From assembly GCF_039536205.1 (NCBI RefSeq), contig NZ_BAAAYL010000001.1, positions 930,001 to 994,000 of the forward strand: a stretch of DNA of 64,000 bases. Reading direction: 5' to 3'. Made by a program: the position numbers and the translations under genes. The first letter of the stretch is position 1. Each line of letters begins with the position of its first letter. The notes beneath the pieces were generated by a model. The model had not been told where the DNA came from. It searched no databases and saw nothing but the letters and a program-made list of their open reading frames with translations. Shown here piece after piece: positions 1-64,000 of the stretch. The DNA comes from Streptomyces sannanensis. Its GTDB lineage: Bacteria > Actinomycetota > Actinomycetes > Streptomycetales > Streptomycetaceae.

Positions 1-1008
1 ATGTGGCCAGGACAGCAGCCGCCCGGGGGCGAGCAGAACCCGCAGGACCAGAACCCGAATCCGTACCAGCAGCCGGGGTACCAGCAGCCGAATCCCTATC
101 AGCAGCCGGGATATCAGCAGCAGACGGGTTATCAGCAGCCGGGCTACCCTCAGCCGGACCCGTACCAGCAGCCGACGGCGCCGCAGTACGCCGTCCCGGA
201 GGCACCCCAGCCGCAGGACAACAACCGAAGGAAGACCGCCGTGGTCGCCGTCGTCGCGGCCACCGCGGTCGTCGCCGCCGCCGTGGTCACCGGTGTGGTC
301 GTGCTGAAGGACGACGACAAGGGCCCGTCGAACCAGGCTGATCCAAAGCCGAGCGCCACCGCCACCACGGCTCCCTCGCCGACCGACAACCCGCGTGGAG
401 ACGCCAAGGGCATCCAGCCCGTCGTCGCGGGCTGGAAGGTCGTCGTGAACCCCAAGTGGGGCACCGCGTTCGACGTGCCGCAGGACTGGGAGGTCTCCAA
501 GGCGGACACGTTCTCGGGCTTCGAGGACAAGGACGGCAAGGTGATCATCGGCCACTCGGCCCCTGCCTACTACAAGTCCAAGTGGTGCACGGACGACGAG
601 GACAAGGACGGTTACAGCACCGACACCGCACTCGCCGGCACCGGCACCAAGGGCGCGGACGGCGCCAAGAGCACCGAGGAGGTCGCCGAGAACCAGGTGG
701 CCTGGTGGGTCTACGGCGCGTTCACCCAGCCCGACAAGAAGCCGGTCAAGACCAGCAAGGCCAAGCCCTACACCACCAAGTCGGGGATCACCGGCAGCGT
801 GGCGACCGCCTGGTCGGTCGGCGCGGACAAGACGGGCAAGTGCGACAGCGACGGCAAGGCCATCACCTTCGGCTTCAAGAACGCCAAGAACGACTTCGTC
901 GCCTGGTCCCTCTACTCCGCAACGGGCGTGGACGGTGAGGTTCCGGAGGCCACGATCCAGAAGATCCTGAGCACCGTGCGACTGGCGGGAGAGCCGACCG
1001 AGTCCTGA
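1..1008 (+). CDS. membrane-anchored Gln/Pro/Tyr-rich secreted-domain protein
   Basis: A 335-residue protein of unknown function. Residues 1-70 are low complexity and rich in Pro, Gln and Tyr, with repeated units of the type NPYQQPGYQQ. One hydrophobic segment (about residues 79-102, Ala/Val-rich) follows an RRK cluster. After a Thr/Ser/Pro linker the outer part (about 145-335) is soluble and Lys/Asp-rich with two Cys. This is the common Streptomyces plan of a cytoplasmic disordered tail, one membrane span and an extracellular domain, so I infer a type II membrane protein. The ATG is the very first base of the window, so a start further upstream cannot be excluded. No catalytic motif is visible. 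Confidence 0.75.
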   Translation: MWPGQQPPGGEQNPQDQNPNPYQQPGYQQPNPYQQPGYQQQTGYQQPGYPQPDPYQQPTAPQYAVPEAPQPQDNNRRKTAVVAVVAATAVVAAAVVTGVVVLKDDDKGPSNQADPKPSATATTAPSPTDNPRGDAKGIQPVVAGWKVVVNPKWGTAFDVPQDWEVSKADTFSGFEDKDGKVIIGHSAPAYYKSKWCTDDEDKDGYSTDTALAGTGTKGADGAKSTEEVAENQVAWWVYGAFTQPDKKPVKTSKAKPYTTKSGITGSVATAWSVGADKTGKCDSDGKAITFGFKNAKNDFVAWSLYSATGVDGEVPEATIQKILSTVRLAGEPTES

Positions 1009-1068
1009 GCGGCACCCGGCGCCCGAAATTCACTTGCCGCGCCACCGCGGCGACGGGACAGTCCCCAG

Positions 1069-2325
1069 GTGAAGCGTAACTACACACTGCTGACCGCCGC
1101 CGCGATCATCACCAGTCTGGGCACCCATGCCGCCCTGATCGCGGCGGCGTTCGCCGTACTGGAGACAGGCGGCGACGGCGGTGACGTGGGCCTGGTCGCC
1201 GCGGCCCGTACCCTTCCGCTCGTCCTCTTCCTCCTCATCGGCGGCGCCGTCGCCGACCGGGTGCCCCGGCACCGGGTGATGGTCGCCGCCAACGCCCTCA
1301 ACTGCGTATCCCAGGGAGCCTTCGCGCTCCTCGTCCTCGCCGGGGAGCCGCAGTTGTGGCAGATGATGCTGCTGAGCGCACTCTGTGGCACCGGACAGGC
1401 CTTCTTCTCCCCTGCCGCGGAGGGCATGCTGCTGTCCAGCGTCAGCGGTGAACAGGCGAGCCGGGCCTTCGCGCTGTTCCGCCTGGGCATGAACGGCGCG
1501 GTCATCGGCGGCGCCGCCCTCGGCGGGGCTCTGGTCGCGGTCGTCGGCCCCGGGTGGGTACTGGCCCTCGACGCGGCCGCGTTCGCGGTCGCCGGCGCGC
1601 TGCGCGCCTTCCTCGACGTCAGCCACATACCGCCGCGCGAACCGGGCGAGGGGCTGCTCGCCGATCTGCGCGACGGCTGGCGGGAGTTCACCGGCCGGAC
1701 CTGGCTTTGGGTCATCGTGGTGCAGTTCTCCGTCTGCAACGCCTTCTTCGGCGCCACCGATTCGGTGTACGGACCGCTGGTCGCCGAGGAGGAGCTCGGC
1801 GGGGCCGGGCCATGGGGCCTGGCGCTCGCCGCCTTCGCCGGGGGCATGGCCCTCGGGGCGCTGCTGATGATGCGCTGGAAGCCGCGCAGGATGCTGCTGG
1901 TGGGCACGGTCTGCGTCTTCCCGTACGCCCTTCCCTCGGCGGCGCTCGCCGTCCCGGTGCCGGTTCCGGTACTGGCCGTGGCGATGCTGCTCAGCGGCGT
2001 CGCGATCGAGGTGTTCTCGGTCTCCTGGATGACGACGCTGCACCAGGAGATCCCCGAGGAGAAGCTGTCGCGGGTCTCGGCCTACGACTGGTTCGGTTCC
2101 CTGGCCTTCCTGCCGCTGGGCACGGCGCTGGCCGGCCCCGCCGAGCAGGCCGTGGGCCGCGGGCCCGCGCTGTGGGGCTGCACCGCGGTGATCGTCCTGC
2201 TCACGGCCGCGGTGCTGCTCGTACCGGGGGTACGGAACCTGACACGCCGTACACCGCTGACCGCGGCCGCCTCCGGTTCCGAGGCGTCAGCCGATACTGA
2301 AAGCCCCGTCGGGCGGCTCGGGTGA
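1069..2325 (+). CDS. MFS transporter (EntS-like efflux type)
   Basis: A 418-residue polytopic protein with about 12 hydrophobic segments, a usual MFS length. A motif-A-like loop (GGAVADRVPRHR, about residue 58) lies between helices 2 and 3. The fold resembles the EntS/MFS_3 exporters, which move small hydrophobic or siderophore-like molecules outward with proton antiport; the substrate is unknown. The start is GTG at 1069. The 3' end overlaps the convergent spermidine-synthase-like gene by 39 bp. Confidence 0.8.
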   Translation: MKRNYTLLTAAAIITSLGTHAALIAAAFAVLETGGDGGDVGLVAAARTLPLVLFLLIGGAVADRVPRHRVMVAANALNCVSQGAFALLVLAGEPQLWQMMLLSALCGTGQAFFSPAAEGMLLSSVSGEQASRAFALFRLGMNGAVIGGAALGGALVAVVGPGWVLALDAAAFAVAGALRAFLDVSHIPPREPGEGLLADLRDGWREFTGRTWLWVIVVQFSVCNAFFGATDSVYGPLVAEEELGGAGPWGLALAAFAGGMALGALLMMRWKPRRMLLVGTVCVFPYALPSAALAVPVPVPVLAVAMLLSGVAIEVFSVSWMTTLHQEIPEEKLSRVSAYDWFGSLAFLPLGTALAGPAEQAVGRGPALWGCTAVIVLLTAAVLLVPGVRNLTRRTPLTAAASGSEASADTESPVGRLG

Positions 2326-3147
2326 CGGCTGGGCGTCCGCGTCCCGCACCGGATGTACGCCCCCGGTGAACTCCCTCAGTGCCGCGCCGTGTTCGACCCG
2401 GGCCGGGAAGGCGTCCGCCGCGGTACGGCGGGCCAGCGCGGCCGTGTCGAGCTCCGCGTGGGAGGCGAGCAGCACCGCGTTGCCGAAGCGCCGGCCACGC
2501 AGCACGGACGGCTCCGCGATCAGCGCCAGCTCCTCGAAGACCGCCGCGAACGTGGCGATCTGGGCGCGCAGGAAGGTGAAGGGCGCACCGTCCGCGAGAT
2601 TGGCCGCGTAGATGCCGCCGGGCCGCAGCACCCGTTCCGCGGCGCGGGCGTACTCGACCGAGGTGAGGTGCGCGGGCACCCGAGAGCCGCCGAAGACATC
2701 GGCGATCAGCAGATCGGCGGAGCCGGCGGGCGCTGCCTCCGTCCAGGCCCGCGCGTCCGCGCCGTGCACCTCGATGCCCGACCCGTCCGGCAGCCCCAGA
2801 TGCTCGGCCACCAGCTCCAGCAGCCCCAGGTCCGCCTCCACCACGTCCTGCCGGGATCCGGGACGGGTCGCGGCGACATAGCGCGGCAGGGTGAGCGCCC
2901 CGCCGCCGAGGTGCAGTACGTCGAGCGGGGCGCCCTCGGCCGCGGCGCAGTCGACGACATGGGCGAGCCTCTGGGCGTACTCGAACTCCAGATGCGTGGG
3001 ATCGTCCAGGTCCACGTACGACTGAGGTGCCCCGTCCACGGTGAGCAGCCAGGCCCGGGCCCGGTCCACGTCGGGCATCAGCTTGGCGGTGCCCTGATCC
3101 ACGGTTCGGGCGACGGGTATCGGCTCATTCACCGTCTCATTGTGCAT
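2287..3147 (-). CDS. spermidine-synthase-like SAM-fold protein
   Basis: About 286 residues from the ATG at 3147; the open frame runs on to 3204, but that extra stretch is Arg/Pro-rich and looks non-coding. The protein has a Rossmann methyltransferase core: LHLGGGALTLPRY (nucleotide-binding loop), an acidic strand-2 end (VVEADLGLLEL), a GADARAW strand and DLLIADVFGG. This matches the spermidine/spermine synthase superfamily members common in actinobacteria, many of which are not proven polyamine aminopropyltransferases. It converges on and overlaps the MFS gene. Confidence 0.7.
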   Translation of the reverse strand: MHNETVNEPIPVARTVDQGTAKLMPDVDRARAWLLTVDGAPQSYVDLDDPTHLEFEYAQRLAHVVDCAAAEGAPLDVLHLGGGALTLPRYVAATRPGSRQDVVEADLGLLELVAEHLGLPDGSGIEVHGADARAWTEAAPAGSADLLIADVFGGSRVPAHLTSVEYARAAERVLRPGGIYAANLADGAPFTFLRAQIATFAAVFEELALIAEPSVLRGRRFGNAVLLASHAELDTAALARRTAADAFPARVEHGAALREFTGGVHPVRDADAQPSPEPPDGAFSIG

Positions 3148-3232
3148 CCGCCCGGATCCCGGCGACGGCGGCCGCGTGCGCGGCTGCCTGGGCGAAGCCC
3201 GCACGGGCCGCGGGGGCCTGCCGGGAGGGAGC

Positions 3233-3341
3233 CGGCCGTGATGAGATCCACCCCGGCCTCGGCCAAGCCCTGCAGCATCCCGGTCAGTCGGCCGATACCC
3301 GTGACTCCTCCACCGCCGAGCACGAGAGCCGTGTCCGTCAT
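3233..3341 (-). pseudogene. remnant of a patatin-like phospholipase N-terminus
   Basis: From an ATG at 3341 the minus strand encodes MTDTALVLGGGGVTG followed by IGRLTGMLQGLAEAGVDL, which is the start of patatin-like phospholipases, including the Gly-rich oxyanion-hole loop. Recognisable sequence stops near 3233. The Ser-containing GxSxG motif and everything after it are missing, and the next codons are Arg/Pro-rich. Only about 36 residues survive, so this is a 5' remnant left by a deletion. Confidence 0.6.
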
Positions 3342-3366
3342 GGGAGCAGTTTGGCGCGGGGTCCGG

Positions 3367-4536
3367 TCAGAGCAGCTCGGTGACCGTGCCCGCGCCGACC
3401 GTGCGGCCGCCCTCACGGATCGCGAAGCCGAGCCCCGGCTCCAGCGGAACGTCCCGGCCCAGCTCGACGGTCATGGTGACCGTGTGGCCGGGACGGGCGA
3501 CGGCCGCCTCGCCGAGGTCGATGTCGCCGACCACGTCCGCGGTACGGATGTAGAACTGCGGCCGGTAGCCGGTGGAGACCGGCGTGCTGCGACCGCCCTC
3601 GCGCGCCGACAGTACGTACGCCTGTGCGCTGAACCGACGGCTCGGCGTGACACTGCCGGGCGCCGCCACCACATGACCGCGGCGGACCGCGTCGCGGGGC
3701 ACCCCGCGCAGCAGCAGCGCGACATTGTCGCCGGCCTCGGCGGACTCCATCGGCTTGCCGAAGGTCTCCAGGCCGGTGACGACGGACTCGGTCTCCGCGC
3801 CCAACACCTCCACACGGTCGCCGACCCGGACGGTGCCCCGCTCGACGGCGCCGGTGACGACCGTTCCGCGGCCGGTGATGGTCAGCACGTTCTCCACCGG
3901 CAGCAGGAAGGGCGCGTCCGTGTACCGGACGGGCATCGGTACGTATGTGTCCACCGCGTCCAGCAGCGCCTCGACGGACGCGGTCCAGCGCGGGTCGCCC
4001 TCCAGCGCCCCGAGCCCGGAGACCCGGACGACGGGCGCCGCGTCGCCGCCGTAGCCGTGCGCGGTGAGCAGCTCGCGGACCTCCAGCTCGACCAGGTCGG
4101 TCAGCTCGGGGTCGCTCGCGTCGGCCTTGTTCAGGGCGACGACGATATGGTCGACGCCGACCTGGCGGGCGAGCAGCACATGCTCGGCCGTCTGCGGCAT
4201 GATCCCGTCCTGCGCGGAGACGACCAGGATCGCCCCGTCCAGCTGCGCCGCGCCGGTGACCATGTTCTTGATGTAGTCGGCATGGCCGGGCATGTCGACA
4301 TGGGCGTAGTGCCGGGTCTCGGTCTCGTACTCGACATGCGCGATGTTGATCGTGATGCCGCGCCGCGCCTCCTCGGGGGCCCTGTCGATGCGGTCGAAGG
4401 GGACGAAGGAGCTCGCTTCCCTGTCGGCGAGGACCTTGGTGATGGCGGCGGTCAGGGTGGTCTTGCCGTGGTCGACATGGCCCATGGTGCCGATGTTGAG
4501 GTGCGGCTTGGTGCGCACGTATGCCGTCTTGGACAT
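3367..4536 (-). CDS. tuf3: divergent elongation factor Tu (tuf3-like)
   Basis: 389 residues, full EF-Tu length. The start ATG at 4536 has a good ribosome site (GGAAGGA) a few bases upstream. Motifs: GHVDHGKT (residues 19-26), RGITI switch I, DMPGH (G3, where major EF-Tu usually has DCPGH), NKAD (G4) and the domain 2/3 sequence YRPQFYIRT. It would deliver aminoacyl-tRNA to the ribosome. Major tuf genes lie in the rpsL-rpsG-fusA operon; this copy is alone and visibly divergent, like the tuf3 copies of Streptomyces, which are reported as expressed under stress or stringent conditions. The assignment to tuf3 rests on this context. Confidence 0.85.
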
Positions 4537-5004
4537 GGTTCCTTCCCGGAACTCGAAGCGTGTGAGGGACCCCTGCGCCTCGCCGACCCTCCCCCTGCGG
4601 GGTCCGCCGGACTGTCCGGGAAGGGTCAGCTTCGGGCGCCGCCGAAGGACGCTGCGGCCGCGTGCGCGGCGACGACGGCAGCCTTCGGCGCGTCCGCGAC
4701 TGCGGACGGCGCTGCGAGGAAGGCGTACCGGAACATGCCCTTGATCGTGGCGCACGGAGGACGGCACGTCGAATGGTTTTCGGCGACGGCAACTCCGAAG
4801 ATCCCGCGCGGCGTTCGACGACGGACACGGGCGAACCCGACGCAGGACCTCAGATGCAGCCCGTCCTGATGGCACCTCTGGGGGAGGTGGCCAGGGGAGT
4901 TCGAGGACGGCCCGGCCCGCCGAGCTGGAGCGGCATGCCCTGCGTCGCCACCGCGCCAAGCACATGCACGGCGATCACTCCCGCCGACGGGTTACCCTCC
5001 ACGG
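4537..5004. other. intergenic region with no recognised gene
   Basis: A 468-bp divergent gap between the EF-Tu-like gene and the TVP38-like gene. It should hold both promoters. I see Arg-rich open frames that look like GC-driven noise and no convincing RNA gene or operator. Confidence 0.5.
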
Positions 5005-5730
5005 GTGCTCGACCCCGTCACCCCGCCCGCCGGCCTCGCCCCGCGCTGCGCCCGTGCGCTGCTCTCGCCGTGGGCGCGTTTCTCGCTGCTGGTGCTGATG
5101 CTGGCGACGGCCGCGACGGCCGTCGTGCTGTACGAACCGCAGCGGCTGCTCACCACGGGCTGGCCGGCCCCGGTGAGCACCGGGGGTACGGCACTGCTGT
5201 TCGGCCTCGCGTACGGGCTGTGCACCGCGGCCTTCGTCCCCCGGCCGGTGCTGAATCTCGCGGCCGGTGCCCTGCTCGGCTCCCAGGCCGGGCTGGGCTC
5301 CGCGGTCGCGGGGACGGCACTGGGCGCGGCGATCTCGTTCGGCCTCGGCCGGCTGCTGGGGCAGGACGCGCTACGGCCGCTGCTGCGCGGGCGCTGGCTG
5401 CTGGCCGCGGACCATCAGCTGAGCCGGCACGGCTTCCGTTCGATGCTGGCGATCCGGCTGTTCCCGGGGGTGCCGTTCGCCGCCGCCAACTACTGCGCGG
5501 CGGTGTCACGCATGGGCTGGCTGCCGTTCCTGCTGGCGACGGCTCTCGGGTCGATCCCGAACACGGCGGCGTACGTCGTCGCCGGCGCCCGTGCCACATC
5601 CCCGACGTCCCCCGCCTTCCTGATCGCGACGGGATTCATCGCGGTGACCTCGGTCGGCGGCGCGGCGGCCGCCTGGCTGGGACGTCACCGCCTGCGCCGG
5701 GACGGCCGCCGGAGCGTGACCGAAGCCTGA
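5005..5730 (+). CDS. TVP38/TMEM64 (DedA/VTT-type) membrane protein
   Basis: 241 residues with about six hydrophobic segments. The VTT-domain signatures are present: an FVPRPVLNLAAGALLG-like re-entrant segment (about residues 75-90), GTALGAAISFGLGR, and RLFPGVPFAAANY (about 151-163), which corresponds to the conserved FPGxPF/N motif. These proteins sit in the cytoplasmic membrane and are thought to act in lipid scrambling or polyprenyl-phosphate recycling. The uppP gene just downstream fits that theme. The start is GTG at 5005. Confidence 0.8.
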   Translation: MLDPVTPPAGLAPRCARALLSPWARFSLLVLMLATAATAVVLYEPQRLLTTGWPAPVSTGGTALLFGLAYGLCTAAFVPRPVLNLAAGALLGSQAGLGSAVAGTALGAAISFGLGRLLGQDALRPLLRGRWLLAADHQLSRHGFRSMLAIRLFPGVPFAAANYCAAVSRMGWLPFLLATALGSIPNTAAYVVAGARATSPTSPAFLIATGFIAVTSVGGAAAAWLGRHRLRRDGRRSVTEA

Positions 5731-5757
5731 CGGCCGCGTGGCCGTCCTGGCCGCCAG

Positions 5758-5773
5758 GGCCCGTCGCCGGGCC
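5758..5773 (+). terminator. GC hairpin after the TVP38-like gene
   Basis: GGCCCG (5758-5763) pairs with CGGGCC (5768-5773) around the loop TCGC and is followed by TTC. It is short and has no U-tract, so it is a weak terminator candidate. Confidence 0.35.
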
Positions 5774-6011
5774 TTCACCCGAGGGCGCTACGCTGCCTCA
5801 CTACTGGCGCGCGATCATCATTCGCCTCTGCGCCCGAAGCCATCCGGATCGCCTGACAGACCGTCAGCCAAGTCAGCAAAGGGTCAGCATGAGTACGGCC
5901 ACAGCACCATCCACATGATCAGACGTGCACACCACACGGCAGCCCATACCCGCCCACTGACCAGCAAGCCCGCCGGTCAGCCCTGATCATTTGTTGGATG
6001 GCACAGTTTCA

Positions 6012-6887
6012 ATGACTTGGTTCGAATCGTTCATTCTCGGGCTCGTCCAGGGACTCACGGAGTTCCTGCCCATCTCCTCCAGTGCGCATCTGCGGCTCAC
6101 CGCCGCCTTCGCGGGCTGGGAGGACCCGGGTGCGGCGTTCACCGCCATCACACAGATAGGCACCGAGGCGGCCGTCCTCATCTACTTCCGCAAGGACATC
6201 GGACGGATCATCTACGCCTGGTTCCGTTCGCTCACCGACAAGACGATGCGGGGTGACCACGACGCGCAGATGGGCTGGCTCGTCATCGTGGGCTCGATCC
6301 CTATCGGTCTGCTGGGCGTCACACTCAAGGACCAGATCGAGGGCCCCTTCCGCGATCTGCGCCTGACCGCCACCACACTGATCGTCATGGGCATCGTCCT
6401 CGGCGTGGCCGACCGGCTCGCGGCCCGGGACGAGGCGGGCGGCCGGCACCGTGCGGCCAAGCAGCGCAAGACGCTCCAGGATCTGAGCGTCAAGGACGGC
6501 CTGATCTTCGGAATCTGCCAGGCGATGGCCCTGGTCCCGGGCGTTTCCCGCTCGGGAGCCACGATCAGCGGTGGTCTGCTGATGGGCTACACCCGCGAGT
6601 CGGCGGCCCGCTACTCCTTCCTGCTCGCCATCCCGGCGGTGCTGGCGTCCGGCGTCTTCGAACTCAAGGACGCGACCGAGGGCGGCCATGTCGCCTGGGG
6701 GCCGACGATCTTCGCCACGATCATCGCGTTCGGTGTCGGATATGCCGTCATTGCCTGGTTCATGAAGTTCATCACCACCAAGAGCTTCATGCCGTTCGTC
6801 TACTACCGGATCGCGCTGGGCATCCTGCTGTACATCCTGGTCGGCGCGGACGTGCTGAGCCCGCACGCGGGCGAGTCCGCGGGCTGA
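6012..6887 (+). CDS. uppP: undecaprenyl-diphosphate phosphatase
   Basis: 291 residues. The enzyme (UppP/BacA) removes a phosphate from undecaprenyl diphosphate at the membrane, recycling the carrier for peptidoglycan synthesis and giving bacitracin tolerance. Family motifs are clear: GLVQGLTEFLPISSSAHL near the N-terminus (catalytic Glu and Ser cluster) and PGVSRSGAT at residues 176-184, with about eight hydrophobic segments. I take the ATG at 6012 (MTWFES); the TTG further upstream has no support. The last 44 codons lie in a 136-bp block that recurs at 12483-12618 with one difference, so the 3' end of this gene borders an inserted or duplicated segment. Confidence 0.93.
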   Translation: MTWFESFILGLVQGLTEFLPISSSAHLRLTAAFAGWEDPGAAFTAITQIGTEAAVLIYFRKDIGRIIYAWFRSLTDKTMRGDHDAQMGWLVIVGSIPIGLLGVTLKDQIEGPFRDLRLTATTLIVMGIVLGVADRLAARDEAGGRHRAAKQRKTLQDLSVKDGLIFGICQAMALVPGVSRSGATISGGLLMGYTRESAARYSFLLAIPAVLASGVFELKDATEGGHVAWGPTIFATIIAFGVGYAVIAWFMKFITTKSFMPFVYYRIALGILLYILVGADVLSPHAGESAG

Positions 6888-6891
6888 TGCG
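6756..6891 (+). repeat. 136-bp direct repeat, copy 1 (3' end of uppP)
   Basis: This copy is inside the intact uppP gene and runs 4 bp past its stop codon. It matches 12483-12618 at 135 of 136 positions. The one difference is T at 6838 versus G at 12565, which would change Leu to Arg. The two copies bracket about 5.6 kb of accessory genes. Confidence 0.95.
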
Positions 6892-7362
6892 CTAGCGGAA
6901 ACTAGAGGGAGCTAGAGGCGATTCGAGGGTACTCCCCTCGATCATCTCCCAGTTGTCTCCCAGTCGATCAAGAGGCGGGGCGGGGTACACCACCTGGGGG
7001 GTGGAATAGATACCCCGCCCCGGCCTCTTCGCCCCTGACGGGTCGCTGTCCAGGCGGGTGCCGGCAGGGCGAATCGACGACATCCCGCCATTGACCAGCG
7101 GATGCGGCAGCGGGATCTCCCTCGGCGCAGCCGTGGACCGGTTGCGCCGAGGTCTTCAGATGTGAATGCGCCTCTGGCATACCCGCAGATGCGGGTGGCA
7201 GGGAGACGCCCCCTTCAAGATCACAAAAAGCCTCAAAACTGCTGCTGACTTATGATCACGGTGGCCCGAGCGTTGCTCGGGTGCCCGCCCCTGATCAGCT
7301 GCAGTGGATCCTCGACGCCCGTCGAGCCCTCGGCATCCGCGCCGGGCCGTGATTCGGCCGGC
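6892..7362. other. left flank of the island, no recognised gene
   Basis: 471 bp between uppP and the NUDIX gene. It contains the long hairpin at 6970-7029 and otherwise only weak open frames. A short plus-strand stretch near 7260-7352 (reading ...QLQWILDARRALGIRAG then stop) looks like the tail of some protein, but I cannot name it. Confidence 0.5.
6970..7029. terminator. long 18-bp-arm hairpin just inside the island
   Basis: AAGAGGC+GGGGCGGGGTA (6970-6987) pairs with TACCCCGCCCC+GCCTCTT (7011-7029) with one bulged G at 7022. The 23-nt loop contains a second small stem (CCACC/GGTGG). It could be a bidirectional terminator for uppP and the convergent NUDIX-terminated operon, or a structural site of the island. 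Confidence 0.5.
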
Positions 7363-7803
7363 TCAGGCCGGCGTCGTCAGCCGGTCCGCGAGGAGGAGCG
7401 CCAGCGGTCCGCCCTGGAGGAGGAACCGCCCCGCCGTGATTGCGGCGATGGCATCCTGCATCGGCCACCACATCAGCTTGAACTCCTCCTCGGTGGGCGC
7501 CAGCTCCTGCGGCCCGAGGGTCAGGTCGCGGGCCTCGAAGAGGTGAACGCGGGCAGTCGTTCCAGCGGTGATCGCGTAGGAGCCAAGAGAGCGCCAGTTC
7601 GCCGCGGTGATCCCGGCTTCCTCGCGGAGCTCCCGCCGCGCGGTCTCTTCCGGGGTCTCGCCCTCCTCCTGGCGTCCTCCGGGGAGGAACAGGTAGTCGC
7701 CACCGTGCTGGGGGAACGGCGCGGTCAGCAAGGCGACCAGGCCGTTGGAGTCGCGGGCGACGATGACGGCCGCGTCCCGTGTGGGCAGGTGCGTGTTGGT
7801 CAT
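7363..7803 (-). CDS. NUDIX hydrolase
   Basis: 146 residues. The Nudix box is complete: GGRQEEGETPEETARRELREEAG reads as Gx5Ex7REUxEEx(G) at about residues 42-64. Such enzymes hydrolyse nucleoside diphosphates linked to another moiety. It is the last gene of the minus-strand island operon, 14 bp after the metalloenzyme gene, so it may act on a nucleotide or nucleotide-sugar made by its neighbours. The start is ATG at 7803. Confidence 0.85.
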   Translation of the reverse strand: MTNTHLPTRDAAVIVARDSNGLVALLTAPFPQHGGDYLFLPGGRQEEGETPEETARRELREEAGITAANWRSLGSYAITAGTTARVHLFEARDLTLGPQELAPTEEEFKLMWWPMQDAIAAITAGRFLLQGGPLALLLADRLTTPA

Positions 7804-7817
7804 GCCCGGAGCCTAGG

Positions 7818-8621
7818 TCAGGGCGAGAGCTCCATACAGGCGAACGGCACGGTCGTCACTGCTGGGTGGACAATCCCACGCCCGTAGTACCCGTCCTCCC
7901 CGAAGGCGTCGCCGTGGTCGGCGCACATGATGACCAACCACCTCTTGATGCTGGTCAGTCCGGTGACCAGGTCGCCCAGGTGCTCGTCGGCGTAGGCGAG
8001 GGCGGCGGCCTGGGACTGCCAGGAGTCGGAACTCTCGCCGAGGTAGTGGCCGTGGGGGACGTGCGCGGCCGAGACGTTGACGAACAGGAAGAGCGGCCTG
8101 TCCTCCCGGGCCTGGGCGACGTCGAGGGCGTGCTCGACCTGGTACCGGGTGGAGTCCGGCTCGGGCGAGCAGAACTCCGGCCGCCAGAAATCCTCGTCGA
8201 ACATGTCCGGGAGGACCGACCCGAGCGGCGTCTCCCGGGAGAAGTAGGTCACGCCACCGATGCACACCGTGCGGTAGCCGTGCTGGCCGAGGCCGACGAG
8301 GAGGTTCGGGGCGTTGAAAACGAACGTGCGCGGGTCGACGGTCTTGAAGGCCGGCGGTCGGCACTCCCACAGTCGCGGCGGCTGTACGGGCTGCGGAAGT
8401 TTGGGGAGGAAGCCGGAGAAGAATGCCATGTGGGCGGGGAGCGTGAAGGTTCCGGGCGTCCGACGCTCCTCCCACTGCCCGCCTGGCAGAAGGCCAGCGA
8501 GCCGGGGTGTCTGGCCAGCATGCATGGCCGCCCTAGCGACGTCGTAGCGCAGGGAGTCCAGCGTGACGAACAGGATGTTCGTGCCGGTCCTGATGATCTC
8601 CGCAGCGTCGATCACGGTCAT
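7818..8621 (-). CDS. sulfatase/alkaline-phosphatase-superfamily metalloenzyme
   Basis: 267 residues, shorter than classical sulfatases. The N-terminal metal-binding strand NILFVTLDSLRYD and the TFTLPAHMAFFSG motif (about residues 58-70) align with the nucleophile region of the superfamily. The nucleophile position is Thr, as in phosphatase or phosphotransferase members, and not the Cys/Ser of formylglycine sulfatases. The C-terminal ADHGDAFGEDGYYGRGIVH supplies the second metal site. I infer a phospho- or sulfo-ester hydrolase or transferase. Its ATG overlaps the stop of the gene before it by 4 bp, so the two are translationally coupled. Confidence 0.7.
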   Translation of the reverse strand: MTVIDAAEIIRTGTNILFVTLDSLRYDVARAAMHAGQTPRLAGLLPGGQWEERRTPGTFTLPAHMAFFSGFLPKLPQPVQPPRLWECRPPAFKTVDPRTFVFNAPNLLVGLGQHGYRTVCIGGVTYFSRETPLGSVLPDMFDEDFWRPEFCSPEPDSTRYQVEHALDVAQAREDRPLFLFVNVSAAHVPHGHYLGESSDSWQSQAAALAYADEHLGDLVTGLTSIKRWLVIMCADHGDAFGEDGYYGRGIVHPAVTTVPFACMELSP

Positions 8622-9115
8622 ACTTCCGCAGTGGCGAAGTAGTGGGCGAGGTCGGGCCGGTGGATGACGCGGCCCCGGGAGTGGTCGTTGACGGGGATGG
8701 GCACCTTGTCGCGGGCAATCAGGTCGCAGATCCGTTCCAGCCCAGCTCCCTCTCGGATCTCGGCCCCGTCCGAGGCGAACAGACGGATGGTCACCTCGGC
8801 ACCGGCGCTGCTGATCAAGGTGCCCGGGACCTGAAGCGTGCGGATCGCGTAGGCGAGGAGATCTTGCCCGCCCTCACCGATGACCGAGACAGTCGCCGCG
8901 AAGTGCTGGCAGTTGATCGCGCCGCGGTTGAACAGGCCGGCGTACTGCTTGGCCAGCTCGGTGCCGTCATGGACCAGGGCAACGCCGTGGGAGCGGGTGG
9001 TCAGGATGAGGCAGGAGCCGACCCACCAGGCGACAGCAGGGTGGATCTCGCCGGGGTGACGGCCGTGGATCCGGTCCTCGGCGAAGACGATGGAGAGGTC
9101 AACGGGATTGAGCAC
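8618..9115 (-). CDS. short protein, possibly related to phosphomannomutase domain I
   Basis: 165 residues. Function not established. The order VALVHDGTELAKQYAGLFNRGA, LLAYAIRTLQVPGTLISSAG, VTIRLFASDGAEI recalls domain I of alpha-D-phosphohexomutases (metal-binding, then catalytic Ser loop, then sugar-binding part). The usual catalytic TASHNP loop is replaced by ISSAGAEVT, and domains II-IV are absent. If the similarity is real, this is a stand-alone, probably non-mutase derivative. It overlaps the kinase gene by 17 bp and the metalloenzyme gene by 4 bp, so it is firmly part of the operon. Confidence 0.5.
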   Translation of the reverse strand: MLNPVDLSIVFAEDRIHGRHPGEIHPAVAWWVGSCLILTTRSHGVALVHDGTELAKQYAGLFNRGAINCQHFAATVSVIGEGGQDLLAYAIRTLQVPGTLISSAGAEVTIRLFASDGAEIREGAGLERICDLIARDKVPIPVNDHSRGRVIHRPDLAHYFATAEV

Positions 9116-9743
9116 GGATCTCCTCCACGCGCTTGACGATGATGTCGGCCAGGTCGTCCGGGCTCCGGCCGTCCGTGGGGAGCACGACCGCGCTGGGGTC
9201 GGCCAAGGCCACGCCCTCGAAATTGGCCCGCAGGTGGCAGAGGCGGCCAGGGACGTCGAACAGCTCGGTGTCGTCCGCCTTCACGTCCGTCTTGGTCCCC
9301 ATGCGCTCTTGCAGCGACTGATCGGAACTGACGAGGTAGAACGTGGCATCGGGCGCCAGGAGGTACGGGCGGAACGGCGCGATGAGCAACTTCACCTGGT
9401 CCAGGTCGACCCGGTTGACGGCGGCGTGGCAGGCCATGACTGAGGAGACGTACCGGTCCGCGATGACCGGCCCGTCGGCCAAGGCCTCGCGGATGACGTC
9501 GGAGGCATGCAGAAGGCCGGACAGATAGAAGGCGAATTGCGGCAGCGGCCGGAGCTGGCCATTGACCGCGGGGGACAGGTCGTTGTGCGGCTTGGGGAGA
9601 GTGTGGATCGTCGCGGCGCCGAGCCGCTTGGCCAAGACGCGGGTCAGCGTGGACTTGCCGACGCCTGAGACACCCTCCAGGACGACGAACGGCCCTCCAC
9701 GGCGTTCCGCCCCGGGCGCATACGGGGCGCTCAGCGGGTTCAC
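9099..9743 (-). CDS. thymidylate-kinase-like P-loop kinase
   Basis: 214 residues from the GTG at 9743, which overlaps the stop of the radical SAM gene (GTGA). The Walker A motif is EGVSGVGKSTLT (about residues 24-35), and a DRYVSSVMA segment corresponds to the dTMP-kinase DR(Y/W)xxS motif. The lid region is Lys/Arg-poor compared with housekeeping Tmk. This is a dTMP-kinase-family enzyme likely acting on a nucleotide or a phosphorylated small molecule of the island pathway; the housekeeping tmk should be elsewhere. The longer open frame upstream (to 9935) overlaps the radical SAM gene out of frame and is not the start. Confidence 0.75.
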   Translation of the reverse strand: MNPLSAPYAPGAERRGGPFVVLEGVSGVGKSTLTRVLAKRLGAATIHTLPKPHNDLSPAVNGQLRPLPQFAFYLSGLLHASDVIREALADGPVIADRYVSSVMACHAAVNRVDLDQVKLLIAPFRPYLLAPDATFYLVSSDQSLQERMGTKTDVKADDTELFDVPGRLCHLRANFEGVALADPSAVVLPTDGRSPDDLADIIVKRVEEIRAQSR

Positions 9744-10642
9744 AGGACGCCCTCGGTGAAGGCAGAGACGTGCTGGGCCACGGCCGCGGGGATCCTCTCC
9801 GGCTCGGCCAGCATCGGCAGGATGTCCATGCGCAGGTCCTCCCTGAGCAGGCAGGGCTGGAGTCCCCCGGAGTGGTCCAGGCGCAGGGCCCAGAAGCCCT
9901 CGATGCACTTGGCCCGCAGGGGGCAAGTGCCGCACTGGCCGACACGGTGGCGACCCAGCTCGCGGTGGATGACATCGATCTCGACGCCGTCAACGCGGAA
10001 GATCCGCCGCCCCTGGCCAACACCGGATACCTCGATCTCCTCCTGGCTGGTCAGAGTGCGCAGGTAGTCGACGATGCTCTGCGCGCCGACCGCGGAGGAC
10101 TTCCGGTCAGCGTTGAAGTCGGTATCGACCAGCTCGATGAACTGGATCGGCATCCGGCGGTCGAGGGCGAAGGTGAGGATGTCACGGAGTTCGTGCTCGT
10201 TCTCGCGCTGGATCAGCGTGTTCAGCTCTACCCGCTCGAACATCTCGCGGGCTGCCTCGATGCCGTCCAAGACGGTCACGATGCTCGAGCGTGTCTGGGC
10301 GATGGCCCGGAAGGAGTCGTCGGAGAAGTAGTGGAGGGAGACCTTCACCTTGTCCAGGCCGGTCGTGGCCAGCCAGTCCTGATGGGTGCGGACTAGCAGC
10401 CCGTTCGTGATCAGTGTGTAGGACACGTCGGGGCCGTGATCGGGAAGCTGGGTGAGCACCGGCTGGGCAAGTTTCGACGTCAACGGCTCGCCGCCGGTGA
10501 AGTACACCCGCTTGAGGCCGGCGCCGATCAGCTCACGCAGGACATTGACGTAGTCGTCGGCGGTCAGTTCGCGAGCGCGGGGCCTTCCCGTCCGCACGCC
10601 CAGCCGACGCTGACGGCACCCCGGTCGAGCCGCACGTTGCAC
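9740..10642 (-). pseudogene. MoaA-like radical SAM gene lacking its N-terminal Fe-S motif
   Basis: The body of a radical SAM protein is intact: TADDYVNVLRELIGAG, the SAM-binding YFTGGEPL motif, and a C-terminal cluster region CGTCPLRAKC...LQPCL like the second Fe-S site of MoaA. The CxxxCxxC motif that should come just before RARELTADD is missing. In its place the upstream sequence is the reading frame of the small Cys-rich protein (10564-10716), which runs into this gene in another frame. The open frame from the GTG at 10642 starts with unrelated Arg-rich residues. I infer a deletion that fused two genes and removed the radical SAM N-terminus, so the product should be inactive unless the sequence is in error. 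Confidence 0.7.
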
Positions 10643-10716
10643 CAGACACAGTTCCAGCCCTTGGCCTGACCGAACATGAGGTCCTCGGCGGCGGGAATGG
10701 TGCGGGCGGCGGTCAC
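10564..10716 (-). CDS. small CxWC protein B, probably 3'-truncated
   Basis: 50 residues from a GTG that overlaps the stop of the upstream small gene (GTGA at 10716-10713). It reads VTAARTIPAAEDLMF...WNCVWCNVRLDRG and shares the CVWCxVxLDxG motif with small protein A. The motif suggests a zinc-ribbon half site. After RLDRGAVSVGWACGREG it runs into the radical SAM coding region in a different frame and stops, so its natural C-terminus is probably lost in the same deletion. Confidence 0.55.
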   Translation of the reverse strand: MTAARTIPAAEDLMFGQAKGWNCVWCNVRLDRGAVSVGWACGREGPALAN

Positions 10717-10904
10717 GACTGGGCCTCAGCGTGCTGCGGGCAGGCGCGGGGAAACCAGCGGACGCCAGCAGTGCGGTCCAGCCGCGTGCCGAGGTCGATG
10801 GCGGTGCCGTTGTCGAGTATGACGCCGCACCACACGCAGGCCCGACCGTGCCGCTGATGCTGCGACAGCGTCCCTACATCAGGCAGTTCTGCGACTGGCA
10901 TCAC
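10713..10904 (-). CDS. small CxWC protein A
   Basis: 63 residues (MMPVAELPDVG...). It contains RACVWCGVILDNGTAIDLG, then WFPRACPQH. The CxxC plus a later C/H pair suggests a small zinc-binding fold. Proteins of this shape occur beside XRE/TPR regulators in streptomycetes, but I know no function. It overlaps small protein B by 4 bp and lies about 160 bp after the XRE gene on the same strand. Confidence 0.6.
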   Translation of the reverse strand: MMPVAELPDVGTLSQHQRHGRACVWCGVILDNGTAIDLGTRLDRTAGVRWFPRACPQHAEAQS

Positions 10905-11063
10905 GGGCTCCCCGGGCTGCTGAGTGCGGCGCCGGCCAGCCTCTGGCGGGAGTGAGGCCGACGCCGCTGCGTGCCCGTCACGCTATGAGCGCGCACAGTC
11001 GCAGCCCAGTGACGAAACGCACCAGTCGCTCCGTCAATTATTGCGCCAGTGGGGCGTGTTGTC

Positions 11064-12284
11064 CTACATGGCGGGGTCGACTCCCAGCCGCCCCGCGAGC
11101 GCCCGGAGCGGGGTGCTGCGGCGGCGTTCCGCCTCCAGCATCTCCCGCACCGTAGCCGCGGCGAGGGTCTGGTAGCGGATCCACTCGGGCTGGTCTCCCT
11201 CGACCTCGAGGAGCATCTCCAGCGCGCCCTCGCCGTCACCGGTCTGGTATCGGGCCTGTGCCACATCGAGGCGGTACGCCGCGGAGTGCACCGGCCGACT
11301 GATGCTGCCCACGTCGATGGTCCCCGCGACCTCGATGGCGGTCTCGGGCTCGGCGGTGTCGCGCCCAGCGAGGGCGACGTTGACCTGTTGGGTTTTCACG
11401 TCGACGAGAGAGAACGCGCTGCCGTAGGCGCGGACGGGGCCGGAGCGGGTGGCCGCGGTCTCGGCGAGGTTCAGCAGATCCTTCGCCTCAGCGCGCTGAT
11501 CCCGCCGCGCGGCCGGCGTGGCCGCTGCGATCAGCAGGTTGCCGTACACCGCGAGTTGCTTCGGCGTCGCACGCCGCATCGGCGGCTCGAGCGCGTCGGC
11601 TTTCCGTTCCGCCACACGCTGTGCCTGCTCCCACCGTCCCTGACGCAGCAGCACCCAGGAGAGGGTGGAGACGCCCATGCCCTCCATCAGCGGATCGGAC
11701 GCCCGCACTGCGGCGGCAAGTTGCCTCTCGACCGCGGCAAATGCCCAGTCGGGGTGGCCGGCCTGTGTCGCCAGGCACGCCGCCAACTGGTACGCCAGCG
11801 CCAGTTGCCCCCAGACCCGTTCGGCTGCCGACCCCGTGGCGTCGCGGGCGACGGCGTGCCCGTCGCGGAGGAGCAGCGGCAGCGTGCCGGACAGCTCCGA
11901 GTAGCCGCCCTTCCAGTACAGGTCCGTCGCGTCTTTCACCGAACCCACCCACGCATCGGCTGCGGGCGGGTCCTCGATCTGGTCGTCGGCGAGGACGCCG
12001 GGGAGTGCGTTGATGTCCTGGATGGCATCGCGGAGGGCGAGGAGGCCGCCGTCGTCGGACAGGGTTTGGGTCACGGTGGCCTGTCCTAGCAGCCGGTGCA
12101 GCTCGACGTCGAGGGCGCGTGCGAGCGCCCGCAGCGTGGTGATGCGCGCCGAATGGCGCTGGCCCTGCTCGAGTTTGCGGATGGTGTCTACGGAGACACC
12201 TGCCCGCTGGGCCAGTTGCTCTTGGGTGAGGTCGCGAAATTCGCGCAGACACTGGATGCGGTCGCCGATGGTGCGCTGAGTCAT
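11064..12284 (-). CDS. XRE-family regulator with TPR-like C-terminus
   Basis: 406 residues from the ATG at 12284. An N-terminal helix-turn-helix (IGDRIQCLREFRDLTQEQLA then QRAGVSVDTIRKLEQGQR) is followed by an about 330-residue all-helical region rich in Ala/Leu with TPR-like spacing (for example LALAYQLAACLATQAGHPDW). This is the standard Streptomyces sensor-regulator plan, in which the TPR region senses a peptide or small partner. It is divergent from the small ORF at 12387, with a palindrome at 12352-12369 between them, and heads the island operon. It probably controls both directions. Confidence 0.85.
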   Translation of the reverse strand: MTQRTIGDRIQCLREFRDLTQEQLAQRAGVSVDTIRKLEQGQRHSARITTLRALARALDVELHRLLGQATVTQTLSDDGGLLALRDAIQDINALPGVLADDQIEDPPAADAWVGSVKDATDLYWKGGYSELSGTLPLLLRDGHAVARDATGSAAERVWGQLALAYQLAACLATQAGHPDWAFAAVERQLAAAVRASDPLMEGMGVSTLSWVLLRQGRWEQAQRVAERKADALEPPMRRATPKQLAVYGNLLIAAATPAARRDQRAEAKDLLNLAETAATRSGPVRAYGSAFSLVDVKTQQVNVALAGRDTAEPETAIEVAGTIDVGSISRPVHSAAYRLDVAQARYQTGDGEGALEMLLEVEGDQPEWIRYQTLAAATVREMLEAERRRSTPLRALAGRLGVDPAM

Positions 12285-12351
12285 GTGTCGTACCCCCGCC
12301 AGAGGATGTGTCCTCCACGCTACGCCCGACGGCGGGGTGTGTGCACGGGTC

Positions 12352-12380
12352 TGCCACCTGTCGGTGGCAGTCCGTAAGCT
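12352..12380 (+). promoter_or_regulatory. palindromic operator and leaderless-type promoter, copy 1
   Basis: TGCCACC-TGTC-GGTGGCA (12352-12369) is a perfect palindrome with a 4-nt centre. A -10-like TAAGCT (12375-12380) ends 6 nt before the ATG at 12387, which predicts a leaderless mRNA. The same arrangement and spacing recur at 13003-13029. Confidence 0.65.
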
Positions 12381-12386
12381 TGTTCC

Positions 12387-12482
12387 ATGCCCCCTTCTCC
12401 CCCAGGCTCTGGCCGGCTGCTGCCTGCTGCCGAGGTGGCGAACGAGCGGATCCGTGCGCTGGTCGACGCGGCGGGTGGAGTG
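12387..12482 (+). pseudogene. small ORF cut by the uppP repeat
   Basis: From the ATG it reads MPPSPPGSGRLLPAAEVANE then RIRALVDAAGGVW, and from 12483 the frame continues straight into the uppP 3' repeat and stops at 12614. The ANERIRALVD part matches the intact small ORF at 13036. So this copy has lost its C-terminal half (which would read like EEYELLLLEWAAA) at the repeat junction. This pins the recombination point to a few bases. Confidence 0.65.
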
Positions 12483-12618
12483 TGGTTCATGAAGTTCATC
12501 ACCACCAAGAGCTTCATGCCGTTCGTCTACTACCGGATCGCGCTGGGCATCCTGCTGTACATCCGGGTCGGCGCGGACGTGCTGAGCCCGCACGCGGGCG
12601 AGTCCGCGGGCTGATGCG
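12483..12618 (+). repeat. 136-bp direct repeat, copy 2 (orphan uppP 3' end)
   Basis: An orphan copy of the last 44 codons of uppP including its stop, 135/136 identical to 6756-6891. It is fused in frame to the small ORF starting at 12387, but no functional product is expected. It marks the right edge of the island. Confidence 0.95.
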
Positions 12619-12651
12619 TGACCCTTCGGGGTCAGGCACGGTTGTCATGGC

Positions 12652-12852
12652 ATGAAGAAACGAGCCGCCATGGCTTTCCTGACCTTTGCGACCGGCATTG
12701 TGATCGCGGCCGTGTCCCCTCCCGCGCACGCCGAATCGAGTGACGCAGGTCCCACCGTCACCGGCCTGCTGGACTCGGCCGAGGAACTGGGCGAGATCCT
12801 GGATCACAATCACGCCGGGGAATCGGACAGCACCGCGACCGCAACACCCTGA
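12652..12852 (+). CDS. small secreted protein
   Basis: 66 residues. A signal peptide is clear: MKKRAAMAFLTFATGIVI... with a cleavage site after SPPAHA (about residue 25). The mature part of about 40 residues is acidic (GLLDSAEELGEILDHNHAGE) and has no Cys. Function unknown. It begins 34 bp after the uppP repeat and is closed by a strong terminator, so it may be the original downstream neighbour of uppP. Confidence 0.65.
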   Translation: MKKRAAMAFLTFATGIVIAAVSPPAHAESSDAGPTVTGLLDSAEELGEILDHNHAGESDSTATATP

Positions 12853-12870
12853 CAAGCACTTGTCCACCGA

Positions 12871-12907
12871 ACGGCCCCGCGTTCCGGCAACGGAAACGCG
12901 GGGCCGT
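12871..12907 (+). terminator. strong intrinsic-type hairpin
   Basis: ACGGCCCCGCGTT (12871-12883) pairs perfectly with AACGCGGGGCCGT (12895-12907), with an inner CCG-GCAA-CGG stem and one bulged A. It lies 18 bp after the small secreted protein gene. Confidence 0.8.
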
Positions 12908-13002
12908 TCCGTTGTGGGGAAGGCCGGATTCCGGACACCGTGTGCAATCCCGCGGTTCATGCACGTGACGGACACCACCGTCGAACCGCCGTTTATTGGC
13001 GA

Positions 13003-13029
13003 CCACTTGTCAGTGGCGGCCCGTAGGGT
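13003..13029 (+). promoter_or_regulatory. palindromic operator and leaderless-type promoter, copy 2
   Basis: CCACT-TGTC-AGTGG (13003-13016) has the same TGTC centre as copy 1, and the distance from palindrome to start codon is identical. The -10-like TAGGGT (13024-13029) again ends 6 nt before the ATG (13036). I infer one regulator, probably the XRE protein at 11064-12284 or a relative, for both sites. Confidence 0.65.
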
Positions 13030-13035
13030 TGTCGT

Positions 13036-13212
13036 ATGTCCACTCCTCCTGCGACCCCTGGTTCCGTACGGCCCGATGCAGCACTGGCGAACGAGCGCAT
13101 CCGCGCGCTCGTCGACGAGCGCGCGGACGAGGCATGGCCCGCGGAGGAGTACGAACTGCTGCTTCTCGAGTGGGCCGCCGCGACGCAGGGATGCGTCACC
13201 GCGGCGGCCTGA
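13036..13212 (+). CDS. small acidic protein, intact relative of the cut ORF at 12387
   Basis: 58 residues: MSTPPATPGSVRPDAALANE, RIRALVDERADEAWPAEEYE, LLLLEWAAATQGCVTAAA. It shares ANERIRALVD and the operator-promoter layout with the truncated ORF at 12387. It looks like one helical hairpin. Function unknown; small ORFs controlled by XRE/TPR proteins are often regulators or signalling partners. Leaderless translation is predicted, since no ribosome site is present. Confidence 0.6.
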   Translation: MSTPPATPGSVRPDAALANERIRALVDERADEAWPAEEYELLLLEWAAATQGCVTAAA

Positions 13213-13238
13213 CCAGCCGGCCCCTCCCCGATCCGCCG

Positions 13239-15539
13239 CTATTCGTTGTGCAACACCTCGGCGATGGTGAGCCGCGCCGCGGACCGTGCCGGAACCAGGG
13301 CGCCCAGGACGGCGATCGTGACGCCCGCCAGGGCCAGAGCGGCCAGCTGCGGCGCATGCCAGACGTCCTTCATGGACTCCGGGAACACGACCACTGCGGC
13401 ATGGTCCACGATCAGCCTGTGGGCGGCGATTCCGATCGGAATCCCGAACAGCCCGCCGACCGCGCCCAGCCCCGCCACTGACGTCACCGTCATCACCACG
13501 ACCTGGCGCGGCGTCATTCCGATCGACTTGAGCATGCCCAGGTCACGGCGGCGCTCCCGGGTGTTCAGCAGGACGGTGTTGAAGACACCGAGCGCCGCCA
13601 CGACGGTCAGAAGGACGGTGAACACCGTCGAGAAGCTCACGACCGCGACGGTGGCGGTGCTGCCGGAGCCGACCTGCGAGGGGTGAAGGCCCGAATCCAC
13701 GGCCTTGACCGCCTTGAGGTACGCCTGGGTGTCGGCGCCGCGGGCGAGCCGGACCGAGTAGTAGGCGGCCCGTGCGTCCGGGTCGAGTTCGGTCAGGGTC
13801 TGCCAGTCGGCGTTCATGCCCCGCGCGTCGCCGTCCATGACCTCACCGACGATGGTGACGCGCTTCTGCCGGCCGTTCAGCTGCAGGGTGATCCGGTCGC
13901 CGACCGAGAGCCCGTGCTGCTTCAGGAACGACGGCCCGGCCGCCGCCTCGCCCGCTCCGGCCGGCCAGTGTCCCTTGACCATCCGGGAAGTGGCGTTCGG
14001 AAGATCCCCGCGGTAGAAGGCGGCGAACCTGGTCTGGCTGTACCCGGCGAGACGTACCTGGACGACCGTCTGGGCGATCACCCTTTCCGCGCCGGGAAGG
14101 GACCGCAGCCTTGCTTCGATCTGACGGTCGTTCAGCCTCGGGGCGGGGCCGCCGTTCTCGGAGTTGCCGGGCTGTACCTCGATCCGGGGGCCCATGTCGC
14201 CCGGGTCCGCGTACGCGACCATCGTGCTGGTCAGACCGGTCGTCAGCGTCACGGTGGTGACCCCGAGGACGATGGCCGCCATGGTCAGCAGCGCGCGGCC
14301 AGGGCGGGCGAAGGGCTGACCCAGGCCCAGACTGACGGGGCGTGGCAGCCGGGTGCCGCTGAGCCTGCGCTGGACGCGCAGCCCACGCCCGGTCCGCGGT
14401 GCGCTGCCCGCGGTGATCGCCCGGGCCGCGGACAGCCGGTGGGCGCGCAGCGCCGGAATCAGCGCGGCGAGGACCACGAGGGCAGGCATGCCCAGCAGGC
14501 AGACGACGGACACCCAGGGGCTGATGCCGATGGTCGCCGTGCCGGTCTCGATCGCGGAGAAGGCGACCCGGAGGACCGGTTCGGCCGCCACATTGCCGAG
14601 GAGCGTGCCGAGGACGCAGCCGACGACCGCGGGAACGGAGACCATCGTGAGATAGACCGCGACCACCTGGTTCGGCGTGAAACCCAGGGCCTTGAGCACA
14701 CCGATGTGCCGGTATCCGGAGACGACCGCCCCGCTGACCACGTTCCCGACGATCAGCACGGACACCACCAGACCGAGGACACCGAACGCCATCATGATCG
14801 GGAGATAGGAATCGGCCTGTGCGGAGAAGGCCTGCTTGAGGGTGAGGTAGGACTGCGCGCTGGTCAGCGAGCCCTTGGGCAGCCCCGCGGTGGCCTCGGC
14901 CAGGCCGTCGCGGACCTGCCGGTCCGTCGAGGACGCCGTGAAGCGATAGAGCATCTGGGAGGAGGCCGGGTGCAGCGCGGTCATCTGCTCGGGTGAGACC
15001 CAGGCGCCGGCGGACCTGCTCATGCTGGTGGCGAAGCCGACGACGGTGAGCGTCGGGGCTCCGCGCGGGTTGACCTTCGTGCCCAGGAGGCTCGAAAACG
15101 GGGTGCCCGGGAGCGGCCAGTTGACGACGATCTCGCCGGGCTTGGTGGCCCAGTGCCCCATCACCAGACGGATGCGGTCCACCGGACCGCCCGGATCGGC
15201 CCGGCCCACCACGGTCAGGGGGCCCGGCGGCATCCCGAGCCAGTCCTCGGGGATGTCGAGCACGGCCTGGCCGAAGGGCCCCGCGGCGGCCTGGACACCG
15301 GGCCGCCGGGCGGTCCGCGCCAGTTGCGCGTCCGAGGCCTTGTCCCGGTCGAAGGTCGCCACCGCGTGCGCGCCGCGCTGCCGGCCGAAAGCCTTGTCGA
15401 AGGGCGCCGAGGTCGCGCCCAGCACTCCCAGCGCGAGCAGGAAGGTCATGGTCGAGCACAGCACGACGAACCCGATGACGAAGGTCTGGAGCCGACGGCG
15501 CTTCACCGCCGCACGGGAGGCCGTCCACACGGCGCTCAT
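13239..15539 (-). CDS. FtsX/MacB-type ABC transporter permease
   Basis: 766 residues. The architecture is an N-terminal membrane segment, a large extracytoplasmic domain, three helices (about 255-370), a second outer domain and a final three-helix FtsX block near the C-terminus (TVFTVLLTVVAALGVFNTVLL ... GLFGIPIGIA). The duplicated FtsX plan is typical of lipoprotein or peptide exporters and antimicrobial-peptide resistance permeases. It overlaps the ATPase stop by 4 bp (ATGA), so the pair forms one exporter. Confidence 0.88.
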   Translation of the reverse strand: MSAVWTASRAAVKRRRLQTFVIGFVVLCSTMTFLLALGVLGATSAPFDKAFGRQRGAHAVATFDRDKASDAQLARTARRPGVQAAAGPFGQAVLDIPEDWLGMPPGPLTVVGRADPGGPVDRIRLVMGHWATKPGEIVVNWPLPGTPFSSLLGTKVNPRGAPTLTVVGFATSMSRSAGAWVSPEQMTALHPASSQMLYRFTASSTDRQVRDGLAEATAGLPKGSLTSAQSYLTLKQAFSAQADSYLPIMMAFGVLGLVVSVLIVGNVVSGAVVSGYRHIGVLKALGFTPNQVVAVYLTMVSVPAVVGCVLGTLLGNVAAEPVLRVAFSAIETGTATIGISPWVSVVCLLGMPALVVLAALIPALRAHRLSAARAITAGSAPRTGRGLRVQRRLSGTRLPRPVSLGLGQPFARPGRALLTMAAIVLGVTTVTLTTGLTSTMVAYADPGDMGPRIEVQPGNSENGGPAPRLNDRQIEARLRSLPGAERVIAQTVVQVRLAGYSQTRFAAFYRGDLPNATSRMVKGHWPAGAGEAAAGPSFLKQHGLSVGDRITLQLNGRQKRVTIVGEVMDGDARGMNADWQTLTELDPDARAAYYSVRLARGADTQAYLKAVKAVDSGLHPSQVGSGSTATVAVVSFSTVFTVLLTVVAALGVFNTVLLNTRERRRDLGMLKSIGMTPRQVVVMTVTSVAGLGAVGGLFGIPIGIAAHRLIVDHAAVVVFPESMKDVWHAPQLAALALAGVTIAVLGALVPARSAARLTIAEVLHNE

Positions 15540-16246
15540 GCGGTCGGCTCCAGCGTGCTCTCGCGGGCCACCCGGCCGTCGGCGATCTCGATCAGGCGGC
15601 CGGCGCAGCGGCTGGCGAGGTGCGGGTCATGGGTGACGATCAGCAGGGTCTGGCCGATCTGGTTGAGGTCGATCAGCAGGTCCATCACCTGCTCGCCCGA
15701 ACGGCTGTCCAGGGCGCCGGTCGGTTCGTCGGCCAGGAGCAGGGCCGGACGGTTCATCAGAGCCCTGGCGACGGCGACCCGCTGCCGCTCCCCGCCGCTC
15801 AGCGCCGCCGGATAGGCGTTCCTGCGGTCGGCGATGCCGAGTTCGTCGAAGAGTTCCAGCGCGCGGTGGCGCGCCTGCCGGGCCGGGGTGCCGGTCAGCT
15901 GGGCGGCCAGGGCGGCATTGTCCAGCGCCGGCAGGTCGTCGATGAGGTTGAAGAACTGGAAGATCATGCCGATGTGCCGCCGCCGGAACAGGGCCAGTCC
16001 GGTCTCGTTCAGTGTGCCCAGGTCCTGACCGGCCACCCGCACCCTCCCCGAGGTCGGACGGTCCAGGCCGGCGACCATGTTGAGCAGAGTGGACTTGCCG
16101 CACCCGGATGGCCCCATCACGGCGACCGCTTCCCCTGCGCGGATCTCCAGCGACACGCCGTCCAGGGCCTTCGTGTCGCCGTACTCCTTGTGCACGCCGT
16201 CGAGTCGTACGACGACCTGCCCTGTGAGGTCGTGATCAGTAGTCAT
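15536..16246 (-). CDS. ABC transporter ATPase (LolD/MacB type)
   Basis: 236 residues. Walker A GPSGCGKST, Q-loop FQFFNLIDDL, signature LSGGERQRVAVARAL, Walker B LLLADEPTGALD and the H-loop VTHD are all present. It energises the permease encoded immediately downstream. It is divergent from a histidine kinase/response regulator pair, the usual arrangement where the two-component system controls the exporter. Confidence 0.92.
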   Translation of the reverse strand: MTTDHDLTGQVVVRLDGVHKEYGDTKALDGVSLEIRAGEAVAVMGPSGCGKSTLLNMVAGLDRPTSGRVRVAGQDLGTLNETGLALFRRRHIGMIFQFFNLIDDLPALDNAALAAQLTGTPARQARHRALELFDELGIADRRNAYPAALSGGERQRVAVARALMNRPALLLADEPTGALDSRSGEQVMDLLIDLNQIGQTLLIVTHDPHLASRCAGRLIEIADGRVARESTLEPTA

Positions 16247-16289
16247 GACACGAACCTAGAAGCGGTACGGCGGGTGGGGCGTCCCGCCC

Positions 16290-16327
16290 GGGATGTATCC
16301 GTCCGGGCCCGTCATCCTGGGGATGTA
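16290..16327. promoter_or_regulatory. direct repeats in the ABC/kinase divergent promoter
   Basis: GGGATGTA occurs at 16290-16297 and again at 16320-16327, 30 bp apart (about three helical turns), in the 138-bp gap between the ABC operon and the kinase gene. This is a plausible binding site for the NarL-type regulator encoded at 17254. Confidence 0.35.
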
Positions 16328-16384
16328 CGGCCGTGGATCCGCAGACTGATGCTCAGCGCGGCGCGGAGCTGCGAGGATGGTCCG

Positions 16385-17257
16385 GTGTGGGGATCCGGGG
16401 TGGACTGGCTGATCATCGCCTTGGCCATGGCGTGTGCGACCGCCGGGTGGCTGGGCACGGAGCTCGTACGGACACGGCGGCTGCACCGGACCGCCATCGG
16501 GGAGCGCGGCTGGCTGCTGGAGCGGGAGCGTGAGAGCGCGGCGCGGACTGCGGTCGACGCCGAACGGGCCAGGATCGCGGGGGAATTGCACGACATCGTC
16601 AGCCACAACGTGAGCCTCATGGTGGTCCAGGCCGGAGCCGCCCGCGAGGTGCTGGCCACGATGCCCGAGGAGGCCGCGACGGCGATGAGCGCCGTCGAGG
16701 CCGCCGGACGGAACGCGATGACCGAGCTGCGGCATCTGCTCGGCCTGCTCGCACCCTCGCAGAGCGGCGAGGACGAGCCGCACGAGACGGACCTGTCGCC
16801 GCAGCCGAGCCTGAGCCGGCTCGGTCCGCTGATCGACCGCATCGCGTTCGCCGGTCTGCCCGTGGAGGTACGGATCGACGGGGAGCCGCGGCGGCTGCCG
16901 GCCGGTATCGATGTGACGGCCTATCGGATCGTGCAGGAGGCACTGACCAATGCGCTCAAACACGGGGACGGGGCGAAGGCCGAGGTGACGGTGCGTTATA
17001 CCGACCATTATCTGCGGGTCGAGGTGCTGAACAGCGGGCCGAGCGTACTGTCGGGCGGCGGCTCCGGGTCCGGGGAACGCCCCGCGCCGGGGCGGGCCGC
17101 CTCGGAACTGGCCGCTCCGGTACGGGCCGACGGAGCGGGACGCGGGCTCCTCGGGCTGCGTGAGCGGGTCGCCGTCTACGGCGGCGACCTGGACGCCCGG
17201 CGCCGCCTCGGTGGCGGCTACCGGGTCCGGGCCCGCATCCCCCTGGACCGGCCATGA
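16385..17257 (+). CDS. NarL-type sensor histidine kinase
   Basis: About 290 residues from the GTG at 16385, which has GAGG upstream; an ATG at 16349 is the alternative. One membrane segment (about residues 5-25) gives a minimal sensor. The HisKA_3 box ELHDIVSHNVS has the phospho-accepting His at about residue 69. The HATPase region runs from AYRIVQEALTNALKHG through GRGLLGLRERVAVYGG. With no extracytoplasmic sensor domain, it probably reads membrane state or the ABC exporter. It overlaps the regulator gene by 4 bp. Confidence 0.88.
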   Translation: MWGSGVDWLIIALAMACATAGWLGTELVRTRRLHRTAIGERGWLLERERESAARTAVDAERARIAGELHDIVSHNVSLMVVQAGAAREVLATMPEEAATAMSAVEAAGRNAMTELRHLLGLLAPSQSGEDEPHETDLSPQPSLSRLGPLIDRIAFAGLPVEVRIDGEPRRLPAGIDVTAYRIVQEALTNALKHGDGAKAEVTVRYTDHYLRVEVLNSGPSVLSGGGSGSGERPAPGRAASELAAPVRADGAGRGLLGLRERVAVYGGDLDARRRLGGGYRVRARIPLDRP

Positions 17258-18003
17258 CGCCCACCGAGCCCGCCCCCCGCGTGCTGATCGCGGACGACCA
17301 GGAGCTGGTCCGTGTCGGCTTCCGCCTGATCCTGACCGCGCGTGGGATCAACGTGGTGGGCGAGGCCGCCGACGGGAACGAGGCCGTGGCCGCGGCGCGC
17401 AGGCTGCAGCCCGATGTCGTACTGATGGACATCCGCATGCCCGCCATGGACGGCCTGGAGGCCGCCCGGCAGGTGCTCGCGCAGACCCCGGACTGCCGGG
17501 TGATCATGCTGACCACCTTCGACCTCGACCACTACGTCTACGCCGCCCTCGCCGCCGGCGTCAGCGGCTTCCTCCTCAAGGACGTCACCCCCGCGCACCT
17601 CGCCGCCGCCGTGCGCCTGGTCAACACCGGTGACGCGCTACTCTCGCCCTCGATCACGCGGCGTCTGGTGGAGCGTTTCGCGCACACCGCCGGAGGCGAG
17701 AGCCGGCACGGCGCTCCCGGCGACCACAGGCCGGTCCGGCACCTCCGGATTCCGCCGGTCCATCGCGACCTCGCCGCCCTGACGCCCCGGGAGCTGGAGG
17801 TCCTGACGCTCATGGGCCACGGCCTGTCCAACACCGAACTGGCCCGCGAACTGACGCTCAGCGAAGCGACCGTGAAGACCCACGTGGCCCGCATCTTCGC
17901 CAAGCTCGCCCTCCGGGACCGGGCGCAGGCCGTGGTGCTGGCCTACGAGACAGGGCTCGTCTCCCCGGGCGACTCCACTGGATCCGCCGACGCTCACTCG
18001 TAG
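17254..18003 (+). CDS. NarL/LuxR-type response regulator
   Basis: 249 residues. The receiver has the acidic pair DD near residue 14, the phospho-acceptor Asp59 (VLMDIRMPAMDG) and a conserved Thr/Lys end. The LuxR-type HTH is at the C-terminus (LTPRELEVLTLMGHG... EATVKTHVARIFAKL). The linker is longer than usual (about 30 extra residues, Arg/His-rich). It is the partner of the kinase at 16385 and probably regulates the divergent ABC exporter. Confidence 0.92.
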   Translation: MTPTEPAPRVLIADDQELVRVGFRLILTARGINVVGEAADGNEAVAAARRLQPDVVLMDIRMPAMDGLEAARQVLAQTPDCRVIMLTTFDLDHYVYAALAAGVSGFLLKDVTPAHLAAAVRLVNTGDALLSPSITRRLVERFAHTAGGESRHGAPGDHRPVRHLRIPPVHRDLAALTPRELEVLTLMGHGLSNTELARELTLSEATVKTHVARIFAKLALRDRAQAVVLAYETGLVSPGDSTGSADAHS

Positions 18004-18138
18004 GCGGCAGCCACTTGGAGAGCCCGGGCGAGAAAGGACCACCACGGCCCGCGGTTTCATCCCCAGGCCGGAGCCGGTGGCAGCGGCCAGTTGGGCGGGG
18101 CCGGAACAGGACCGTCGGCAGTGAGCGAAGCTGACGAA

Positions 18139-19044
18139 TCAGCCGCGCGCCAAGTTCATGAGGAACCGAGTTTCCGCGTCGTCCCGCCGCGCGCAGATCC
18201 TGGGTACGGCGTTGAGCACGGAGGTAGCCCGGCACCAGCCCAGGACACGATCGGGAGACTGGCCGGGGACCAGCGTCGCCAGCTGCTCGATCCTCTGCTC
18301 CAGCTGCGCGAGGTCCGCTACTCCCTCCAGCACCCAGTCCACGGCGTCGAAGTCCGGATCTCCCCATGCGGGCCGCGGGTCGATCGCCACCATACGGTGC
18401 CCCGGACCGGACAGCACATTGGCCGGGTGAAGATCACCGTGTACAAGCCCCACCGGACCGCTGTCGGCCAGCTCCAAGGCCAGCGCTCGGGCTCGGTCGA
18501 GAACCATCGAGTCGAGCAGTCCGCTCGCCTCGGACGCAGCCAGCCTGCGGTCCGTCAGGTCGAAGAGGAAGTCGATCCGGTGCGAGAGCGGTCGCAACAC
18601 CGTGCGCTGCCCTCGCACGGGAGATGATGCCCTCAGGTCTCGCAGCAGAGCCGCGACATCGGGCAACCGCCAGGCAAGTTGTTTCACCGGAACTCCCGGC
18701 TCCACGCTCTCCAGCAGCAGGGCTCCCGCGGCGAGATCCTGCGCCAGCAGACGAACAACCGATGGCGTTCCCGCCCAGGCCTGCAGCGCTTCGGCTTCCT
18801 CGGCAGCGATCCCCGTGTCCGGCGTGAGCTTCAGCCACACAAAGGAGCCATGGTCACGTCGCAGGCAGCGGAACACCCGCGAGGTGCCTCCTCCGCCCGC
18901 CTCGACAACGTCCAGACCCCATCGGACGGCGAGTTCACCCACCAGCGTCGGCAACTCGTCGCACCAAGCGAGCACCTCGGGCCCGAACCGAACAACGAGC
19001 CGCTCGCGGACCTCTGGTGCGACGAGGGTCAAATCTCTCAACAC
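18139..19044 (-). CDS. aminoglycoside/hydroxyurea-type small-molecule kinase
   Basis: 301 residues from a GTG at 19044 with GAGGAGC upstream. The APH fold is visible: FVWLKLTPD (ATP-binding Lys), catalytic loop VHGDLHPANVL (about residues 200-210) and metal-binding IDPRPAWGDPDFDAVDW. It most resembles the APH(6)/hydroxyurea phosphotransferase family, which inactivates streptomycin by 6-phosphorylation. Whether this copy confers resistance or phosphorylates another metabolite cannot be told from sequence. Confidence 0.75.
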   Translation of the reverse strand: MLRDLTLVAPEVRERLVVRFGPEVLAWCDELPTLVGELAVRWGLDVVEAGGGGTSRVFRCLRRDHGSFVWLKLTPDTGIAAEEAEALQAWAGTPSVVRLLAQDLAAGALLLESVEPGVPVKQLAWRLPDVAALLRDLRASSPVRGQRTVLRPLSHRIDFLFDLTDRRLAASEASGLLDSMVLDRARALALELADSGPVGLVHGDLHPANVLSGPGHRMVAIDPRPAWGDPDFDAVDWVLEGVADLAQLEQRIEQLATLVPGQSPDRVLGWCRATSVLNAVPRICARRDDAETRFLMNLARG

Positions 19045-19254
19045 AAGCAGCGCTCCTCAGCTCGGTCAGGAAAAATCCGCTGGCCCCATCACTCAACCAA
19101 TCGGATACGCTTCCCGCACGGGGGACCGTCCTCACAGCCTCGATCACCTCATCATCTGTCGCCGGCTCAGCGTCCCAAGTCAGTGCAGTTCCCGGCTATC
19201 GCTTTAACGGGAACGCAGTTGCTCCGCCTGGACGCCGCTGACAGGGTCTTGGCC

Positions 19255-19362
19255 ATGCCTGCCTTCTCCGCGCATGACGGAACCAAGCTCGCCTACCACG
19301 TGTCTGGGGACGGCGCTCCTGTGGTTTGCCTTCCCGGCGGGCCGATGCACGACGGCCCAGCA
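19255..19362 (+). pseudogene. alpha/beta hydrolase N-terminal remnant
   Basis: The ATG at 19255 starts MPAFSAHDGTKLAYHVSGDG then APVVCLPGGPMHDGPA, the first two strands and oxyanion-hole HGGP-type loop of proline-iminopeptidase-like hydrolases. After about 36 residues the similarity ends in Arg/Gly/Pro-rich sequence. The nucleophile elbow and the rest are gone, so it is a 5' remnant. Confidence 0.6.
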
Positions 19363-19422
19363 TTGGTCAGCGGTCCAGCCGGGCGGCCCCGCGACACCGC
19401 TCGGCGGACTGGCATGTCGCCT

Positions 19423-20285
19423 CTACGGCAGGTCGTAGCTCAGGAAGTAGTGGGTCCCGATGTGACTCGTCGGAAATCCGAACTGCACGTCCGTGAGCAT
19501 GCGGAAGAGGAACTCACCCAAGCCGCAGTCAAATCGTTCCCACTCACCGAAGTCGCGCTGGACGAGAACGGGCCAGTCGTCGGGGTCGGCCGCACCCGTC
19601 TGCCAGACGAAGTCGATCTCTTCTTCCGTCGTTCCCCAGCGCAGCAGCCCCCGGGGGCCGGGTAGGCGGCGTAGGGGTGCCACAGACCCGTGGTGTGCTT
19701 CACGTCGTTCTCGACCCACTTCACGAGATCCATCCCCACGGCGCCGGGAACGAGGAGGTCGACATACTCGTCGAAGCTGCCCTCGCCGAACAGATCGACG
19801 ATCTCCTTGTAGTCGCTCGGCAGCGCCGTGCCCAGGGCGGCCTCGGCGGCGGACCAGTCGACGGCCGGCCGGGGTCCCGGTTCCCAGCCGGTGAGGATGC
19901 GCAGCTTCTCCGCCCACGACGCCCCCTCCGGGAATCCGACGGCGGCGGGGTCCTCGCGATGGCCGACCACGACGACCGTCCGGCCTCCCTCCGGGGAGGC
20001 GACCCGGCCGCACCCGATCCAGTGGGACCGGTAGGCCCACCCCCGCATCTCCAGCAGCTCCTCCCCGAAGGGCTCGACGAGCGGCAGTCCGGTGCGCTCG
20101 GTGAGCGAAGGATCGGTGAAACCGCCCGCGACGAGATTGCGGTGCCGACCCACCCGCCGGCTGATTTCGGCGACGAGCTCCTGCAAGCCGGTGCCATCCG
20201 GCGCGTCGAAGGTTGTCGGCGCATCACGGCGCGAGCTCCAGTCGAGCATCTTCCAGACAGCGGAAAGGAGTTCGGAGTGTTCCAT
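19423..20285 (-). pseudogene. SUKH (SMI1/KNR4)-family protein with a frameshift
   Basis: The frame from the ATG at 20285 covers the N-terminal two thirds, including the SUKH-like core ALGTALPSDYKEIVDLFGEG followed by SFDEYVDLLVPG. After AAYPAPGG the frame turns into Ser/Arg-rich noise. The continuation (LLRWGTTEEEIDFVWQTGA ... IGTHYFLSYDLP) is in another frame ending at 19423. The shift is at a run of five C and five G (19648-19657), so a real one-base loss or a sequencing error are both possible. SUKH proteins often act as immunity proteins to contact-dependent or secreted toxins. Confidence 0.7.
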
Positions 20286-20290
20286 GGACC

Positions 20291-21880
20291 TCAGTCAACC
20301 GCAGCACCCAGCCGTTCCGCGATGTGATCGCCGACCCGCAGGGCGTTGGCGATGGCGGTGAGGGAGGGGTTCACCGCGCCGATGCTCGGGAAAAAGCTGG
20401 TGTCCACGACGTAGAGGTTGTCGAGGTCGTGGGCCTTGCAGTGGAGGTCCAGTGCCGAACTGGCCGGGTCGGTGCCGAAGCGGACGGTGCCCGCCTGGTG
20501 CGCGGTGGCGCCGATGGGCATGCCCTTGTGCAGGTAGATGCTGTGAGGCAGCAGATGGTGCTTGTGCATGCCCAACTGCCCCAGCATGCCCTGAAGTTTG
20601 TGCCGGAGTCGGGTGACCCCGGCGATGTTGTTGGTCTCGTCCAGGGTGAGATGGATATGGCCCTCGCCGTCCAGGGTGACGCGGTTGTCGGGCTGAGGCA
20701 GATCCTCTCCGCAGAGCCAGAAGTCGACCGCATGGTGGGCGAGTACCTCGAAGGGCATGTCCGGTGAGGCGTGGCCGGCCCAGCGCGGCGCCTCGCCGCG
20801 GACCTGCTCGGCATCCGACTTGCCGAGCATCTGGATCCCGCCGAGCGGGTACTCCCAGTCGTCGGCTCCCAGGTACCAGTCGTTCATGGCCAGGGTCTTC
20901 TGGAACCGGGTGTCGTTGGGTTCCCGGGACACGGCCATCAGCGCCAGGTTGTTGTGGCGCATGTAGTGCCGGCCGACCACGTCCGAACTGTTGGCCAGCC
21001 CGTCGGGGTGCCGGTCGTTCGCCGAACGCAGCAGCAGGGCGGCGGAGTTCACCGCGCCGCAGGCGACCACCACGATGTCCCCGTGAAAGCGCACGACCGA
21101 GCCGTCCGCGAGTTCGGCGACGACATCGGTGACGGTGCGTCCGCCGCTGTCGGTCTCCAGGCGCCGCACATGGGCGCCGGTGACCATGGTGACGTTGTCG
21201 TGTTCGAGTGCCGGGTCGACGCAGATGACCTGCGCGTCCGCCTTGGCGCCCATCAGACAGGGGAAACCGTCCACCCGGTCGCAGCGGATGCAGACGCTGC
21301 TTCGGGTGGCGCGGCCGTGCTCGTCCTGGGTGAGGTTGACGCCGATGGGGAGGTGGAAGGGGTGCAGCCCCTGCTTCTCCAGGTCGTCGCTGAGCTGCTG
21401 GATCCGCGGCTCGTGCTGGACCGGCGGATAGGCGTACTGGGCGCCGGCCGGGCCCTCGGTGGGGTCTTCGCCGTGGCGGCCGTGCACCAGGTAGAGGTGT
21501 TCGGCCTGGGTGTAGTACGGCTCGAAGTCCTCGTAGCGCAGCGGCCAGGCCGGGGAGAGACCGTCGTGGTGGCGCAGCTCACCGAAGTCCTCGGGGCGCA
21601 GCCTGAACAGCGCGGCGCCGTAGAACTTGGTGTTGCCGCCGACGTAGTAGTTGACCTCCGGGGGGAAGGTCTTGCCGTGCCGGTCGTACCAGAGCTCAGG
21701 AGCGAGGTACTTGCCCCTGACGAAGACGGCGGACGAGTCCCAGTTGTCGCGCTCCCGCGGCAGGTAGTCCCCGCGCTCCAGGATCAGGATGCGCTTTCCC
21801 GTAGGGGCCAGGCGGTGGGCGAGCGTACCGCCGCCCGCACCCGTCCCGATGACGACGACGTCATAGTGCTGATCTTGCAT
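20291..21880 (-). CDS. GMC-family FAD oxidoreductase
   Basis: 529 residues. The FAD-binding loop VIGTGAGGGTLAHRLA is at residues 10-25, ILERGDYLPRE follows, and YVGGNTKFYGAALFRLRPEDFG forms the flavin site. The C-terminal GMC motif VVDTSFFPSIGAVNPSLT carries the catalytic Asn. Such enzymes oxidise alcohols or sugars, passing electrons to oxygen or a dye/quinone partner. It follows the cyclase-family gene by 27 bp and the GH15 gene, suggesting a shared pathway on a carbohydrate or polyol. Confidence 0.9.
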   Translation of the reverse strand: MQDQHYDVVVIGTGAGGGTLAHRLAPTGKRILILERGDYLPRERDNWDSSAVFVRGKYLAPELWYDRHGKTFPPEVNYYVGGNTKFYGAALFRLRPEDFGELRHHDGLSPAWPLRYEDFEPYYTQAEHLYLVHGRHGEDPTEGPAGAQYAYPPVQHEPRIQQLSDDLEKQGLHPFHLPIGVNLTQDEHGRATRSSVCIRCDRVDGFPCLMGAKADAQVICVDPALEHDNVTMVTGAHVRRLETDSGGRTVTDVVAELADGSVVRFHGDIVVVACGAVNSAALLLRSANDRHPDGLANSSDVVGRHYMRHNNLALMAVSREPNDTRFQKTLAMNDWYLGADDWEYPLGGIQMLGKSDAEQVRGEAPRWAGHASPDMPFEVLAHHAVDFWLCGEDLPQPDNRVTLDGEGHIHLTLDETNNIAGVTRLRHKLQGMLGQLGMHKHHLLPHSIYLHKGMPIGATAHQAGTVRFGTDPASSALDLHCKAHDLDNLYVVDTSFFPSIGAVNPSLTAIANALRVGDHIAERLGAAVD

Positions 21881-21907
21881 CGGATCCTCACTTCACAGGA
21901 CCGCGCT

Positions 21908-22858
21908 TCACAGGATCGCGATCGGATTGACCGGAGAACCGGTGGCCCCCGGGAGCCGCAGCGGGGCGATCACACACAGGAACGACCAGCGCCCCTGCTC
22001 CTCGCAGACCGGCGCCAGGTCCTCGAACTGCAGGTAGTCGAGCAGATGAAGCCCCATGGCGTGTACGGCGAGCACATGCACGGGGAAGGCGACACCCTCC
22101 GTGGTGCTGGGGGCGGCGTCGCTGTTGCTGTCGCAGCCCAACAGGGCGACCTCACGCTCGGCCAGGAACTCCAGCGCGGTGGGGTGGAGTCCGGCACGCG
22201 CCCGTGCGGTGTCCCAGGGCCCCAGCTCGTCGCGGCGCCGCCGGTGGCCCACCCGTACGAACAGGAGGTCGCCGCGACCTACTCGTAGTCCCGGGTGTGC
22301 CGCTTCGGCGGCTGCCAGGTCCTCGGCGGTCACCTGGGTGCCGGGCTCCAGCCACGGCACGCCGTGCAGCGGGGGGATATCCAGCAGGACACCGCGCCCG
22401 ACGATGCCGTCGCGGGCCAGGTCGACGGTGAGCACGCTCGCCCCGTCCGGGGTGAGGGTGCTCGCCGGGATGCCGTCGTACAGCGTGCCGTCCCAGATGA
22501 CATGGCACAGTGCGTCGAGGTGGCTGTCGGCGTCGCTGTGCACGTTCATCTCGAAGCGGTCCCGGGCGAAGTCCAGTCCTTCGGCGGGCACTTCCCCTTC
22601 GGCCGGGGCTGTCAGCCGGTGCCGGGCAGGCTCGGGGCTGTCGGGTCCCGGCCGGGTCTCCACGGGGGCGGCGAGCGAGACGGTACGGCCGGACCGGACC
22701 TCGGTGGCGGCCGCTCGCACTCCCTCCGGCGTGATGCTGTCCAGGGCCCCGCGGCGGCCCGCTGTTCCGCGGGCGGCCGCGTGCAGGCGCGCATACAGCG
22801 TCCGGAATTCGGCCGGGCTCAGAGCGGGGCGTCCGGCGTCGTCTGTCCGGTGCTCCAT
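21908..22858 (-). CDS. cyclase-family (kynurenine-formamidase-like) hydrolase
   Basis: 316 residues from the ATG at 22858. The metal-binding motif HSDADSHLDALCHV (about residues 105-118) is the family HxGTHxDxPxH pattern in a variant form, and GRGVLLDI plus LLGCDSNSDA follow in the expected order. Members hydrolyse amides, lactones or cyclise polyketides using a divalent metal. The N-terminus overlaps the GH15 gene end by 40 bp, so the genes are translationally linked. Confidence 0.75.
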   Translation of the reverse strand: MEHRTDDAGRPALSPAEFRTLYARLHAAARGTAGRRGALDSITPEGVRAAATEVRSGRTVSLAAPVETRPGPDSPEPARHRLTAPAEGEVPAEGLDFARDRFEMNVHSDADSHLDALCHVIWDGTLYDGIPASTLTPDGASVLTVDLARDGIVGRGVLLDIPPLHGVPWLEPGTQVTAEDLAAAEAAHPGLRVGRGDLLFVRVGHRRRRDELGPWDTARARAGLHPTALEFLAEREVALLGCDSNSDAAPSTTEGVAFPVHVLAVHAMGLHLLDYLQFEDLAPVCEEQGRWSFLCVIAPLRLPGATGSPVNPIAIL

Positions 22859-24696
22859 GGAGCTGCTTCCTCGCCGCCTGGCCGGCCATGGGCCTGGTCG
22901 AGGGCGTTGTCGAGGGTCGTGGCGGCCATGATGAGCGACAGATGGGTGAATGCCTGCGGGAAGTTGCCCAGTTGCCCGCCGTCGGGGCCGATCTCCTCGG
23001 CGAACAGGCCGACATGGTTGGCGTAGGTGTGCATCTTCTCGAAGGTGTAGCGGGCCTGGGCGAGCCTGCCCGCTCGGACCAGGGCGTCGACGTAGAGAAA
23101 AGTGCACAGGCTGAAGGTTCCCTCGGATCCGCGCAGGCCGTCGGGCGAGGCGGCCGGGTCGTAGCGGTAGACCAGGCTGTCGGAGACGAGCTTCCGGTCG
23201 ATGGCGTCCAGGGTGGTGAGCCAGGCCGGGCTCATGGGGGCGAGGAACCTCAGCCGAGGGATGAGCAGCAGCGAGGCGTCCAGGACGTCTCCGCCGTAGT
23301 GCTGTACCAGTGCCTGCTCGGCGTCGTTCCAGCCACGTTCCATGACCTGGTCCAGGATGGTGTCGCGGGCGGTGGTCCAGCGCGCCGTGTCGGCGGGCCG
23401 GCGCCATTGGTCGGCCAGTCGCAGACCGCAGTCGAAGGCCGTCCAGCACATCACCCGGCTGAAGGTGAAGTCCTGGCGTCCACCGCGGGTCTCCCAGATG
23501 CCCTCGTCGGGGCGGTCCCAGGAGTCGGCGAGCCAGTCGAGGGTCCGGGAGAGCCCCTTCCAGCCGTGGTAGCCCATGTGCAGGCCGAGCTCGCGGCTCT
23601 CGCTCAGGGCGTAGAGGGCCTCGCCGTAGATGTCGAGCTGGAGCTGGTCCGCGGCGGCGTTCCCGGCACGGACCGGGTACGAGCCGCGGTAGCCCTCGAA
23701 GTGCTCGAGGATCTCTTCGTCCAGCTCGGGGTCCCCGTCCACCCGGTACATGATCTGGAACGGCTCGCCGCCGGCCGCCGCATCGTGCATCCGGTCTCCG
23801 AGCCAGCGGGTGAAGGCGACCGCCTCGTCGACGTATCCGAGGTCGAGCAGGGCCCGGACGGACAGCGAGCCGTCGCGGATCCAGGTGTAGCGGTAGTCCC
23901 AGTTGCGCTCACCGCCGATCTGTTCGGGCAGGCCCATGGTGGCTGCGGCGATCGGGGCGCTGGTGGGGGCGTAGGTGAGCAGTTTGAGGGTGATGGCGGA
24001 GCGGTGCACCATGTCGGTCCAGCGCCCCCGGTAACGGCTGGTGCGCACCCATCGATGCCAGAAGTCGACGACGCCCCACATCGTGTCCTTGACTGAACTC
24101 TCGGTGGGTGGTGGCGGGGCCGGGCCGCCCGGCCGGCAGACGGTGAGGACCACCCCCGCGACCTGGCCCTCGTGCAAGGTCACCTCACCTCGGACGTCCT
24201 CGCCGTCGCGCTCCAGCGGAAGGGTGCCCTGCAGATGGGCGGTGATCGCGGGGGCGTGGAAGGCCGCCCCTTCGGGGCGCAGATCGAGCTTGTGGCCGGT
24301 CCGCGCGTAGTCGAAACGGGGGCGGCATTCCATGACGAAGCGCACCGTGCCGCGCACGGCCCGCACGACCCGGATCAGTGTGTGACGGTCGGTGACCTGC
24401 CCCGTACGGTCCGGGGGCATGCAGTCGACGACCTCCCCCACGCCGTCGGGCGACATGAACCGGGTCACCAGGACCGCACTGTCCGGGTAGTAGAGCTGCC
24501 GCCAGGAGCCGTCCTTGCCCTCGGGCGCCAGCCGGAAATAGCCCCCGCGGTCGTGGTCGAGCAGGGCGGCGAAGATGCTGGGCGAGTCGAACCGGGGTGC
24601 GGCAAACCAGTCCACAACGCCCTGGGAAGAGACCAGTGCGGCGGTCTGCAGGTCTCCTATGAGGCCGTGGTCGGCTATCGGAGGATAACGTTCCAT
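22819..24696 (-). CDS. GH15 family glycoside hydrolase (glucoamylase/trehalase type)
   Basis: 625 residues from the ATG at 24696, which has AAGGA upstream; the frame runs to 24810 but that part is Arg/Ser-rich. The N-terminal trehalase-like beta domain begins ERYPPIADHGLIGDLQTAAL. The (alpha/alpha)6 barrel has WDYRYTWIRDGSLSVRALL (the general-acid region), DIYGEALYALSE and the C-terminal EGTFSLCTFLYVDAL containing the likely base Glu. Similar actinobacterial enzymes are trehalases or glucoamylases. No signal peptide is present, so it is intracellular. Confidence 0.88.
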   Translation of the reverse strand: MERYPPIADHGLIGDLQTAALVSSQGVVDWFAAPRFDSPSIFAALLDHDRGGYFRLAPEGKDGSWRQLYYPDSAVLVTRFMSPDGVGEVVDCMPPDRTGQVTDRHTLIRVVRAVRGTVRFVMECRPRFDYARTGHKLDLRPEGAAFHAPAITAHLQGTLPLERDGEDVRGEVTLHEGQVAGVVLTVCRPGGPAPPPPTESSVKDTMWGVVDFWHRWVRTSRYRGRWTDMVHRSAITLKLLTYAPTSAPIAAATMGLPEQIGGERNWDYRYTWIRDGSLSVRALLDLGYVDEAVAFTRWLGDRMHDAAAGGEPFQIMYRVDGDPELDEEILEHFEGYRGSYPVRAGNAAADQLQLDIYGEALYALSESRELGLHMGYHGWKGLSRTLDWLADSWDRPDEGIWETRGGRQDFTFSRVMCWTAFDCGLRLADQWRRPADTARWTTARDTILDQVMERGWNDAEQALVQHYGGDVLDASLLLIPRLRFLAPMSPAWLTTLDAIDRKLVSDSLVYRYDPAASPDGLRGSEGTFSLCTFLYVDALVRAGRLAQARYTFEKMHTYANHVGLFAEEIGPDGGQLGNFPQAFTHLSLIMAATTLDNALDQAHGRPGGEEAAPWSTGQTTPDAPL

Positions 24697-24827
24697 ATCC
24701 TTAATATCCGCTTCCTTACGGCTGTTTGCGCGACCGGGGGAGTCCGGCGCCCGGGCCGTCGAGTTGCCGGGGCAGCGCGCGTTCCGTGTTACTGAGAGAG
24801 ACCAGGACATGACGCACGGAGGTGCAA

Positions 24828-24980
24828 GTGGACTTGGTCCATGTCCGGTCGGTGAGCCCGCCGGACCTCACCGACCGGGCTGTGGCGCTGCTCGCCGGCA
24901 ACCCGAAGTGCCGGCGGTCCGTCCGGCGGTGGGCCGGTGCCCGCCGCCAGTGCACCGTGCAGCAGAACCGACCGTTGTAG
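24828..24980 (+). pseudogene. DUF389 N-terminal remnant
   Basis: After an RBS-like GGAGG, GTG at 24828 starts VDLVHVRSVSPPDLTDRAVA then LLAGNP, which matches the start of DUF389 membrane proteins in streptomycetes. The reading frame then becomes Arg-rich and stops after 50 residues with no membrane segment, so only the 5' end remains. Confidence 0.5.
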
Positions 24981-25284
24981 GTGATGGGCGCCGTTCCGCC
25001 CAGGCGGCGGAGCGGCTGTCCCTGCCCTGCTCCGCAGGAGACGGCCTTCACCACCGGGCTGAAGGACTCTGCTGAGATCCCAACGGAGCCCGGTGCCCCC
25101 GGCCGATTGCCTGGTGGCGGCAACCGCTGCTGGGCCGTTGGTCTGACAACTCCGCCCGGTCGGACCATCAGGGAGTTTCGCGGTGCCCCGTGCCCCCTGC
25201 GGGGTGATGTGGTCATGGACGACCGGCCCGCGAGGCTCCTGGTATACGGGCCGTGTCCACGTCAGAACGGACAGGGAGGCAGCA
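24981..25284. other. intergenic region, no gene recognised
   Basis: 304 bp between the DUF389 remnant and the SDR gene. It has short open frames on both strands but none with recognisable similarity. The SDR promoter must lie at its right end. Confidence 0.5.
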
Positions 25285-26124
25285 GTGGGCACCAGCGTCG
25301 GCAAGAGTCACCGGACCGCGTCCTATCCGCTCCTGAAGGGGCAGAAAGCGCTGGTGACCGGCGCCAACTCCGGGATCGGCCGGGCCACCGCCATCGGACT
25401 GGGACGGGTGGGCGCCGATGTCGTGGTCAACTATGTCGCCGACCGCGATTCCGCCGAAGAGGTCGTGCGGGAGATCGAGACCTTCGGTGTGCGGGCGTAC
25501 GCCCATGAGGCGGACGTCTCCCAGGAGGACCAGGTCGCCGGAATGGTATCCCGGATGGTCGAGCAGTTCGGCACCATCGACGTCCTGGTGGCCAACGCGG
25601 GACTGCAGCGGGATGCCGCCGCCACCGACATGACCCTCGCGCAGTGGCGCAAGGTCCTGGACGTCAACCTCACCGGGCAGTTCCTGTGCGCCCGGGAGGC
25701 GATCCGGGAGTTCATGCGGCGCGGCGTCGTTCCGGAGGTGTCCAGGTCCGCTGGGAAGATCATCTGCATGAGCTCGGTCCATCAGATCATCCCCTGGTCG
25801 GGCCATGTGAACTACGCGGCCTCCAAGGGCGGTGTACTGATGATGATGGAGACCCTGGCCCAGGAGCTCGCGCCCCACAAGATCAGGGTCAACGCGGTCG
25901 CGCCGGGAGCGATCCGCACCCCCATCAACCGCAGTGCCTGGGACACCCCCGAGGCCGAGGCCGACCTGCTCCGCCTGATCCCCTACCGCAGGGTCGGTGA
26001 CCCGGAGGACATCGCCAGGGCGGTCGCCGTACTCGCGTCCGACCTGCTCGACTACGTCGTGGGCGCCACCCTCTACGTCGACGGCGGGATGACCCTGTTC
26101 CCCGGCTTCGCCACCGGCGGTTGA
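25285..26124 (+). CDS. SDR oxidoreductase (glucose 1-dehydrogenase type)
   Basis: 279 residues. The GTG at 25285 is preceded by AGGGAGG; the frame extends upstream but without coding character. Classical SDR motifs: TGANSGIGRATA (residues 27-38), NAGLQRDA, catalytic Ser in ICMSSVHQ and YAASKGG (YxxxK), then PGAIRTPIN. The PWSGHVNY segment is typical of glucose/ribitol dehydrogenase-like SDRs. It oxidises a sugar or polyol with NAD(P). Confidence 0.85.
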   Translation: MGTSVGKSHRTASYPLLKGQKALVTGANSGIGRATAIGLGRVGADVVVNYVADRDSAEEVVREIETFGVRAYAHEADVSQEDQVAGMVSRMVEQFGTIDVLVANAGLQRDAAATDMTLAQWRKVLDVNLTGQFLCAREAIREFMRRGVVPEVSRSAGKIICMSSVHQIIPWSGHVNYAASKGGVLMMMETLAQELAPHKIRVNAVAPGAIRTPINRSAWDTPEAEADLLRLIPYRRVGDPEDIARAVAVLASDLLDYVVGATLYVDGGMTLFPGFATGG

Positions 26125-26126
26125 CC

Positions 26127-26390
26127 ATGAGCGGCCTCGCGGGCCTGCCGGCGGACACTCCGCCCCAGTTGCTGCCCGCGCGGGAGCTGATGGCCTTTGT
26201 CGCCCCGTGGCCACGGTCGTTCTCGCCTGGGGCCTCGCCCAGCGCCCCTACCTGGTGCCCAGCTCCCTGACGGTGGAGCAGGCCGCCGGGGCCCCGACGA
26301 CCCTGCGCTGGATGCTCCTGGTCACCCTGATCGCGGTGGTGGTCGTCTGGCCGGTGCTGGTGCTGCTGTACCGCCTGGACACCGTTCTTA
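26127..26390 (+). pseudogene. cydA-cydB deletion scar
   Basis: Two ends of the cytochrome bd oxidase operon are joined. From the ATG at 26127, MSGLAGLPADTPPQLLPARE then LMAF is a CydA N-terminus. From about 26207, in another frame, ATVVLAWGLAQRPYLVPSSL then TVEQAAGAPTTL and a final hydrophobic helix ending LVLLYRLDT match the CydB C-terminus. Everything between (about 2 kb) is missing. The CydB tail is then interrupted by the TnpB-like element, whose end is near 26390. No functional oxidase is made. Confidence 0.6.
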
Positions 26391-26395
26391 GCAAT

Positions 26396-26412
26396 GTTGG
26401 CCGCTGTTGGCC
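26396..26412. repeat. TnpB element end repeat, right
   Basis: GTTGGCC-GCT-GTTGGCC, an internal tandem of GTTGGCC. It is inverted relative to 28198-28214 (15 of 17 bases match), so the two bracket the TnpB-like gene. Confidence 0.55.
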
Positions 26413-26484
26413 GAATCGCGTGAAACCGGACTGGTCCGGTGACCCCGCGAACGGTCTTCGGGGTCTGGGAACAGCGCGAGTTGG

Positions 26485-28128
26485 TCAGTCACCTTGGCGC
26501 GGTCGAGTCTTGCCGCCTCCGTTTGGCGTGCTCGCTGTCCTGGGTGGGCTCGCGGTCCCACGCGCCCTCGGGATGAATACGGTCTGGCCGGTAGCTCTCC
26601 GCGCCACGATCCTCTGGTCGTGGGCGGTCACACCTGGCCGACGCCGGATTCGGTGTCCGAGGGCACGTCGTCCAATGGCCACCGAGGCGCCGTGGTGCCT
26701 GGTGACGGTGGTCTGTGTCTGCCGCTGGAGCGGGTTCTTCCAGTACCGCTCGCCCCAGATGGAGGTGTAGGCGGGGTCGACGGCGATCACGACGAGACCG
26801 GCGTGGAAGGCCATGCCCCGGAGGCGTTCGCGGAACTTCGCGGTGGGGATGCCCGCGACGGTGCGGCGGAAGCGCTTCCCGCGCCCGCCCCGGCCCATGG
26901 TCTCCCGCCCGGCCTGGCGGGCCTCATCGAAGCCCAGGTTCTCCACGGCGATCCCCGCGCAGTGGTGCTCTTTGGCGAGGCGGATGAGTTCGGTGATCGC
27001 TGCGCGCAGCCGCCCGTCGCGTGTGCTGGTGGGCCCTGTCACCGCGATCGGCACGGTGATGGGTTCGCCGACAGGGTTGCCGTGCGGGTCGAGAATGTAC
27101 GCGGCCAGGTGGTCGGCGTTGAGGTCGACGCCGAGCAGCTTCTCGCCGAAGGCCTGGATCTCCTGCGGTGTGGGCAGGGTGGCCTTGTCGGCGGACCAGG
27201 ACGCGTCCAGGTACCAGCGGTCGCGGGCCGGGTCGTGGACGATGTCGTAGCGCACGGCCCGGTGTGCGATGACGCGGTCCAGCCATTCTTCCCGCAAGTG
27301 GTGGAAGGTGACGGCGCAGGAGAGCGTGTACCGGCCCCGTGGTGCGTTCGCCAGGTGCCGCAGCGGCTCCGGCAACACCAGCGACACCTCGCCCGTCTCG
27401 GCGTCGATGGTGATCGTGTAGTTCCCGTGCGGAGCGCCGGACTCGCCGTCGGCGGTGAGGAACAGCCGCCCGGCCTCCCACCGCTGCCGCCACTCCTGCT
27501 CGGTGAGCTGTGCCTCGGCAAGGTTGTGCCGGGCCTTGAGCAGGCGCCTACCGCCGACCACGATCGCCGGGCGACCGGATGCGATACGCGCTTCCACGGC
27601 CGTGAGGCGGGCCTTGAGTACCTGCAGGCGGCGCTGCTTCTGGAAGCGTTCGGCCTGGGTCGGGTAGCCGCGCACACCGCCCTTGGAGCGCTTCCCACAT
27701 GGGGTGGCCAGGCGCTTCTCGATGGCGCGGACAGCCCGGCTCAGGGAGGCGCGCTCGTCGTACAGGCAGCGCACGGAGAGCTGATATTGGTCCTCGCCGG
27801 CCCTGGTCATGGCCCCGGCCCAGCGGGAGGAGGACACGGCGGTGAGCGTCTTCTTCCGCTCCGCTCGCCGCGTGTCCTTCTTCCGCACCCTGCCGGTACG
27901 GACTCGCGCGGCGAGATCGGCCCGCTGATGGCGGCCCAGATGCTCACCGGTCAGACGTAGGACCTCCGCCTCCCCGGGCGTGATGCGCAGCCGGTCCCGG
28001 ATACGTGCCCCGGCGGGGGCGGCGACGGTGAAGGGGGCCGCGATCGTACGCAACTCACGTTTCTTCCCCCGCTTGCCTGCCACCGGCCACCCCCTCCCCC
28101 CCGTCGCATCGAACTCAGCCGCCACCAC
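26485..28128 (-). CDS. TnpB-related (IS200/IS605 accessory) protein
   Basis: Up to 547 residues (GTG at 28128; a GTG at 28083 is an alternative). RuvC-I GVDLNADH (Asp about 335) and RuvC-II AVENLGFDE (Glu about 396) are present. The segment VDPAYTSIWG (about 450-459) is where normal TnpB has the start of its CxxC zinc finger, but there are no Cys pairs. The usual RuvC-III D-x-N-A-A is replaced by TRHHGASVAIGRR (476-488). So it may be nuclease-impaired. No tnpA is nearby. In TnpB elements the guide RNA comes from the 3' end of the gene, here toward 26390. Confidence 0.75.
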   Translation of the reverse strand: MVAAEFDATGGRGWPVAGKRGKKRELRTIAAPFTVAAPAGARIRDRLRITPGEAEVLRLTGEHLGRHQRADLAARVRTGRVRKKDTRRAERKKTLTAVSSSRWAGAMTRAGEDQYQLSVRCLYDERASLSRAVRAIEKRLATPCGKRSKGGVRGYPTQAERFQKQRRLQVLKARLTAVEARIASGRPAIVVGGRRLLKARHNLAEAQLTEQEWRQRWEAGRLFLTADGESGAPHGNYTITIDAETGEVSLVLPEPLRHLANAPRGRYTLSCAVTFHHLREEWLDRVIAHRAVRYDIVHDPARDRWYLDASWSADKATLPTPQEIQAFGEKLLGVDLNADHLAAYILDPHGNPVGEPITVPIAVTGPTSTRDGRLRAAITELIRLAKEHHCAGIAVENLGFDEARQAGRETMGRGGRGKRFRRTVAGIPTAKFRERLRGMAFHAGLVVIAVDPAYTSIWGERYWKNPLQRQTQTTVTRHHGASVAIGRRALGHRIRRRPGVTAHDQRIVARRATGQTVFIPRARGTASPPRTASTPNGGGKTRPRQGD

Positions 28129-28197
28129 CGATCATGCGTTCCGCTTACCCGCAAACCCCTGGAAACCAGCCCGGTTCACCCCATCGAGGGACACCCT

Positions 28198-28214
28198 GGC
28201 CAACCACGGCCAAC
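28198..28214. repeat. TnpB element end repeat, left
   Basis: GGCCAAC-CAC-GGCCAAC, the inverted partner of 26396-26412. The stretch from 28215 to 28333 beyond it has no recognisable gene and ends at the response regulator stop. Confidence 0.55.
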
Positions 28215-28333
28215 AACCGAATCAGCAGTTGGCGACCCGTGACGTGCTCCAGGGCCTCGAGGACGAGGGCTGCGGCGGACAGCGGCTCCCCGCAACACCC
28301 CGCCGACGGCATAGTGGGCCGGCCATATGGCGG

Positions 28334-28990
28334 TCAACGGTTCGCGGACACCAGTCCCGACTCGTAGGCGATGATGACGAGGTGGACCCGGTCGCGGGCG
28401 TCGAGTTTGGTGAACAGGCGCGCCACGTGTGCCTTGGCGGTGGCCACGGTGATGCAGAGCCGGTCGGCGATCTCGCTGTTGGACAGCCCGCGTCCGACGA
28501 GGGTCAGCACCTCGCGTTCGCGCTCGGTGATGCCCTCGACCGGGCGCTGGGGCGGGGCGGGTTCGGGGCGGGCGGCGAACTCCTCGATGAGGCGGCGGGT
28601 GACGCTCGGTGCGATCAGGGCGTCGCCGGCCGCGACCACGCGGATCCCGGCGAGGATGTCCTCCAGCGCCATGTCCTTGACGAGGAATCCGCTCGCGCCC
28701 GCACGGAGCGAGGCGTAGACGTAATCGTCGTCGTCGAAAGTGGTGAGGACGAGTACACGGGTCGGCCCGGCGCCCGCCGCGATCAGTTGTGTGGCCTCGA
28801 TGCCGTCCATGCCGGGCATACGGATGTCCATCACGACGACATCGGGGTGGACGTCCTCGACGAGTCGGACGGCTTCGGCGCCGGTCCCTGCCTCTCCCAC
28901 GACGTCGAGGTCAGGGGTGTCGGCCATGAGTACGCGCAGGCCGGCGCGCACCAGCGGCTGGTCGTCGGCGAGCAGGACGCGGACCGTCAT
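28334..28990 (-). CDS. NarL/LuxR-type response regulator
   Basis: 218 residues. It has the DD pair at residues 9-10, phospho-acceptor Asp55 (VVMDIRMPGMDG), the LTTFDDDDYVYASL strand and a C-terminal LuxR HTH (ITEREREVLTLVGRG... VATAKAHVARLFTKL). It is the partner of the kinase just upstream (ATGA overlap). The operon is divergent from an ABC exporter, its likely target. Confidence 0.93.
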   Translation of the reverse strand: MTVRVLLADDQPLVRAGLRVLMADTPDLDVVGEAGTGAEAVRLVEDVHPDVVVMDIRMPGMDGIEATQLIAAGAGPTRVLVLTTFDDDDYVYASLRAGASGFLVKDMALEDILAGIRVVAAGDALIAPSVTRRLIEEFAARPEPAPPQRPVEGITEREREVLTLVGRGLSNSEIADRLCITVATAKAHVARLFTKLDARDRVHLVIIAYESGLVSANR

Positions 28991-30150
28991 CGGACCCCCT
29001 CGGGCACGGGCAGGCGGGCCGCCACCCGGAAGCCGCCTTCGAGGCGGGGCCCGGCGGTGAAGTGGCCGTGCAGCAGTCCGGCCCGCTCGCGCATTCCCGC
29101 GATGCCGTAGCCCACGCCGGGGCCCGCGGCTACGCGGCCGCGCCCGTCGTCGACGATCTCGAGGGACAGTTCCTCGTCCTGATAGTCGACCGACACCCGG
29201 CAGTGGCCGGTGTCCGCGTGGCGCACCACATTGGTGACCGCCTCCTGCACGATACGGAAGGCGGACAGTTCGATGTCCGGTGGGAGCGGACGCCGCTTCC
29301 CCGACCAGTGGACGTCGACGCGGACACCGGCGTCCGTCGTCTTCTCGGCGAGCCGGTCGAGATCCGCCAGGCCAGGCGCCGGCTCACGGGGGGCCGACTC
29401 CGGTTCGGCCTGGCGCAGCGCGCCGAGCATCCTTCGCAGGCCCGAGAGCGTCTCCCTGCTGGTGGTCTCGATGGCGCTCAGCGCGTTCCGGGCCTCCTGC
29501 GGCTGTGTGTCGATGACCCGGCTGCCCACGCCGGCCTGGATCGCGATGATGCCGATGCTGTGCGCGACCATGTCGTGCAACTCGCGGGCGATCCGGAGCC
29601 GTTCGTCGGCCACCGCCCGAGCCGTGGTCTGGGCGTGCAGAGCCTGGGCGTGCTCACGGCGTTCACGGACCGAATCACCGGCCACCCAGGCGGCGGCCAT
29701 CGCGAAGGCGATGAAGGTGATGGTCCGGACGTAGAAATCGTTCTGGTACGTGTAGTAGCCGGCAGCTCCGGCCTGCACGACCAGCGCCATGACAGCGGCG
29801 GTGACCGAAGTACGGCGCGAGCGGGTGGCCGCGATGAAACCTACGGCGAGGACGGTGATGAGTACCTGCAGGTATCCGATCTCCCACCTGTTCATCGCCG
29901 TGATGACGGCGACCGATCCCGCGAGCAGCAACGCGAGCGCCGGCAGCGGTCTGCTGCGCAGCAGAGAGACGATCAGGACGGTGAGGACGGCCGGCAGGAG
30001 GAGCAGCGGGACGGTGAAGCCCTGCCTCCCGTTCACCACCGCGACGAAAAGGACCACGGGGTACGCGAGCGCTCCGCACCAGGACAGGACCGGCCACACG
30101 AGGGGACGTACGTGCTTGAGCAGCGGCAGTCGTGGCGTGGTGGCGGACAT
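28987..30150 (-). CDS. NarL-type sensor histidine kinase
   Basis: 387 residues from the ATG at 30150; the longer frame to 30297 crosses the divergent promoter. Five or six membrane segments (about residues 15-160) form the sensor, then a coiled region (SVRERREHAQALHAQ). The phospho-accepting His192 is in the box ARELHDMVAHSIG. The HATPase domain follows (FRIVQEAVTNVVRHAD ... GYGIAGMRERAGLLHG). This is the DesK-like actinobacterial class. Confidence 0.92.
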   Translation of the reverse strand: MSATTPRLPLLKHVRPLVWPVLSWCGALAYPVVLFVAVVNGRQGFTVPLLLLPAVLTVLIVSLLRSRPLPALALLLAGSVAVITAMNRWEIGYLQVLITVLAVGFIAATRSRRTSVTAAVMALVVQAGAAGYYTYQNDFYVRTITFIAFAMAAAWVAGDSVRERREHAQALHAQTTARAVADERLRIARELHDMVAHSIGIIAIQAGVGSRVIDTQPQEARNALSAIETTSRETLSGLRRMLGALRQAEPESAPREPAPGLADLDRLAEKTTDAGVRVDVHWSGKRRPLPPDIELSAFRIVQEAVTNVVRHADTGHCRVSVDYQDEELSLEIVDDGRGRVAAGPGVGYGIAGMRERAGLLHGHFTAGPRLEGGFRVAARLPVPEGVR

Positions 30151-30167
30151 GCGGTGATCGTAACCAC

Positions 30168-30193
30168 CGGGCCGATGCCGGGACATCGGCCCG
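30168..30193. promoter_or_regulatory. perfect inverted repeat in the kinase/ABC divergent promoter
   Basis: CGGGCCGATG-CCGGGA-CATCGGCCCG: 10-bp perfect arms with a 6-bp spacer, 18 bp upstream of the kinase start. It is likely a binding site for the response regulator at 28334, controlling the kinase and the ABC operon together. Confidence 0.5.
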
Positions 30194-30283
30194 CGGTCGT
30201 ACGCCCACGGGCTACCGCCCCTCCCCCGCATGTGGCCGACGGCCCGATGCCGGGCGGGTGTTGCCGACGGCACCGTTGGCCGG

Positions 30284-31195
30284 GTGATCGAAGTCAATGA
30301 ACTGACGAAGCGTTACGGCGGGACGACCGCCGTGAACGGTCTGACCTTCACGGTGAGCCCCGGGCATGTCACGGGGTTCCTCGGCCCCAACGGTGCCGGC
30401 AAGAGCACCACGCTGCGGTTGATCCTCGGCCTGAACAAGCCCACGACCGGGTCCGCCACTGTCGACGGCCGGGTCTTCCGGGACCGCCCACGCGGGCTGC
30501 GCCATGTCGGCGCGCTCCTCGATGCCCATGACGTCCACGGAGGGCGCACAGCGGCGGCGCATCTGTCCGCCCTGGCACGCAGCAACGGCATTGCGCGCCG
30601 CCGGGTGGACGAGGTGCTTCGGGAGGTGGGGCTGGCAGGCGCGGCGCGGCGTCGCATCGGTGGGTTCTCCCTCGGTATGAAACAGCGGCTGGGCATCGCG
30701 GCCGCCCTGCTGGGCGATCCGCCTGTGCTGCTGTTCGACGAGCCGATCAACGGCCTTGACCCGGAAGGTGTGTTGTGGGTGCGGGGCCTGTTTCGGCAGC
30801 TTGCCGCCGAGGGGCGCACGGTGTTCGTCTCCAGTCATCTGATGAGCGAGATGGAGAACACCGCCGACCAGCTCATCGTCATCGGCCGGGGCGAGCTGAT
30901 CGCCGCAGAGAGCGTGGCGGAGTTCGCGGCCCGCGGCACCCGGCTGAGCGTGACCGTGCGCACACCCGACGCCGCCGCGCTCATGGCCGTACTGACTGCC
31001 GAGGGTGCTTCGGTGGAGCCGGGCGGCGAGGAGTCCCTCACGGTGACCGGGCTGAGCGCGGCCCGTATCGGCGAACTCGCCTCCCACCACCGCATCGTGC
31101 TGCACGAACTGGCCACGCGTAGCTCCTCCCTGGAGGAGGCCTTCATGGAGCTCACCGCTGACAGCGTCGAATACCTCGCAGGAGAACCCCGATGA
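30284..31195 (+). CDS. ABC transporter ATPase (drug-export/NatA type)
   Basis: 303 residues from the GTG at 30284. Walker A GPNGAGKST, signature FSLGMKQRLGIAAALLG and Walker B LLFDEPINGLD are complete, and a C-terminal domain of about 80 residues is typical of DrrA/NatA exporters. It overlaps the permease start by 4 bp. Lantibiotic-immunity or antibiotic export is a reasonable guess given the adjacent two-component system. Confidence 0.92.
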   Translation: MIEVNELTKRYGGTTAVNGLTFTVSPGHVTGFLGPNGAGKSTTLRLILGLNKPTTGSATVDGRVFRDRPRGLRHVGALLDAHDVHGGRTAAAHLSALARSNGIARRRVDEVLREVGLAGAARRRIGGFSLGMKQRLGIAAALLGDPPVLLFDEPINGLDPEGVLWVRGLFRQLAAEGRTVFVSSHLMSEMENTADQLIVIGRGELIAAESVAEFAARGTRLSVTVRTPDAAALMAVLTAEGASVEPGGEESLTVTGLSAARIGELASHHRIVLHELATRSSSLEEAFMELTADSVEYLAGEPR

Positions 31196-32031
31196 CCGCA
31201 CTCGCCGGTACCGCACCGGCCGTCGGGCCCCGGGCCCGGTTCGGCGGCCTTCTCGCCGCCGAGTGGATCAAGTTGTGGTCGCTGCGTTCGACCGCCTGGG
31301 CCTACGCGGTCGGCGCGCTGGCCATGCTCGGGATCAATGTGAACGCCTCGGTCGCCGACTACAACAACTGGCCGGAGTACTCCCAGGGCATCAAGGAGCT
31401 CTTCGTTCCCATCTGGGCGATGCGGGACGCCTTCAACCTGGGGGCCTCCATGGTCATGATGCTCGCCGCCGGCAGTATCGGCGCCCTGACGATCGTCGGC
31501 GAGTACGGCACCGGCCAGTTCCGCACGACCTTCGCGGCCGTACCCGCACGCCGCTCGGTGGTGGCGGCCAAACTGTCCGTCACGACGGCGGTCATGCTCG
31601 TCTACGGAACGGTCGTGGCGTTCACCTCGTTCGGCGTGACCCAGGCCATCCTGTCCGGGCGGCACGTCGGCATGCCCCTCGACTACCCCGGCGCGCTCCG
31701 GGCCGTCACGGCGTCGGCCCTCCTCGCGCCGGTGTCCGCGCTCGTCGGCATGGGCCTCGGCGCGATCGTCCGGCACACCGCGACGACCATCGTCACGCTC
31801 ACCGGCGTCCTCCTGCTGCTCCCGTCCCTCCTCAACGAACAAAACGCTCTGTCGGCGGCCGTCGAGCACGCCCTGCCCCAGGGCGCGTGGCAACGGCTGA
31901 CCGAAGTGGGCGACTCCCCCGTGCCCGTGCTCTACCCCGCCTCGATCACCGGCTCGTGGATCGTGTACGCGGCGTGGGCACTCGTCGCGGCGGTCGTCAC
32001 CGTGGTCGCCGTGGACCGCCGCGACCTGTGA
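31192..32031 (+). CDS. ABC-2 type permease
   Basis: 279 residues with about six hydrophobic segments. The N-terminal LLAAEWIKLWSLRSTAW is the characteristic start of actinobacterial ABC-2 permeases, followed by a conserved ...GEYGTGQFRTTFAAVPARR. It forms the exporter with the ATPase at 30284 and is translationally coupled to it. Confidence 0.9.
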   Translation: MTALAGTAPAVGPRARFGGLLAAEWIKLWSLRSTAWAYAVGALAMLGINVNASVADYNNWPEYSQGIKELFVPIWAMRDAFNLGASMVMMLAAGSIGALTIVGEYGTGQFRTTFAAVPARRSVVAAKLSVTTAVMLVYGTVVAFTSFGVTQAILSGRHVGMPLDYPGALRAVTASALLAPVSALVGMGLGAIVRHTATTIVTLTGVLLLLPSLLNEQNALSAAVEHALPQGAWQRLTEVGDSPVPVLYPASITGSWIVYAAWALVAAVVTVVAVDRRDL

Positions 32032-32082
32032 GCGCGTGCACGGCCCTTGGCCTCCCGGTTCCCGCTGCTCCACACTGAACCG

Positions 32083-32556
32083 ATGACGCAGCGCGTGATA
32101 CTGGCGACCGTGATGGACCGGCTGGCCATCGACGCCGTGATCACCGGTTACGCGAGGGCCGTGGACGATGCCGACTGGGCGGCGTACCGCGGCCTGTTCG
32201 CACCGGGCGGGCGCGCGGACTACCGCAGCGCGGGCGGCATCGAGGGTCCGGCCGGCGAGGTCGCGGCATGGCTTGCGGAAACGATGCGGCTGTTCCTTGT
32301 GCGCCAGCATCTGATCGTCAACCGCCGGGTGGAGATCCAGGATCTGGGCGGCTATCCGGGCGACCGCGCGGACGTCACGGCCGACTACATCAATCCGATG
32401 CGGACGGACCGTGGCGGCGCCCCGTCGACCGCGCCCGATTTCGTCTCGGGCGGACGGTACGCGTTCGTGCTGCGGCGTATGGACGGGCGTACTGACGGCG
32501 ACTGGCGGCTCACCCGTGCGGTCGTGCACGAGAAGTGGCGGCGGACGGACAACTGA
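32083..32556 (+). CDS. SnoaL-like (NTF2-fold) protein
   Basis: 157 residues from the ATG at 32083. It has a cone-shaped NTF2-like pattern: DRLAIDAVITGYARAVDDAD, WAAYRGLFAPGGRADYRSAGG, and a C-terminal strand FVLRRMDGRTDGDWRLTRAVV. Members include ketosteroid isomerases and polyketide cyclases as well as many unknowns. No catalytic assignment is possible. Confidence 0.75.
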   Translation: MTQRVILATVMDRLAIDAVITGYARAVDDADWAAYRGLFAPGGRADYRSAGGIEGPAGEVAAWLAETMRLFLVRQHLIVNRRVEIQDLGGYPGDRADVTADYINPMRTDRGGAPSTAPDFVSGGRYAFVLRRMDGRTDGDWRLTRAVVHEKWRRTDN

Positions 32557-32638
32557 CCCACGGGTGCGCTCTGTGCACGGCCGTCCCGCTCCCTCACACT
32601 GGGGAACACTGCCGCCCGGCGGGTCGAGGAGGCACAGC

Positions 32639-34177
32639 ATGCGCATTCCGGTCGGCTTGTCGCCCTGGTGGCGCGGCGCGGCCGCGGTCGCGGCGGGTGC
32701 GCTGCCCGCGCTCGCCTTCCCGGGACCCGCCCTGTGGTGGTTCGCGTATGTCGCGCTGGTGCCGTGGATGCTGCTGGTGCGCTCGGCCGGAACGGCCCGG
32801 CGGGCGGCGCTGGAAGGGTGGCTGGGCGGTGCCGGTTTCGTCCTCGCCGTGCACCACTGGCTGATGCCCAGCCTCCATGTGTTCATCCTGGTGCTGGCCG
32901 CGCTCTTCGGGCTGTTGTGGGCGCCCTGGGGTGTGCTGGTGCGCGCAATGCTGGGCGGGACACCGTCCTTGTCGCGCGCCGGAGCGGCGCTGCTCGTGGT
33001 GCCGTCCGGCTGGCTGATGATCGAACTGGTCAGGTCCTGGGAGGAGTTGGGCGGCCCGTGGGGGCTGTTGGGCTCCAGCCAGTGGCAGGTCGCGCCCGCG
33101 CTGCGGCTTGCCTCGGTCGGCGGGGTATGGCTGCTGAGCCTGCTGGTCGTCGCCGTGAACACGGTGGTCACCGTCTTTGTCGCGGTGCGGTCCGCGCGTA
33201 CCGCCGCCGTGTCGGGGGCGGTTGGCTGCGCGCTGCTGACCGGGGGTTTCTGGCTGTGGGCGCCGCGGCCCCAGCCGGCGGGCACGCTGCAGATCGCGGT
33301 CGTCCAGCCAGGATTGGTGGACGACCCCGAGAAACGGTTCGCGCGCGAGGAGCAGCTCACCCGGCGGCTCGCGGGGCAGGATCTCGATCTTGTGGTGTGG
33401 GGCGAGAGCAGTGTCGGTGCCGATCTGGTCGCGCGGCCCGAACTCGCCGCCCGGCTTGCCGTGTTGTCCCGTGAGGTCAGGGCGGATGTCCTGGTGAACG
33501 TGGACGCGCGACGCTCCGACCGCCCGGGCATCTTCAAGAGCTCCGTGCTGGTGGGCCCCGACGGCCCGACCGGGGACCGGTACGACAAGATGCGTCTGGT
33601 CCCCTTCGGGGAGTACATACCCCTGCGCGCGGTACTGGGCTGGGCGACCTCGGTGGGCAAGGCCGCCGACGAGGACCGCAGGCGTGGCGACGAACCGGTG
33701 GTGATGACACTGCCCGGCGGCCGGGGCCTGCGGATCGGTCCGCTGGTCTGCTTCGAGTCGGCGTTCCCCGACATGAGCAGGAAACTGGTCCGGGACGGTG
33801 CGGGACTGCTGATCACCCAGTCGGCGACATCGACGTTCCAGCGCAGTTGGGCGCCGGAGCAACATGCCTCGCTGGCGGCGCTGCGCGCGGCCGAGACGGG
33901 CCGGCCGACGGTGCATGCCACGCTGACGGGCGTCAGTGCGGTGTACGGCCCGGACGGCGGGCGCATCGGTGCACCGCTGGGTACGGACCGCAGTGCCGCC
34001 GCCGTGTACCGTGTCCCCGCCGCCACCGGTACGACGCTGTACCTCAGGCTGGGCGACTGGCCGCTGTACGGAGCGCTCGCCGTGCTCGCCGCGCTGTGCG
34101 GAACGGAGGGTGTACGGGCCCTCAGGCGGCCTGTTCCAGAGCCTGCCGTACCACTCGCTCGCACAGCTCATGGGTGA
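32639..34177 (+). CDS. lnt: apolipoprotein N-acyltransferase (Lnt-like)
   Basis: 512 residues from the ATG at 32639, after GAGGAGG. About eight N-terminal hydrophobic segments carry a nitrilase domain. The catalytic triad is visible: Glu in VVWGESSVG, Lys in YDKMRLVPFGEYIP and Cys in GPLVCFESAFPD. The enzyme adds a third acyl chain to lipoproteins at the outer face of the membrane. Streptomycetes commonly carry two lnt copies; which one this is cannot be told. Its 3' end overlaps the convergent Gfo/Idh gene by 56 bp. Confidence 0.9.
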   Translation: MRIPVGLSPWWRGAAAVAAGALPALAFPGPALWWFAYVALVPWMLLVRSAGTARRAALEGWLGGAGFVLAVHHWLMPSLHVFILVLAALFGLLWAPWGVLVRAMLGGTPSLSRAGAALLVVPSGWLMIELVRSWEELGGPWGLLGSSQWQVAPALRLASVGGVWLLSLLVVAVNTVVTVFVAVRSARTAAVSGAVGCALLTGGFWLWAPRPQPAGTLQIAVVQPGLVDDPEKRFAREEQLTRRLAGQDLDLVVWGESSVGADLVARPELAARLAVLSREVRADVLVNVDARRSDRPGIFKSSVLVGPDGPTGDRYDKMRLVPFGEYIPLRAVLGWATSVGKAADEDRRRGDEPVVMTLPGGRGLRIGPLVCFESAFPDMSRKLVRDGAGLLITQSATSTFQRSWAPEQHASLAALRAAETGRPTVHATLTGVSAVYGPDGGRIGAPLGTDRSAAAVYRVPAATGTTLYLRLGDWPLYGALAVLAALCGTEGVRALRRPVPEPAVPLARTAHG

Positions 34178-35027
34178 GCAGCGCGTCCTGGGCACTGAGG
34201 AACTTGCCCGCCCGTACGGCGTCGAGGAAGGCCAGCGCGGCCTGCTCGATACCGCGCTGACGGGCCACCGGCACCCAGTCGCCGCGGCGGCGCACGGTCG
34301 GCTGGCCCCGGTGATCCACGATCTCCGCAAGGTTGAGGACCTGGCGTTTGGTGTCCTGCCCCGAGACCTCGAGGACCTCCTCGGTGGAGCCGCTCATCCG
34401 GTTCATGATGCCGATCGCCGTGAACCCGTCGCCCGCGAGCTGAAGCACCACGTGGTGCATCAGCCCTTCGCGGATCCTCGCCCTCACGTCGACGCGTTCG
34501 ATCTCCCCGGGCATCAGGAAGCGCAAGGTGTCGACGACATGGATGAAGTCGTCGAGGACGAGGGTGCGCGGATCCTCGGGCAGACCCACACGGTTCTTCT
34601 GCATCAGGATCAGATCGCGCGGGTGGTCGGCGCACTGGGCGTATCCGGGCGCGTAGCGGCGGTTGAAGCCGACGGCCAGGCTGGTGCCGCGTTCCTCCGA
34701 GAGGTCCACCAGCCGCTGGGAGTCGGCGAATTCATAGGCCAGCGGCTTGTCCACGTACGTCGGCACACCCGCTTCGAGCAGCCGGGCGACGATCACGGGG
34801 TGGACGGAGGTGGGTGCGTGGACGAAGGCCGCGTCCAGGTCCTGGGCGATCAGCGAGTCCAGGTCGGTGTGGCAGCGGGAAGCGGGGATGTGGTGCGCCG
34901 CGGCGGTCCGGTCGAGGGTGGCAGGGGTGCGGGTCTGGAGGTGCAGTTCGGTCCCCGGCAGGGTGGTCAGCACCGGCAGGTAAGCCTTCTGCGCGATGTC
35001 CCCGAGCCCGATGCAGCCGACCTTCAC
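34122..35027 (-). CDS. Gfo/Idh/MocA-family oxidoreductase
   Basis: 301 residues. The Rossmann start is VGCIGLGDIAQKAYLPVL, and the family VDKPLAYEFADS (EKP-like motif, about residue 95) follows. The C-terminal alpha/beta domain is about 120-280. It likely oxidises a sugar or inositol derivative with NAD(P). It lies 9 bp after the FAD monooxygenase gene and is probably cotranscribed with it. Confidence 0.85.
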   Translation of the reverse strand: MKVGCIGLGDIAQKAYLPVLTTLPGTELHLQTRTPATLDRTAAAHHIPASRCHTDLDSLIAQDLDAAFVHAPTSVHPVIVARLLEAGVPTYVDKPLAYEFADSQRLVDLSEERGTSLAVGFNRRYAPGYAQCADHPRDLILMQKNRVGLPEDPRTLVLDDFIHVVDTLRFLMPGEIERVDVRARIREGLMHHVVLQLAGDGFTAIGIMNRMSGSTEEVLEVSGQDTKRQVLNLAEIVDHRGQPTVRRRGDWVPVARQRGIEQAALAFLDAVRAGKFLSAQDALLTHELCERVVRQALEQAA

Positions 35028-35036
35028 AGGTGTCTC

Positions 35037-36245
35037 CTATTGCCGTGCCGGTTGGTTGTCCTGTGTTCCGGCAGCATACGTGTGCTGCGGGGGCTGCCAG
35101 TCGGCAATGGATTCGAAGGAGCGCAGCATCAGATTGGGGCCGAGCCGGCTGACACCCGCGATGAGCATGTCGCGCAGCGCGAGGGCGGGGGCGCTGGTCA
35201 GGTGGTTCATCCGGGCGGTCCTGGCGGCCCGGCAGACGATCGCGGTGGTGCGCGGCAGCCGGTCATGGGAGTAGGAGGCGAGGGCCTGTGTGAAGTCCCG
35301 GCCGGGCTCTGCGTGGTGGGCGAGGACGATGGCGTCCTCGATGGCCTGGTTGCCGCCCTGGCCGAGGCTGGGGGTCATGGCGTGGGCGGCGTCGCCGAGC
35401 AGGGCGACCCTGCCCCGGTGGTAGGCGGGAAGCGGGACGGTCATGTGGCGGACGTCGTTGCGCAGGATCCGCTCGGGGTCGGCGGCGGCGAGGACGTCGG
35501 GGATCGGGTCGTGCCAGTCGCTGAAGCGCCTTCGCAGTTCGGCCATCTCGCTGTCGGGGGCCCGGCCGCCCTCGGGGAGGACGGCGGTGGCGTAGGCGTA
35601 GACCCGGCCTCCCCTGAGGGGCTGGGTGCCCCAGACTCCGCCGCGGCCCCAGGTCTCGTGCGGGTGGAACGGCCGCTCGGGTGCCGGGACGACGAGGCGC
35701 CAGGCGGTGAAACCGCTGTACACGGGCTTCGGGTGGGCGGGGAACAGCGTCTGCCGGACGCCCGAGTTGATGCCGTCGGCGCCGATGACGAGGTCGGCCT
35801 CGATGTCCCCGTCCGGAGTGGCGACGACAGAGCGACGGTCTGCCGAGCCCCGGTCGCCGAGCCGGGCCTCGGTGCCGGTGCGCAGCGAGTCCTCGCGAAG
35901 GCCGGAGCGGAGGATGTCGACCAGGGTGGCGCGGTGCACCGGGACGAGTGTCCCGCCGAACCGCTCCTCGGCGTCCGAGGTGTCGGCCCGGACGAGCCAC
36001 CGGCCGTTCGGGGTGCGTATCCCGAGGCTGCCGCGCCAGACGGCGAGTTCCCGAACGCGGTCGCCGAGGCCGATGACGTCCAGGGCGCGCTGGGCGTTGG
36101 GGCAGAGCCCGATGCCCGCTCCGACCGGCTCGAGGGACGTGGCGCGTTCCAGAACGGTGACCCGCCAGCCCCGCTGGTGCAGGGCCACCGCGGCGGTGAG
36201 ACCGCCGATTCCGGCTCCGACGACCACGGCATGCGGTGTGGGCAT
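35037..36245 (-). CDS. FAD-dependent monooxygenase (salicylate-hydroxylase type)
   Basis: 402 residues. The start ATG at 36245 has a perfect AAGGAGG site. GAGIGGLTAAVALHQRGW binds FAD ADP, DLVIGADGINSGVR is the DG motif, and LLGDAAHAMTPSLGQGGNQAIEDA is the GD motif. It is a class A hydroxylase acting on aromatic or related substrates. It is divergent from a TetR regulator with two palindromic sites between them, so expression is probably induced by its substrate. Confidence 0.9.
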   Translation of the reverse strand: MPTPHAVVVGAGIGGLTAAVALHQRGWRVTVLERATSLEPVGAGIGLCPNAQRALDVIGLGDRVRELAVWRGSLGIRTPNGRWLVRADTSDAEERFGGTLVPVHRATLVDILRSGLREDSLRTGTEARLGDRGSADRRSVVATPDGDIEADLVIGADGINSGVRQTLFPAHPKPVYSGFTAWRLVVPAPERPFHPHETWGRGGVWGTQPLRGGRVYAYATAVLPEGGRAPDSEMAELRRRFSDWHDPIPDVLAAADPERILRNDVRHMTVPLPAYHRGRVALLGDAAHAMTPSLGQGGNQAIEDAIVLAHHAEPGRDFTQALASYSHDRLPRTTAIVCRAARTARMNHLTSAPALALRDMLIAGVSRLGPNLMLRSFESIADWQPPQHTYAAGTQDNQPARQ

Positions 36246-36263
36246 GGTTCCTCCTTCAATGGA

Positions 36264-36303
36264 ACTACATCTGTAGTGGGCCTCACCTTACTACTGGTGT
36301 AGT
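36264..36303. promoter_or_regulatory. twin TetR operator sites
   Basis: ACTACA-TC-TGTAGT (36264-36277, perfect) and ACTACTGGTGTAGT (36290-36303, one mismatch pair) share the same consensus, 26 bp centre to centre. They lie between the FAD monooxygenase and the TetR gene and overlap both promoter regions. Confidence 0.75.
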
Positions 36304-36323
36304 GACGGCGATAGGTTGTGCCC

Positions 36324-36914
36324 ATGGCCGCACGCACCACCGGCGCCCCCCGTGCCGAACTGATCGCCGACACCGCCCTCGCGCTCCTCGCCGAGCGCGG
36401 GATGCGCGGGCTCACCCACCGGGCGGTCGACGAGCACGCCGGGCTCCCCCAGGGCTCGACGTCGAACTACGCCCGTACCCGGCAGGCACTGCTGGAGGCG
36501 GCGGTACGACGGCAGGCGGAGCGCGAGTCACGACTGCTCACCCCGGACGCGATGCCGGTGCGCGCCGGCGGGGTGGACGCGCTGGCCGGGCCGCTCGCCG
36601 AGGCCCTGCATCGCATGCTGACCCAGCATCGTGAGCTGCTGGTGTCCCGTTACGAACTCGCCCTGGAGGCCACCCGCCGACCCGAGTTGCGCGCGTACTA
36701 CGACATCACCGGGCGGCAGTTCCGTGAGCCGCTGGTGGCCCTGATGGCCGGGGCGGGGTCGTCGGAGCCGGAGCGGCACGCGCTGTCGCTGGTGGCGTGG
36801 GGCGAGGGGATGATGTTCTCCTGCGTGGCCGGCTCGTACCACGCGTCCGTGCCCACCCTGGAGGAGCTGCACAAGGGCTGCGGCGAGCTGCTGCGGGGCA
36901 TGCTCGGCCGATAA
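36324..36914 (+). CDS. TetR-family regulator
   Basis: 196 residues from the ATG at 36324. The HTH is near the N-terminus (ELIADTALALLAERGMRGLT then HRAVDEHAGLPQGSTSNYAR). The C-terminal helical domain binds the ligand. It probably represses itself and the divergent FAD monooxygenase through the twin ACTACA sites. Confidence 0.9.
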   Translation: MAARTTGAPRAELIADTALALLAERGMRGLTHRAVDEHAGLPQGSTSNYARTRQALLEAAVRRQAERESRLLTPDAMPVRAGGVDALAGPLAEALHRMLTQHRELLVSRYELALEATRRPELRAYYDITGRQFREPLVALMAGAGSSEPERHALSLVAWGEGMMFSCVAGSYHASVPTLEELHKGCGELLRGMLGR

Positions 36915-36946
36915 CACGTGGTAGCCGCCCCGAGCCCTGCGCCAGG

Positions 36947-37468
36947 ATGACCACCATGACGACACCTGAGCGCACCGTGCCCTCCACCACGGCCGACGAA
37001 CGCAGCATGCTGGAGGAATGGCTGGACTTCCACCGCGAGACCCTGGCCGGGAAGTGCGCCGGGTTGACGGAGGAGCAGCTCGGAGAGGCCAGCGTGGCGC
37101 CCTCGGAGCTCTCGCTGCTCGGCCTCACGCGGCACATGGCGGAGGTCGAGCGGCACTGGTTCCGCAGGATCCTCATCGGAGAGGACCCCGGCGGCATCTA
37201 CGACAGCGAAGAGGACCCGGACGGGGACTTCCATCATGGAGAGACCGACACCTGGGCCGAGGCGCATGACACCTGGCAGGCGGAGATCGCCCGGGCCCGC
37301 GAAATCGCCGCCGGCCTGACGCTGGACGATCTCTCGACCGGCCCTCACCGCGCCGGGAAGACGTTCAACCTCCGCTGGATCTACGTCCATATGATCGAGG
37401 AGTACGCCCGCCACAACGGGCACGCCGACCTCATCAGGGAGCGGATCGACGGCGCGACCGGCGCGTAA
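36947..37468 (+). CDS. DinB/DUF664 family protein
   Basis: 173 residues from the ATG at 36947 (a second ATG is three codons on). A four-helix bundle is suggested with three metal-ligand His positions: RHMAEVERHW (about 63-72) and MIEEYARHNGHADLIRE near the C-terminus. In actinobacteria the family includes mycothiol-dependent transferases, so thiol-dependent detoxification is possible. Confidence 0.8.
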   Translation: MTTMTTPERTVPSTTADERSMLEEWLDFHRETLAGKCAGLTEEQLGEASVAPSELSLLGLTRHMAEVERHWFRRILIGEDPGGIYDSEEDPDGDFHHGETDTWAEAHDTWQAEIARAREIAAGLTLDDLSTGPHRAGKTFNLRWIYVHMIEEYARHNGHADLIRERIDGATGA

Positions 37469-37575
37469 GCCCTGTCCGGGCGATCACACCGGACTGGACC
37501 CGGGTATCACTCGTGCGGGCCAATCCCGGCCCGCGGATTCCCCAACGGGCGCGTGCGTCCAGCAGAGTTGCCAAG

Positions 37576-38022
37576 GTGCATCGAACCAGAACCACGACAG
37601 CTCTCCTGGCGATCCTGGCCGTCTCGGCCGTCTCCGGCTGTGTGACGGTCCAGGCCCGCCCCTCACCGGCGAGCCTGCCCGCGCGGACCGGGGTCTCCCG
37701 CGGCGTGGCACCGCAGATCGTCCAGTCACCCGTCCGCGAGGCGCTGGAAGCGGCCCTGCCGCCCGCGCCCGCGTCCCGGCAGGAACCGTCCGCTCCCCCG
37801 GCGGCTCGCGACCAGGCGGCCGACGCTCCCGCCGCGGACCCCGCGCGCCGTCCTCGGCACACGTCTCCGGAGGGGACGGATCCGGCCCTGCCGGTGCCGT
37901 CGACCGGGATCGTTCCGGCACCGGTCGTCGGCACCGGAGACGTGTGCGCGCTCGGGCAGGGATTCGGCGGCTGGCGCCCGGACAGCCCCGAGGCGCGCAT
38001 CTGCCGCCAGACCTACGGCTGA
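37576..38022 (+). CDS. putative lipoprotein, Pro/Ala-rich
   Basis: 148 residues from the GTG at 37576. The signal sequence ends in a lipobox (LAVSAVSGC, Cys at about residue 22). The mature part is disordered, Pro/Ala/Arg-rich. The last about 30 residues are ordered with two Cys (GTGDVCALGQGFGGWRPDSP then EARICRQTYG), a tail seen in several Streptomyces exported proteins. Function unknown. Confidence 0.65.
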   Translation: MHRTRTTTALLAILAVSAVSGCVTVQARPSPASLPARTGVSRGVAPQIVQSPVREALEAALPPAPASRQEPSAPPAARDQAADAPAADPARRPRHTSPEGTDPALPVPSTGIVPAPVVGTGDVCALGQGFGGWRPDSPEARICRQTYG

Positions 38023-38037
38023 CGTCCTCCGGGCGCG

Positions 38038-38571
38038 CTAGCCACTGTCACCCAGCCGCGACTCGAGACGTTCGATAGCCGCGCGGACCCCGTTGCCGTA
38101 CGGATCGTCCGCCAGCGCGCCCGAGGCGGCCCAAGCCCGGTCGAGATGGATCCGGGCCGCCTCGGGGCGGTGCAGTTTCACATAGTCGGCGGCCAGATTG
38201 AGATGGAGCGAGGGATAGAAGCCGCGCAGCGCGACGGACTCGTCGTGCTGCGCGAGCCGCTCCCCGCCGGCCTCCTCGGCGGCGGCCAGCGCCCTCAGGT
38301 CCCAGGCCAGCTCGTCACCGGGGTCGTCCTGGGTGTCGGCCATGTAGTGCGCGAGCGTGCAACGGTACAGCGGGTCGCCGTGCTCACCCAGCTCCGCCCA
38401 CAGCTCCCCGAGGCGATTGCGGGCCTCCCCGCGGTCACCGCCGTGCAGGAGCATGATCGCCTGCCCGATCCTGGTCATGACGGCGTCCTCCGACGCCTCC
38501 TGCTGCTGGGTCACCGCGGCCTCCCGGACCGTCGTCCACTCATCCGACGGTCCGACGCTAACCGCAGCCAC
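38038..38571 (-). CDS. TPR-like helical protein
   Basis: About 177 residues. I place the start at GTG 38571, 7 nt after GAGGGGA; a TTG two codons upstream is the alternative. Helical repeats such as AIMLLHGGDRGEARNRLGEL and LHLNLAADYVKLHRPEAARI have tetratricopeptide spacing. Proteins like this are often annotated as tetratricopeptide hypothetical proteins; no function is evident. Confidence 0.65.
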   Translation of the reverse strand: MAAVSVGPSDEWTTVREAAVTQQQEASEDAVMTRIGQAIMLLHGGDRGEARNRLGELWAELGEHGDPLYRCTLAHYMADTQDDPGDELAWDLRALAAAEEAGGERLAQHDESVALRGFYPSLHLNLAADYVKLHRPEAARIHLDRAWAASGALADDPYGNGVRAAIERLESRLGDSG

Positions 38572-38612
38572 CGGCAATTCCCCTCAGGCTCGGGCGGCGA
38601 TCTCGCGGCCGG

Positions 38613-39296
38613 TCATCCCAGGTCGGGAATCCGCCAGTCGATCGGCTCGTGTCCCTGGGCGGCGATCGCCTCGTTGATCCGGGTGAAGGGGCGGGAGCCG
38701 TAGAACTTCTTCGCCGACAGGGGGGAAGGGTGTGCGCCCTTCACGACCACGTGGCGCTCCTCGTCGATCAGCGGCAGCTTCTTCTGCGCGTAATTCCCCC
38801 AGAGCACGAAGACCGCCGGGTCGGGCCGCGAGGCCACCGCTCGGATGACCGCGTCGGTGAACTTCTCCCACCCCTTGCCCTTGTGGGAATTGGCCTCGCC
38901 GGCTCGTACCGTCAGGACCGCGTTGAGCAGCAGCACACCCTGCTCGGCCCACGGCATCAGATAGCCGTTGTCCGGCACGGGGAGGCCCAGCTCGTCGTGC
39001 ATCTCCTTGTAGATGTTCCGGAGCGAGGGCGGGGTCTTGACGCCCGGCCGCACCGAGAAGCACAGCCCGTGCCCCTGACCCTCGCCGTGGTACGGGTCCT
39101 GGCCGAGGACCAGGACCTTGACCTGCTCGTACGGCGTGGCGTCCAGCGCGGCGAAGACCTCCTCGCGCGGCGGATAGACCGGACCCTTGGCCCGCTCCTC
39201 CTCGACGAACTCGGTGAGCTCCTTGAAGTAGGGCTTCTGCAGCTCTTCGCCGAGGACGCCGCGCCAGGACTCGGGCAGCAGGTCGGTGTCGGTCAC
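38613..39296 (-). CDS. ung: uracil-DNA glycosylase
   Basis: 227 residues, the usual family-1 length. The water-activating loop GQDPYHGEGQGHGLCFSV (Asp about residue 70), the FVLWGNYAQKK strand and the C-terminal DNA-minor-groove loop GAHPSPLSAKK are all present. It excises uracil from DNA in base-excision repair. Start GTG at 39296. Streptomycetes often carry two ung genes. Confidence 0.94.
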   Translation of the reverse strand: MTDTDLLPESWRGVLGEELQKPYFKELTEFVEEERAKGPVYPPREEVFAALDATPYEQVKVLVLGQDPYHGEGQGHGLCFSVRPGVKTPPSLRNIYKEMHDELGLPVPDNGYLMPWAEQGVLLLNAVLTVRAGEANSHKGKGWEKFTDAVIRAVASRPDPAVFVLWGNYAQKKLPLIDEERHVVVKGAHPSPLSAKKFYGSRPFTRINEAIAAQGHEPIDWRIPDLG

Positions 39297-39364
39297 GTCA
39301 AAAACCTCCGGATCGCGATCGGTTCTCGACCACAGAACCTACCTGCGCCCACTGACAATCGTTC

Positions 39365-40966
39365 CTACCAGCTGGTCTTCCGGTGCAGCTCCCACATCTG
39401 CATGACCGTCTGCGGGTCCAGTGCACGCTCTCCGCCCGCGATCTCGTCGCTGGCCGCGATGTACGTCTTGCCCTGCCACAGCGGCAGCAGCCGGACGTCC
39501 TTGGCGATGATCTTCTGGGCGGTGTGGAACTGGTCACTCACCGCGCCGCGGTCCGGCTGCCGGCGGGACTTCGGCAGCAGCTCGTCCAGGATCTCCCGCT
39601 GCTCGTACGGCGTACCGACCGCGTTCTCCTTGCCGACGAAGGGCGCGATGAAGTTGTCCGGGTCGGGGAAGTCGGGGTTCCAGCCGCGGCCGAAGACCGG
39701 GAACTCGCCCTGCTGAAAGCCCTTCGTGTACTCCTTCCACGTCGGCCGGCTCTTGAGGGTGACCTTGAACAGCTTGGAGTCCTCCAGCTGGCGCCTGATC
39801 TCCTCGAACTCCGGCTTGGTGGACGAACCGTAGCGGTCCGTGGTGTACCACAGCGTCAGCGCCACCGGCTCGTTGATCCCCGCCTCGCGCAGAATCTGGC
39901 CGGCCTTCTCCGCGCTCGGCGAGCCGAAGGAGTCGAAGAACGGTGTGGTGTGCCCGGCCACACCCTTGGGAATCATGGAGTAGAGGGGTTCGGCCGTGCC
40001 CATGTAGGCCTTCGCCACCAGGGCGTCACGGTCGATGACCTGCGCGACGGCCTTGCGTACGGCCGGGTTGCCCGCCGCAGGGTCCTTCGGGTTGAACACC
40101 AGGAAGCGGATCTCGGAGCCCACGGTCTCGATGAGCTGGAGCTTGGTCTCGCCCTCCTTCTCCTTCCCTTGCCGGTCCTCGATGGCAAGGACTTCCTCGG
40201 CGGTGAGACCGCGGTACGTCAGATCGATCTGCTGCGCCTCCAGCGCCTGCATCAGGGCTCCGGACTCCTTGAAGTACCGGATGGTGACAGCCTCGTTCCT
40301 GCGCTTAGCGAAGCCCTTGTAGTCGTGATTCGCCGCCAGTTCCGCCGAGGAGTCCGGGTCGTACGACTTCAGTACGTACGGTCCTGATCCGGTCACTCGG
40401 TCGTCCTCGCGCAGCCGGTCCGCCGGGTACTCCTTCGGGGCCACGATCGACATGGCGGGGGTGGCGAGAACGAACGGGAACGTCGCGTCGGCCTTGTTGA
40501 GGTGGAAGGTGACGGTGCTCTCACCTTCCGTCTCCACCCTGTCGAGACTGCCGAGCAGCCCCTTGGGACCAGCTTTGACGTCGATCTTCACGATACGGTC
40601 GATGGAGTGCTTCACCGCCTCGGCATCGAGCCGTTCCCCGTCGGAGAATTTCAACCCCTCGCGGAGCATGCACTGAAATGTCTTGTTCGAGGCATCCGTG
40701 AATTCACACTTCTTGGCCGCATCGGGCTGGGGAGTGGTACTCCCGGTGGGGAAACTCAGCAGCGTCTGGAAGACGTTCCGGAACAGCTCCCACGATCCGT
40801 CCCACGATGCGGCCGGATCGAGCGTGCTGGGCACACTGGTCGAACCGACGATGATCTTCTGTTCCGCGTCCGAGCCACCGCCCGGCAGCAGTCCGCACCC
40901 GGCGAGCAGGGATATGGACGCAAGGGCCGCAATGGCCTGCAGACTGGTCCGATTGAACACGCGCAC
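39365..40966 (-). CDS. ABC transporter peptide-binding lipoprotein (SBP family 5)
   Basis: 533 residues from a GTG at 40966 with GAGGAGC upstream. The lipobox is LLAGCGLL (Cys about 25). The family 5 fold follows: IIVGSTSVPSTLDPAASWDG, LREGLKFSDGERLDAEAVKH and GRGWNPDFPDPDNFIAPF. It is bound to the outer membrane face to deliver oligopeptides or similar ligands. No permease or ATPase genes are adjacent, so it is an orphan binding protein. Confidence 0.9.
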   Translation of the reverse strand: MRVFNRTSLQAIAALASISLLAGCGLLPGGGSDAEQKIIVGSTSVPSTLDPAASWDGSWELFRNVFQTLLSFPTGSTTPQPDAAKKCEFTDASNKTFQCMLREGLKFSDGERLDAEAVKHSIDRIVKIDVKAGPKGLLGSLDRVETEGESTVTFHLNKADATFPFVLATPAMSIVAPKEYPADRLREDDRVTGSGPYVLKSYDPDSSAELAANHDYKGFAKRRNEAVTIRYFKESGALMQALEAQQIDLTYRGLTAEEVLAIEDRQGKEKEGETKLQLIETVGSEIRFLVFNPKDPAAGNPAVRKAVAQVIDRDALVAKAYMGTAEPLYSMIPKGVAGHTTPFFDSFGSPSAEKAGQILREAGINEPVALTLWYTTDRYGSSTKPEFEEIRRQLEDSKLFKVTLKSRPTWKEYTKGFQQGEFPVFGRGWNPDFPDPDNFIAPFVGKENAVGTPYEQREILDELLPKSRRQPDRGAVSDQFHTAQKIIAKDVRLLPLWQGKTYIAASDEIAGGERALDPQTVMQMWELHRKTSW

Positions 40967-41067
40967 GCTCCTCGATCAGCCATGGGTCGGCAGACCATAC
41001 CGCAGCGCCCCGCGCGAACAACTCACAGGTTCGGCGGGGCACTTGGGGAAACTGAGGCGAAAGCGTG

Positions 41068-41823
41068 TCAGCTCACACCGGCATTCAGGAAAATACCCCC
41101 GTCCACGACCAGTGTCTGTCCGGTAATCCATGCGGACTGTTCGGATGTCAGGAACGCGGCAGCGCCCCCGATGTCCGAGGGAACGCCGAGACGGCCCAGT
41201 GGATAGCCCGCCGCGGCCTCCTCCTCACGCCCTTCGTAGAGCGCCGCGGCGAATTTGGTCCTGACCACTGCCGGAGCGATGGCATTGACCCGGACACCCG
41301 GCGCGAACTCGTGCGCCAGCTGCAGGGTCAGATTGATCATCGCCGCCTTGCTCATGCCGTACGCGCCGACGAAGGGCGAGGCGGAGACTCCGGCGATCGA
41401 GGCGATATTGACGATCGCCCCGCCGTTCTCCTTCTGCCACGTCTTCCAGGTCTGCTGCGCGAAGCCGAGTGCCGAGATGACATTGGTCTCGTACACCTTG
41501 CGGGCCACACCCAGGTCGAGCTCGGCCATCGGGCCGAACACCGGGTTGGTGCCGGCGTTGTTGACCAGGTAGTCGAGCCGCCCGAAGACCTCCATGGTGT
41601 GCTCGACGGCGACAGCCTGGTGTGCCTCGTCGTGGGCCTTGCCCGCGACGGCGATCACCCGGTCCGTGCCGAGCTTCTCCACGGCCTCCTTGAGCGCGTC
41701 CTCGTTGCGCCCGGTGATGCACACCCGGTCGCCGCGCGCGATGAACGCCTCGGCGATGCCGTATCCGATGCCGCGGCTGGCGCCGGTGATCAGGGCGACC
41801 CTGCCGCTGTCCTGAACGGTCAT
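41068..41823 (-). CDS. SDR oxidoreductase (FabG-like)
   Basis: 251 residues. LITGASRGIGYGIAEAF, NNAGTNPVFGP, the catalytic Ser in VNIASIAGVS, and YGMSKAA (YxxxK) are present. It follows a second FabG-like gene by 15 bp on the same strand. The pair may act in fatty-acid or acyl-CoA reduction/oxidation; the exact substrate is unknown. Confidence 0.88.
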   Translation of the reverse strand: MTVQDSGRVALITGASRGIGYGIAEAFIARGDRVCITGRNEDALKEAVEKLGTDRVIAVAGKAHDEAHQAVAVEHTMEVFGRLDYLVNNAGTNPVFGPMAELDLGVARKVYETNVISALGFAQQTWKTWQKENGGAIVNIASIAGVSASPFVGAYGMSKAAMINLTLQLAHEFAPGVRVNAIAPAVVRTKFAAALYEGREEEAAAGYPLGRLGVPSDIGGAAAFLTSEQSAWITGQTLVVDGGIFLNAGVS

Positions 41824-41838
41824 GTCCTCGTCTCCCGA

Positions 41839-42600
41839 CTAGTCGAGCGGCCCGCCGGCCACGTACAGCACCTGGCCGGACACGAAGCCGGCGGCGTCGC
41901 CGGTGAAGAACGCGATGGCGTCGGCCACGTCCTCGGGGCGGCCGACGCGCTGCACCGGGATCTGGCCGGCCGCGGCGGCCTGGAACTGCTCGAAGCCCAT
42001 GCCGACGCGGGCCGCCGTCTGGGCGGTCATCTCGGTGACGATGAAGCCGGGGGCGACCGCGTTGGCGGTGACGCCGAACTTTCCGAGCTCGATGGCGAGG
42101 GTCTTGGTGAAGCCCTGGAGGCCGGCCTTGGCGGCGGAGTAGTTGGCCTGGCCGCGGTTGCCGAGCGCCGAGCTGCTGGAAAGGCTGACGATACGGCCGA
42201 ACTTCGCGTCCACCATGTACTTCTGGACGGCCCTCGCCATCAGGAACGCGCCCCGCAGGTGCACGTTCATCACGGTGTCCCAGTCGGATTCGCTCATCTT
42301 GAAGAGCAGGTTGTCGCGGAGGACTCCGGCGTTGTTCACCAGGATCGTGGGCGCGCCCAGCTCGGTGGCCACACGCTCCACCGCTGCGGCCACCTGGTCG
42401 CTGTCGCAGACGTCGCAGCCGACGGCGACCGCCCGTCCGCCGGCCGAGGTGATCTTCTCGACGGTGTCCTTGCAGGCCGTCTCGTCGAGGTCGAGTACGG
42501 CGACGGCGCGACCCTCGGCCGCCAGGCGTACGGCGGTGGCGGCGCCGATGCCCCGCGCCCCTCCCGTCACGATGGCGACGCGCTGCTCAGTGGTGGACAT
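41839..42600 (-). CDS. SDR oxidoreductase (FabG/acetoacetyl-CoA reductase type)
   Basis: 253 residues from the ATG at 42600; the upstream frame to 42711 is not coding. VTGGARGIGAATAVRLA, NNAGVLRDNLLFKM, SLSSSSALGNRGQANYSAAK and PGFIVTEMT are classical. The sequence resembles 3-oxoacyl-(ACP/CoA) reductases of the FabG4 class. First gene of the two-gene SDR unit. Confidence 0.88.
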   Translation of the reverse strand: MSTTEQRVAIVTGGARGIGAATAVRLAAEGRAVAVLDLDETACKDTVEKITSAGGRAVAVGCDVCDSDQVAAAVERVATELGAPTILVNNAGVLRDNLLFKMSESDWDTVMNVHLRGAFLMARAVQKYMVDAKFGRIVSLSSSSALGNRGQANYSAAKAGLQGFTKTLAIELGKFGVTANAVAPGFIVTEMTAQTAARVGMGFEQFQAAAAGQIPVQRVGRPEDVADAIAFFTGDAAGFVSGQVLYVAGGPLD

Positions 42601-42755
42601 GCTGGTTCTCCTCGCCCTTGGGATGCGGCTCTCGCGGTACGGCCCGGAGGTGAGCGACCGCTTAGCACCTTCAGCAGACGAGACGCTAGAAGCCCTGGCA
42701 CCCGGTGTCAACGGCCCACCGGGTGCGGCGGAAGAGAGCTCCCCCGGAAGCCCGC

Positions 42756-43139
42756 TCAGCGCACCAGCAGATCGAGCAGGCGTTCCACCTCGGCCTCCGG
42801 ATCCGCCGTCAGCCCCGTGTGCACCGGGCCCGGCTGGACCACCGTGGAGCGCGGCGCGATCAGCCAGCGAAAACGTCGGCCCGCGTCGTCGCGCGCCGCC
42901 TGTCCGGCCTCCTCACCCCCGCGGCAGACCCCCTCCACCGCGTGCAGTGCGGCCCGCACCCCCGCGACATCCGCCTGCGGATCCAGCGCCCGCAGCTTGT
43001 TCTCGTCGAGATGGGTCCTGGCCGCCACGAAGGTCCTGGCCCGGCAGTAGACGATCACACCGGCGTTGAAGCACTCGCCGCGCTCCACGCGGGGCACGAC
43101 ACGCACCAGCGCGTACTCGAAGACGTCACGATCGCTCAC
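42756..43139 (-). CDS. DUF3037 family protein
   Basis: 127 residues. The N-terminal DVFEYALVRVVPRVERGECFNAG then VIVYCRA is the DUF3037 signature. Its GTG overlaps the stop of the HipA-like kinase (GTGA). DUF3037 genes are regularly paired with HipA-like kinases in actinobacteria, implying a partner or modulator function, but none is proven. Confidence 0.85.
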   Translation of the reverse strand: MSDRDVFEYALVRVVPRVERGECFNAGVIVYCRARTFVAARTHLDENKLRALDPQADVAGVRAALHAVEGVCRGGEEAGQAARDDAGRRFRWLIAPRSTVVQPGPVHTGLTADPEAEVERLLDLLVR

Positions 43140-43978
43140 TTGCCGCTGTCCTTGCTCTTCTTCTCATGGGGCCACGGGTCGGTCAGCAGCCAGCCCGGCG
43201 GCAGCGACCGCTTCCGCGGGCTCGGTTCGCCCAGCGTGATCCGCTCATGGATGGTCGCCACGCGGGGCAGCAGCGCCTCGACATAGGCGCGCCGCACCGC
43301 GTCGGTGGTGTCGAAGCCGGGCTCGTCGGCCAGCCATGCGTCGGGCACTTCGGCGGCGACCTCGGTGAGCAGCTCCTCGGTGACGAGCGGCGCGAGGTCG
43401 GCGGCGGCAGCGGAGAGGTCCGGGCCGAAGGGCGCGAGCGCGTGGTCCGAGGCGTTGTACGGCTTCGCCGCGGCGGCCTTGGCGGTCGGCCAGTTGTGGT
43501 GCCAGATCATCGTGGCGCCGTGGTCGATGAGCCACAGGTCACCGTGCCACACCAGCATGTTCGGATTGCGCCAGGAGCGGTCGACATTGTTGATCAGCGC
43601 GTCGAACCAGACGACCTTGCCGGCCTCCTTGGGATCGACCTCGTAGGCGAGCGGGTCGAAGCCGATCGAGCCGGGCAGATAGTCCATCCCCAGGTTCAGC
43701 CCGCCGCTCGCCTTGAGCAGCTCCTGCACCTCCTGGTCCGGCTCGGCAAGACCGATCACCGGGTCGAGCTGGATGGTCACCAGCTCGGGAATGCGCAGTC
43801 CCAGGCGGCGGGCGAGCCGACCGCAGATGACTTCGGCGACCAGCGTCTTGCGGCCCTGTCCCGCTCCGGTGAATTTCATGACATATGTACCGAGATCGTC
43901 GGCCTCGACGATGCCCGGGAGCGAGCCGCCCTCACGCAAGGGCGTGACATAGCGGGTTGCGATCACTTCTGAGAGCAT
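43136..43978 (-). CDS. HipA-like kinase family protein
   Basis: 280 residues. VMKFTGAGQGRKTLVAEVIC is the ATP-binding region, AGKVVWFDALINNVDRSWRNPN is the catalytic HipA motif (D..NNVDR), and LWLIDHGATMIWHHNW provides the metal-binding Asp. True HipA is a Ser/Thr kinase toxin acting on tRNA ligases with HipB as antitoxin; here there is no HipB-like HTH, only DUF3037. It may be a protein or small-molecule kinase and not a toxin. Start ATG at 43978. Confidence 0.85.
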   Translation of the reverse strand: MLSEVIATRYVTPLREGGSLPGIVEADDLGTYVMKFTGAGQGRKTLVAEVICGRLARRLGLRIPELVTIQLDPVIGLAEPDQEVQELLKASGGLNLGMDYLPGSIGFDPLAYEVDPKEAGKVVWFDALINNVDRSWRNPNMLVWHGDLWLIDHGATMIWHHNWPTAKAAAAKPYNASDHALAPFGPDLSAAAADLAPLVTEELLTEVAAEVPDAWLADEPGFDTTDAVRRAYVEALLPRVATIHERITLGEPSPRKRSLPPGWLLTDPWPHEKKSKDSGK

Positions 43979-44004
43979 TTCCCCAGGCTATCCGGCGGTC
44001 GAGC

Positions 44005-44764
44005 TTCACAATCCGGGTCCGCAGGGCGGCGTCGAGTGCGGTGCAGGTCTCGGTGTGGTGCAGGTAGGCGAGGCCGAGTGGGGCGATGCTCGCGACGAGT
44101 GTGGTGTACGTGGCGTACGGGTCGGTCTCCGCCAGGTCGCCGAAGGCGTTGCCGGGTGAGATGCGCAGGCCGGTGCGGTGGGGGCCGATGGCCTCGGCGA
44201 CGGCGCGGGGGACCGCGACGGTCAGCCGGGTGCGGCCGGCGGGGTCGCCGCCCCAGCGGTCGGTGCGGGTGTTGGCGTTGTCGGCGAGGAACTGGTGCAG
44301 CAGGTAGCCGTTGGCGGCGTGGATCTCCACGCCGTCCATTCCGGCGGCCACCGCCCGGCCCGCCGCGCGGGCGAAGGCGGTAACGATGCCTTTGATCTGG
44401 CCGTCGGTGAGGGCGCGGGGGGTGACGGCGGGCACGCGGCCCGCCGGGGTGTGGACGAGTGCGCGGGCGGCGAGGGCGCTCGGGGCGACCGGATGGGTAC
44501 CTGGGGGCAGGAAGTCCGGGTGGGCGAGTCGGCCGGCGTGCATGAGCTGGAGGAAGATCCGGCCGCCGCGCTCGTGTACGGCGTCGGCGACCGCCGCCCA
44601 GCCGTCCTGGTGCGCGTCGGTGAACAGGCCCGGCGCGTCCGCGACGGGTTGAGTGCCCTCGGCGACGATGAGGCCGGCCGTGGCGCGCTGCCCGTAGTAC
44701 TTCGCCATGAGGGCAGCGGTGGCGAGCCCGTGAGGGAGCGCAGCAGCCGCCCGGCTCACGCCGG
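44005..44764 (-). pseudogene. Old Yellow Enzyme remnant trimmed at both ends
   Basis: The core of an NADH:flavin oxidoreductase is clear: LMAKYYGQRATAGLIVAEGT, LQLMHAGRLAHPDFLPPGT, EIHAANGYLLHQFLADNANT and RTDRWGGDPAGR. The first about 35 residues (NRxVMAPMTR FMN strand) are missing, the gene butting directly on the transporter 3' end. The last part after LDAALRTRI is replaced by sequence leading into the HipA-like gene. The remaining open frame (ATG 44708) lacks essential FMN-binding parts at both ends. Confidence 0.7.
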
Positions 44765-46288
44765 TCAGACCCCGAGCCGCCTGGTCAGGGCACGGCGCCA
44801 GAACAGCAGGGCCGCGCCGGTCAGCAGCGCCGCGGCGGCCATGCCCAGGAAGAAGCCGGGGCCCGGGACCCGGTCGCCGGAGACCTTCAGGGCGTTGCCG
44901 CCGATGCCGCCGCCGAGGGCGCCGGAGAGCCAGAACAGGCCGACCATCTGGTTGACGAAGGTGGCCGGGGCGATCGCCGTGGAGGCGCTCATGCCGACCG
45001 GTCCGAAGGAGACCTCCCCTGCCGCGAGCAGCAGGAAGGCGAGGAGCAGCCACAGCGGCGACACCCGTGCGCCACCGTCGGCCAGTGTCGCGGCGGACGC
45101 CATCACCACGTAGGAGGCGGCGACGGCCCCCATGCCGACGGCGTACTTGGCGGCGGTCGGCAGCCGGTCGCCCGCGCGGGTCCACAGCCAGGCGAGCAGC
45201 GGCGCGAACACCAGGACGAACAGCGGGATCGCCGACTGGAACCAGCTGGCGGGCACGGTCCGGCCGAACACCTCACGGTCGGTGGCGTGCTTGGCGAACA
45301 GCGCGAAGGAGGAGCCGGCCTGCAGGAACAGCGCCCAGAAGACGGCCGAGACGAGGAAGAGCCACACGTACGTGCGGACCCGGACGCGGTCCAGGACGTT
45401 CAGCGCCGGGTTGCGCAGCAGGCGCCAGAAGCAGATCGCCGGCGCGGCCACACACAACGGGCCGATCAGCGCCATGACATGGGGCAGCCGGAAGGTGCCG
45501 AGGGCGGCGTCGGTGCCGAAGCCGAGGACGACCAGGGCCGCGGCGCCGAGCGCGACGCGCAGCACCCGGCCGCGCTCGGCGGACGTGGCGGCGCGTTCCG
45601 GCTCCCGGCCGACGGCCCCGAAGTGCCGGGCACCGCGCACGTACTGCAGCAGTCCGAGGCCCATGCCGACGGCGGCGGCGCCGAAGCCGAGGTGCCAGTT
45701 CACGCCCTCGCCGAGAGCGCCCACGACGATCGGTGCGATCAGGGCGCTGACCTGGACGCTCATGTAGAAGATGGCGAAGCCGGCGTCGCGCCCGGCGCGG
45801 TCCTTGCGGTCGTAGAAGGCGCTGAGCAGGCCGGCCATGTTGGGCTTCAGCAGTCCGGTGCCGCCGGCGATCAGCAGCAGGCCGGGGTAGACGGAGCCGG
45901 TGACCGGTACGGCCATCGACACATGGCCGAGGGCGATCAGGACGCCGCCGTACAGCACGGCGCGCCGCGCGCCGAGGATGCGGTCGCCGATCCAGCCGCC
46001 GGGCAGGGAGGACAGGAAGACGGTGGCCATGTAGGCGCCGAAGAGGACCGCGGCGTCGCCGGCGGACATGCCGAGGCCGCCCTGTGCCGTGTCCTCCGTC
46101 GCGTACAGCACGAGGAGCGCGGTCATCCCTTAGAAACTGAACCGCTCCCAGACGTCGGTGAGGAAGAGCGTGGTGAACCCGCGCGGCCGGCCCGGCAGCC
46201 CGGTGCGCAGATCGGGGTCCGTCTGCGAGTCGGTGCCGGTCTGCCGGAACCGCCGGCCGGCGGCGGGCGTTCGGATCGGGGCGGCCAT
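44765..46288 (-). pseudogene. POT/PTR2 peptide transporter with an in-frame TAA
   Basis: From the ATG at 46288 (GGAGGAAA upstream) the protein runs MAAPIRTPAAGRRF...FTTLFLTDVWERFSF, then TAA at 46132-46130, then in the same frame GMTALLVLYATEDTAQGG and the rest of a complete POT transporter to 44765. The family motif is ERFSFYGM, so the stop replaces a Tyr codon (TAC/TAT to TAA, codon 53). Everything else, including FYMSVQVSALIAP and about 12 helices, looks intact. Either a recent nonsense mutation or a sequencing error; an internal restart at ATG 46126 would lack helix 1. Confidence 0.75.
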
Positions 46289-46614
46289 GGTTTCCTCCCT
46301 GCGGACGTCGGACGGTCGCCCGGTGAATCTGACCGCAGGGCTTCGGGGACGGCTCGAGGACCGCTCGGGGCCCCAGGGGTGTCTCGGGGCATGAGCGCGG
46401 CGCCCGGCCGGGGGATGTACCGGGCGCCGCGGATCGAGGGGACGGGCAGGCACGCAGGGGGCGTTCGGCGGCCCGGAGTCAGGCCGCGCCCTGGACTCCG
46501 GGAGCCGGCCCTGCCCCGGGGTCCGCACCCCGGGAGCCGTTTCCCTCGCCCCTGAAGGAAACGCGGTGCCGCTCGGAGCTCGCTCGCGCGCGGCTCGCCC
46601 GTCCGGTGCGTCGC
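46289..46614. other. intergenic region with a hairpin
   Basis: 326 bp between the transporter and the multicopper oxidase gene, GC-rich, no recognisable gene. It contains the hairpin at 46397-46430 and marks the likely left edge of the biosynthetic cluster. Confidence 0.5.
46397..46430 (-). terminator. hairpin after the multicopper oxidase operon
   Basis: GCGGCGCCCGG (46397-46407) pairs perfectly with CCGGGCGCCGC (46420-46430) with a 12-nt loop. It lies 185 bp past the stop of the minus-strand oxidase gene and is a candidate terminator for that operon. Confidence 0.45.
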
Positions 46615-48735
46615 CTAGTCCGGTCGGTTGCCAGCCTTTCCGCCGACCTGGTAGGGGGTGGTGACGTTCTCGTACGCGACGTGCATCACCATCCCGAGCT
46701 GGGCGTGGCCGAAGTTGTGGCAGTGGTCCATCCAGATGCCCGGGTTGTCGGCCTTGAACGCGACCTCCCACTCCTCGCCCGGGCGGACGAGGACGGTGTC
46801 CTGCCAGATCGGGCTGCCGGTCAGGGGCTTGCCGTTGTGGCTGAGCACCAGGACGTGATGGCCGTGCAGGTGCATCGGGTGGTCCTCCTGGCCGCGGTTG
46901 AGGAACCGGACCCGGATCAGCTCGCCCTCCTTGACCATGAGCATCGGGGCGTCGGGGAAGACCCGGCCGTTGATGGTCTGCCGGAGCGCGAAGCCGCCGT
47001 CGTAGAAACCCAGCCAGTCGTCGAGGACCAGGTCGAACTTCCGGTCGTACGTGCTGCCCGCGCCGAACGGCTGGGAAGCGGGCCGGCCGTACGAGGTCTT
47101 GTCGAACTCCTCACCGCCGAAGTTCGGCGCGAGGCTGCCCTTGCCGTCCGCGGAGAAGGCGATGCCCGCGTCCGGCGCGTCCTCAAAGGCCAGCCGGACG
47201 GGCGTGCTCGGCATGGTGAACTCGACGTCGAGGCGTCCGGCGCCGGCCGTCACGAGCCGGCGTCCGGTCAGTTCGCCCGGCTCGTTGATGTCCATGCCGT
47301 CGATCGCGGTGACCTTGTACGGGACGCCGGTGAGCGTGAAGACCCGGGTCACGATGTCGCTGTTGACCAGGCGGAGCCGGACCTTCTGCCCGGGGCTCGC
47401 CGTGCGGTGGTCCAGGACGTCCGAGGTGCCGAGGGCGGTCACGGGGCCCCGGGAGGTGTCCCAGGTGTGGGCCTGGACGGTGACGTCCTGGTCGACCGGC
47501 CGGAGCGGCTGCGCGGGGTCGATCACCATCGGGCCGAACAGACCGCGCTGCACCTCCTCGGAGGACGCCTGGTGGGAGTGGTACCAGAAGGTGCCGCGCT
47601 CCTTCACCCGGAACCGGTAGGTGTACGTGCCTCCGGGCTGGACGGCGTCCTGGGTGACGCCGGCCACGCCGTCCTCGCCGTTGGGGACGTCCAGACCGTG
47701 CCAGTGCGTGCTGACCGGGGTGTCCTTGAGCTTGTTGACCAGCGTGATCTCGACGAGCTCGCCCTGCTTCATGCGCAGTTCGGGGCCCGGGATCTGTCCG
47801 TTGAACGTCCAGGCGTCGACGGTCCGGCCGGAGGCGAGCTCGATCTTCGCCTCCTGCGCGGTGAGGGTGTAGCGGCGGTCCGGGGTGCCCGTCGTGGGGC
47901 CCTTGAGGTCGTCCACGCTGACGGCGCCCGCTCCCGCCGCCTGGCCGGTGCCGTGGCCGGTGCCCTGACCGTGCAGGCTGACGGGGTCGGCGGAGGTGCC
48001 GTGGTGGCCCTCGTGCCCGGCGGCGAACGTGGAGCCGCCGCCGTAGTCCATGGTGCCCTTCATCATGGAGAAGGTGTCCGGGAACCTGCTGCGCTGGGAC
48101 TCGAGGGTGAGCGCGGTGCCGATCACGGCGAGGACCACGACGGCCGTGCCGAGCCGTACCGCCAGCGTCCGGCCACGCCGCCGCTGTACCGGTACGCGGC
48201 CGCTCAGCCGGTCGGCCCGGCGGCGTGCCCGGACGGCGAGCCACAGCGCGCCGGCCACCAGGATCAGGCCGTACACCGGGTAGTTGAGCCCGGGCGACCG
48301 GTCCGGCGGGAGGAACTTCTCGAAGAAGCCGCCGCCGGCGCCGAAGGCGGCCAGCTGCGGCGGGACGGTGATCCGCGGCGCCGCCATCGCCACGGCCTCG
48401 TCGGGGCCGCTGCGCCGGGCCGCTCCGAGCACCCGCGGGAGGCTGAGCACCAGCGTGGCGAGCACTCCGGGCAGGAGCAGCAGCAGCGTGGTGATGACGC
48501 GCCGGTCGCCGACCAGTGCCCAGTCGAGCTGGGCCATGAGGGAGAAGGTCAGCAGCCGGCCGGCCGCTAGCAGTAAGCCGAGCAGCGTGAACACGGAGGC
48601 GATCCGGGCTCCGCGGCGCAGCCGCCTCGTGTCCGGGCGGGTGGCCAGCCGCCGGACGGTGAGCGCGGCCAGCAGCCAGACCGGGAACAGCACGAGTTGG
48701 AGGATGAAGTCGAAGATGGAGATAGCGAGATACAT
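46615..48735 (-). CDS. multicopper oxidase with an N-terminal membrane domain
   Basis: 706 residues. The first about 215 residues hold four to six hydrophobic helices. After a His/Gly-rich linker come three cupredoxin domains with all copper motifs: HWHG (344-347), HSH (386-388), HPMHLHGHH (about 618-626) and HCHNFGHAQLGM (about 669-680, with Cys, His and the axial Met). So all four coppers should be bound and the catalytic face is outside the membrane. Laccase-type enzymes oxidise phenols with oxygen. As a neighbour of aromatic-tailoring genes it may couple or oxidise the product during export; a role in copper homeostasis is the alternative. Confidence 0.85.
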   Translation of the reverse strand: MYLAISIFDFILQLVLFPVWLLAALTVRRLATRPDTRRLRRGARIASVFTLLGLLLAAGRLLTFSLMAQLDWALVGDRRVITTLLLLLPGVLATLVLSLPRVLGAARRSGPDEAVAMAAPRITVPPQLAAFGAGGGFFEKFLPPDRSPGLNYPVYGLILVAGALWLAVRARRRADRLSGRVPVQRRRGRTLAVRLGTAVVVLAVIGTALTLESQRSRFPDTFSMMKGTMDYGGGSTFAAGHEGHHGTSADPVSLHGQGTGHGTGQAAGAGAVSVDDLKGPTTGTPDRRYTLTAQEAKIELASGRTVDAWTFNGQIPGPELRMKQGELVEITLVNKLKDTPVSTHWHGLDVPNGEDGVAGVTQDAVQPGGTYTYRFRVKERGTFWYHSHQASSEEVQRGLFGPMVIDPAQPLRPVDQDVTVQAHTWDTSRGPVTALGTSDVLDHRTASPGQKVRLRLVNSDIVTRVFTLTGVPYKVTAIDGMDINEPGELTGRRLVTAGAGRLDVEFTMPSTPVRLAFEDAPDAGIAFSADGKGSLAPNFGGEEFDKTSYGRPASQPFGAGSTYDRKFDLVLDDWLGFYDGGFALRQTINGRVFPDAPMLMVKEGELIRVRFLNRGQEDHPMHLHGHHVLVLSHNGKPLTGSPIWQDTVLVRPGEEWEVAFKADNPGIWMDHCHNFGHAQLGMVMHVAYENVTTPYQVGGKAGNRPD

Positions 48736-48812
48736 TCCCTGCTCCGATCGGTGAGACAGGCCCGGGGGCGCTCACGGGCCCTCGGGCCTGTCTCTTGACG
48801 GGTGTGTGGTGG

Positions 48813-49439
48813 TCAGGCCCGGTCGATGGTCAGGGCACTGGCTCCGCCGAGCACCTCGATGTCGTAGCGGTCCTCGGTGGTGTCGTAGGTGGGGCTGGCG
48901 AAGGTGGTGCCGCCGCCGGCGGCGCCCAGGTGCTGGGTGTCGAAGGTGAGCTGGGAGGCGCCGCCGCTGACGGCGATCCGCGCCGCGACGTCCTGGGGAC
49001 GGCGCAGGCTGACGTTGCTGACGCCGCCGGCGACCCGGATGCGGACCGTGCCGCGCGGCCGGGGCAGGGAGACGGAGACGTGGCTGGCGCCGGTGCCGAG
49101 GTCGAGCCGGCTCAGCACGATCCCGGACAGGTCCGCGGTCAGCCGTCCGGTGCCGCCGTCGACCTCGATCGCCCAGGCCACGGTCGGGTGGATGGTGAGG
49201 CTGCCGCTGTGCCGGCGGACCGAGAAGGGGTGCAGCCGCCGCGGGTAGCGGACGGTGACCACGCCGCCGGTGGTGTCGATCTCCGGGACGAGACCGGAGA
49301 ACCGGCCCTGGTACAGGTGGTCGCTGTCCTTCGGCTCGGCGGCCAGCGTCAGCTCGGACGCGCCGCCGACGAACTTCAGGAGTCCGCTGGTGACCGGGCC
49401 GAGCGGGCCGCTGAACGTCTTCTCCTGGGTGGTGGTCAT
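48813..49439 (-). CDS. beta-strand-repeat protein (DUF4097-like)
   Basis: 208 residues with no signal peptide. It is a succession of short strands with repeated Gly-Gly-Ala/Val-Ser turns: VGGASELTLA, GTGASHVSVSL, VAGGVSNVSL, VSGGASQLTF, VLGGASALTI. The pattern resembles the beta-helix of DUF4097-type proteins. No catalytic residues stand out. It lies 3 bp after the FAD hydroxylase and 77 bp before the oxidase in one operon; it might be a scaffold or substrate-handling protein. Confidence 0.6.
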   Translation of the reverse strand: MTTTQEKTFSGPLGPVTSGLLKFVGGASELTLAAEPKDSDHLYQGRFSGLVPEIDTTGGVVTVRYPRRLHPFSVRRHSGSLTIHPTVAWAIEVDGGTGRLTADLSGIVLSRLDLGTGASHVSVSLPRPRGTVRIRVAGGVSNVSLRRPQDVAARIAVSGGASQLTFDTQHLGAAGGGTTFASPTYDTTEDRYDIEVLGGASALTIDRA

Positions 49440-49442
49440 CGG

Positions 49443-51086
49443 TCAGTTCCTTCCGTTCTCGGCGCGGTCGAGGACGCGCGCCAGGATTTCTTCGAGCTGC
49501 TCCTGCGGCCGGTCGACCGCGTCGGCGGACCGCCAGGCGACGAAGCCGTCGGGGCGCACGAGCACCGCCCCTTCGGGGCCCACCCCGTAGCGGGCGGCCC
49601 ATTCACCGTCCGGCTCGGAGACGTACTCCCCGCCGATCCGGTACACGTCGAGGTCGACGCCGAGCCGCTGGGCGGCGGGTCCCGCGGCGTGCTCCCAGTC
49701 CGTGCCGCGCGGGCCGGTGAGCAGCACGGGCGCCTCGCCGAACAGGTCGAAGACGGACAGCTCCTTGCCGCGGCAGCGCACGGTGACGTGCGGGGCCCGA
49801 GTGCCGGGCCGGCCGAGCGTGCGCGGGTCGAGGGCGGGCGGCAGGTCCGTCCCGTCCTCGGGGAGCAGGGCGCCGCTCGGGTAGCGCTGGCCGAGGATGG
49901 CGGCCGCGTAGCTGACCCGGTCGTCGTCCTGCCCGTCGTGCGAGCGCTCCTGGAGCTCGGCGAGCGCGTAGTCGATGGTGAAGCGGGCGACCGGGCGGCG
50001 CTCGGCCTCGTACGTGTCGAGCAGCGCCGGGCCGGCCGTGCGGTCGAGGACCGCGGCAAGCTTCCAGGCGAGGTTGTCCGCGTCCTGGATGCCGGTCGCG
50101 GCGCCGAAGGCCCCGGTGGGCGGCATGGTGTGAGCGGCGTCGCCGACGAGGAACGCCCGGCCCTCGCGGTAGCGCTCGGCGAGGCCGGCGGAGATCTCGA
50201 AGCCGAGGATCTTCTGTCCGGTCTTCTCGACCTGCACCTCCAGGCCCTCGACGTCGAGGTCGGGCACGCCGACAGCGGCCCGGATCGCGTCGATGCAGCG
50301 GGCCTCGTCGAAGTCCTCGAGCCGCTCGCCGCGCTCGGGGTGGTACGGCGTGTAGAAGACCCAGCGGGAGCCGTCCAGCGGCATCAGCAGGGTGCCGGTG
50401 TCGGGCTGGTCGAAGTAGCCGAGGCCGAGGTCACGGCCGCGCAGCGGTGCGGTCAGGTCGGCCTTGAAGACCACGCTGACGGTGTGGATGAGCGTGCCCG
50501 GGCCCTCGACGGGGATGCCGAGGGTCTCCCGGACGGTGCTGCGGACGCCGTCGGCGCCGATCAGGTACTGGGCGTGGACGGTGGTCTCCGCGCCGGTGGC
50601 GGTGTCGCGGAGGGTCGCGACGACGCCGTCCTCGTTCTGCTCGAAGCCGGCGAGCTCGGTGGACCAGCGCAGGTCCGCGCCGAGCTCGGCGGCGCGCCGG
50701 GCGACGAGGCGCTCGAGCCGGTCCTGGTCTATGGAGCACCAGGTGCAGGGGGTGACCTCGGAGGTGAGCTCCGGCGCCTCGTCCTGCATGGGGGCGGAGA
50801 AGATCTCCGGCCCGGCCAGGGTCTCGGCGCGGACCATCAGCTTCTCGCTGAGCTCGGAGGTGAGGGAACGGTCGGCGAAGATCTCCTCCTCCAGGTCGGC
50901 CGCCCGGAAGATCTCGACCGTTCGGGGGTTGACGACCCGGGCGCGGGGGTGGCCCAGGGCGCCGGGGTGGCGCTCGACGAGAAGGGGGCGGATGCCCCGG
51001 CGGGCCAGGAACAGTGCGGTCGACAGTCCGACCACGGCGCCGCCGACGATGAGGACGGGTGTCTGCTCGGTGGGAGGGGGTGTCAT
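49443..51086 (-). CDS. aromatic-polyketide-type FAD hydroxylase
   Basis: 547 residues, the length of PgaE/RdmE-class hydroxylases with a C-terminal thioredoxin-like domain. FAD motif VGGAVVGLSTALFLARRG, DG motif YLIGADGVRSTVRE and GD motif LVGDAAHTMPPTGAFGAATG are complete. Such enzymes hydroxylate or oxidatively open aromatic polyketide rings using NADPH and oxygen. First gene of the FAD hydroxylase / beta-repeat / multicopper oxidase operon. Confidence 0.9.
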   Translation of the reverse strand: MTPPPTEQTPVLIVGGAVVGLSTALFLARRGIRPLLVERHPGALGHPRARVVNPRTVEIFRAADLEEEIFADRSLTSELSEKLMVRAETLAGPEIFSAPMQDEAPELTSEVTPCTWCSIDQDRLERLVARRAAELGADLRWSTELAGFEQNEDGVVATLRDTATGAETTVHAQYLIGADGVRSTVRETLGIPVEGPGTLIHTVSVVFKADLTAPLRGRDLGLGYFDQPDTGTLLMPLDGSRWVFYTPYHPERGERLEDFDEARCIDAIRAAVGVPDLDVEGLEVQVEKTGQKILGFEISAGLAERYREGRAFLVGDAAHTMPPTGAFGAATGIQDADNLAWKLAAVLDRTAGPALLDTYEAERRPVARFTIDYALAELQERSHDGQDDDRVSYAAAILGQRYPSGALLPEDGTDLPPALDPRTLGRPGTRAPHVTVRCRGKELSVFDLFGEAPVLLTGPRGTDWEHAAGPAAQRLGVDLDVYRIGGEYVSEPDGEWAARYGVGPEGAVLVRPDGFVAWRSADAVDRPQEQLEEILARVLDRAENGRN

Positions 51087-51150
51087 GGTGCCTCTCCGTT
51101 CGGGGACGTCCCGCCGTGCGGGACGTCCGGTGGTCCGGTCGTGCGAGTCG

Positions 51151-51240
51151 TACGGTCGGGCCGAGACCTACGGTCGTGGGCCGGCCTTACGGTCGTCGGC
51201 CGGCCGTACGGTCATGGGCTCGCGCCGTGCGGTCGTGGGC
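51151..51240. repeat. degenerate tandem repeat between MFS and hydroxylase genes
   Basis: Five units of the type TACGGTCGTGGGC begin at 51151, 51169, 51188, 51207 and 51228 (period 18-21 bp). They fill most of the 154-bp gap. They may be a replication-slippage product or a multi-site regulatory region upstream of the hydroxylase operon. Confidence 0.6.
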
Positions 51241-52977
51241 TCAGGCCGTACTGGGCTCGGCCACGCCGGGGCCGGCCGGCTCGCCGCCGGGCTCGGCGGT
51301 GTCGTCCCAGGACTCCGCGTGGTGGTTGGCCTGCTTGGGCAGCAGCAGGACCAGCAGGAGGACCAGGGCGGTCAGGCCGAGCTGGGCGAGGATGGTGCGC
51401 TGCAGCGCGGTGGAGAACACCTCCCGGCGGGCGTCCTGGGCGGCGGCGCCGATGGCGGCACCGGCCTGCGGGTCGCTCACCTTGGTCAGCGGCGCGCAGC
51501 TGGCCGGCTCGACCGTCGGGTCCTTGGACTTGGTGCGCTCGGTGAAGCAGGTCTCGAAGGCGTCGGTGAGCCGGCGCTGCTGGTCCTTGGAGACGTGGAC
51601 CTGGACGAGCGCCGTGCGCAGCTGCCCGCCCGCGTCCTTGGCGGCCGTGTCGGCCGATCCGCCGAGGAAGCCGAGGAAGATCGCGCCGATGACCGCGATG
51701 CCGAGGGCGCCGCCGACCTGCTGGAAGGCGTTGACCACACCGGATCCGGCGCCGGCGTGCTCCGGCGGGACGTCGGTCAGGATGAAGTCCAGGATCGGGG
51801 CGATGATCATGCCCATGCCGAGCCCGCCGACCAGGAGCGCAGGCAGCAACGACCAGGAGCCGATCTCGTCGCCGCGCAGCTGGATGGTGAGCGAGATCCC
51901 GGCCAGGCCGGCGGCGAGCAGCACCGCGCCGATGACCATGACCTTGCGGCCCAGCTTGGCGGTGAGCACGGTGGCGGAGAACGCCGCGCCGAAGCTGACG
52001 CCGAAGGACCAGGGCACTCCGGTCAGACCGGCCCGCAGCGCGGAGAAGCCGAGGCCGTTCTGCAGGAAGAGGATGAAGATCAGGAAGTGGCCGATGGTCA
52101 CCGCGAAGAACACCGTGTTGGCGACGATGCCGGCGGTGAAGGAGCGGTTGCGGAACATGCTCGGCACGATGAGGCCCGGGCGGCCCTGGCCGGCCAGGCG
52201 TCGCTGGTACGTCCAGAAGAGGGCGAGCACCGGCACGGAGGCCGCCATGGCGACGAAGGTCCAGACGGGCCAGTCCAGCTCACGGCCCTGGACGAGCGGG
52301 AGGAGCAGCAGCAGGAGGCCAGCGGTGAGCAGCAGGGTGCCGGTCACGTCCACCTTGATCGCCTCGGACGACTTGGACTCGCGGATCACCGAGGAGGCGG
52401 CGAGGAAGAGCAGGACGCCGACCGGGAGGTTGATCAGGAAGACCATGCGCCAGCCCTGGTCGAACAGGTCGGCGTCGATGAGCAGCGCGCCGATGATCGG
52501 GCCGCCGACCGTGGCCAGGCCGGCCACGCCGCCGAAGGCGCCGAGGGCCGCGCCGCGCTCCTTGGGCGGGAAGGCCGCGGTGATGATGGACAGCACCTGG
52601 GGCACCATGAGCGCCGCCATTGCGCCCTGCAGCACCCGGGCGCCCACGAGCATCCCCGGACTGCCGGCGAAGCCGCACAGCGCGGAGGCGACGGCGAAGC
52701 CGGCCACGCCTGTGAGGAAGAGCTTCTTGCGGCCGTACATGTCGCCGAGCCGGCCGCCGGGGATCAGCAGGACGGCGAAGGACAGCAGGTAGCCGGCGAC
52801 CACCCACTGGACCATCGCGTAGCCGGTGCCGAGGTCGGCCTGGATGGACGGGAGGGCGACGTTGACGATCGTGGAGTCGAGGAGGTCCATGAACGCGGCG
52901 AAGAGCACCACGATCAGCGCGACCTTCCGCTTCGGGTCTCCCTCGACGGCCGGTGCCGTCGCGGACGTGTTCGACAT
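51241..52977 (-). CDS. MFS transporter, DHA2 (14-helix) drug exporter
   Basis: 578 residues with about 14 helices. Motifs include LLDSTIVNVALPSIQADLG (helix 1, motif D1), LLIPGGRLGDMYGRKK (motif A) and GGVAGLATVGGPIIGALL (motif C, antiporter). A large loop between helices 13 and 14 contains two Cys. It likely exports the cluster product and gives self-resistance. It is divergent from a MarR gene with a palindrome between. Confidence 0.92.
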   Translation of the reverse strand: MSNTSATAPAVEGDPKRKVALIVVLFAAFMDLLDSTIVNVALPSIQADLGTGYAMVQWVVAGYLLSFAVLLIPGGRLGDMYGRKKLFLTGVAGFAVASALCGFAGSPGMLVGARVLQGAMAALMVPQVLSIITAAFPPKERGAALGAFGGVAGLATVGGPIIGALLIDADLFDQGWRMVFLINLPVGVLLFLAASSVIRESKSSEAIKVDVTGTLLLTAGLLLLLLPLVQGRELDWPVWTFVAMAASVPVLALFWTYQRRLAGQGRPGLIVPSMFRNRSFTAGIVANTVFFAVTIGHFLIFILFLQNGLGFSALRAGLTGVPWSFGVSFGAAFSATVLTAKLGRKVMVIGAVLLAAGLAGISLTIQLRGDEIGSWSLLPALLVGGLGMGMIIAPILDFILTDVPPEHAGAGSGVVNAFQQVGGALGIAVIGAIFLGFLGGSADTAAKDAGGQLRTALVQVHVSKDQQRRLTDAFETCFTERTKSKDPTVEPASCAPLTKVSDPQAGAAIGAAAQDARREVFSTALQRTILAQLGLTALVLLLVLLLPKQANHHAESWDDTAEPGGEPAGPGVAEPSTA

Positions 52978-53054
52978 GGCGCACCTCTCTTTGATCTAGA
53001 CTGCGCAAGACAATCAGGAACTCGGATGCTTACTAGACGGGAGTCTTCCCGGCT

Positions 53055-53079
53055 CGTTATCTCAGCAACTAAGATAACG
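53055..53079. promoter_or_regulatory. MarR operator palindrome
   Basis: CGTTATCT (53055-53062) and AGATAACG (53072-53079) are perfect inverted arms around a 9-bp AT-containing spacer, 31 bp upstream of the MarR start. In this GC-rich DNA an AT-rich palindrome is conspicuous and typical for a MarR site. Confidence 0.75.
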
Positions 53080-53110
53080 ATGAAGCTAGATAAATGGAAG
53101 GGCGGGACGT

Positions 53111-53605
53111 ATGTCAAGTGCGGAACGTGCAGAACTGGCCGCGGCCGTGGATCAGGAGCTGCGGACCCTGGTGAGCCGGTCGGTGCTCTTCCACCAGGCC
53201 GTCGCCGACCGGCTCGGCCTGAGCGTCCTCGACCTGAACTGTCTCGGTGCGCTGGTGGCCCGCGGCCCGATGGCGGCCGGGCAGCTGGCCGAGGAGAACG
53301 GGGTGACCACCGGAGCCATCACCGGCGTCATCGACCGCCTGGAGGCGGCCGGTCATGTCCGTCGTGACCGGGATCCGAAGGACCGTCGGCGCGTGCTCGT
53401 CACGCCGATGCCCAACCTGGAGGCGAAGGTCTTTCCGCTGTTCGAGTCGCTCGGCAGTTCGCTCGCCGAGCTGTGCGAGCGCTTTACCGAGGGCGAGCTG
53501 GAGACCGTGCTCGAGTTCGTGCGGGCCGCCGGCCCGATCACCCACGAGGAGGCGGTGAAGCTCCGGGCCGGCAAGAGCGCGACCCGGCGGGCGGCCGCCA
53601 AGTAA
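53111..53605 (+). CDS. MarR-family regulator
   Basis: 164 residues. The winged helix is GQLAEENGVTTGAITGVIDR then LEAAGHVRRDRDPKDRRRVLV (wing with the conserved DxRxxxV pattern). It probably represses the divergent exporter and itself via the palindrome at 53055-53079 and is relieved by the pathway product. Confidence 0.9.
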   Translation: MSSAERAELAAAVDQELRTLVSRSVLFHQAVADRLGLSVLDLNCLGALVARGPMAAGQLAEENGVTTGAITGVIDRLEAAGHVRRDRDPKDRRRVLVTPMPNLEAKVFPLFESLGSSLAELCERFTEGELETVLEFVRAAGPITHEEAVKLRAGKSATRRAAAK

Positions 53606-53627
53606 GGCCCCGGGACGGGCGGTTGCG

Positions 53628-53658
53628 GGCTGGTGCGTCACGAGCGTACGCACCAGCC
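53628..53658. terminator. bidirectional terminator hairpin
   Basis: GGCTGGTGCGT (53628-53638) pairs perfectly with ACGCACCAGCC (53648-53658) around a 9-nt loop, between the convergent MarR and O-methyltransferase genes. Confidence 0.7.
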
Positions 53659-53667
53659 GCCGCCGCG

Positions 53668-54732
53668 TCACCCGGGTATTCGGCCGACGACGAGACGCAG
53701 CGGGGTGCCGCTCGGGACGACCCCCGCGAACTCGAGCCCGGCCCGCTCGAACATCGCGCCGTACTCCTCCGCCGTACGCTCCCAGCCGCCCATGACCAGC
53801 AGCATGTGCAGGTCCATCAGGGCGTCCCAGGGAGTCTCCGGCGGGTCGGCGACCAGCTGCTCGAGGAGCACCACCCGCCCGCCGGGGCGGCCCGCCTTCA
53901 CGCAGTTGGTCAGCACCGTGTGGCAGGCGTCGTCGTCCCACATGTGCAGCACCTGGCGGATCACGTACACGTCCGCCTCGGGCACGCTCTGGCAGCAGTC
54001 GCCCGTCACCAGCTCGGTCCGGGCACCCAGCGGGCCCCCCTCGCGCAGCTCGGGCAGCGCGGCGGAGATCGCGTGCGGCCGGTCGAACAGCACGCCCTTG
54101 ACCTGTGGGTTGCCCTCGAGGAGCGACTTCAGCAGGCTGCCGTGCCCGCCGCCGACGTCGCACAGGGTGTCCACGCCCGCCAGGTCCAGGGCCGCGACCA
54201 CGCCCGGGTTCATGGCCCGGGACTGCGCCGCGTACCCCTTGAGGCAGGCCTCGCCGGCCGCGTTGTCGTCCTCGTGGAAGTACGTGAACAGGTCCTTGCC
54301 GTACTCCACCTGGAAGGCGCAGTCGCCCGTGCGGACGCTGTCCGCGAGCTTGCCCCACATCTCCCAGCCCCAGTGCGAGCCGGTGAGCATGATGTCCGTC
54401 ACCGAGCCGGGCGCGTCCGAACGCATCGCCCGCGACATGTCGGTGTGCTCGTACCGGCCGGGAGCGGTCTGACGGAAGATGCGGAAGCCCACCAGGGCCC
54501 GCATCAGCCGGGTCAGCGCCGGGACGTCCGCCCCGACGGCCGCCGCGATCTCCTCGACCGAGGCCGGCTGCTCGCCGACCGCGTCCGCGAGCCGCAGCTG
54601 GGCCGCCGCCTGCACCACCGCGCTGGCCCACATGCCCCAGCCGAGCTCGGCCACCGCCTGGGCGGGCGGCGGGCCGATCACCGGCGCGCCCTCGCAGGCC
54701 GCCACGCGGTCCGCGGTCACGTCACCTGACAT
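53668..54732 (-). CDS. SAM-dependent O-methyltransferase 1
   Basis: 354 residues from the ATG at 54732. The N-terminal winged-helix dimer domain (SVEEIAAAVGADVPALTRLM) precedes the Rossmann domain with LCDVGGGHGSLLKSLLEGNP (SAM motif I) and VLHMWDDDACHTVLTNCVKA containing the region of the catalytic His. This is the RdmB/TcmN-type family common in aromatic polyketide tailoring. It lies 30 bp after a second methyltransferase gene. Confidence 0.9.
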   Translation of the reverse strand: MSGDVTADRVAACEGAPVIGPPPAQAVAELGWGMWASAVVQAAAQLRLADAVGEQPASVEEIAAAVGADVPALTRLMRALVGFRIFRQTAPGRYEHTDMSRAMRSDAPGSVTDIMLTGSHWGWEMWGKLADSVRTGDCAFQVEYGKDLFTYFHEDDNAAGEACLKGYAAQSRAMNPGVVAALDLAGVDTLCDVGGGHGSLLKSLLEGNPQVKGVLFDRPHAISAALPELREGGPLGARTELVTGDCCQSVPEADVYVIRQVLHMWDDDACHTVLTNCVKAGRPGGRVVLLEQLVADPPETPWDALMDLHMLLVMGGWERTAEEYGAMFERAGLEFAGVVPSGTPLRLVVGRIPG

Positions 54733-54762
54733 CCTCAACCACCTTCGTACACAAGGACCTTG

Positions 54763-55872
54763 TCAGGCCCGGACGGATTCGATCAGTGCGATGGGGGCCC
54801 GCTCGTGGCCGACCAGCGGGAGGCGGCGCGGGCTCTCGAAGCCCGCCTCCGCGAGCAGCCGCCGGTACTCCTCCTCGGTGCGCGCCCGACCGCCGGTGAG
54901 CACCATGAACTCGACGTCGTTGGCGTGGACGTGGGAGGAGTGGTCGGTGTACTCCCAGTCGAGCAGCAGCAGCCGGCTGCCCGGGCCGGCGGCCTTGGCG
55001 CAGTTGGCGAGCAGCTGCGCGGCCGCGGCGTCGTCGAGGTCGCACAGCACGTTCTTGAGGAGGTAGAGGCTGCCGCCGGCGGGCACCTCGTGCCGGAAGT
55101 CCCCGGTCACCAGCTCCACCCGGTCGGTCAGGCCGTGTTGCTCGAAGGTCTTGCGCGCGAAGCCGACCGCCCAGGGCAGGTCGAGCAGCACGCCGCGCGC
55201 GCCAGGCTCCTGCTGGAGCAGCCGGGCCAGTACCGTGCCGGGGCTGCCGCCGACGTCGACGATCTCCCGCTCCCCCGCCAGGGCACAGCTGGCGACCAGT
55301 GCCTCGGCCGCCTCGACCGAGAGCGAGGCGCAGGTCTCGGCGTAGCTGCGGGCCTCGTCGGGACGGTCGGCGTAGTACTCCCAGTGGTCCACCCCCCACA
55401 CGGTCCGGGTGGCCGGGCGGCCGGTGCGGACCACGTCGGCGACGAGCTCCCAGGGGCGGGTCATGCCGGGGGCGTTCACGGCGATGGCGAAGCCGCGCAG
55501 CGACGGCACGTCGGAGCGCAGCAGCTCACCCGCCGGCGTCAGCTCCCAGCGACGACCGCCACCGGCCGTGGCACCGGCCGCGGCGTCGGCCGTGCGGTTT
55601 CCCACACCGTCGGCCGCGCTGTCAGCCGCACCGCCGGCCGGCGCGATCAGCCGGTGCAGCTCGCACACGCGCAGGAAGCGCTCCAGGCTCGGCCGGTGCG
55701 CCCCGATCGCCTCCGCGACCTGGTCCGTGGTGCGCGGTCCGGCGCCGAGCACGTCGGCGATACGCAGCTCTGCCATCCCGCGGGCCACCAGACCGGCGGA
55801 CCACTGGAAGGGCTGGAGTTCCCGCAGCGCTCCCAGCGGACTGAACGGCGCGCTCGGGTCGGTCGCCGCCAT
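54763..55872 (-). CDS. SAM-dependent O-methyltransferase 2
   Basis: 369 residues. A winged-helix N-terminal part (TDQVAEAIGAHRPSLERFLR) has an Ala/Gly-rich insert (about residues 78-100) that shortens to a disordered linker. The SAM motif is REIVDVGGSPGTVLARLLQQ and the late motif is VLCDLDDAAAAQLLANCAKA. In place of the usual His in LHxWxD it has NVLCDLDD, so catalysis may not need the standard His-Glu base, or the role may be non-methylating. It overlaps the SDR stop (ATGA). Confidence 0.85.
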   Translation of the reverse strand: MAATDPSAPFSPLGALRELQPFQWSAGLVARGMAELRIADVLGAGPRTTDQVAEAIGAHRPSLERFLRVCELHRLIAPAGGAADSAADGVGNRTADAAAGATAGGGRRWELTPAGELLRSDVPSLRGFAIAVNAPGMTRPWELVADVVRTGRPATRTVWGVDHWEYYADRPDEARSYAETCASLSVEAAEALVASCALAGEREIVDVGGSPGTVLARLLQQEPGARGVLLDLPWAVGFARKTFEQHGLTDRVELVTGDFRHEVPAGGSLYLLKNVLCDLDDAAAAQLLANCAKAAGPGSRLLLLDWEYTDHSSHVHANDVEFMVLTGGRARTEEEYRRLLAEAGFESPRRLPLVGHERAPIALIESVRA

Positions 55873-56669
55873 CAGTGCCCGCCGTCGACGTAGACGACGT
55901 TGCCGGTGATGTTGCCGTTGGCCGAGGAACCCAGGAACAGCGTCGCGTTGACGACGTCCTCGACGGTCGAGAAGTGCAGGAAGGGCATGGCCTTGTTGAG
56001 CGCGGCCCGGGCGCCCTCGGCGTCAAGGCCGGAGACCCGGTCGCGCACTTCCTCGGGCAGCTTCTCCAGCAGACCCTCCGTCACCACCGGGCCCGGCGCG
56101 ACGACGTTGGACAGGATGCCGTGCTCGAAGAGCTCGGTGCCCAGGGTGCGGCTCAGGCCGTGCAGCGCGGACTTGCTGGCGGCGTACCCCTCCGCGCCCT
56201 TCAGACCGCGCTTCACGATGGCCGCCGACATGAACACGATCCGGCCGCCGCCGCGGGGCTTCATGGCCGGCAACGTCGCCTGCACGGTGTGGAACGCGCC
56301 CTCCACCTCGGCCCGCAGCGGCGGCAGCCAGGCGTCGGCCGGGACCTCGTCGAAGGCGGGCGCGTGCGGGCTGGGGCCGCCGGACGCCGAGGCGTTGACC
56401 ACGAGCACGTCTATGCCGCCCCACTGCCCGCTCACCTCGGCCACCGCCCGCCGCACGGACTCGGGGTCGGTCAGGTCGAGATGGACGGGGAGCGCCTGCC
56501 CGCCGCCGTCCTCGATCTCGGCAGCGACCGCCTTGGCGTTCTCCACGCGGCTGAAGTAGGTGAGCGCGACCTTGGCGCCCTCGCCGGCGAAGGCGCGGGC
56601 GAGCGGCCGGCCGATGCCACCGCTGCCGCCGGTGATCAGTACGACCTTGTCCTTCAGGCCGAGTTCCAT
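55872..56669 (-). CDS. SDR oxidoreductase of the cluster
   Basis: 265 residues from the ATG at 56669. LITGGSGGIGRPLARAF, the acidic VHLDLTD loop, NASASGGPSPHAP (a variant of NNAG), VFMSAAIVKRG (Ser replaced by MSAA, catalytic Ser position uncertain), YAASKSA (YxxxK) and PGPVVTEGLL. Likely a ketoreductase acting on the polyketide-like scaffold. First gene of the minus-strand SDR / methyltransferase / methyltransferase operon. Confidence 0.85.
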   Translation of the reverse strand: MELGLKDKVVLITGGSGGIGRPLARAFAGEGAKVALTYFSRVENAKAVAAEIEDGGGQALPVHLDLTDPESVRRAVAEVSGQWGGIDVLVVNASASGGPSPHAPAFDEVPADAWLPPLRAEVEGAFHTVQATLPAMKPRGGGRIVFMSAAIVKRGLKGAEGYAASKSALHGLSRTLGTELFEHGILSNVVAPGPVVTEGLLEKLPEEVRDRVSGLDAEGARAALNKAMPFLHFSTVEDVVNATLFLGSSANGNITGNVVYVDGGH

Positions 56670-56908
56670 CGCAAGACTCCCGTCCGTTTCCGGCGGTCCG
56701 CCGGTGTCCGTCACATCCGGCCCGCGCCGCGCACACGTGGGCACCGCACCCCAGCTTGGAGATCGCGGCTGGAGTGTCGCTCGAGCGCGTCACCCGAGCG
56801 TGGGTCCATCGGGATTCCAGGGCGGATTGAGGTCGCGTCCGGATAGTTCACCGGGCGTGCTCACCAGTCCGGGGCGCGGCCACGACACCACCGGAAAGGA
56901 ACCGGCGC
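56670..56908. promoter_or_regulatory. divergent promoter region of the cluster
   Basis: 239 bp between the minus-strand SDR operon and the plus-strand methyltransferase/P450 genes. No clear operator is seen, but both operons must start here. Confidence 0.45.
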
Positions 56909-57940
56909 ATGACCAAGACCCGTGAAGAGCAGGGCTCACTGGACCTGAACGGCATCATCCAGCTGGGCATGGCGTTCGGCAGCGCGAAGGTCCTGCTCAC
57001 CGCGAACGAGCTCGACCTCTTCACCGTGCTGCACGACGGCGGACCGGCCACCGAGGAGGACATCCGGAGCAAGCTCGGCCTGCACGAGCGCGGCGCCCGC
57101 GAGTTCCTCAACGCGCTGGTCAAGCTGGGCCTGCTGAAGCGGGACAACGGGCGTTACGGCAACACCGAGGCGGCCGACACCCACCTGGTCAAGGGCCGGC
57201 GGACGTACGTCGGGCGGTTCCTCAGCCGCTCCAACAGCGTGCTGTACGGCGCCTGGGGAGGCTTCACCGAGTCGCTGAAGACCGGTGAGTCGCAGATCGA
57301 GGGCCACGGCGACGACAACATGTTCAAGCACCTGTACCGCAACGAGGAGCAGATGCGCGACTTCGTCGCCATGATGGACGCGCTCAACTGGGCCGTTGGC
57401 CCGGAGCTCGCCAAGGCGTTCGACTGGAGCAAGGTCAAGACCGTCACCGACGTCGGCGGCGCACGGGGCAACCTGGCCGCCACCTTGATCCACGCCCACC
57501 CGCACCTGAAGGCCACCGTCTTCGACCTGCCGGCCGTCGAGCCGGCGTACGAGGACCACATCGGCGGCCTCGGCCTCAAGGACAAGATCGCCTTCCACGG
57601 CGGCGACTTCTTCGCCGACCCGGTCCCGGAGGCGGACGTCGTCATCATCGGCCACGTGCTCGAGGACTGGTCCCCCGAGCGCCGCAAGCAGCTCATCAAG
57701 TCGGCGTTCGACGCCCTCAAGCCGGGCGGCTCGCTGCTGGTCTACGACCCCATGCTGGACGACGAGCTGAGCCCGCTGAACAACCTGCTCACCAGCCTGA
57801 CCATGCTGGTGGTGACGCACGGCGGATCCGAGTACCGGGTCGACGACTGCCGCTCCTGGATGAAGGAGGCCGGCTTCGCCGAGACCACCGCCGAGCTGCT
57901 CGACACCAACGACATCCTCGTCGTCGGCCGCAAGAAGTAA
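56909..57940 (+). CDS. SAM-dependent O-methyltransferase 3
   Basis: 343 residues, start ATG with GGAAAGGA upstream. Winged-helix N-terminal domain (EDIRSKLGLHERGAREFLNA), SAM motif TVTDVGGARGNLAATLIHAH, and GHVLEDWSPERRKQLIKSAF. It is more Lys-rich than the other two methyltransferases. In place of LHxW it has GHVLEDWS, with the His two residues earlier than usual. It resembles the dimeric methyltransferases of aromatic polyketide pathways. Confidence 0.9.
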   Translation: MTKTREEQGSLDLNGIIQLGMAFGSAKVLLTANELDLFTVLHDGGPATEEDIRSKLGLHERGAREFLNALVKLGLLKRDNGRYGNTEAADTHLVKGRRTYVGRFLSRSNSVLYGAWGGFTESLKTGESQIEGHGDDNMFKHLYRNEEQMRDFVAMMDALNWAVGPELAKAFDWSKVKTVTDVGGARGNLAATLIHAHPHLKATVFDLPAVEPAYEDHIGGLGLKDKIAFHGGDFFADPVPEADVVIIGHVLEDWSPERRKQLIKSAFDALKPGGSLLVYDPMLDDELSPLNNLLTSLTMLVVTHGGSEYRVDDCRSWMKEAGFAETTAELLDTNDILVVGRKK

Positions 57941-57949
57941 CCACGCGCA

Positions 57950-57990
57950 CGGGCGGCACCTCCGCGACTCGACGCCGGAGGGGCTGCCCG
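57950..57990 (+). terminator. hairpin between methyltransferase 3 and P450
   Basis: CGGGCGGCACCTCCG (57950-57964) pairs with CGGAGGGGCTGCCCG (57976-57990) at 13 of 15 positions. It may separate methyltransferase 3 from the P450 operon or attenuate readthrough. Confidence 0.5.
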
Positions 57991-58102
57991 CGCGCGCTTT
58001 CCCGCCCCCACGCACATTCCCCCCACCTACCTTCCCCCGCTCCTCCCACGCCCGCGCCTCTCCGGGGCGCTGCGCGCCCCGCACCACCACGAAGGGATAC
58101 CG

Positions 58103-59305
58103 ATGTCGATCGACGAGGCAACGCCGGCGTTCCCCTTCCCGGCGCCGGACACGTTCGAGCCGCCGGAGGAGTTCCGCCGGCTGCGCGAACGGGCTCCGGT
58201 GGCCCGGGTGACGCTTCCCACCGGCGACCAGGCCTGGCTTCTGACCCGCTACGCGGACGTGCGCGCGGCCCTGGTCGACCCCCGGCTCAGCCGGGCCGCC
58301 GCCGAGGCGCCGGACGCGCCGCGGATGGGCAACACCACCCCCGGGCCGAAGACCATCCTGGGCATGGACGCCCCGGACCACTCGCGGCTGCGCCGCCTGG
58401 TGACGCAAGCGTTCACGGCCCGCCGCGTCGAGGCGCTGCGGCCCCGGATCGAGCAGCTCGCCGAGGAGCAGATCCGCCTGGTCCTGGTCGCGCCGCGCCC
58501 GGTCGACCTGATGTCCTGCTACGCGCTGAGCCTGCCCATCAAGGTGATCTTCGAGCTGCTGGGGGTGCCGTACGACGACGTCGACCGGCTGCACGCCTGG
58601 AGCGAGGTCATCTTCAGCCTCGGCGGCCACACGGCCGAGGAGGTGCGGGAGGCACGCGGCGCGATCACCGGCTACCTCCGCGAGCTGATCGAGCGGCGCC
58701 GCGCGGAACCCACCGACGACCTGCTCGGCGTGCTGGTGCACGCCCGGGACGAGGGGCAGCGGCTCTCCGAGGAGGAGCTGCTCGACTTCGCGATGATCCT
58801 GATGACCGTCGGGCACCAGTCCACCGCCAACTCCCTGGGCACCGCGCTGTTCACACTGCTGCACCACCCGGACCAGCTGGAGCTGCTGCGCAAGAAGCCG
58901 GAGCTGATCCCCGGCGCCGTCGAGGAGCTGCTGCGGTTCAACCCGTTCGTCTTCACCGGCACCCAACTGCGGGTCGCCACCGAGGATCTGACGATCGGCG
59001 AGACGGAGATCCGCAAGGGTGAGGCCGTGATCGCCTCGCTGGGGTCCGCCAACCACGACGAGGAGGTGTTCGCCGACCCGGACCGCTTCGACGTCGAGCG
59101 CACCCCCAACGTCCATCTGTCCTTCGGCTACGGCATCCACCACTGCCTGGGCGCCCAGCTCGCCCGGCTGGAGATGCAGATCGCGCTGCGCACCCTGATC
59201 GAGCGGGTGCCGGACACGCTGAAGCTCGCGGTGCGGGCGGACTGGCTCACCTGGAAGACCGGTCTGACCGCCCGCGCGCTCGTCAATCTGCCGGTGACCT
59301 GGTGA
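58103..59305 (+). CDS. cytochrome P450 (CYP105/107-like)
   Basis: 400 residues. I-helix MTVGHQSTANSLG (the usual AGxxT is VGHQS), K-helix EELLRF (ExxR) and heme loop FGYGIHHCLGAQLARLE with Cys about 348. Start ATG at 58103 with GAAGGGA upstream. It is followed by its own ferredoxin (GTGA overlap), so electron supply is encoded alongside. Typical jobs in such clusters are hydroxylation, epoxidation or methylenedioxy-bridge formation. Confidence 0.93.
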   Translation: MSIDEATPAFPFPAPDTFEPPEEFRRLRERAPVARVTLPTGDQAWLLTRYADVRAALVDPRLSRAAAEAPDAPRMGNTTPGPKTILGMDAPDHSRLRRLVTQAFTARRVEALRPRIEQLAEEQIRLVLVAPRPVDLMSCYALSLPIKVIFELLGVPYDDVDRLHAWSEVIFSLGGHTAEEVREARGAITGYLRELIERRRAEPTDDLLGVLVHARDEGQRLSEEELLDFAMILMTVGHQSTANSLGTALFTLLHHPDQLELLRKKPELIPGAVEELLRFNPFVFTGTQLRVATEDLTIGETEIRKGEAVIASLGSANHDEEVFADPDRFDVERTPNVHLSFGYGIHHCLGAQLARLEMQIALRTLIERVPDTLKLAVRADWLTWKTGLTARALVNLPVTW

Positions 59306-59583
59306 CGGGGGCGGCGATGGGCGAGCAGTGGCGCGTCACCGTGCACAAGACCTGCCGCCGCAGCGGGATCTGCGCCGCGCAGGCCCCACGGTACTTCTCC
59401 GTGGACGACGACCACCGCACCCGGCCGCCGGCCGGCCCGGTGGCGCCCGACCCGGAGCTGATCGACGTCGCCGAGGCCTGCCCGGCCGAGGCGATCACCC
59501 TGACCGACCTGGTCACCGGCCGGCCGGTGACCGCCCCGGCGGAGAGCGCCGCGGGACGAGGAACGAGAGAGGTCCGACCATGA
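59302..59583 (+). CDS. [3Fe-4S] ferredoxin, P450 partner
   Basis: 93 residues. Three Cys (18, 24 and 60) in the pattern Cx5C...CP, with CPAEAI at the end, match the single-cluster [3Fe-4S] ferredoxins of Streptomyces P450 systems. The C-terminal 25 residues after the cluster are a Pro/Ala/Arg-rich extension. It is coupled by GTGA to the P450 and its stop overlaps the next start (ATGA). Confidence 0.9.
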   Translation: MTGAAMGEQWRVTVHKTCRRSGICAAQAPRYFSVDDDHRTRPPAGPVAPDPELIDVAEACPAEAITLTDLVTGRPVTAPAESAAGRGTREVRP

Positions 59584-60083
59584 CCAACCCGCGCAGCAGC
59601 CGCCGTTCCCTGCTCAGACGGGCCGGTCTCCTCGGCTCGGCGCTCGCCGTCGGCTCCGCGGCCCGGGCCGGCGCGGAGGAGCTGCCCGGCGCCGAGGATC
59701 TCACCGCCCGCGCGGGGCGGCGGCCGTCGCCGATCGGCAGCTGGTCGGTCGTCGTCACCATCGAGGGGGTGCCCGACGTCGAGCACGCGCACTACTCGTT
59801 CGGCGCCGACGGCCAGCTGATCCTGCAGACGCACCGGCACACGCACACCGGCATCGGCACCTGGGAGTGGCGGGACGACGGCTTCGTGTACGTGACGCGG
59901 GGCCTGCGGTCGAACGCCGACGGCAGCCTGCTGAGCGAACTGCGGATCCGGCACACGGCCCGGTTCGGCCCGGACGGCACCTTCACGTCGACCGGCACGG
60001 GGCAGGCCCTCGACGCCACCGGCAACATCCTCTTGGAAGTCCAGTCCACGGCGGTCGGCACCCGATTCGGCGTCGACGGCTGA
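59580..60083 (+). CDS. Tat-exported small protein of unknown function
   Basis: 167 residues. A twin-arginine signal is clear: SRRSLLRRAGLLGSALAVG, cleavage likely near ARAGA (about residue 32). The mature part of about 130 residues is a beta-rich, lipocalin-like run: SPIGSWSVVVTIEGV, HAHYSFGADGQLILQTHRHT, HTGIGTWEWRDDGFVYVTRG. Export by Tat means it folds in the cytoplasm. Coupled by ATGA to a ferredoxin, it may bind or process the pathway product outside the cell. Confidence 0.7.
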   Translation: MTNPRSSRRSLLRRAGLLGSALAVGSAARAGAEELPGAEDLTARAGRRPSPIGSWSVVVTIEGVPDVEHAHYSFGADGQLILQTHRHTHTGIGTWEWRDDGFVYVTRGLRSNADGSLLSELRIRHTARFGPDGTFTSTGTGQALDATGNILLEVQSTAVGTRFGVDG

Positions 60084-60122
60084 CCGGCCGCCGGCCGGGA
60101 CAGAGCAAAGGAGAGTGCTGGC

Positions 60123-61964
60123 ATGTGTGGCATCGCCGGGTGGGTGGACTTCGAACGTGATCTACGTCAGGAGGCCGCCGCCGTCCGGGAGATGACGACG
60201 ACCATGGCCCTGCGCGGCCCCGACGCCGGCGACGTGTGGCTCGCTCCGCACGCCGCGCTGGGCCACCGCAGGCTCGCCATCATCGACCTGGAGGGCGGGC
60301 GGCAGCCCATGGTCGCCGAGGAGGGCGGCCGGGTCCAGGCCGCCCTGACCTACGCGGGTGAGGTGTACAACTTCCGCGAGCTGCGGGAGGAACTCGTCCT
60401 CAAGGGACACCGGTTCACGACGCGCAGCGACACCGAGGTGGTGCTGCGGTCCTATCTGGAGTGGGGCGAGTCCTTCGTCGAGCGACTCAACGGCATGTTC
60501 GCCTTCGCGCTCTGGGACGCCCGCACCGAGGAGCTGCTCCTGGTGCGCGACCGGGTGGGCATCAAGCCGCTGTACTACCAGCTCCTACCCGACGGCGGGG
60601 TGCTGTTCGGTTCGGAGCCGAAGGCGATCCTCGCCCATCCCCGGGCGAGCCGGACGGTCGACGCCGACGGGCTGCGCGAGCTCTTCGCCGGGGTCAAGGC
60701 CCCCGGCGCCGGGGTGATCAGCGGCATGCCCGAGCTCGCCCCCGGCCATGTGCTCAGGGTCTCGCGCGACGGCCACCGACTGCGCCGCTACTGGCAGCTG
60801 GAGGCGCACGAGCACGAGGACGACCTGCCGACCACGATCCGCACGGTGCGCGAGCTCCTCGAGGACATCGTCACGCGGCAGATCGTGTCCGACGTCCCGC
60901 TGTGCACCATGCTCTCCGGCGGGCTCGACTCCTCCACGCTCACCGCCCTGGCGGCCATCGCCAAGGAGCGGGACGGCAGCGGGAAGGTCCGCTCGTTCGA
61001 CGTGGACTTCGTCGGCTACCTCGACAATTTCGAGCCGGACCTGACCCACCCCACGGCGGACTCGCCGTACGTCCGGCAGGTCGTCGAGCACGTCGGCGCC
61101 GACCACCGCCACATCCTGCTCGGCAACGCGGAGATGATCGACGCCCCGACCCGCCGCGCGGTGGTCCAGGCCCTGGACTGGCCGGTGCTGATCGCCGGTC
61201 CCGGCTCCATGGACATCTCGCTGTACCTGCTGTTCCGGGCGATCCGGGGCCAGTCCACGGTGGCGCTGACCGGCGAGTCGGCGGACGAGCTGTTCGGCGG
61301 CTACCCGTGGTTCCACCACCCCGAGTACGGCCAGCCCGGCACCCTGCCGTGGAGCCTCGCGCACAACCTCGGCATGCCGGCCCTGTTCGGCCCGGTCACC
61401 ACCCGGATCGACGTGCGCGGCCACCAGGCCGACCAGTACCGGCAGGCCGCCGCGGCGGTGCCCCGGCTGCCCGGGGAGAGCGGCCGGGCCCGGCAGTTCC
61501 GGGAGTCGACGTACTTCTTCCTGACCCGCTTCATGCGCACCCTGCTCGACCGCAAGGACCGGCTCAGCATGGCGGTCGGGCTCGAGGTCCGGGTCCCGTT
61601 CTGCGACCACCGGCTGCAGGACTACGTGTTCAACACCCCGTACGCCTTCAAGACCTTCGACGGCCAGTGGAAGAGCCTGCTGCGGGCCGCGGCGAAGGAC
61701 CTGCTGCCCGAGGCGGTGCTGAACCGCCCCAAGACGGGCTATCCGATCTCCAACGACGACGCCTACGACCGCTACGTCCAGGAGCGGTTCGCGAAGCTGG
61801 TGGCCGGCGGGGACGCGGCCGTGCTGCCGCTGCTGAACCCGACGGTCGTCGAGGACGTACGCCGGGACGCGACGGCCGCCGCCGGACTGACCCGGATCGA
61901 GATCGACATGGCCCTGCACCTCGACGAGTGGCTCTCGTCGTACGGGCTCGACCTGGCGATCTGA
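60123..61964 (+). CDS. AsnB-type glutamine-dependent amidotransferase
   Basis: 613 residues. Cys2 (MCGIAG) is the class II glutaminase nucleophile, with RGPDAGD and YAGEVYNFRELR following. The synthetase domain has the PP-loop SGGLDSS at residues 265-271 and the TGESADELFGGYPWF block. It would convert a carboxylate to an amide with ATP and glutamine. In antibiotic clusters such enzymes make amide or lactam nitrogens (for example in tetracyclines and pentangular polyphenols). It has GGAG upstream, and a 70-bp palindrome follows its stop directly. Confidence 0.92.
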   Translation: MCGIAGWVDFERDLRQEAAAVREMTTTMALRGPDAGDVWLAPHAALGHRRLAIIDLEGGRQPMVAEEGGRVQAALTYAGEVYNFRELREELVLKGHRFTTRSDTEVVLRSYLEWGESFVERLNGMFAFALWDARTEELLLVRDRVGIKPLYYQLLPDGGVLFGSEPKAILAHPRASRTVDADGLRELFAGVKAPGAGVISGMPELAPGHVLRVSRDGHRLRRYWQLEAHEHEDDLPTTIRTVRELLEDIVTRQIVSDVPLCTMLSGGLDSSTLTALAAIAKERDGSGKVRSFDVDFVGYLDNFEPDLTHPTADSPYVRQVVEHVGADHRHILLGNAEMIDAPTRRAVVQALDWPVLIAGPGSMDISLYLLFRAIRGQSTVALTGESADELFGGYPWFHHPEYGQPGTLPWSLAHNLGMPALFGPVTTRIDVRGHQADQYRQAAAAVPRLPGESGRARQFRESTYFFLTRFMRTLLDRKDRLSMAVGLEVRVPFCDHRLQDYVFNTPYAFKTFDGQWKSLLRAAAKDLLPEAVLNRPKTGYPISNDDAYDRYVQERFAKLVAGGDAAVLPLLNPTVVEDVRRDATAAAGLTRIEIDMALHLDEWLSSYGLDLAI

Positions 61965-62034
61965 GCGCCGCCGCGCATACGGATGCTCCCCCGTCCCGGC
62001 CGGGACGGGGGAGCATCCGTATGCGCGGCGGCGC
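61965..62034. terminator. 70-bp perfect palindrome, bidirectional terminator
   Basis: Positions 61965-61999 are the exact reverse complement of 62000-62034, with no loop base. It starts at the base after the AsnB stop and ends 23 bp before the convergent P450 stop. As RNA it would form a 33- or 34-bp stem with a tiny loop. A very strong two-way terminator is likely. Confidence 0.85.
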
Positions 62035-62057
62035 TGGTGGTGCGGGTGGTCCGAGCG

Positions 62058-63260
62058 TCACCAGGCCACCGGAAGGACCGCCGGACGGCGGAACGCCATT
62101 CCCGAAACCCACCGCAGCTCCTCCGTCGGCACCGCGAGGCGCAGCCCGGGGAAGCGGTCGAGCAGGCCCTCCAGGGCCAGCTGCAGCTCCATCCGGCCGA
62201 GCTGCGCGCCCAGGCAGTGGTGCAGGCCGTGGCCGAAGGTCAGGTGCGGGTTGGCCGCGCGGGCCAGGTCGACCTCCTCCGCCCGGTCGAACACCTCCTC
62301 GTCCCGGTTGGCCGAGGTGATCGCCGGCAGCACCGCCTCGCCCTTGCGGATCAGTGCCCCGCCGAGCTCCACGTCCTCGGTGGCGATGCGCATGGCGCCG
62401 GCTCCCCCGCCCGCCACCGAGTAGCGCAGCAGTTCCTCGACGGCGCCCGGCACCAGCGTGCGGTCGGCGAGCAGCTGCCGCCACAGCTCCGGTTCGCGCA
62501 GCAGCGTGATCAGCGCCCCGACCAGCTCGCCGGTGGTGGCGTGGTACCCGGCCACCAGCAGGGTGTGGCCGAAGGCGAGCAGCTCCTCCTCGGAGAGCCG
62601 GTCGCCGTCCTCCTCGCGGGCCTCGATGAGATGGGTGAGCAGATCGTCCGCCGGCTGCTTCGCCTTGGCGGCGATCAGCTCCCCGAGGTAGCCGTTCAGG
62701 CCGCGCCGGGCCTCCATCACTTCCTCCGGCGTGTGGGCCGATATGGAGAGCATCACGTCCGACCAGACCCGGAACCGGTCCTGGTCGGCGAGCGGCACCC
62801 CGAGCAGCTCGCAGATGACGGTGATCGGCAGCGGCTGGGCCAGGTGCGCGATCAGGTCGGCGGGCGCCCCCTGCTTCGCCATCGCGTCGAGGAGCCGGTC
62901 GGTGATCTCCTTCACGTGCGGGCGCATGCTCTCGATGTGCCGGGCGGTGAAGGCGCGGGCGACCAGCTTGCGCAGCCGGGTGTGCTCCGGCGGGTCCATG
63001 GTGAACAGCGACTTGGACCCCTTGGCGACCGGCAGCAGCCGGGGGGCGTCAGGGGCGGTCAGCGCCGCCTTGCTGAACCGCGGGTCGGCGAGCACCTGGC
63101 GCACGTGCTCGTAGCGCGTCACCAGCCAGGCCCGGTGTCCGGTCGGCAGCGTCACCGGCGCCACCGGCTCCGAGGTGCGCAGCTCGGCGTAGGCCGGCGC
63201 CGGCCGGAGCGGGTCGGGGACGGGCAGGGGGTAGGTGCGCTCGGGGCTGTCGGCGGTCAT
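62058..63260 (-). CDS. cytochrome P450 (second)
   Basis: 400 residues. I-helix LLVAGYHATTGELVG (AGxxT present), K-helix EELLRYSV and heme loop FGHGLHHCLGAQLGRME with Cys about 349. The same subfamily style as the P450 at 58103 but without its own ferredoxin; it may share the one at 59302. Start ATG at 63260. Likely a tailoring oxidase of the cluster. Confidence 0.92.
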   Translation of the reverse strand: MTADSPERTYPLPVPDPLRPAPAYAELRTSEPVAPVTLPTGHRAWLVTRYEHVRQVLADPRFSKAALTAPDAPRLLPVAKGSKSLFTMDPPEHTRLRKLVARAFTARHIESMRPHVKEITDRLLDAMAKQGAPADLIAHLAQPLPITVICELLGVPLADQDRFRVWSDVMLSISAHTPEEVMEARRGLNGYLGELIAAKAKQPADDLLTHLIEAREEDGDRLSEEELLAFGHTLLVAGYHATTGELVGALITLLREPELWRQLLADRTLVPGAVEELLRYSVAGGGAGAMRIATEDVELGGALIRKGEAVLPAITSANRDEEVFDRAEEVDLARAANPHLTFGHGLHHCLGAQLGRMELQLALEGLLDRFPGLRLAVPTEELRWVSGMAFRRPAVLPVAW

Positions 63261-63355
63261 GGGTCCTCCTTCTGAACGTGATCAAACGCGATCGGACGGG
63301 ATCGACGGGGTGCGCGTCAGGGGCGGTTCGGGCCGGCGGGCCGCCCGGACACGAC

Positions 63356-63385
63356 GGACGCCGCTCCGCGAGCGGAACGGCGTCC
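63356..63385 (-). terminator. hairpin after the luciferase-like gene
   Basis: GGACGCCGCTCCGC (63356-63369) pairs with GCGGAACGGCGTCC (63372-63385) at 13 of 14 positions. It lies 12 bp beyond the stop of the minus-strand luciferase-like gene, separating it from the P450 gene. Confidence 0.7.
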
Positions 63386-63397
63386 CGTGACAGGGCC

Positions 63398-64000
63398 CTA
63401 CAGCACGGCGTCCGCGAGCCTGTCCAGCTGGTCGGTACCGGCGTCGCAGGGCACGAAGACGATCTCGTCGCAGCCGGCGTCCTGGTAGGCCGTCACGGCC
63501 GCCCGCAGCCGTTCCGGTTCGGTCAGCGCCATGGTGACGATCGACTCGGCGCGGCCGGAGAACGCGTAGTAGTCCATGAGATAGCGCTGGGCCAGCCACT
63601 CGGCCCGGGTGCCGAGCGAGAAGTACAGCAGGGTCATCAGGTGCGGGCGTCCGCTGCGGCCGTGCTTCCGCCAGGCGGCCTCCACCCGGTCGGCGTTGGC
63701 CCGGTACCCACTGGGCGAGCTGCCGCCCGCGATCCAGCCCCGGCCGTACCGCGCCGTCCTGCGGAAGGCGGCGCCGGACGTGCCCCCCAGGACCAGCGGC
63801 AGCTCGCCCTGGGGTGCCGGGCCGACGGCGCCGGGGCCTTCGGCCCGCCAGATCTCCCGCAGCTCCTCCAGCATCGTGTCGAGGACCTTGCCGCGGGCCG
63901 CGGGATCCACCCCCGACACCGTGAAGTCGTCGTCGCGGTTCCCCGCGGCGAGACCCAGCGTCAGCCGGCCGCCCGAGACGCGGTCGAGGGACGCCACCTG
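63398..64000 (-). CDS. luciferase-like (F420-type) monooxygenase, partial
   Basis: The C-terminal 200 residues; the 5' part lies beyond the right edge. ASLDRVSGGRLTLGLAAGNR is the family LxxxSxGRxxLGxGxG signature, followed by PLVLGGTSGAAFRRTARYGR and an end typical of LLM-class F420- or FMN-dependent oxidoreductases. These oxidise or reduce small organics and occur as tailoring enzymes in many Streptomyces clusters. The cluster therefore continues past the window. Confidence 0.85.
   Translation of the reverse strand, partial: QVASLDRVSGGRLTLGLAAGNRDDDFTVSGVDPAARGKVLDTMLEELREIWRAEGPGAVGPAPQGELPLVLGGTSGAAFRRTARYGRGWIAGGSSPSGYRANADRVEAAWRKHGRSGRPHLMTLLYFSLGTRAEWLAQRYLMDYYAFSGRAESIVTMALTEPERLRAAVTAYQDAGCDEIVFVPCDAGTDQLDRLADAVL

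Follow-up and report, generated by a model that had tools for sequence, protein, structure and literature searches.

Integrated elements that outlive their own mobility are known, and a cis-mobilizable element (CIME) is described as a decayed ICE or IME that retains attL and attR (PMC5704250, PMC7563491). In the window (the whole 64,000-nucleotide stretch of Streptomyces sannanensis DNA that was analysed), an island behind uppP resembles the CIMEs described in these sources in having att-like repeats at both ends, in keeping its cargo with integrase and transfer genes absent, and in lying at a gene 3' end that integrases are known to use. It differs from them in that its ancestor looks at least partly phage-like, in that its right site has lost its arm and may not be a working att site, and in that its target is uppP, whereas rpmG, rpsI, fda and rplL are given for composite islands (PMC7563491). 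Integrated elements that reconstitute protein-coding target genes are also known (PMC12884075); there, as here, a replacement gene end is supplied and the target stays whole, but uppP is not named in the text consulted. The Streptomyces phage Samy (PMC12924846) likewise integrates into a Streptomyces protein-coding gene, but it uses a serine integrase and a radical-SAM gene as target, and uppP is unmentioned in the parts of that report consulted. Nothing in the literature searched described uppP as a site of attachment; the supplementary tables of island surveys may list it.

Duplicated uppP 3' end and contents of the island

The features of the locus, with coordinates in the window, strand and the basis of assignment, are as follows.

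5991..6887 (ATG 6012), +, uppP (undecaprenyl-diphosphatase), intact target gene; BacA/UppP Pfam E 3e-85
6756..6891, +, left copy of the 136-bp block on the attL side, with which the working uppP ends; repeat search, alignment, pair comparison
6941..6962, +, left arm-like repeat ATCATCTCCCAGTTGTCTCCCA, two TCTCCCA 11 bp apart; motif scans
7206..7340, +, small HTH-regulator gene stub, resembling the first gene of the G233 prophage and a gene at 6.42 Mb of the same genome; sequence identity
7363..7803, -, NUDIX hydrolase; Pfam E 5e-17
7818..8621, -, STM4013-family hydrolase (sulfatase-like); NF038075 E 2.5e-102
8618..9115, -, 165-aa protein without a Pfam family; Pfam and NCBIfam searches
9099..9755, -, thymidylate-kinase-like P-loop kinase; Pfam E 3e-12
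9740..10583, -, radical-SAM gene without N-terminus and hence without the CxxxCxxC motif; MoaA profiles match from position 36-39 only
10582..10913, -, segment 88.9% identical to the 6.42-Mb locus, with a broken small CxxC gene and then a small ORF (10713-10904); identity
11064..12284, -, HTH (XRE-type) regulator, 406 aa; HTH_3 E 1.7e-12
12387..12482, +, 5' portion of a small gene, truncated where the right copy starts and fused in frame with it; repeat search, ORF list
12483..12618, +, orphan right-hand copy of the block on the attR side, not preceded by an arm repeat; repeat search, alignment
13036..13212, +, small gene found behind uppP in relatives, marking the original downstream side; related ORF near uppP in relatives

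The initial annotation had reported a 136-bp uppP block repeated 5.7 kb away with one mismatch, and the repeat search of the window returned the same direct repeat (6756-6891 and 12483-12618, 136 nt, 99%, spacing 5727), the copies of which match at 135 of 136 positions upon alignment. The block begins at residue 249 of 291, numbered from the ATG at 6012, and is composed of the final 44 uppP codons (stop counted) and 4 bp. A search of the genome with the block gave the two copies at E values of 9.4e-66 and 1.5e-64, respectively, and one further match of just 24 bases at 3.92 Mb (E 9e-4), which was dismissed as chance; on these values, chance is excluded for the two copies. The assignment of the left copy to intact uppP stood, since the ORF 5991-6887 ends there, as did that of the right copy as an orphan fused to a cut small ORF, which forms the in-frame tail of a 75-aa ORF (12387-12614). 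The single mismatch (T6838/G12565) was likewise located in the orphan copy, where CTG is altered to CGG and Leu to Arg. The head of the 75-aa ORF is related to the ORF 13036-13212 (115-nt repeat family, 70%). The small gene is cut exactly at the core, which could hint at a different formation route.

The absence of an integrase between the repeats, also noted initially, was borne out: tblastn with 13 integrases of the uppP-site family detected no remnant in 6892-13300 at E < 0.05, and no integrase domain was detected by Pfam and NCBIfam in the tested island proteins. No phage structural or transfer genes were found by the same two databases among the island proteins searched, and the sole tie of the left end to a prophage is the regulator stub, which matches the G233 prophage at 75% over 7206-7324 and the 6.42-Mb locus of its own genome at 80% over 7216-7340. 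As no integrase remnant is present in the window, the ancestor is not assignable to a prophage or an ICE via its integrase. The radical-SAM gene is missing its first ~60 residues (a full-length homologue is present in G047), and homology with other operons ends at 10583, where the next module is joined on. The cargo as a whole is a mosaic of an operon, a regulator module and the small gene cut at the right copy, and its joints are broken. The enzyme set of the operon probably no longer works as such because its radical-SAM gene is truncated, and the HTH regulator is predicted as one that may still be active.

Use of the uppP 3' end by elements of other Streptomyces

Contrary to the view of uppP as a one-off target, relatives show its recurrent use within the genus. 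The duplicated block was found in at least 6 genomes by block search. For the right-end query, matches to 140-276 were used, among the matches listed, and its first 142 bases, which recur widely and look like another repeat, were ignored. Among 80 uppP loci, more than one match to the uppP 3' end was obtained in 7, of which four (L192, L202, L216 and L223) were counted as second copies and three were set aside, namely L204 and L228 (22-26 nt) and L205 (a 54-nt partial match overlapping the gene's own).

In all 17 left/right pairs compared, the onset of homology falls within 2 nt of the same Trp codon, and the left flanks of the pairs are unrelated (7-16 of 40 bases identical). The first 50 bases of the copies are closer to each other than the remainder in 15 pairs and equal in 2. 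This set leaves out G065, G075 and L192, with the right copy reduced to its 3' part, as well as G156, G219, G226 and the tandem copies of G285 and G349, which are unpaired or nested; the right copies of the latter group share this start, G349b alone having a gap at that point. Partial right copies or left ends, or missing arms, were seen in G065, G075, L192 and L216. The uppP 3' end is a recurrent insertion site, and the elements there bring their own ~132-bp copy of it.

Among these elements is a 53.5-kb prophage of G233, flanked by identical copies (132/132) and containing genes for major head, portal, terminase, tape measure, endolysin and integrase. Core, kind of left end, regulator gene and target are common to this prophage and the window island, and the prophage differs by its 53.5-kb length, intact integrase and phage structural genes.

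The search for integrases beside uppP 3' repeats, proposed in the initial annotation, was run, and a full-length tyrosine-type integrase of ~455 aa was found at the second (right) copy in 8 of 295 genomes searched (at least 61% identity to the query, whose own genome is counted; fragments in G279 and G328 left out). Its gene ends 2-5 bases ahead of, or just inside, the second copy, so that intact uppP elements have the integrase gene at the right end with the stop codon at the core. At 16 other integrase loci examined (identity up to 52%), no uppP copy was found. Arg208, Arg365, His388 and Tyr397, which we take to be the catalytic residues of a tyrosine recombinase, are invariant across 11 integrase sequences, and the HxxR motif has Tyr in place of the usual His. 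No match to Pfam or NCBIfam was obtained for this integrase; PHROGs integrase matches ranged from E 9e-19 to 1e-36, and the top Foldseek match of its model was the Tn1549 integrase (E 1.4e-6), the model itself being modest (pLDDT 74.7, pTM 0.58; TM-scores of 0.2-0.5 against known recombinases). With catalytic Arg, Arg and Tyr and a related fold, the protein is a tyrosine recombinase. A Tn554-like recombinase pair near uppP in G074 was rejected as the cognate integrase, as only G074's own among 30 related loci lies at a uppP copy, and the ORFs flagged in 5 of the 80 uppP loci by an integrase motif scan were discarded as apparent wrong-frame readings.

Of the 22 left ends examined, window included, 17 carry a pair of TCTCCCA 11 bp apart behind uppP; G318, scored on the wrong copy, is counted among the 5 without the pair. 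Such pairs also occur inside the 3' end of the integrase genes of G090 and G343. The pattern was present at 19 places in 17 of 150 genomes (reversed control, 0), two of them inside integrase genes and a third 286 bp further on. Six places resembled tRNA 3' ends; at one of them ARAGORN gave a whole tRNA (Pro, CGG), and at the other five partial ones at best. The repeats would be arm-type sites.

Right border, origin and rival explanations

A chromosomal block starting at ~32.03 kb in the window lies 3' of uppP in 67 of 80 named relatives and, in the empty-site comparison that had been called for, within 2 kb of it in 40 of 80, so that empty sites occur in relatives. Since this block follows uppP in the 67, uppP has a different neighbour where the site is empty. 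The island is just the first part of a longer non-conserved stretch extending to ~32 kb. The conserved block is also found behind the right copy in G233, G197, G177, G154 and G190; behind that of G090, G343 and G023, in which 272-480 kb separate the two copies, it was not found within ~11 kb, bar one 80-nt match in G090. An ORF related to 13036-13212 lies within 1.3 kb 3' of uppP in 20 of 80 relatives, and in G190 the counterpart is 223 nt past the start of the right copy.

Compared with intact elements, the window has the same left end (block, arm-like repeat and prophage-like regulator stub), the integrase and right arm are gone and the inner joints are broken. Integration into the uppP 3' end with the gene rebuilt, as first suggested, is upheld by the block shared among the prophage and islands of relatives and by the cognate integrase abutting the right copy in the 8 genomes. 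The island is very probably the decayed remnant of a site-specifically integrated element, and probably an att-bounded, CIME-like one, immobile at a recurrent site. Strand exchange near the block start would have joined the uppP 5' part to the replacement 3' end of the element, by which uppP would have been kept whole and the old 3' end displaced rightwards; as an unselected orphan, the latter could then have acquired the Leu to Arg change. Subsequent deletions and recombination would have removed the rest; the operon and the regulator module would either have survived these events or have been introduced by them. Secondary recombination by an integrase was considered for the exact right joint and rejected as unnecessary, since a deletion with its end point in the ~14 nt that precede the core suffices.

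It is unlikely that the island is still mobile as a satellite, its two copies being recombined in trans by the integrase of another uppP element that is resident in the same cell or enters it. The near-identity of the copies (135/136), the intact left arm-like repeat and several integrase-less elements of relatives that retain both ends (G152 and G339 among others) favour such mobility, but in the window the right copy is not preceded by an arm repeat, and a search of the strain's own genome found no integrase match at E up to 1e-20. Because of these same two observations, loss of the integrase is likelier than supply in trans, so that the former of the two possibilities raised initially is preferred. 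Far less probable is a second copy made by ordinary recombination or duplication without an integrase, e.g. by unequal crossing-over taking the uppP end along, which had also been suggested. The cargo joints at ~10583 and 12482 do resemble illegitimate recombination and the integrase is absent, but the start of homology is identical in 17/17 pairs despite different cargo and flanks, an integrase gene adjoins the right copy of intact elements, and the window shares its arm-bearing left end and core with integrase-bearing elements. An assembly artefact is scarcely credible, for although the case rests on one assembly of this genome, the copies differ by one base and have distinct flanks, the genome is in 5 contigs and the same arrangement occurs in other genomes.

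The island is now probably fixed in place. We tentatively propose, as a possibility well short of an even chance, that an integrase clade unrecognised by Pfam (HxxR with Tyr) uses uppP as its landing site throughout the genus, both for prophages and for integrase-less islands that are moved in trans and retain an arm-bearing sequence at each end, on the right the leftover 3' end of the integrase gene. If so, Streptomyces would have in the uppP 3' end a common docking point for cargo, at which the island of the window would have become fixed once its right arm was lost. With the comparisons above, what was a lone repeat becomes a defined chromosomal attachment site that many Streptomyces genomes use and for which a core, arm-like repeats and a candidate integrase can be named. 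Streptomyces vectors rest mostly on serine integrases (PMC5311408), and a new, testable integration system is offered for this genus, in which a cell-wall gene can take repeated insertions yet remain whole.

The uppP 3' end as a recurrent site

The 136-bp repeat with one mismatch reported in the initial annotation was found at 6756-6891 and 12483-12618, and the whole uppP gene ends in the left copy, as had been proposed. The right copy, described as an orphan fused to a cut small ORF, indeed had a single in-frame reading, the tail of a 75-aa chimera whose head and the small gene at 13036-13212 are related. When the own genome was searched with the block, just one 24-base match was obtained besides the two copies. 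The block was also searched for in 150 genomes (the own genome and 149 relatives, 90 of these from the same genus); among the matches listed, at least six genomes (G023, G032, G065, G074, G075 and G090) carry it again on the same contig and in the same orientation. At the named uppP loci (the best 80 of a longer list, nearly all named Streptomyces), a second copy lay within the 10-kb flank at 4 of the 80 (L192, L202, L216 and L223).

The copies at this site have a common core start: homology began within 2 nt of one Trp codon (TGGTTCATGAAG) in all 17 left/right pairs compared, and just 7-16 of the 40 preceding bases agreed. In 15 pairs the copies were more alike over their first 50 bases than over the other 82, and in two pairs both parts were equally alike. 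Such a fixed start is expected of a recombination core, and free variation after it is expected of a replacement gene end carried by an element. Tandem elements were seen behind uppP in G285, G349 and L202, with a right copy followed immediately by another left-end signature.

Integrases and elements adjoining uppP in relatives

Integrase genes adjoin the core in relatives. A 455-aa ORF stops 2 bases ahead of the right copy in G090 and G343, and its last codons contain GCCATCTCCCACTGCTCTCCCA, a second arm-like repeat. The search for integrases beside uppP 3' repeats, as suggested initially, was run over 295 genomes, of which 35 matched this integrase at E <=1e-20; the own genome gave no match at this threshold. 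Eight integrases, query included, were full-length with at least 61% identity (G090, G343, G197, G177, G023, G190, G154 and G233), and all eight abut a uppP copy, either with a gap of 2-5 bases or, in G233, with the stop falling inside the block. No uppP copy was present at the 16 other integrase loci examined (<=52% identity).

Three uppP-type integrases were named integrase by PHROGs; Pfam gave no match for the two members tested, and NCBIfam and PDB-sequence searches gave none for the one tested. Four matches at 25-28% were obtained in phage records (two being Gordonia phages) and none in plasmid records. Arg208, Arg365-His366, His388 and Tyr397, which we take to have catalytic roles, were invariant in the 11 sequences of alignment A1. 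At the His position of the HxxR motif, L272 and all eight uppP integrases have Tyr, but L244 and L269 retain His. With a structure model of modest quality (pLDDT 74.7, pTM 0.58) as query, matches were obtained to the integrases of Tn1549 and lambda and to XerA and Cre, with a best E of 1.4e-6 and TM-scores of 0.2-0.5.

Integrase-gene remains ahead of the right copy were detected by translated search in G226, G339, G349, L202, G074, G156, G219 and G318, with a weak match in L223, and DNA alignment added G032, G152, G285 and, weakly, L216. Tn554-like recombinase genes unrelated to the site adjoin uppP in G074 (L036:9581-10798). The 5.2-kb uppP island at L216:11071-15259 encodes, by eye, two small Cys-rich peptides, an ABC transporter and redox-type proteins, and its cargo looks like a peptide biosynthesis cluster.

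The 53.5 kb between identical copies in G233 encode a major head protein, portal, large terminase, tape measure, endolysin, DnaB-like helicase and integrase, and this element is therefore a prophage. The copies are 54, 62, 76, 88 and 345 kb apart in G233, G197, G154, G177 and G190, respectively, and the conserved chromosomal block that starts at about 32.03 kb in the window lies within 1.4-3.3 kb past the right copy in these five, preceded in G190 by a small gene of the 13036-13212 type. Distances of 272, 476 and 480 kb were recorded in G023, G090 and G343, respectively, where the conserved block was not found within about 11 kb past the right copy, save one 80-nt match in G090. Among the four genomes with copies 272-480 kb apart and an integrase at the right copy, the native block past it was thus seen in G190 only; giant elements, accretion or rearrangement are candidate readings of this spacing.

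At least two TCTCCCA-type repeats stood behind the uppP stop in 17 of 22 left ends, chosen for looking occupied, and the first two repeats were spaced by 11 bp in every case; at the 80 named loci, at least two such heptamers lay less than 200 bp from the stop in 11. The exact motif ATCATCTCCCANNNNTCTCCCA occurred at 19 places in 17 of the 150 genomes; with the reversed motif as control, no occurrence was obtained. Seven places were behind uppP (including the window's own), two inside the last codons of integrase-type genes (L239 and L244), one 286 bp beyond such a gene (L255) and six after tRNA-3'-end-like sequence, these groups covering 16 of the 19. The tRNA-like cases were L253 and, by eye, L238, L241, L245, L250 and L251, one being a whole tRNA-Pro (ARAGORN). 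From these neighbours, the repeats are probably arm-type integrase sites, and the tRNA-like cases suggest related integrases with other targets.

Composition of the window island and the stretch behind it

Two features of the window island were as follows:

6941-6962, left arm-like repeat pair
7363-10583, operon of NUDIX, STM4013-family hydrolase, 165-aa protein, dTMP-kinase-like protein and radical SAM genes

The left end belongs to the same family as the uppP elements and retains one left arm-like repeat; positions 7206-7324 matched the first regulator gene of the G233 prophage at 75%. Beyond this end the island is a mosaic. The operon recurs, in part or whole, at 69-79% identity in at least 13 of the 295 genomes. 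In the one neighbourhood compared (G047), homology ends at 10583, and the radical-SAM gene there starts with about 60 residues, CNLKCWFC among them, that are absent from the window. Positions 10582-10913 were 88.9% identical to the 6.42-Mb locus of the own genome (L316), which holds whole versions of the island's broken regulator stub (80%) and small CxxC gene (88.9%). A small gene is truncated at 12469-12482, directly ahead of the core. The reported lack of an integrase between the copies held to the extent that no integrase remnant is left in the island, and no right arm is left there either.

For the empty site, the conserved block (window start about 32.03 kb) was seen behind uppP in 67 of 80 relatives, at a distance below 2 kb in 40 of the 80 (nearest 35 bp). 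In that search, none of the 80 relatives gave a match to window 13240-31900 behind uppP. Two non-conserved stretches therefore lie after uppP in the window: the island bounded by att-like copies, and another ~18.8 kb in which no uppP repeat occurs. The latter (13240-32027) extends from the small gene behind uppP to the conserved block and encodes, by eye, an ABC permease, response regulators, a GMC-type oxidoreductase and others.

Proposed decay and relation to known systems

That elements integrate at protein-coding genes and reconstitute them is already known (PMC12884075; PMC7563491), and no paper on uppP as an integration site was found among titles, abstracts and some passages. In how it works, the island resembles the CIMEs defined in PMC5704250 and PMC7563491; because its ancestor looks partly phage-like and its right site is incomplete, it is a candidate CIME.

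In the proposed mechanism, crossover would take place near the start of the block, the left copy would have arrived with the element, and the orphan right copy would be the old uppP end. An order may also be proposed for the losses in the window island: L223 (Streptomyces sp. A0958), where a broken integrase-like stretch and the right copy come after genes for a small CxxC protein and an HTH regulator and a complete small gene like the truncated one of the window, is a plausible middle stage of this decay, the outcome of which would be an immobile island.
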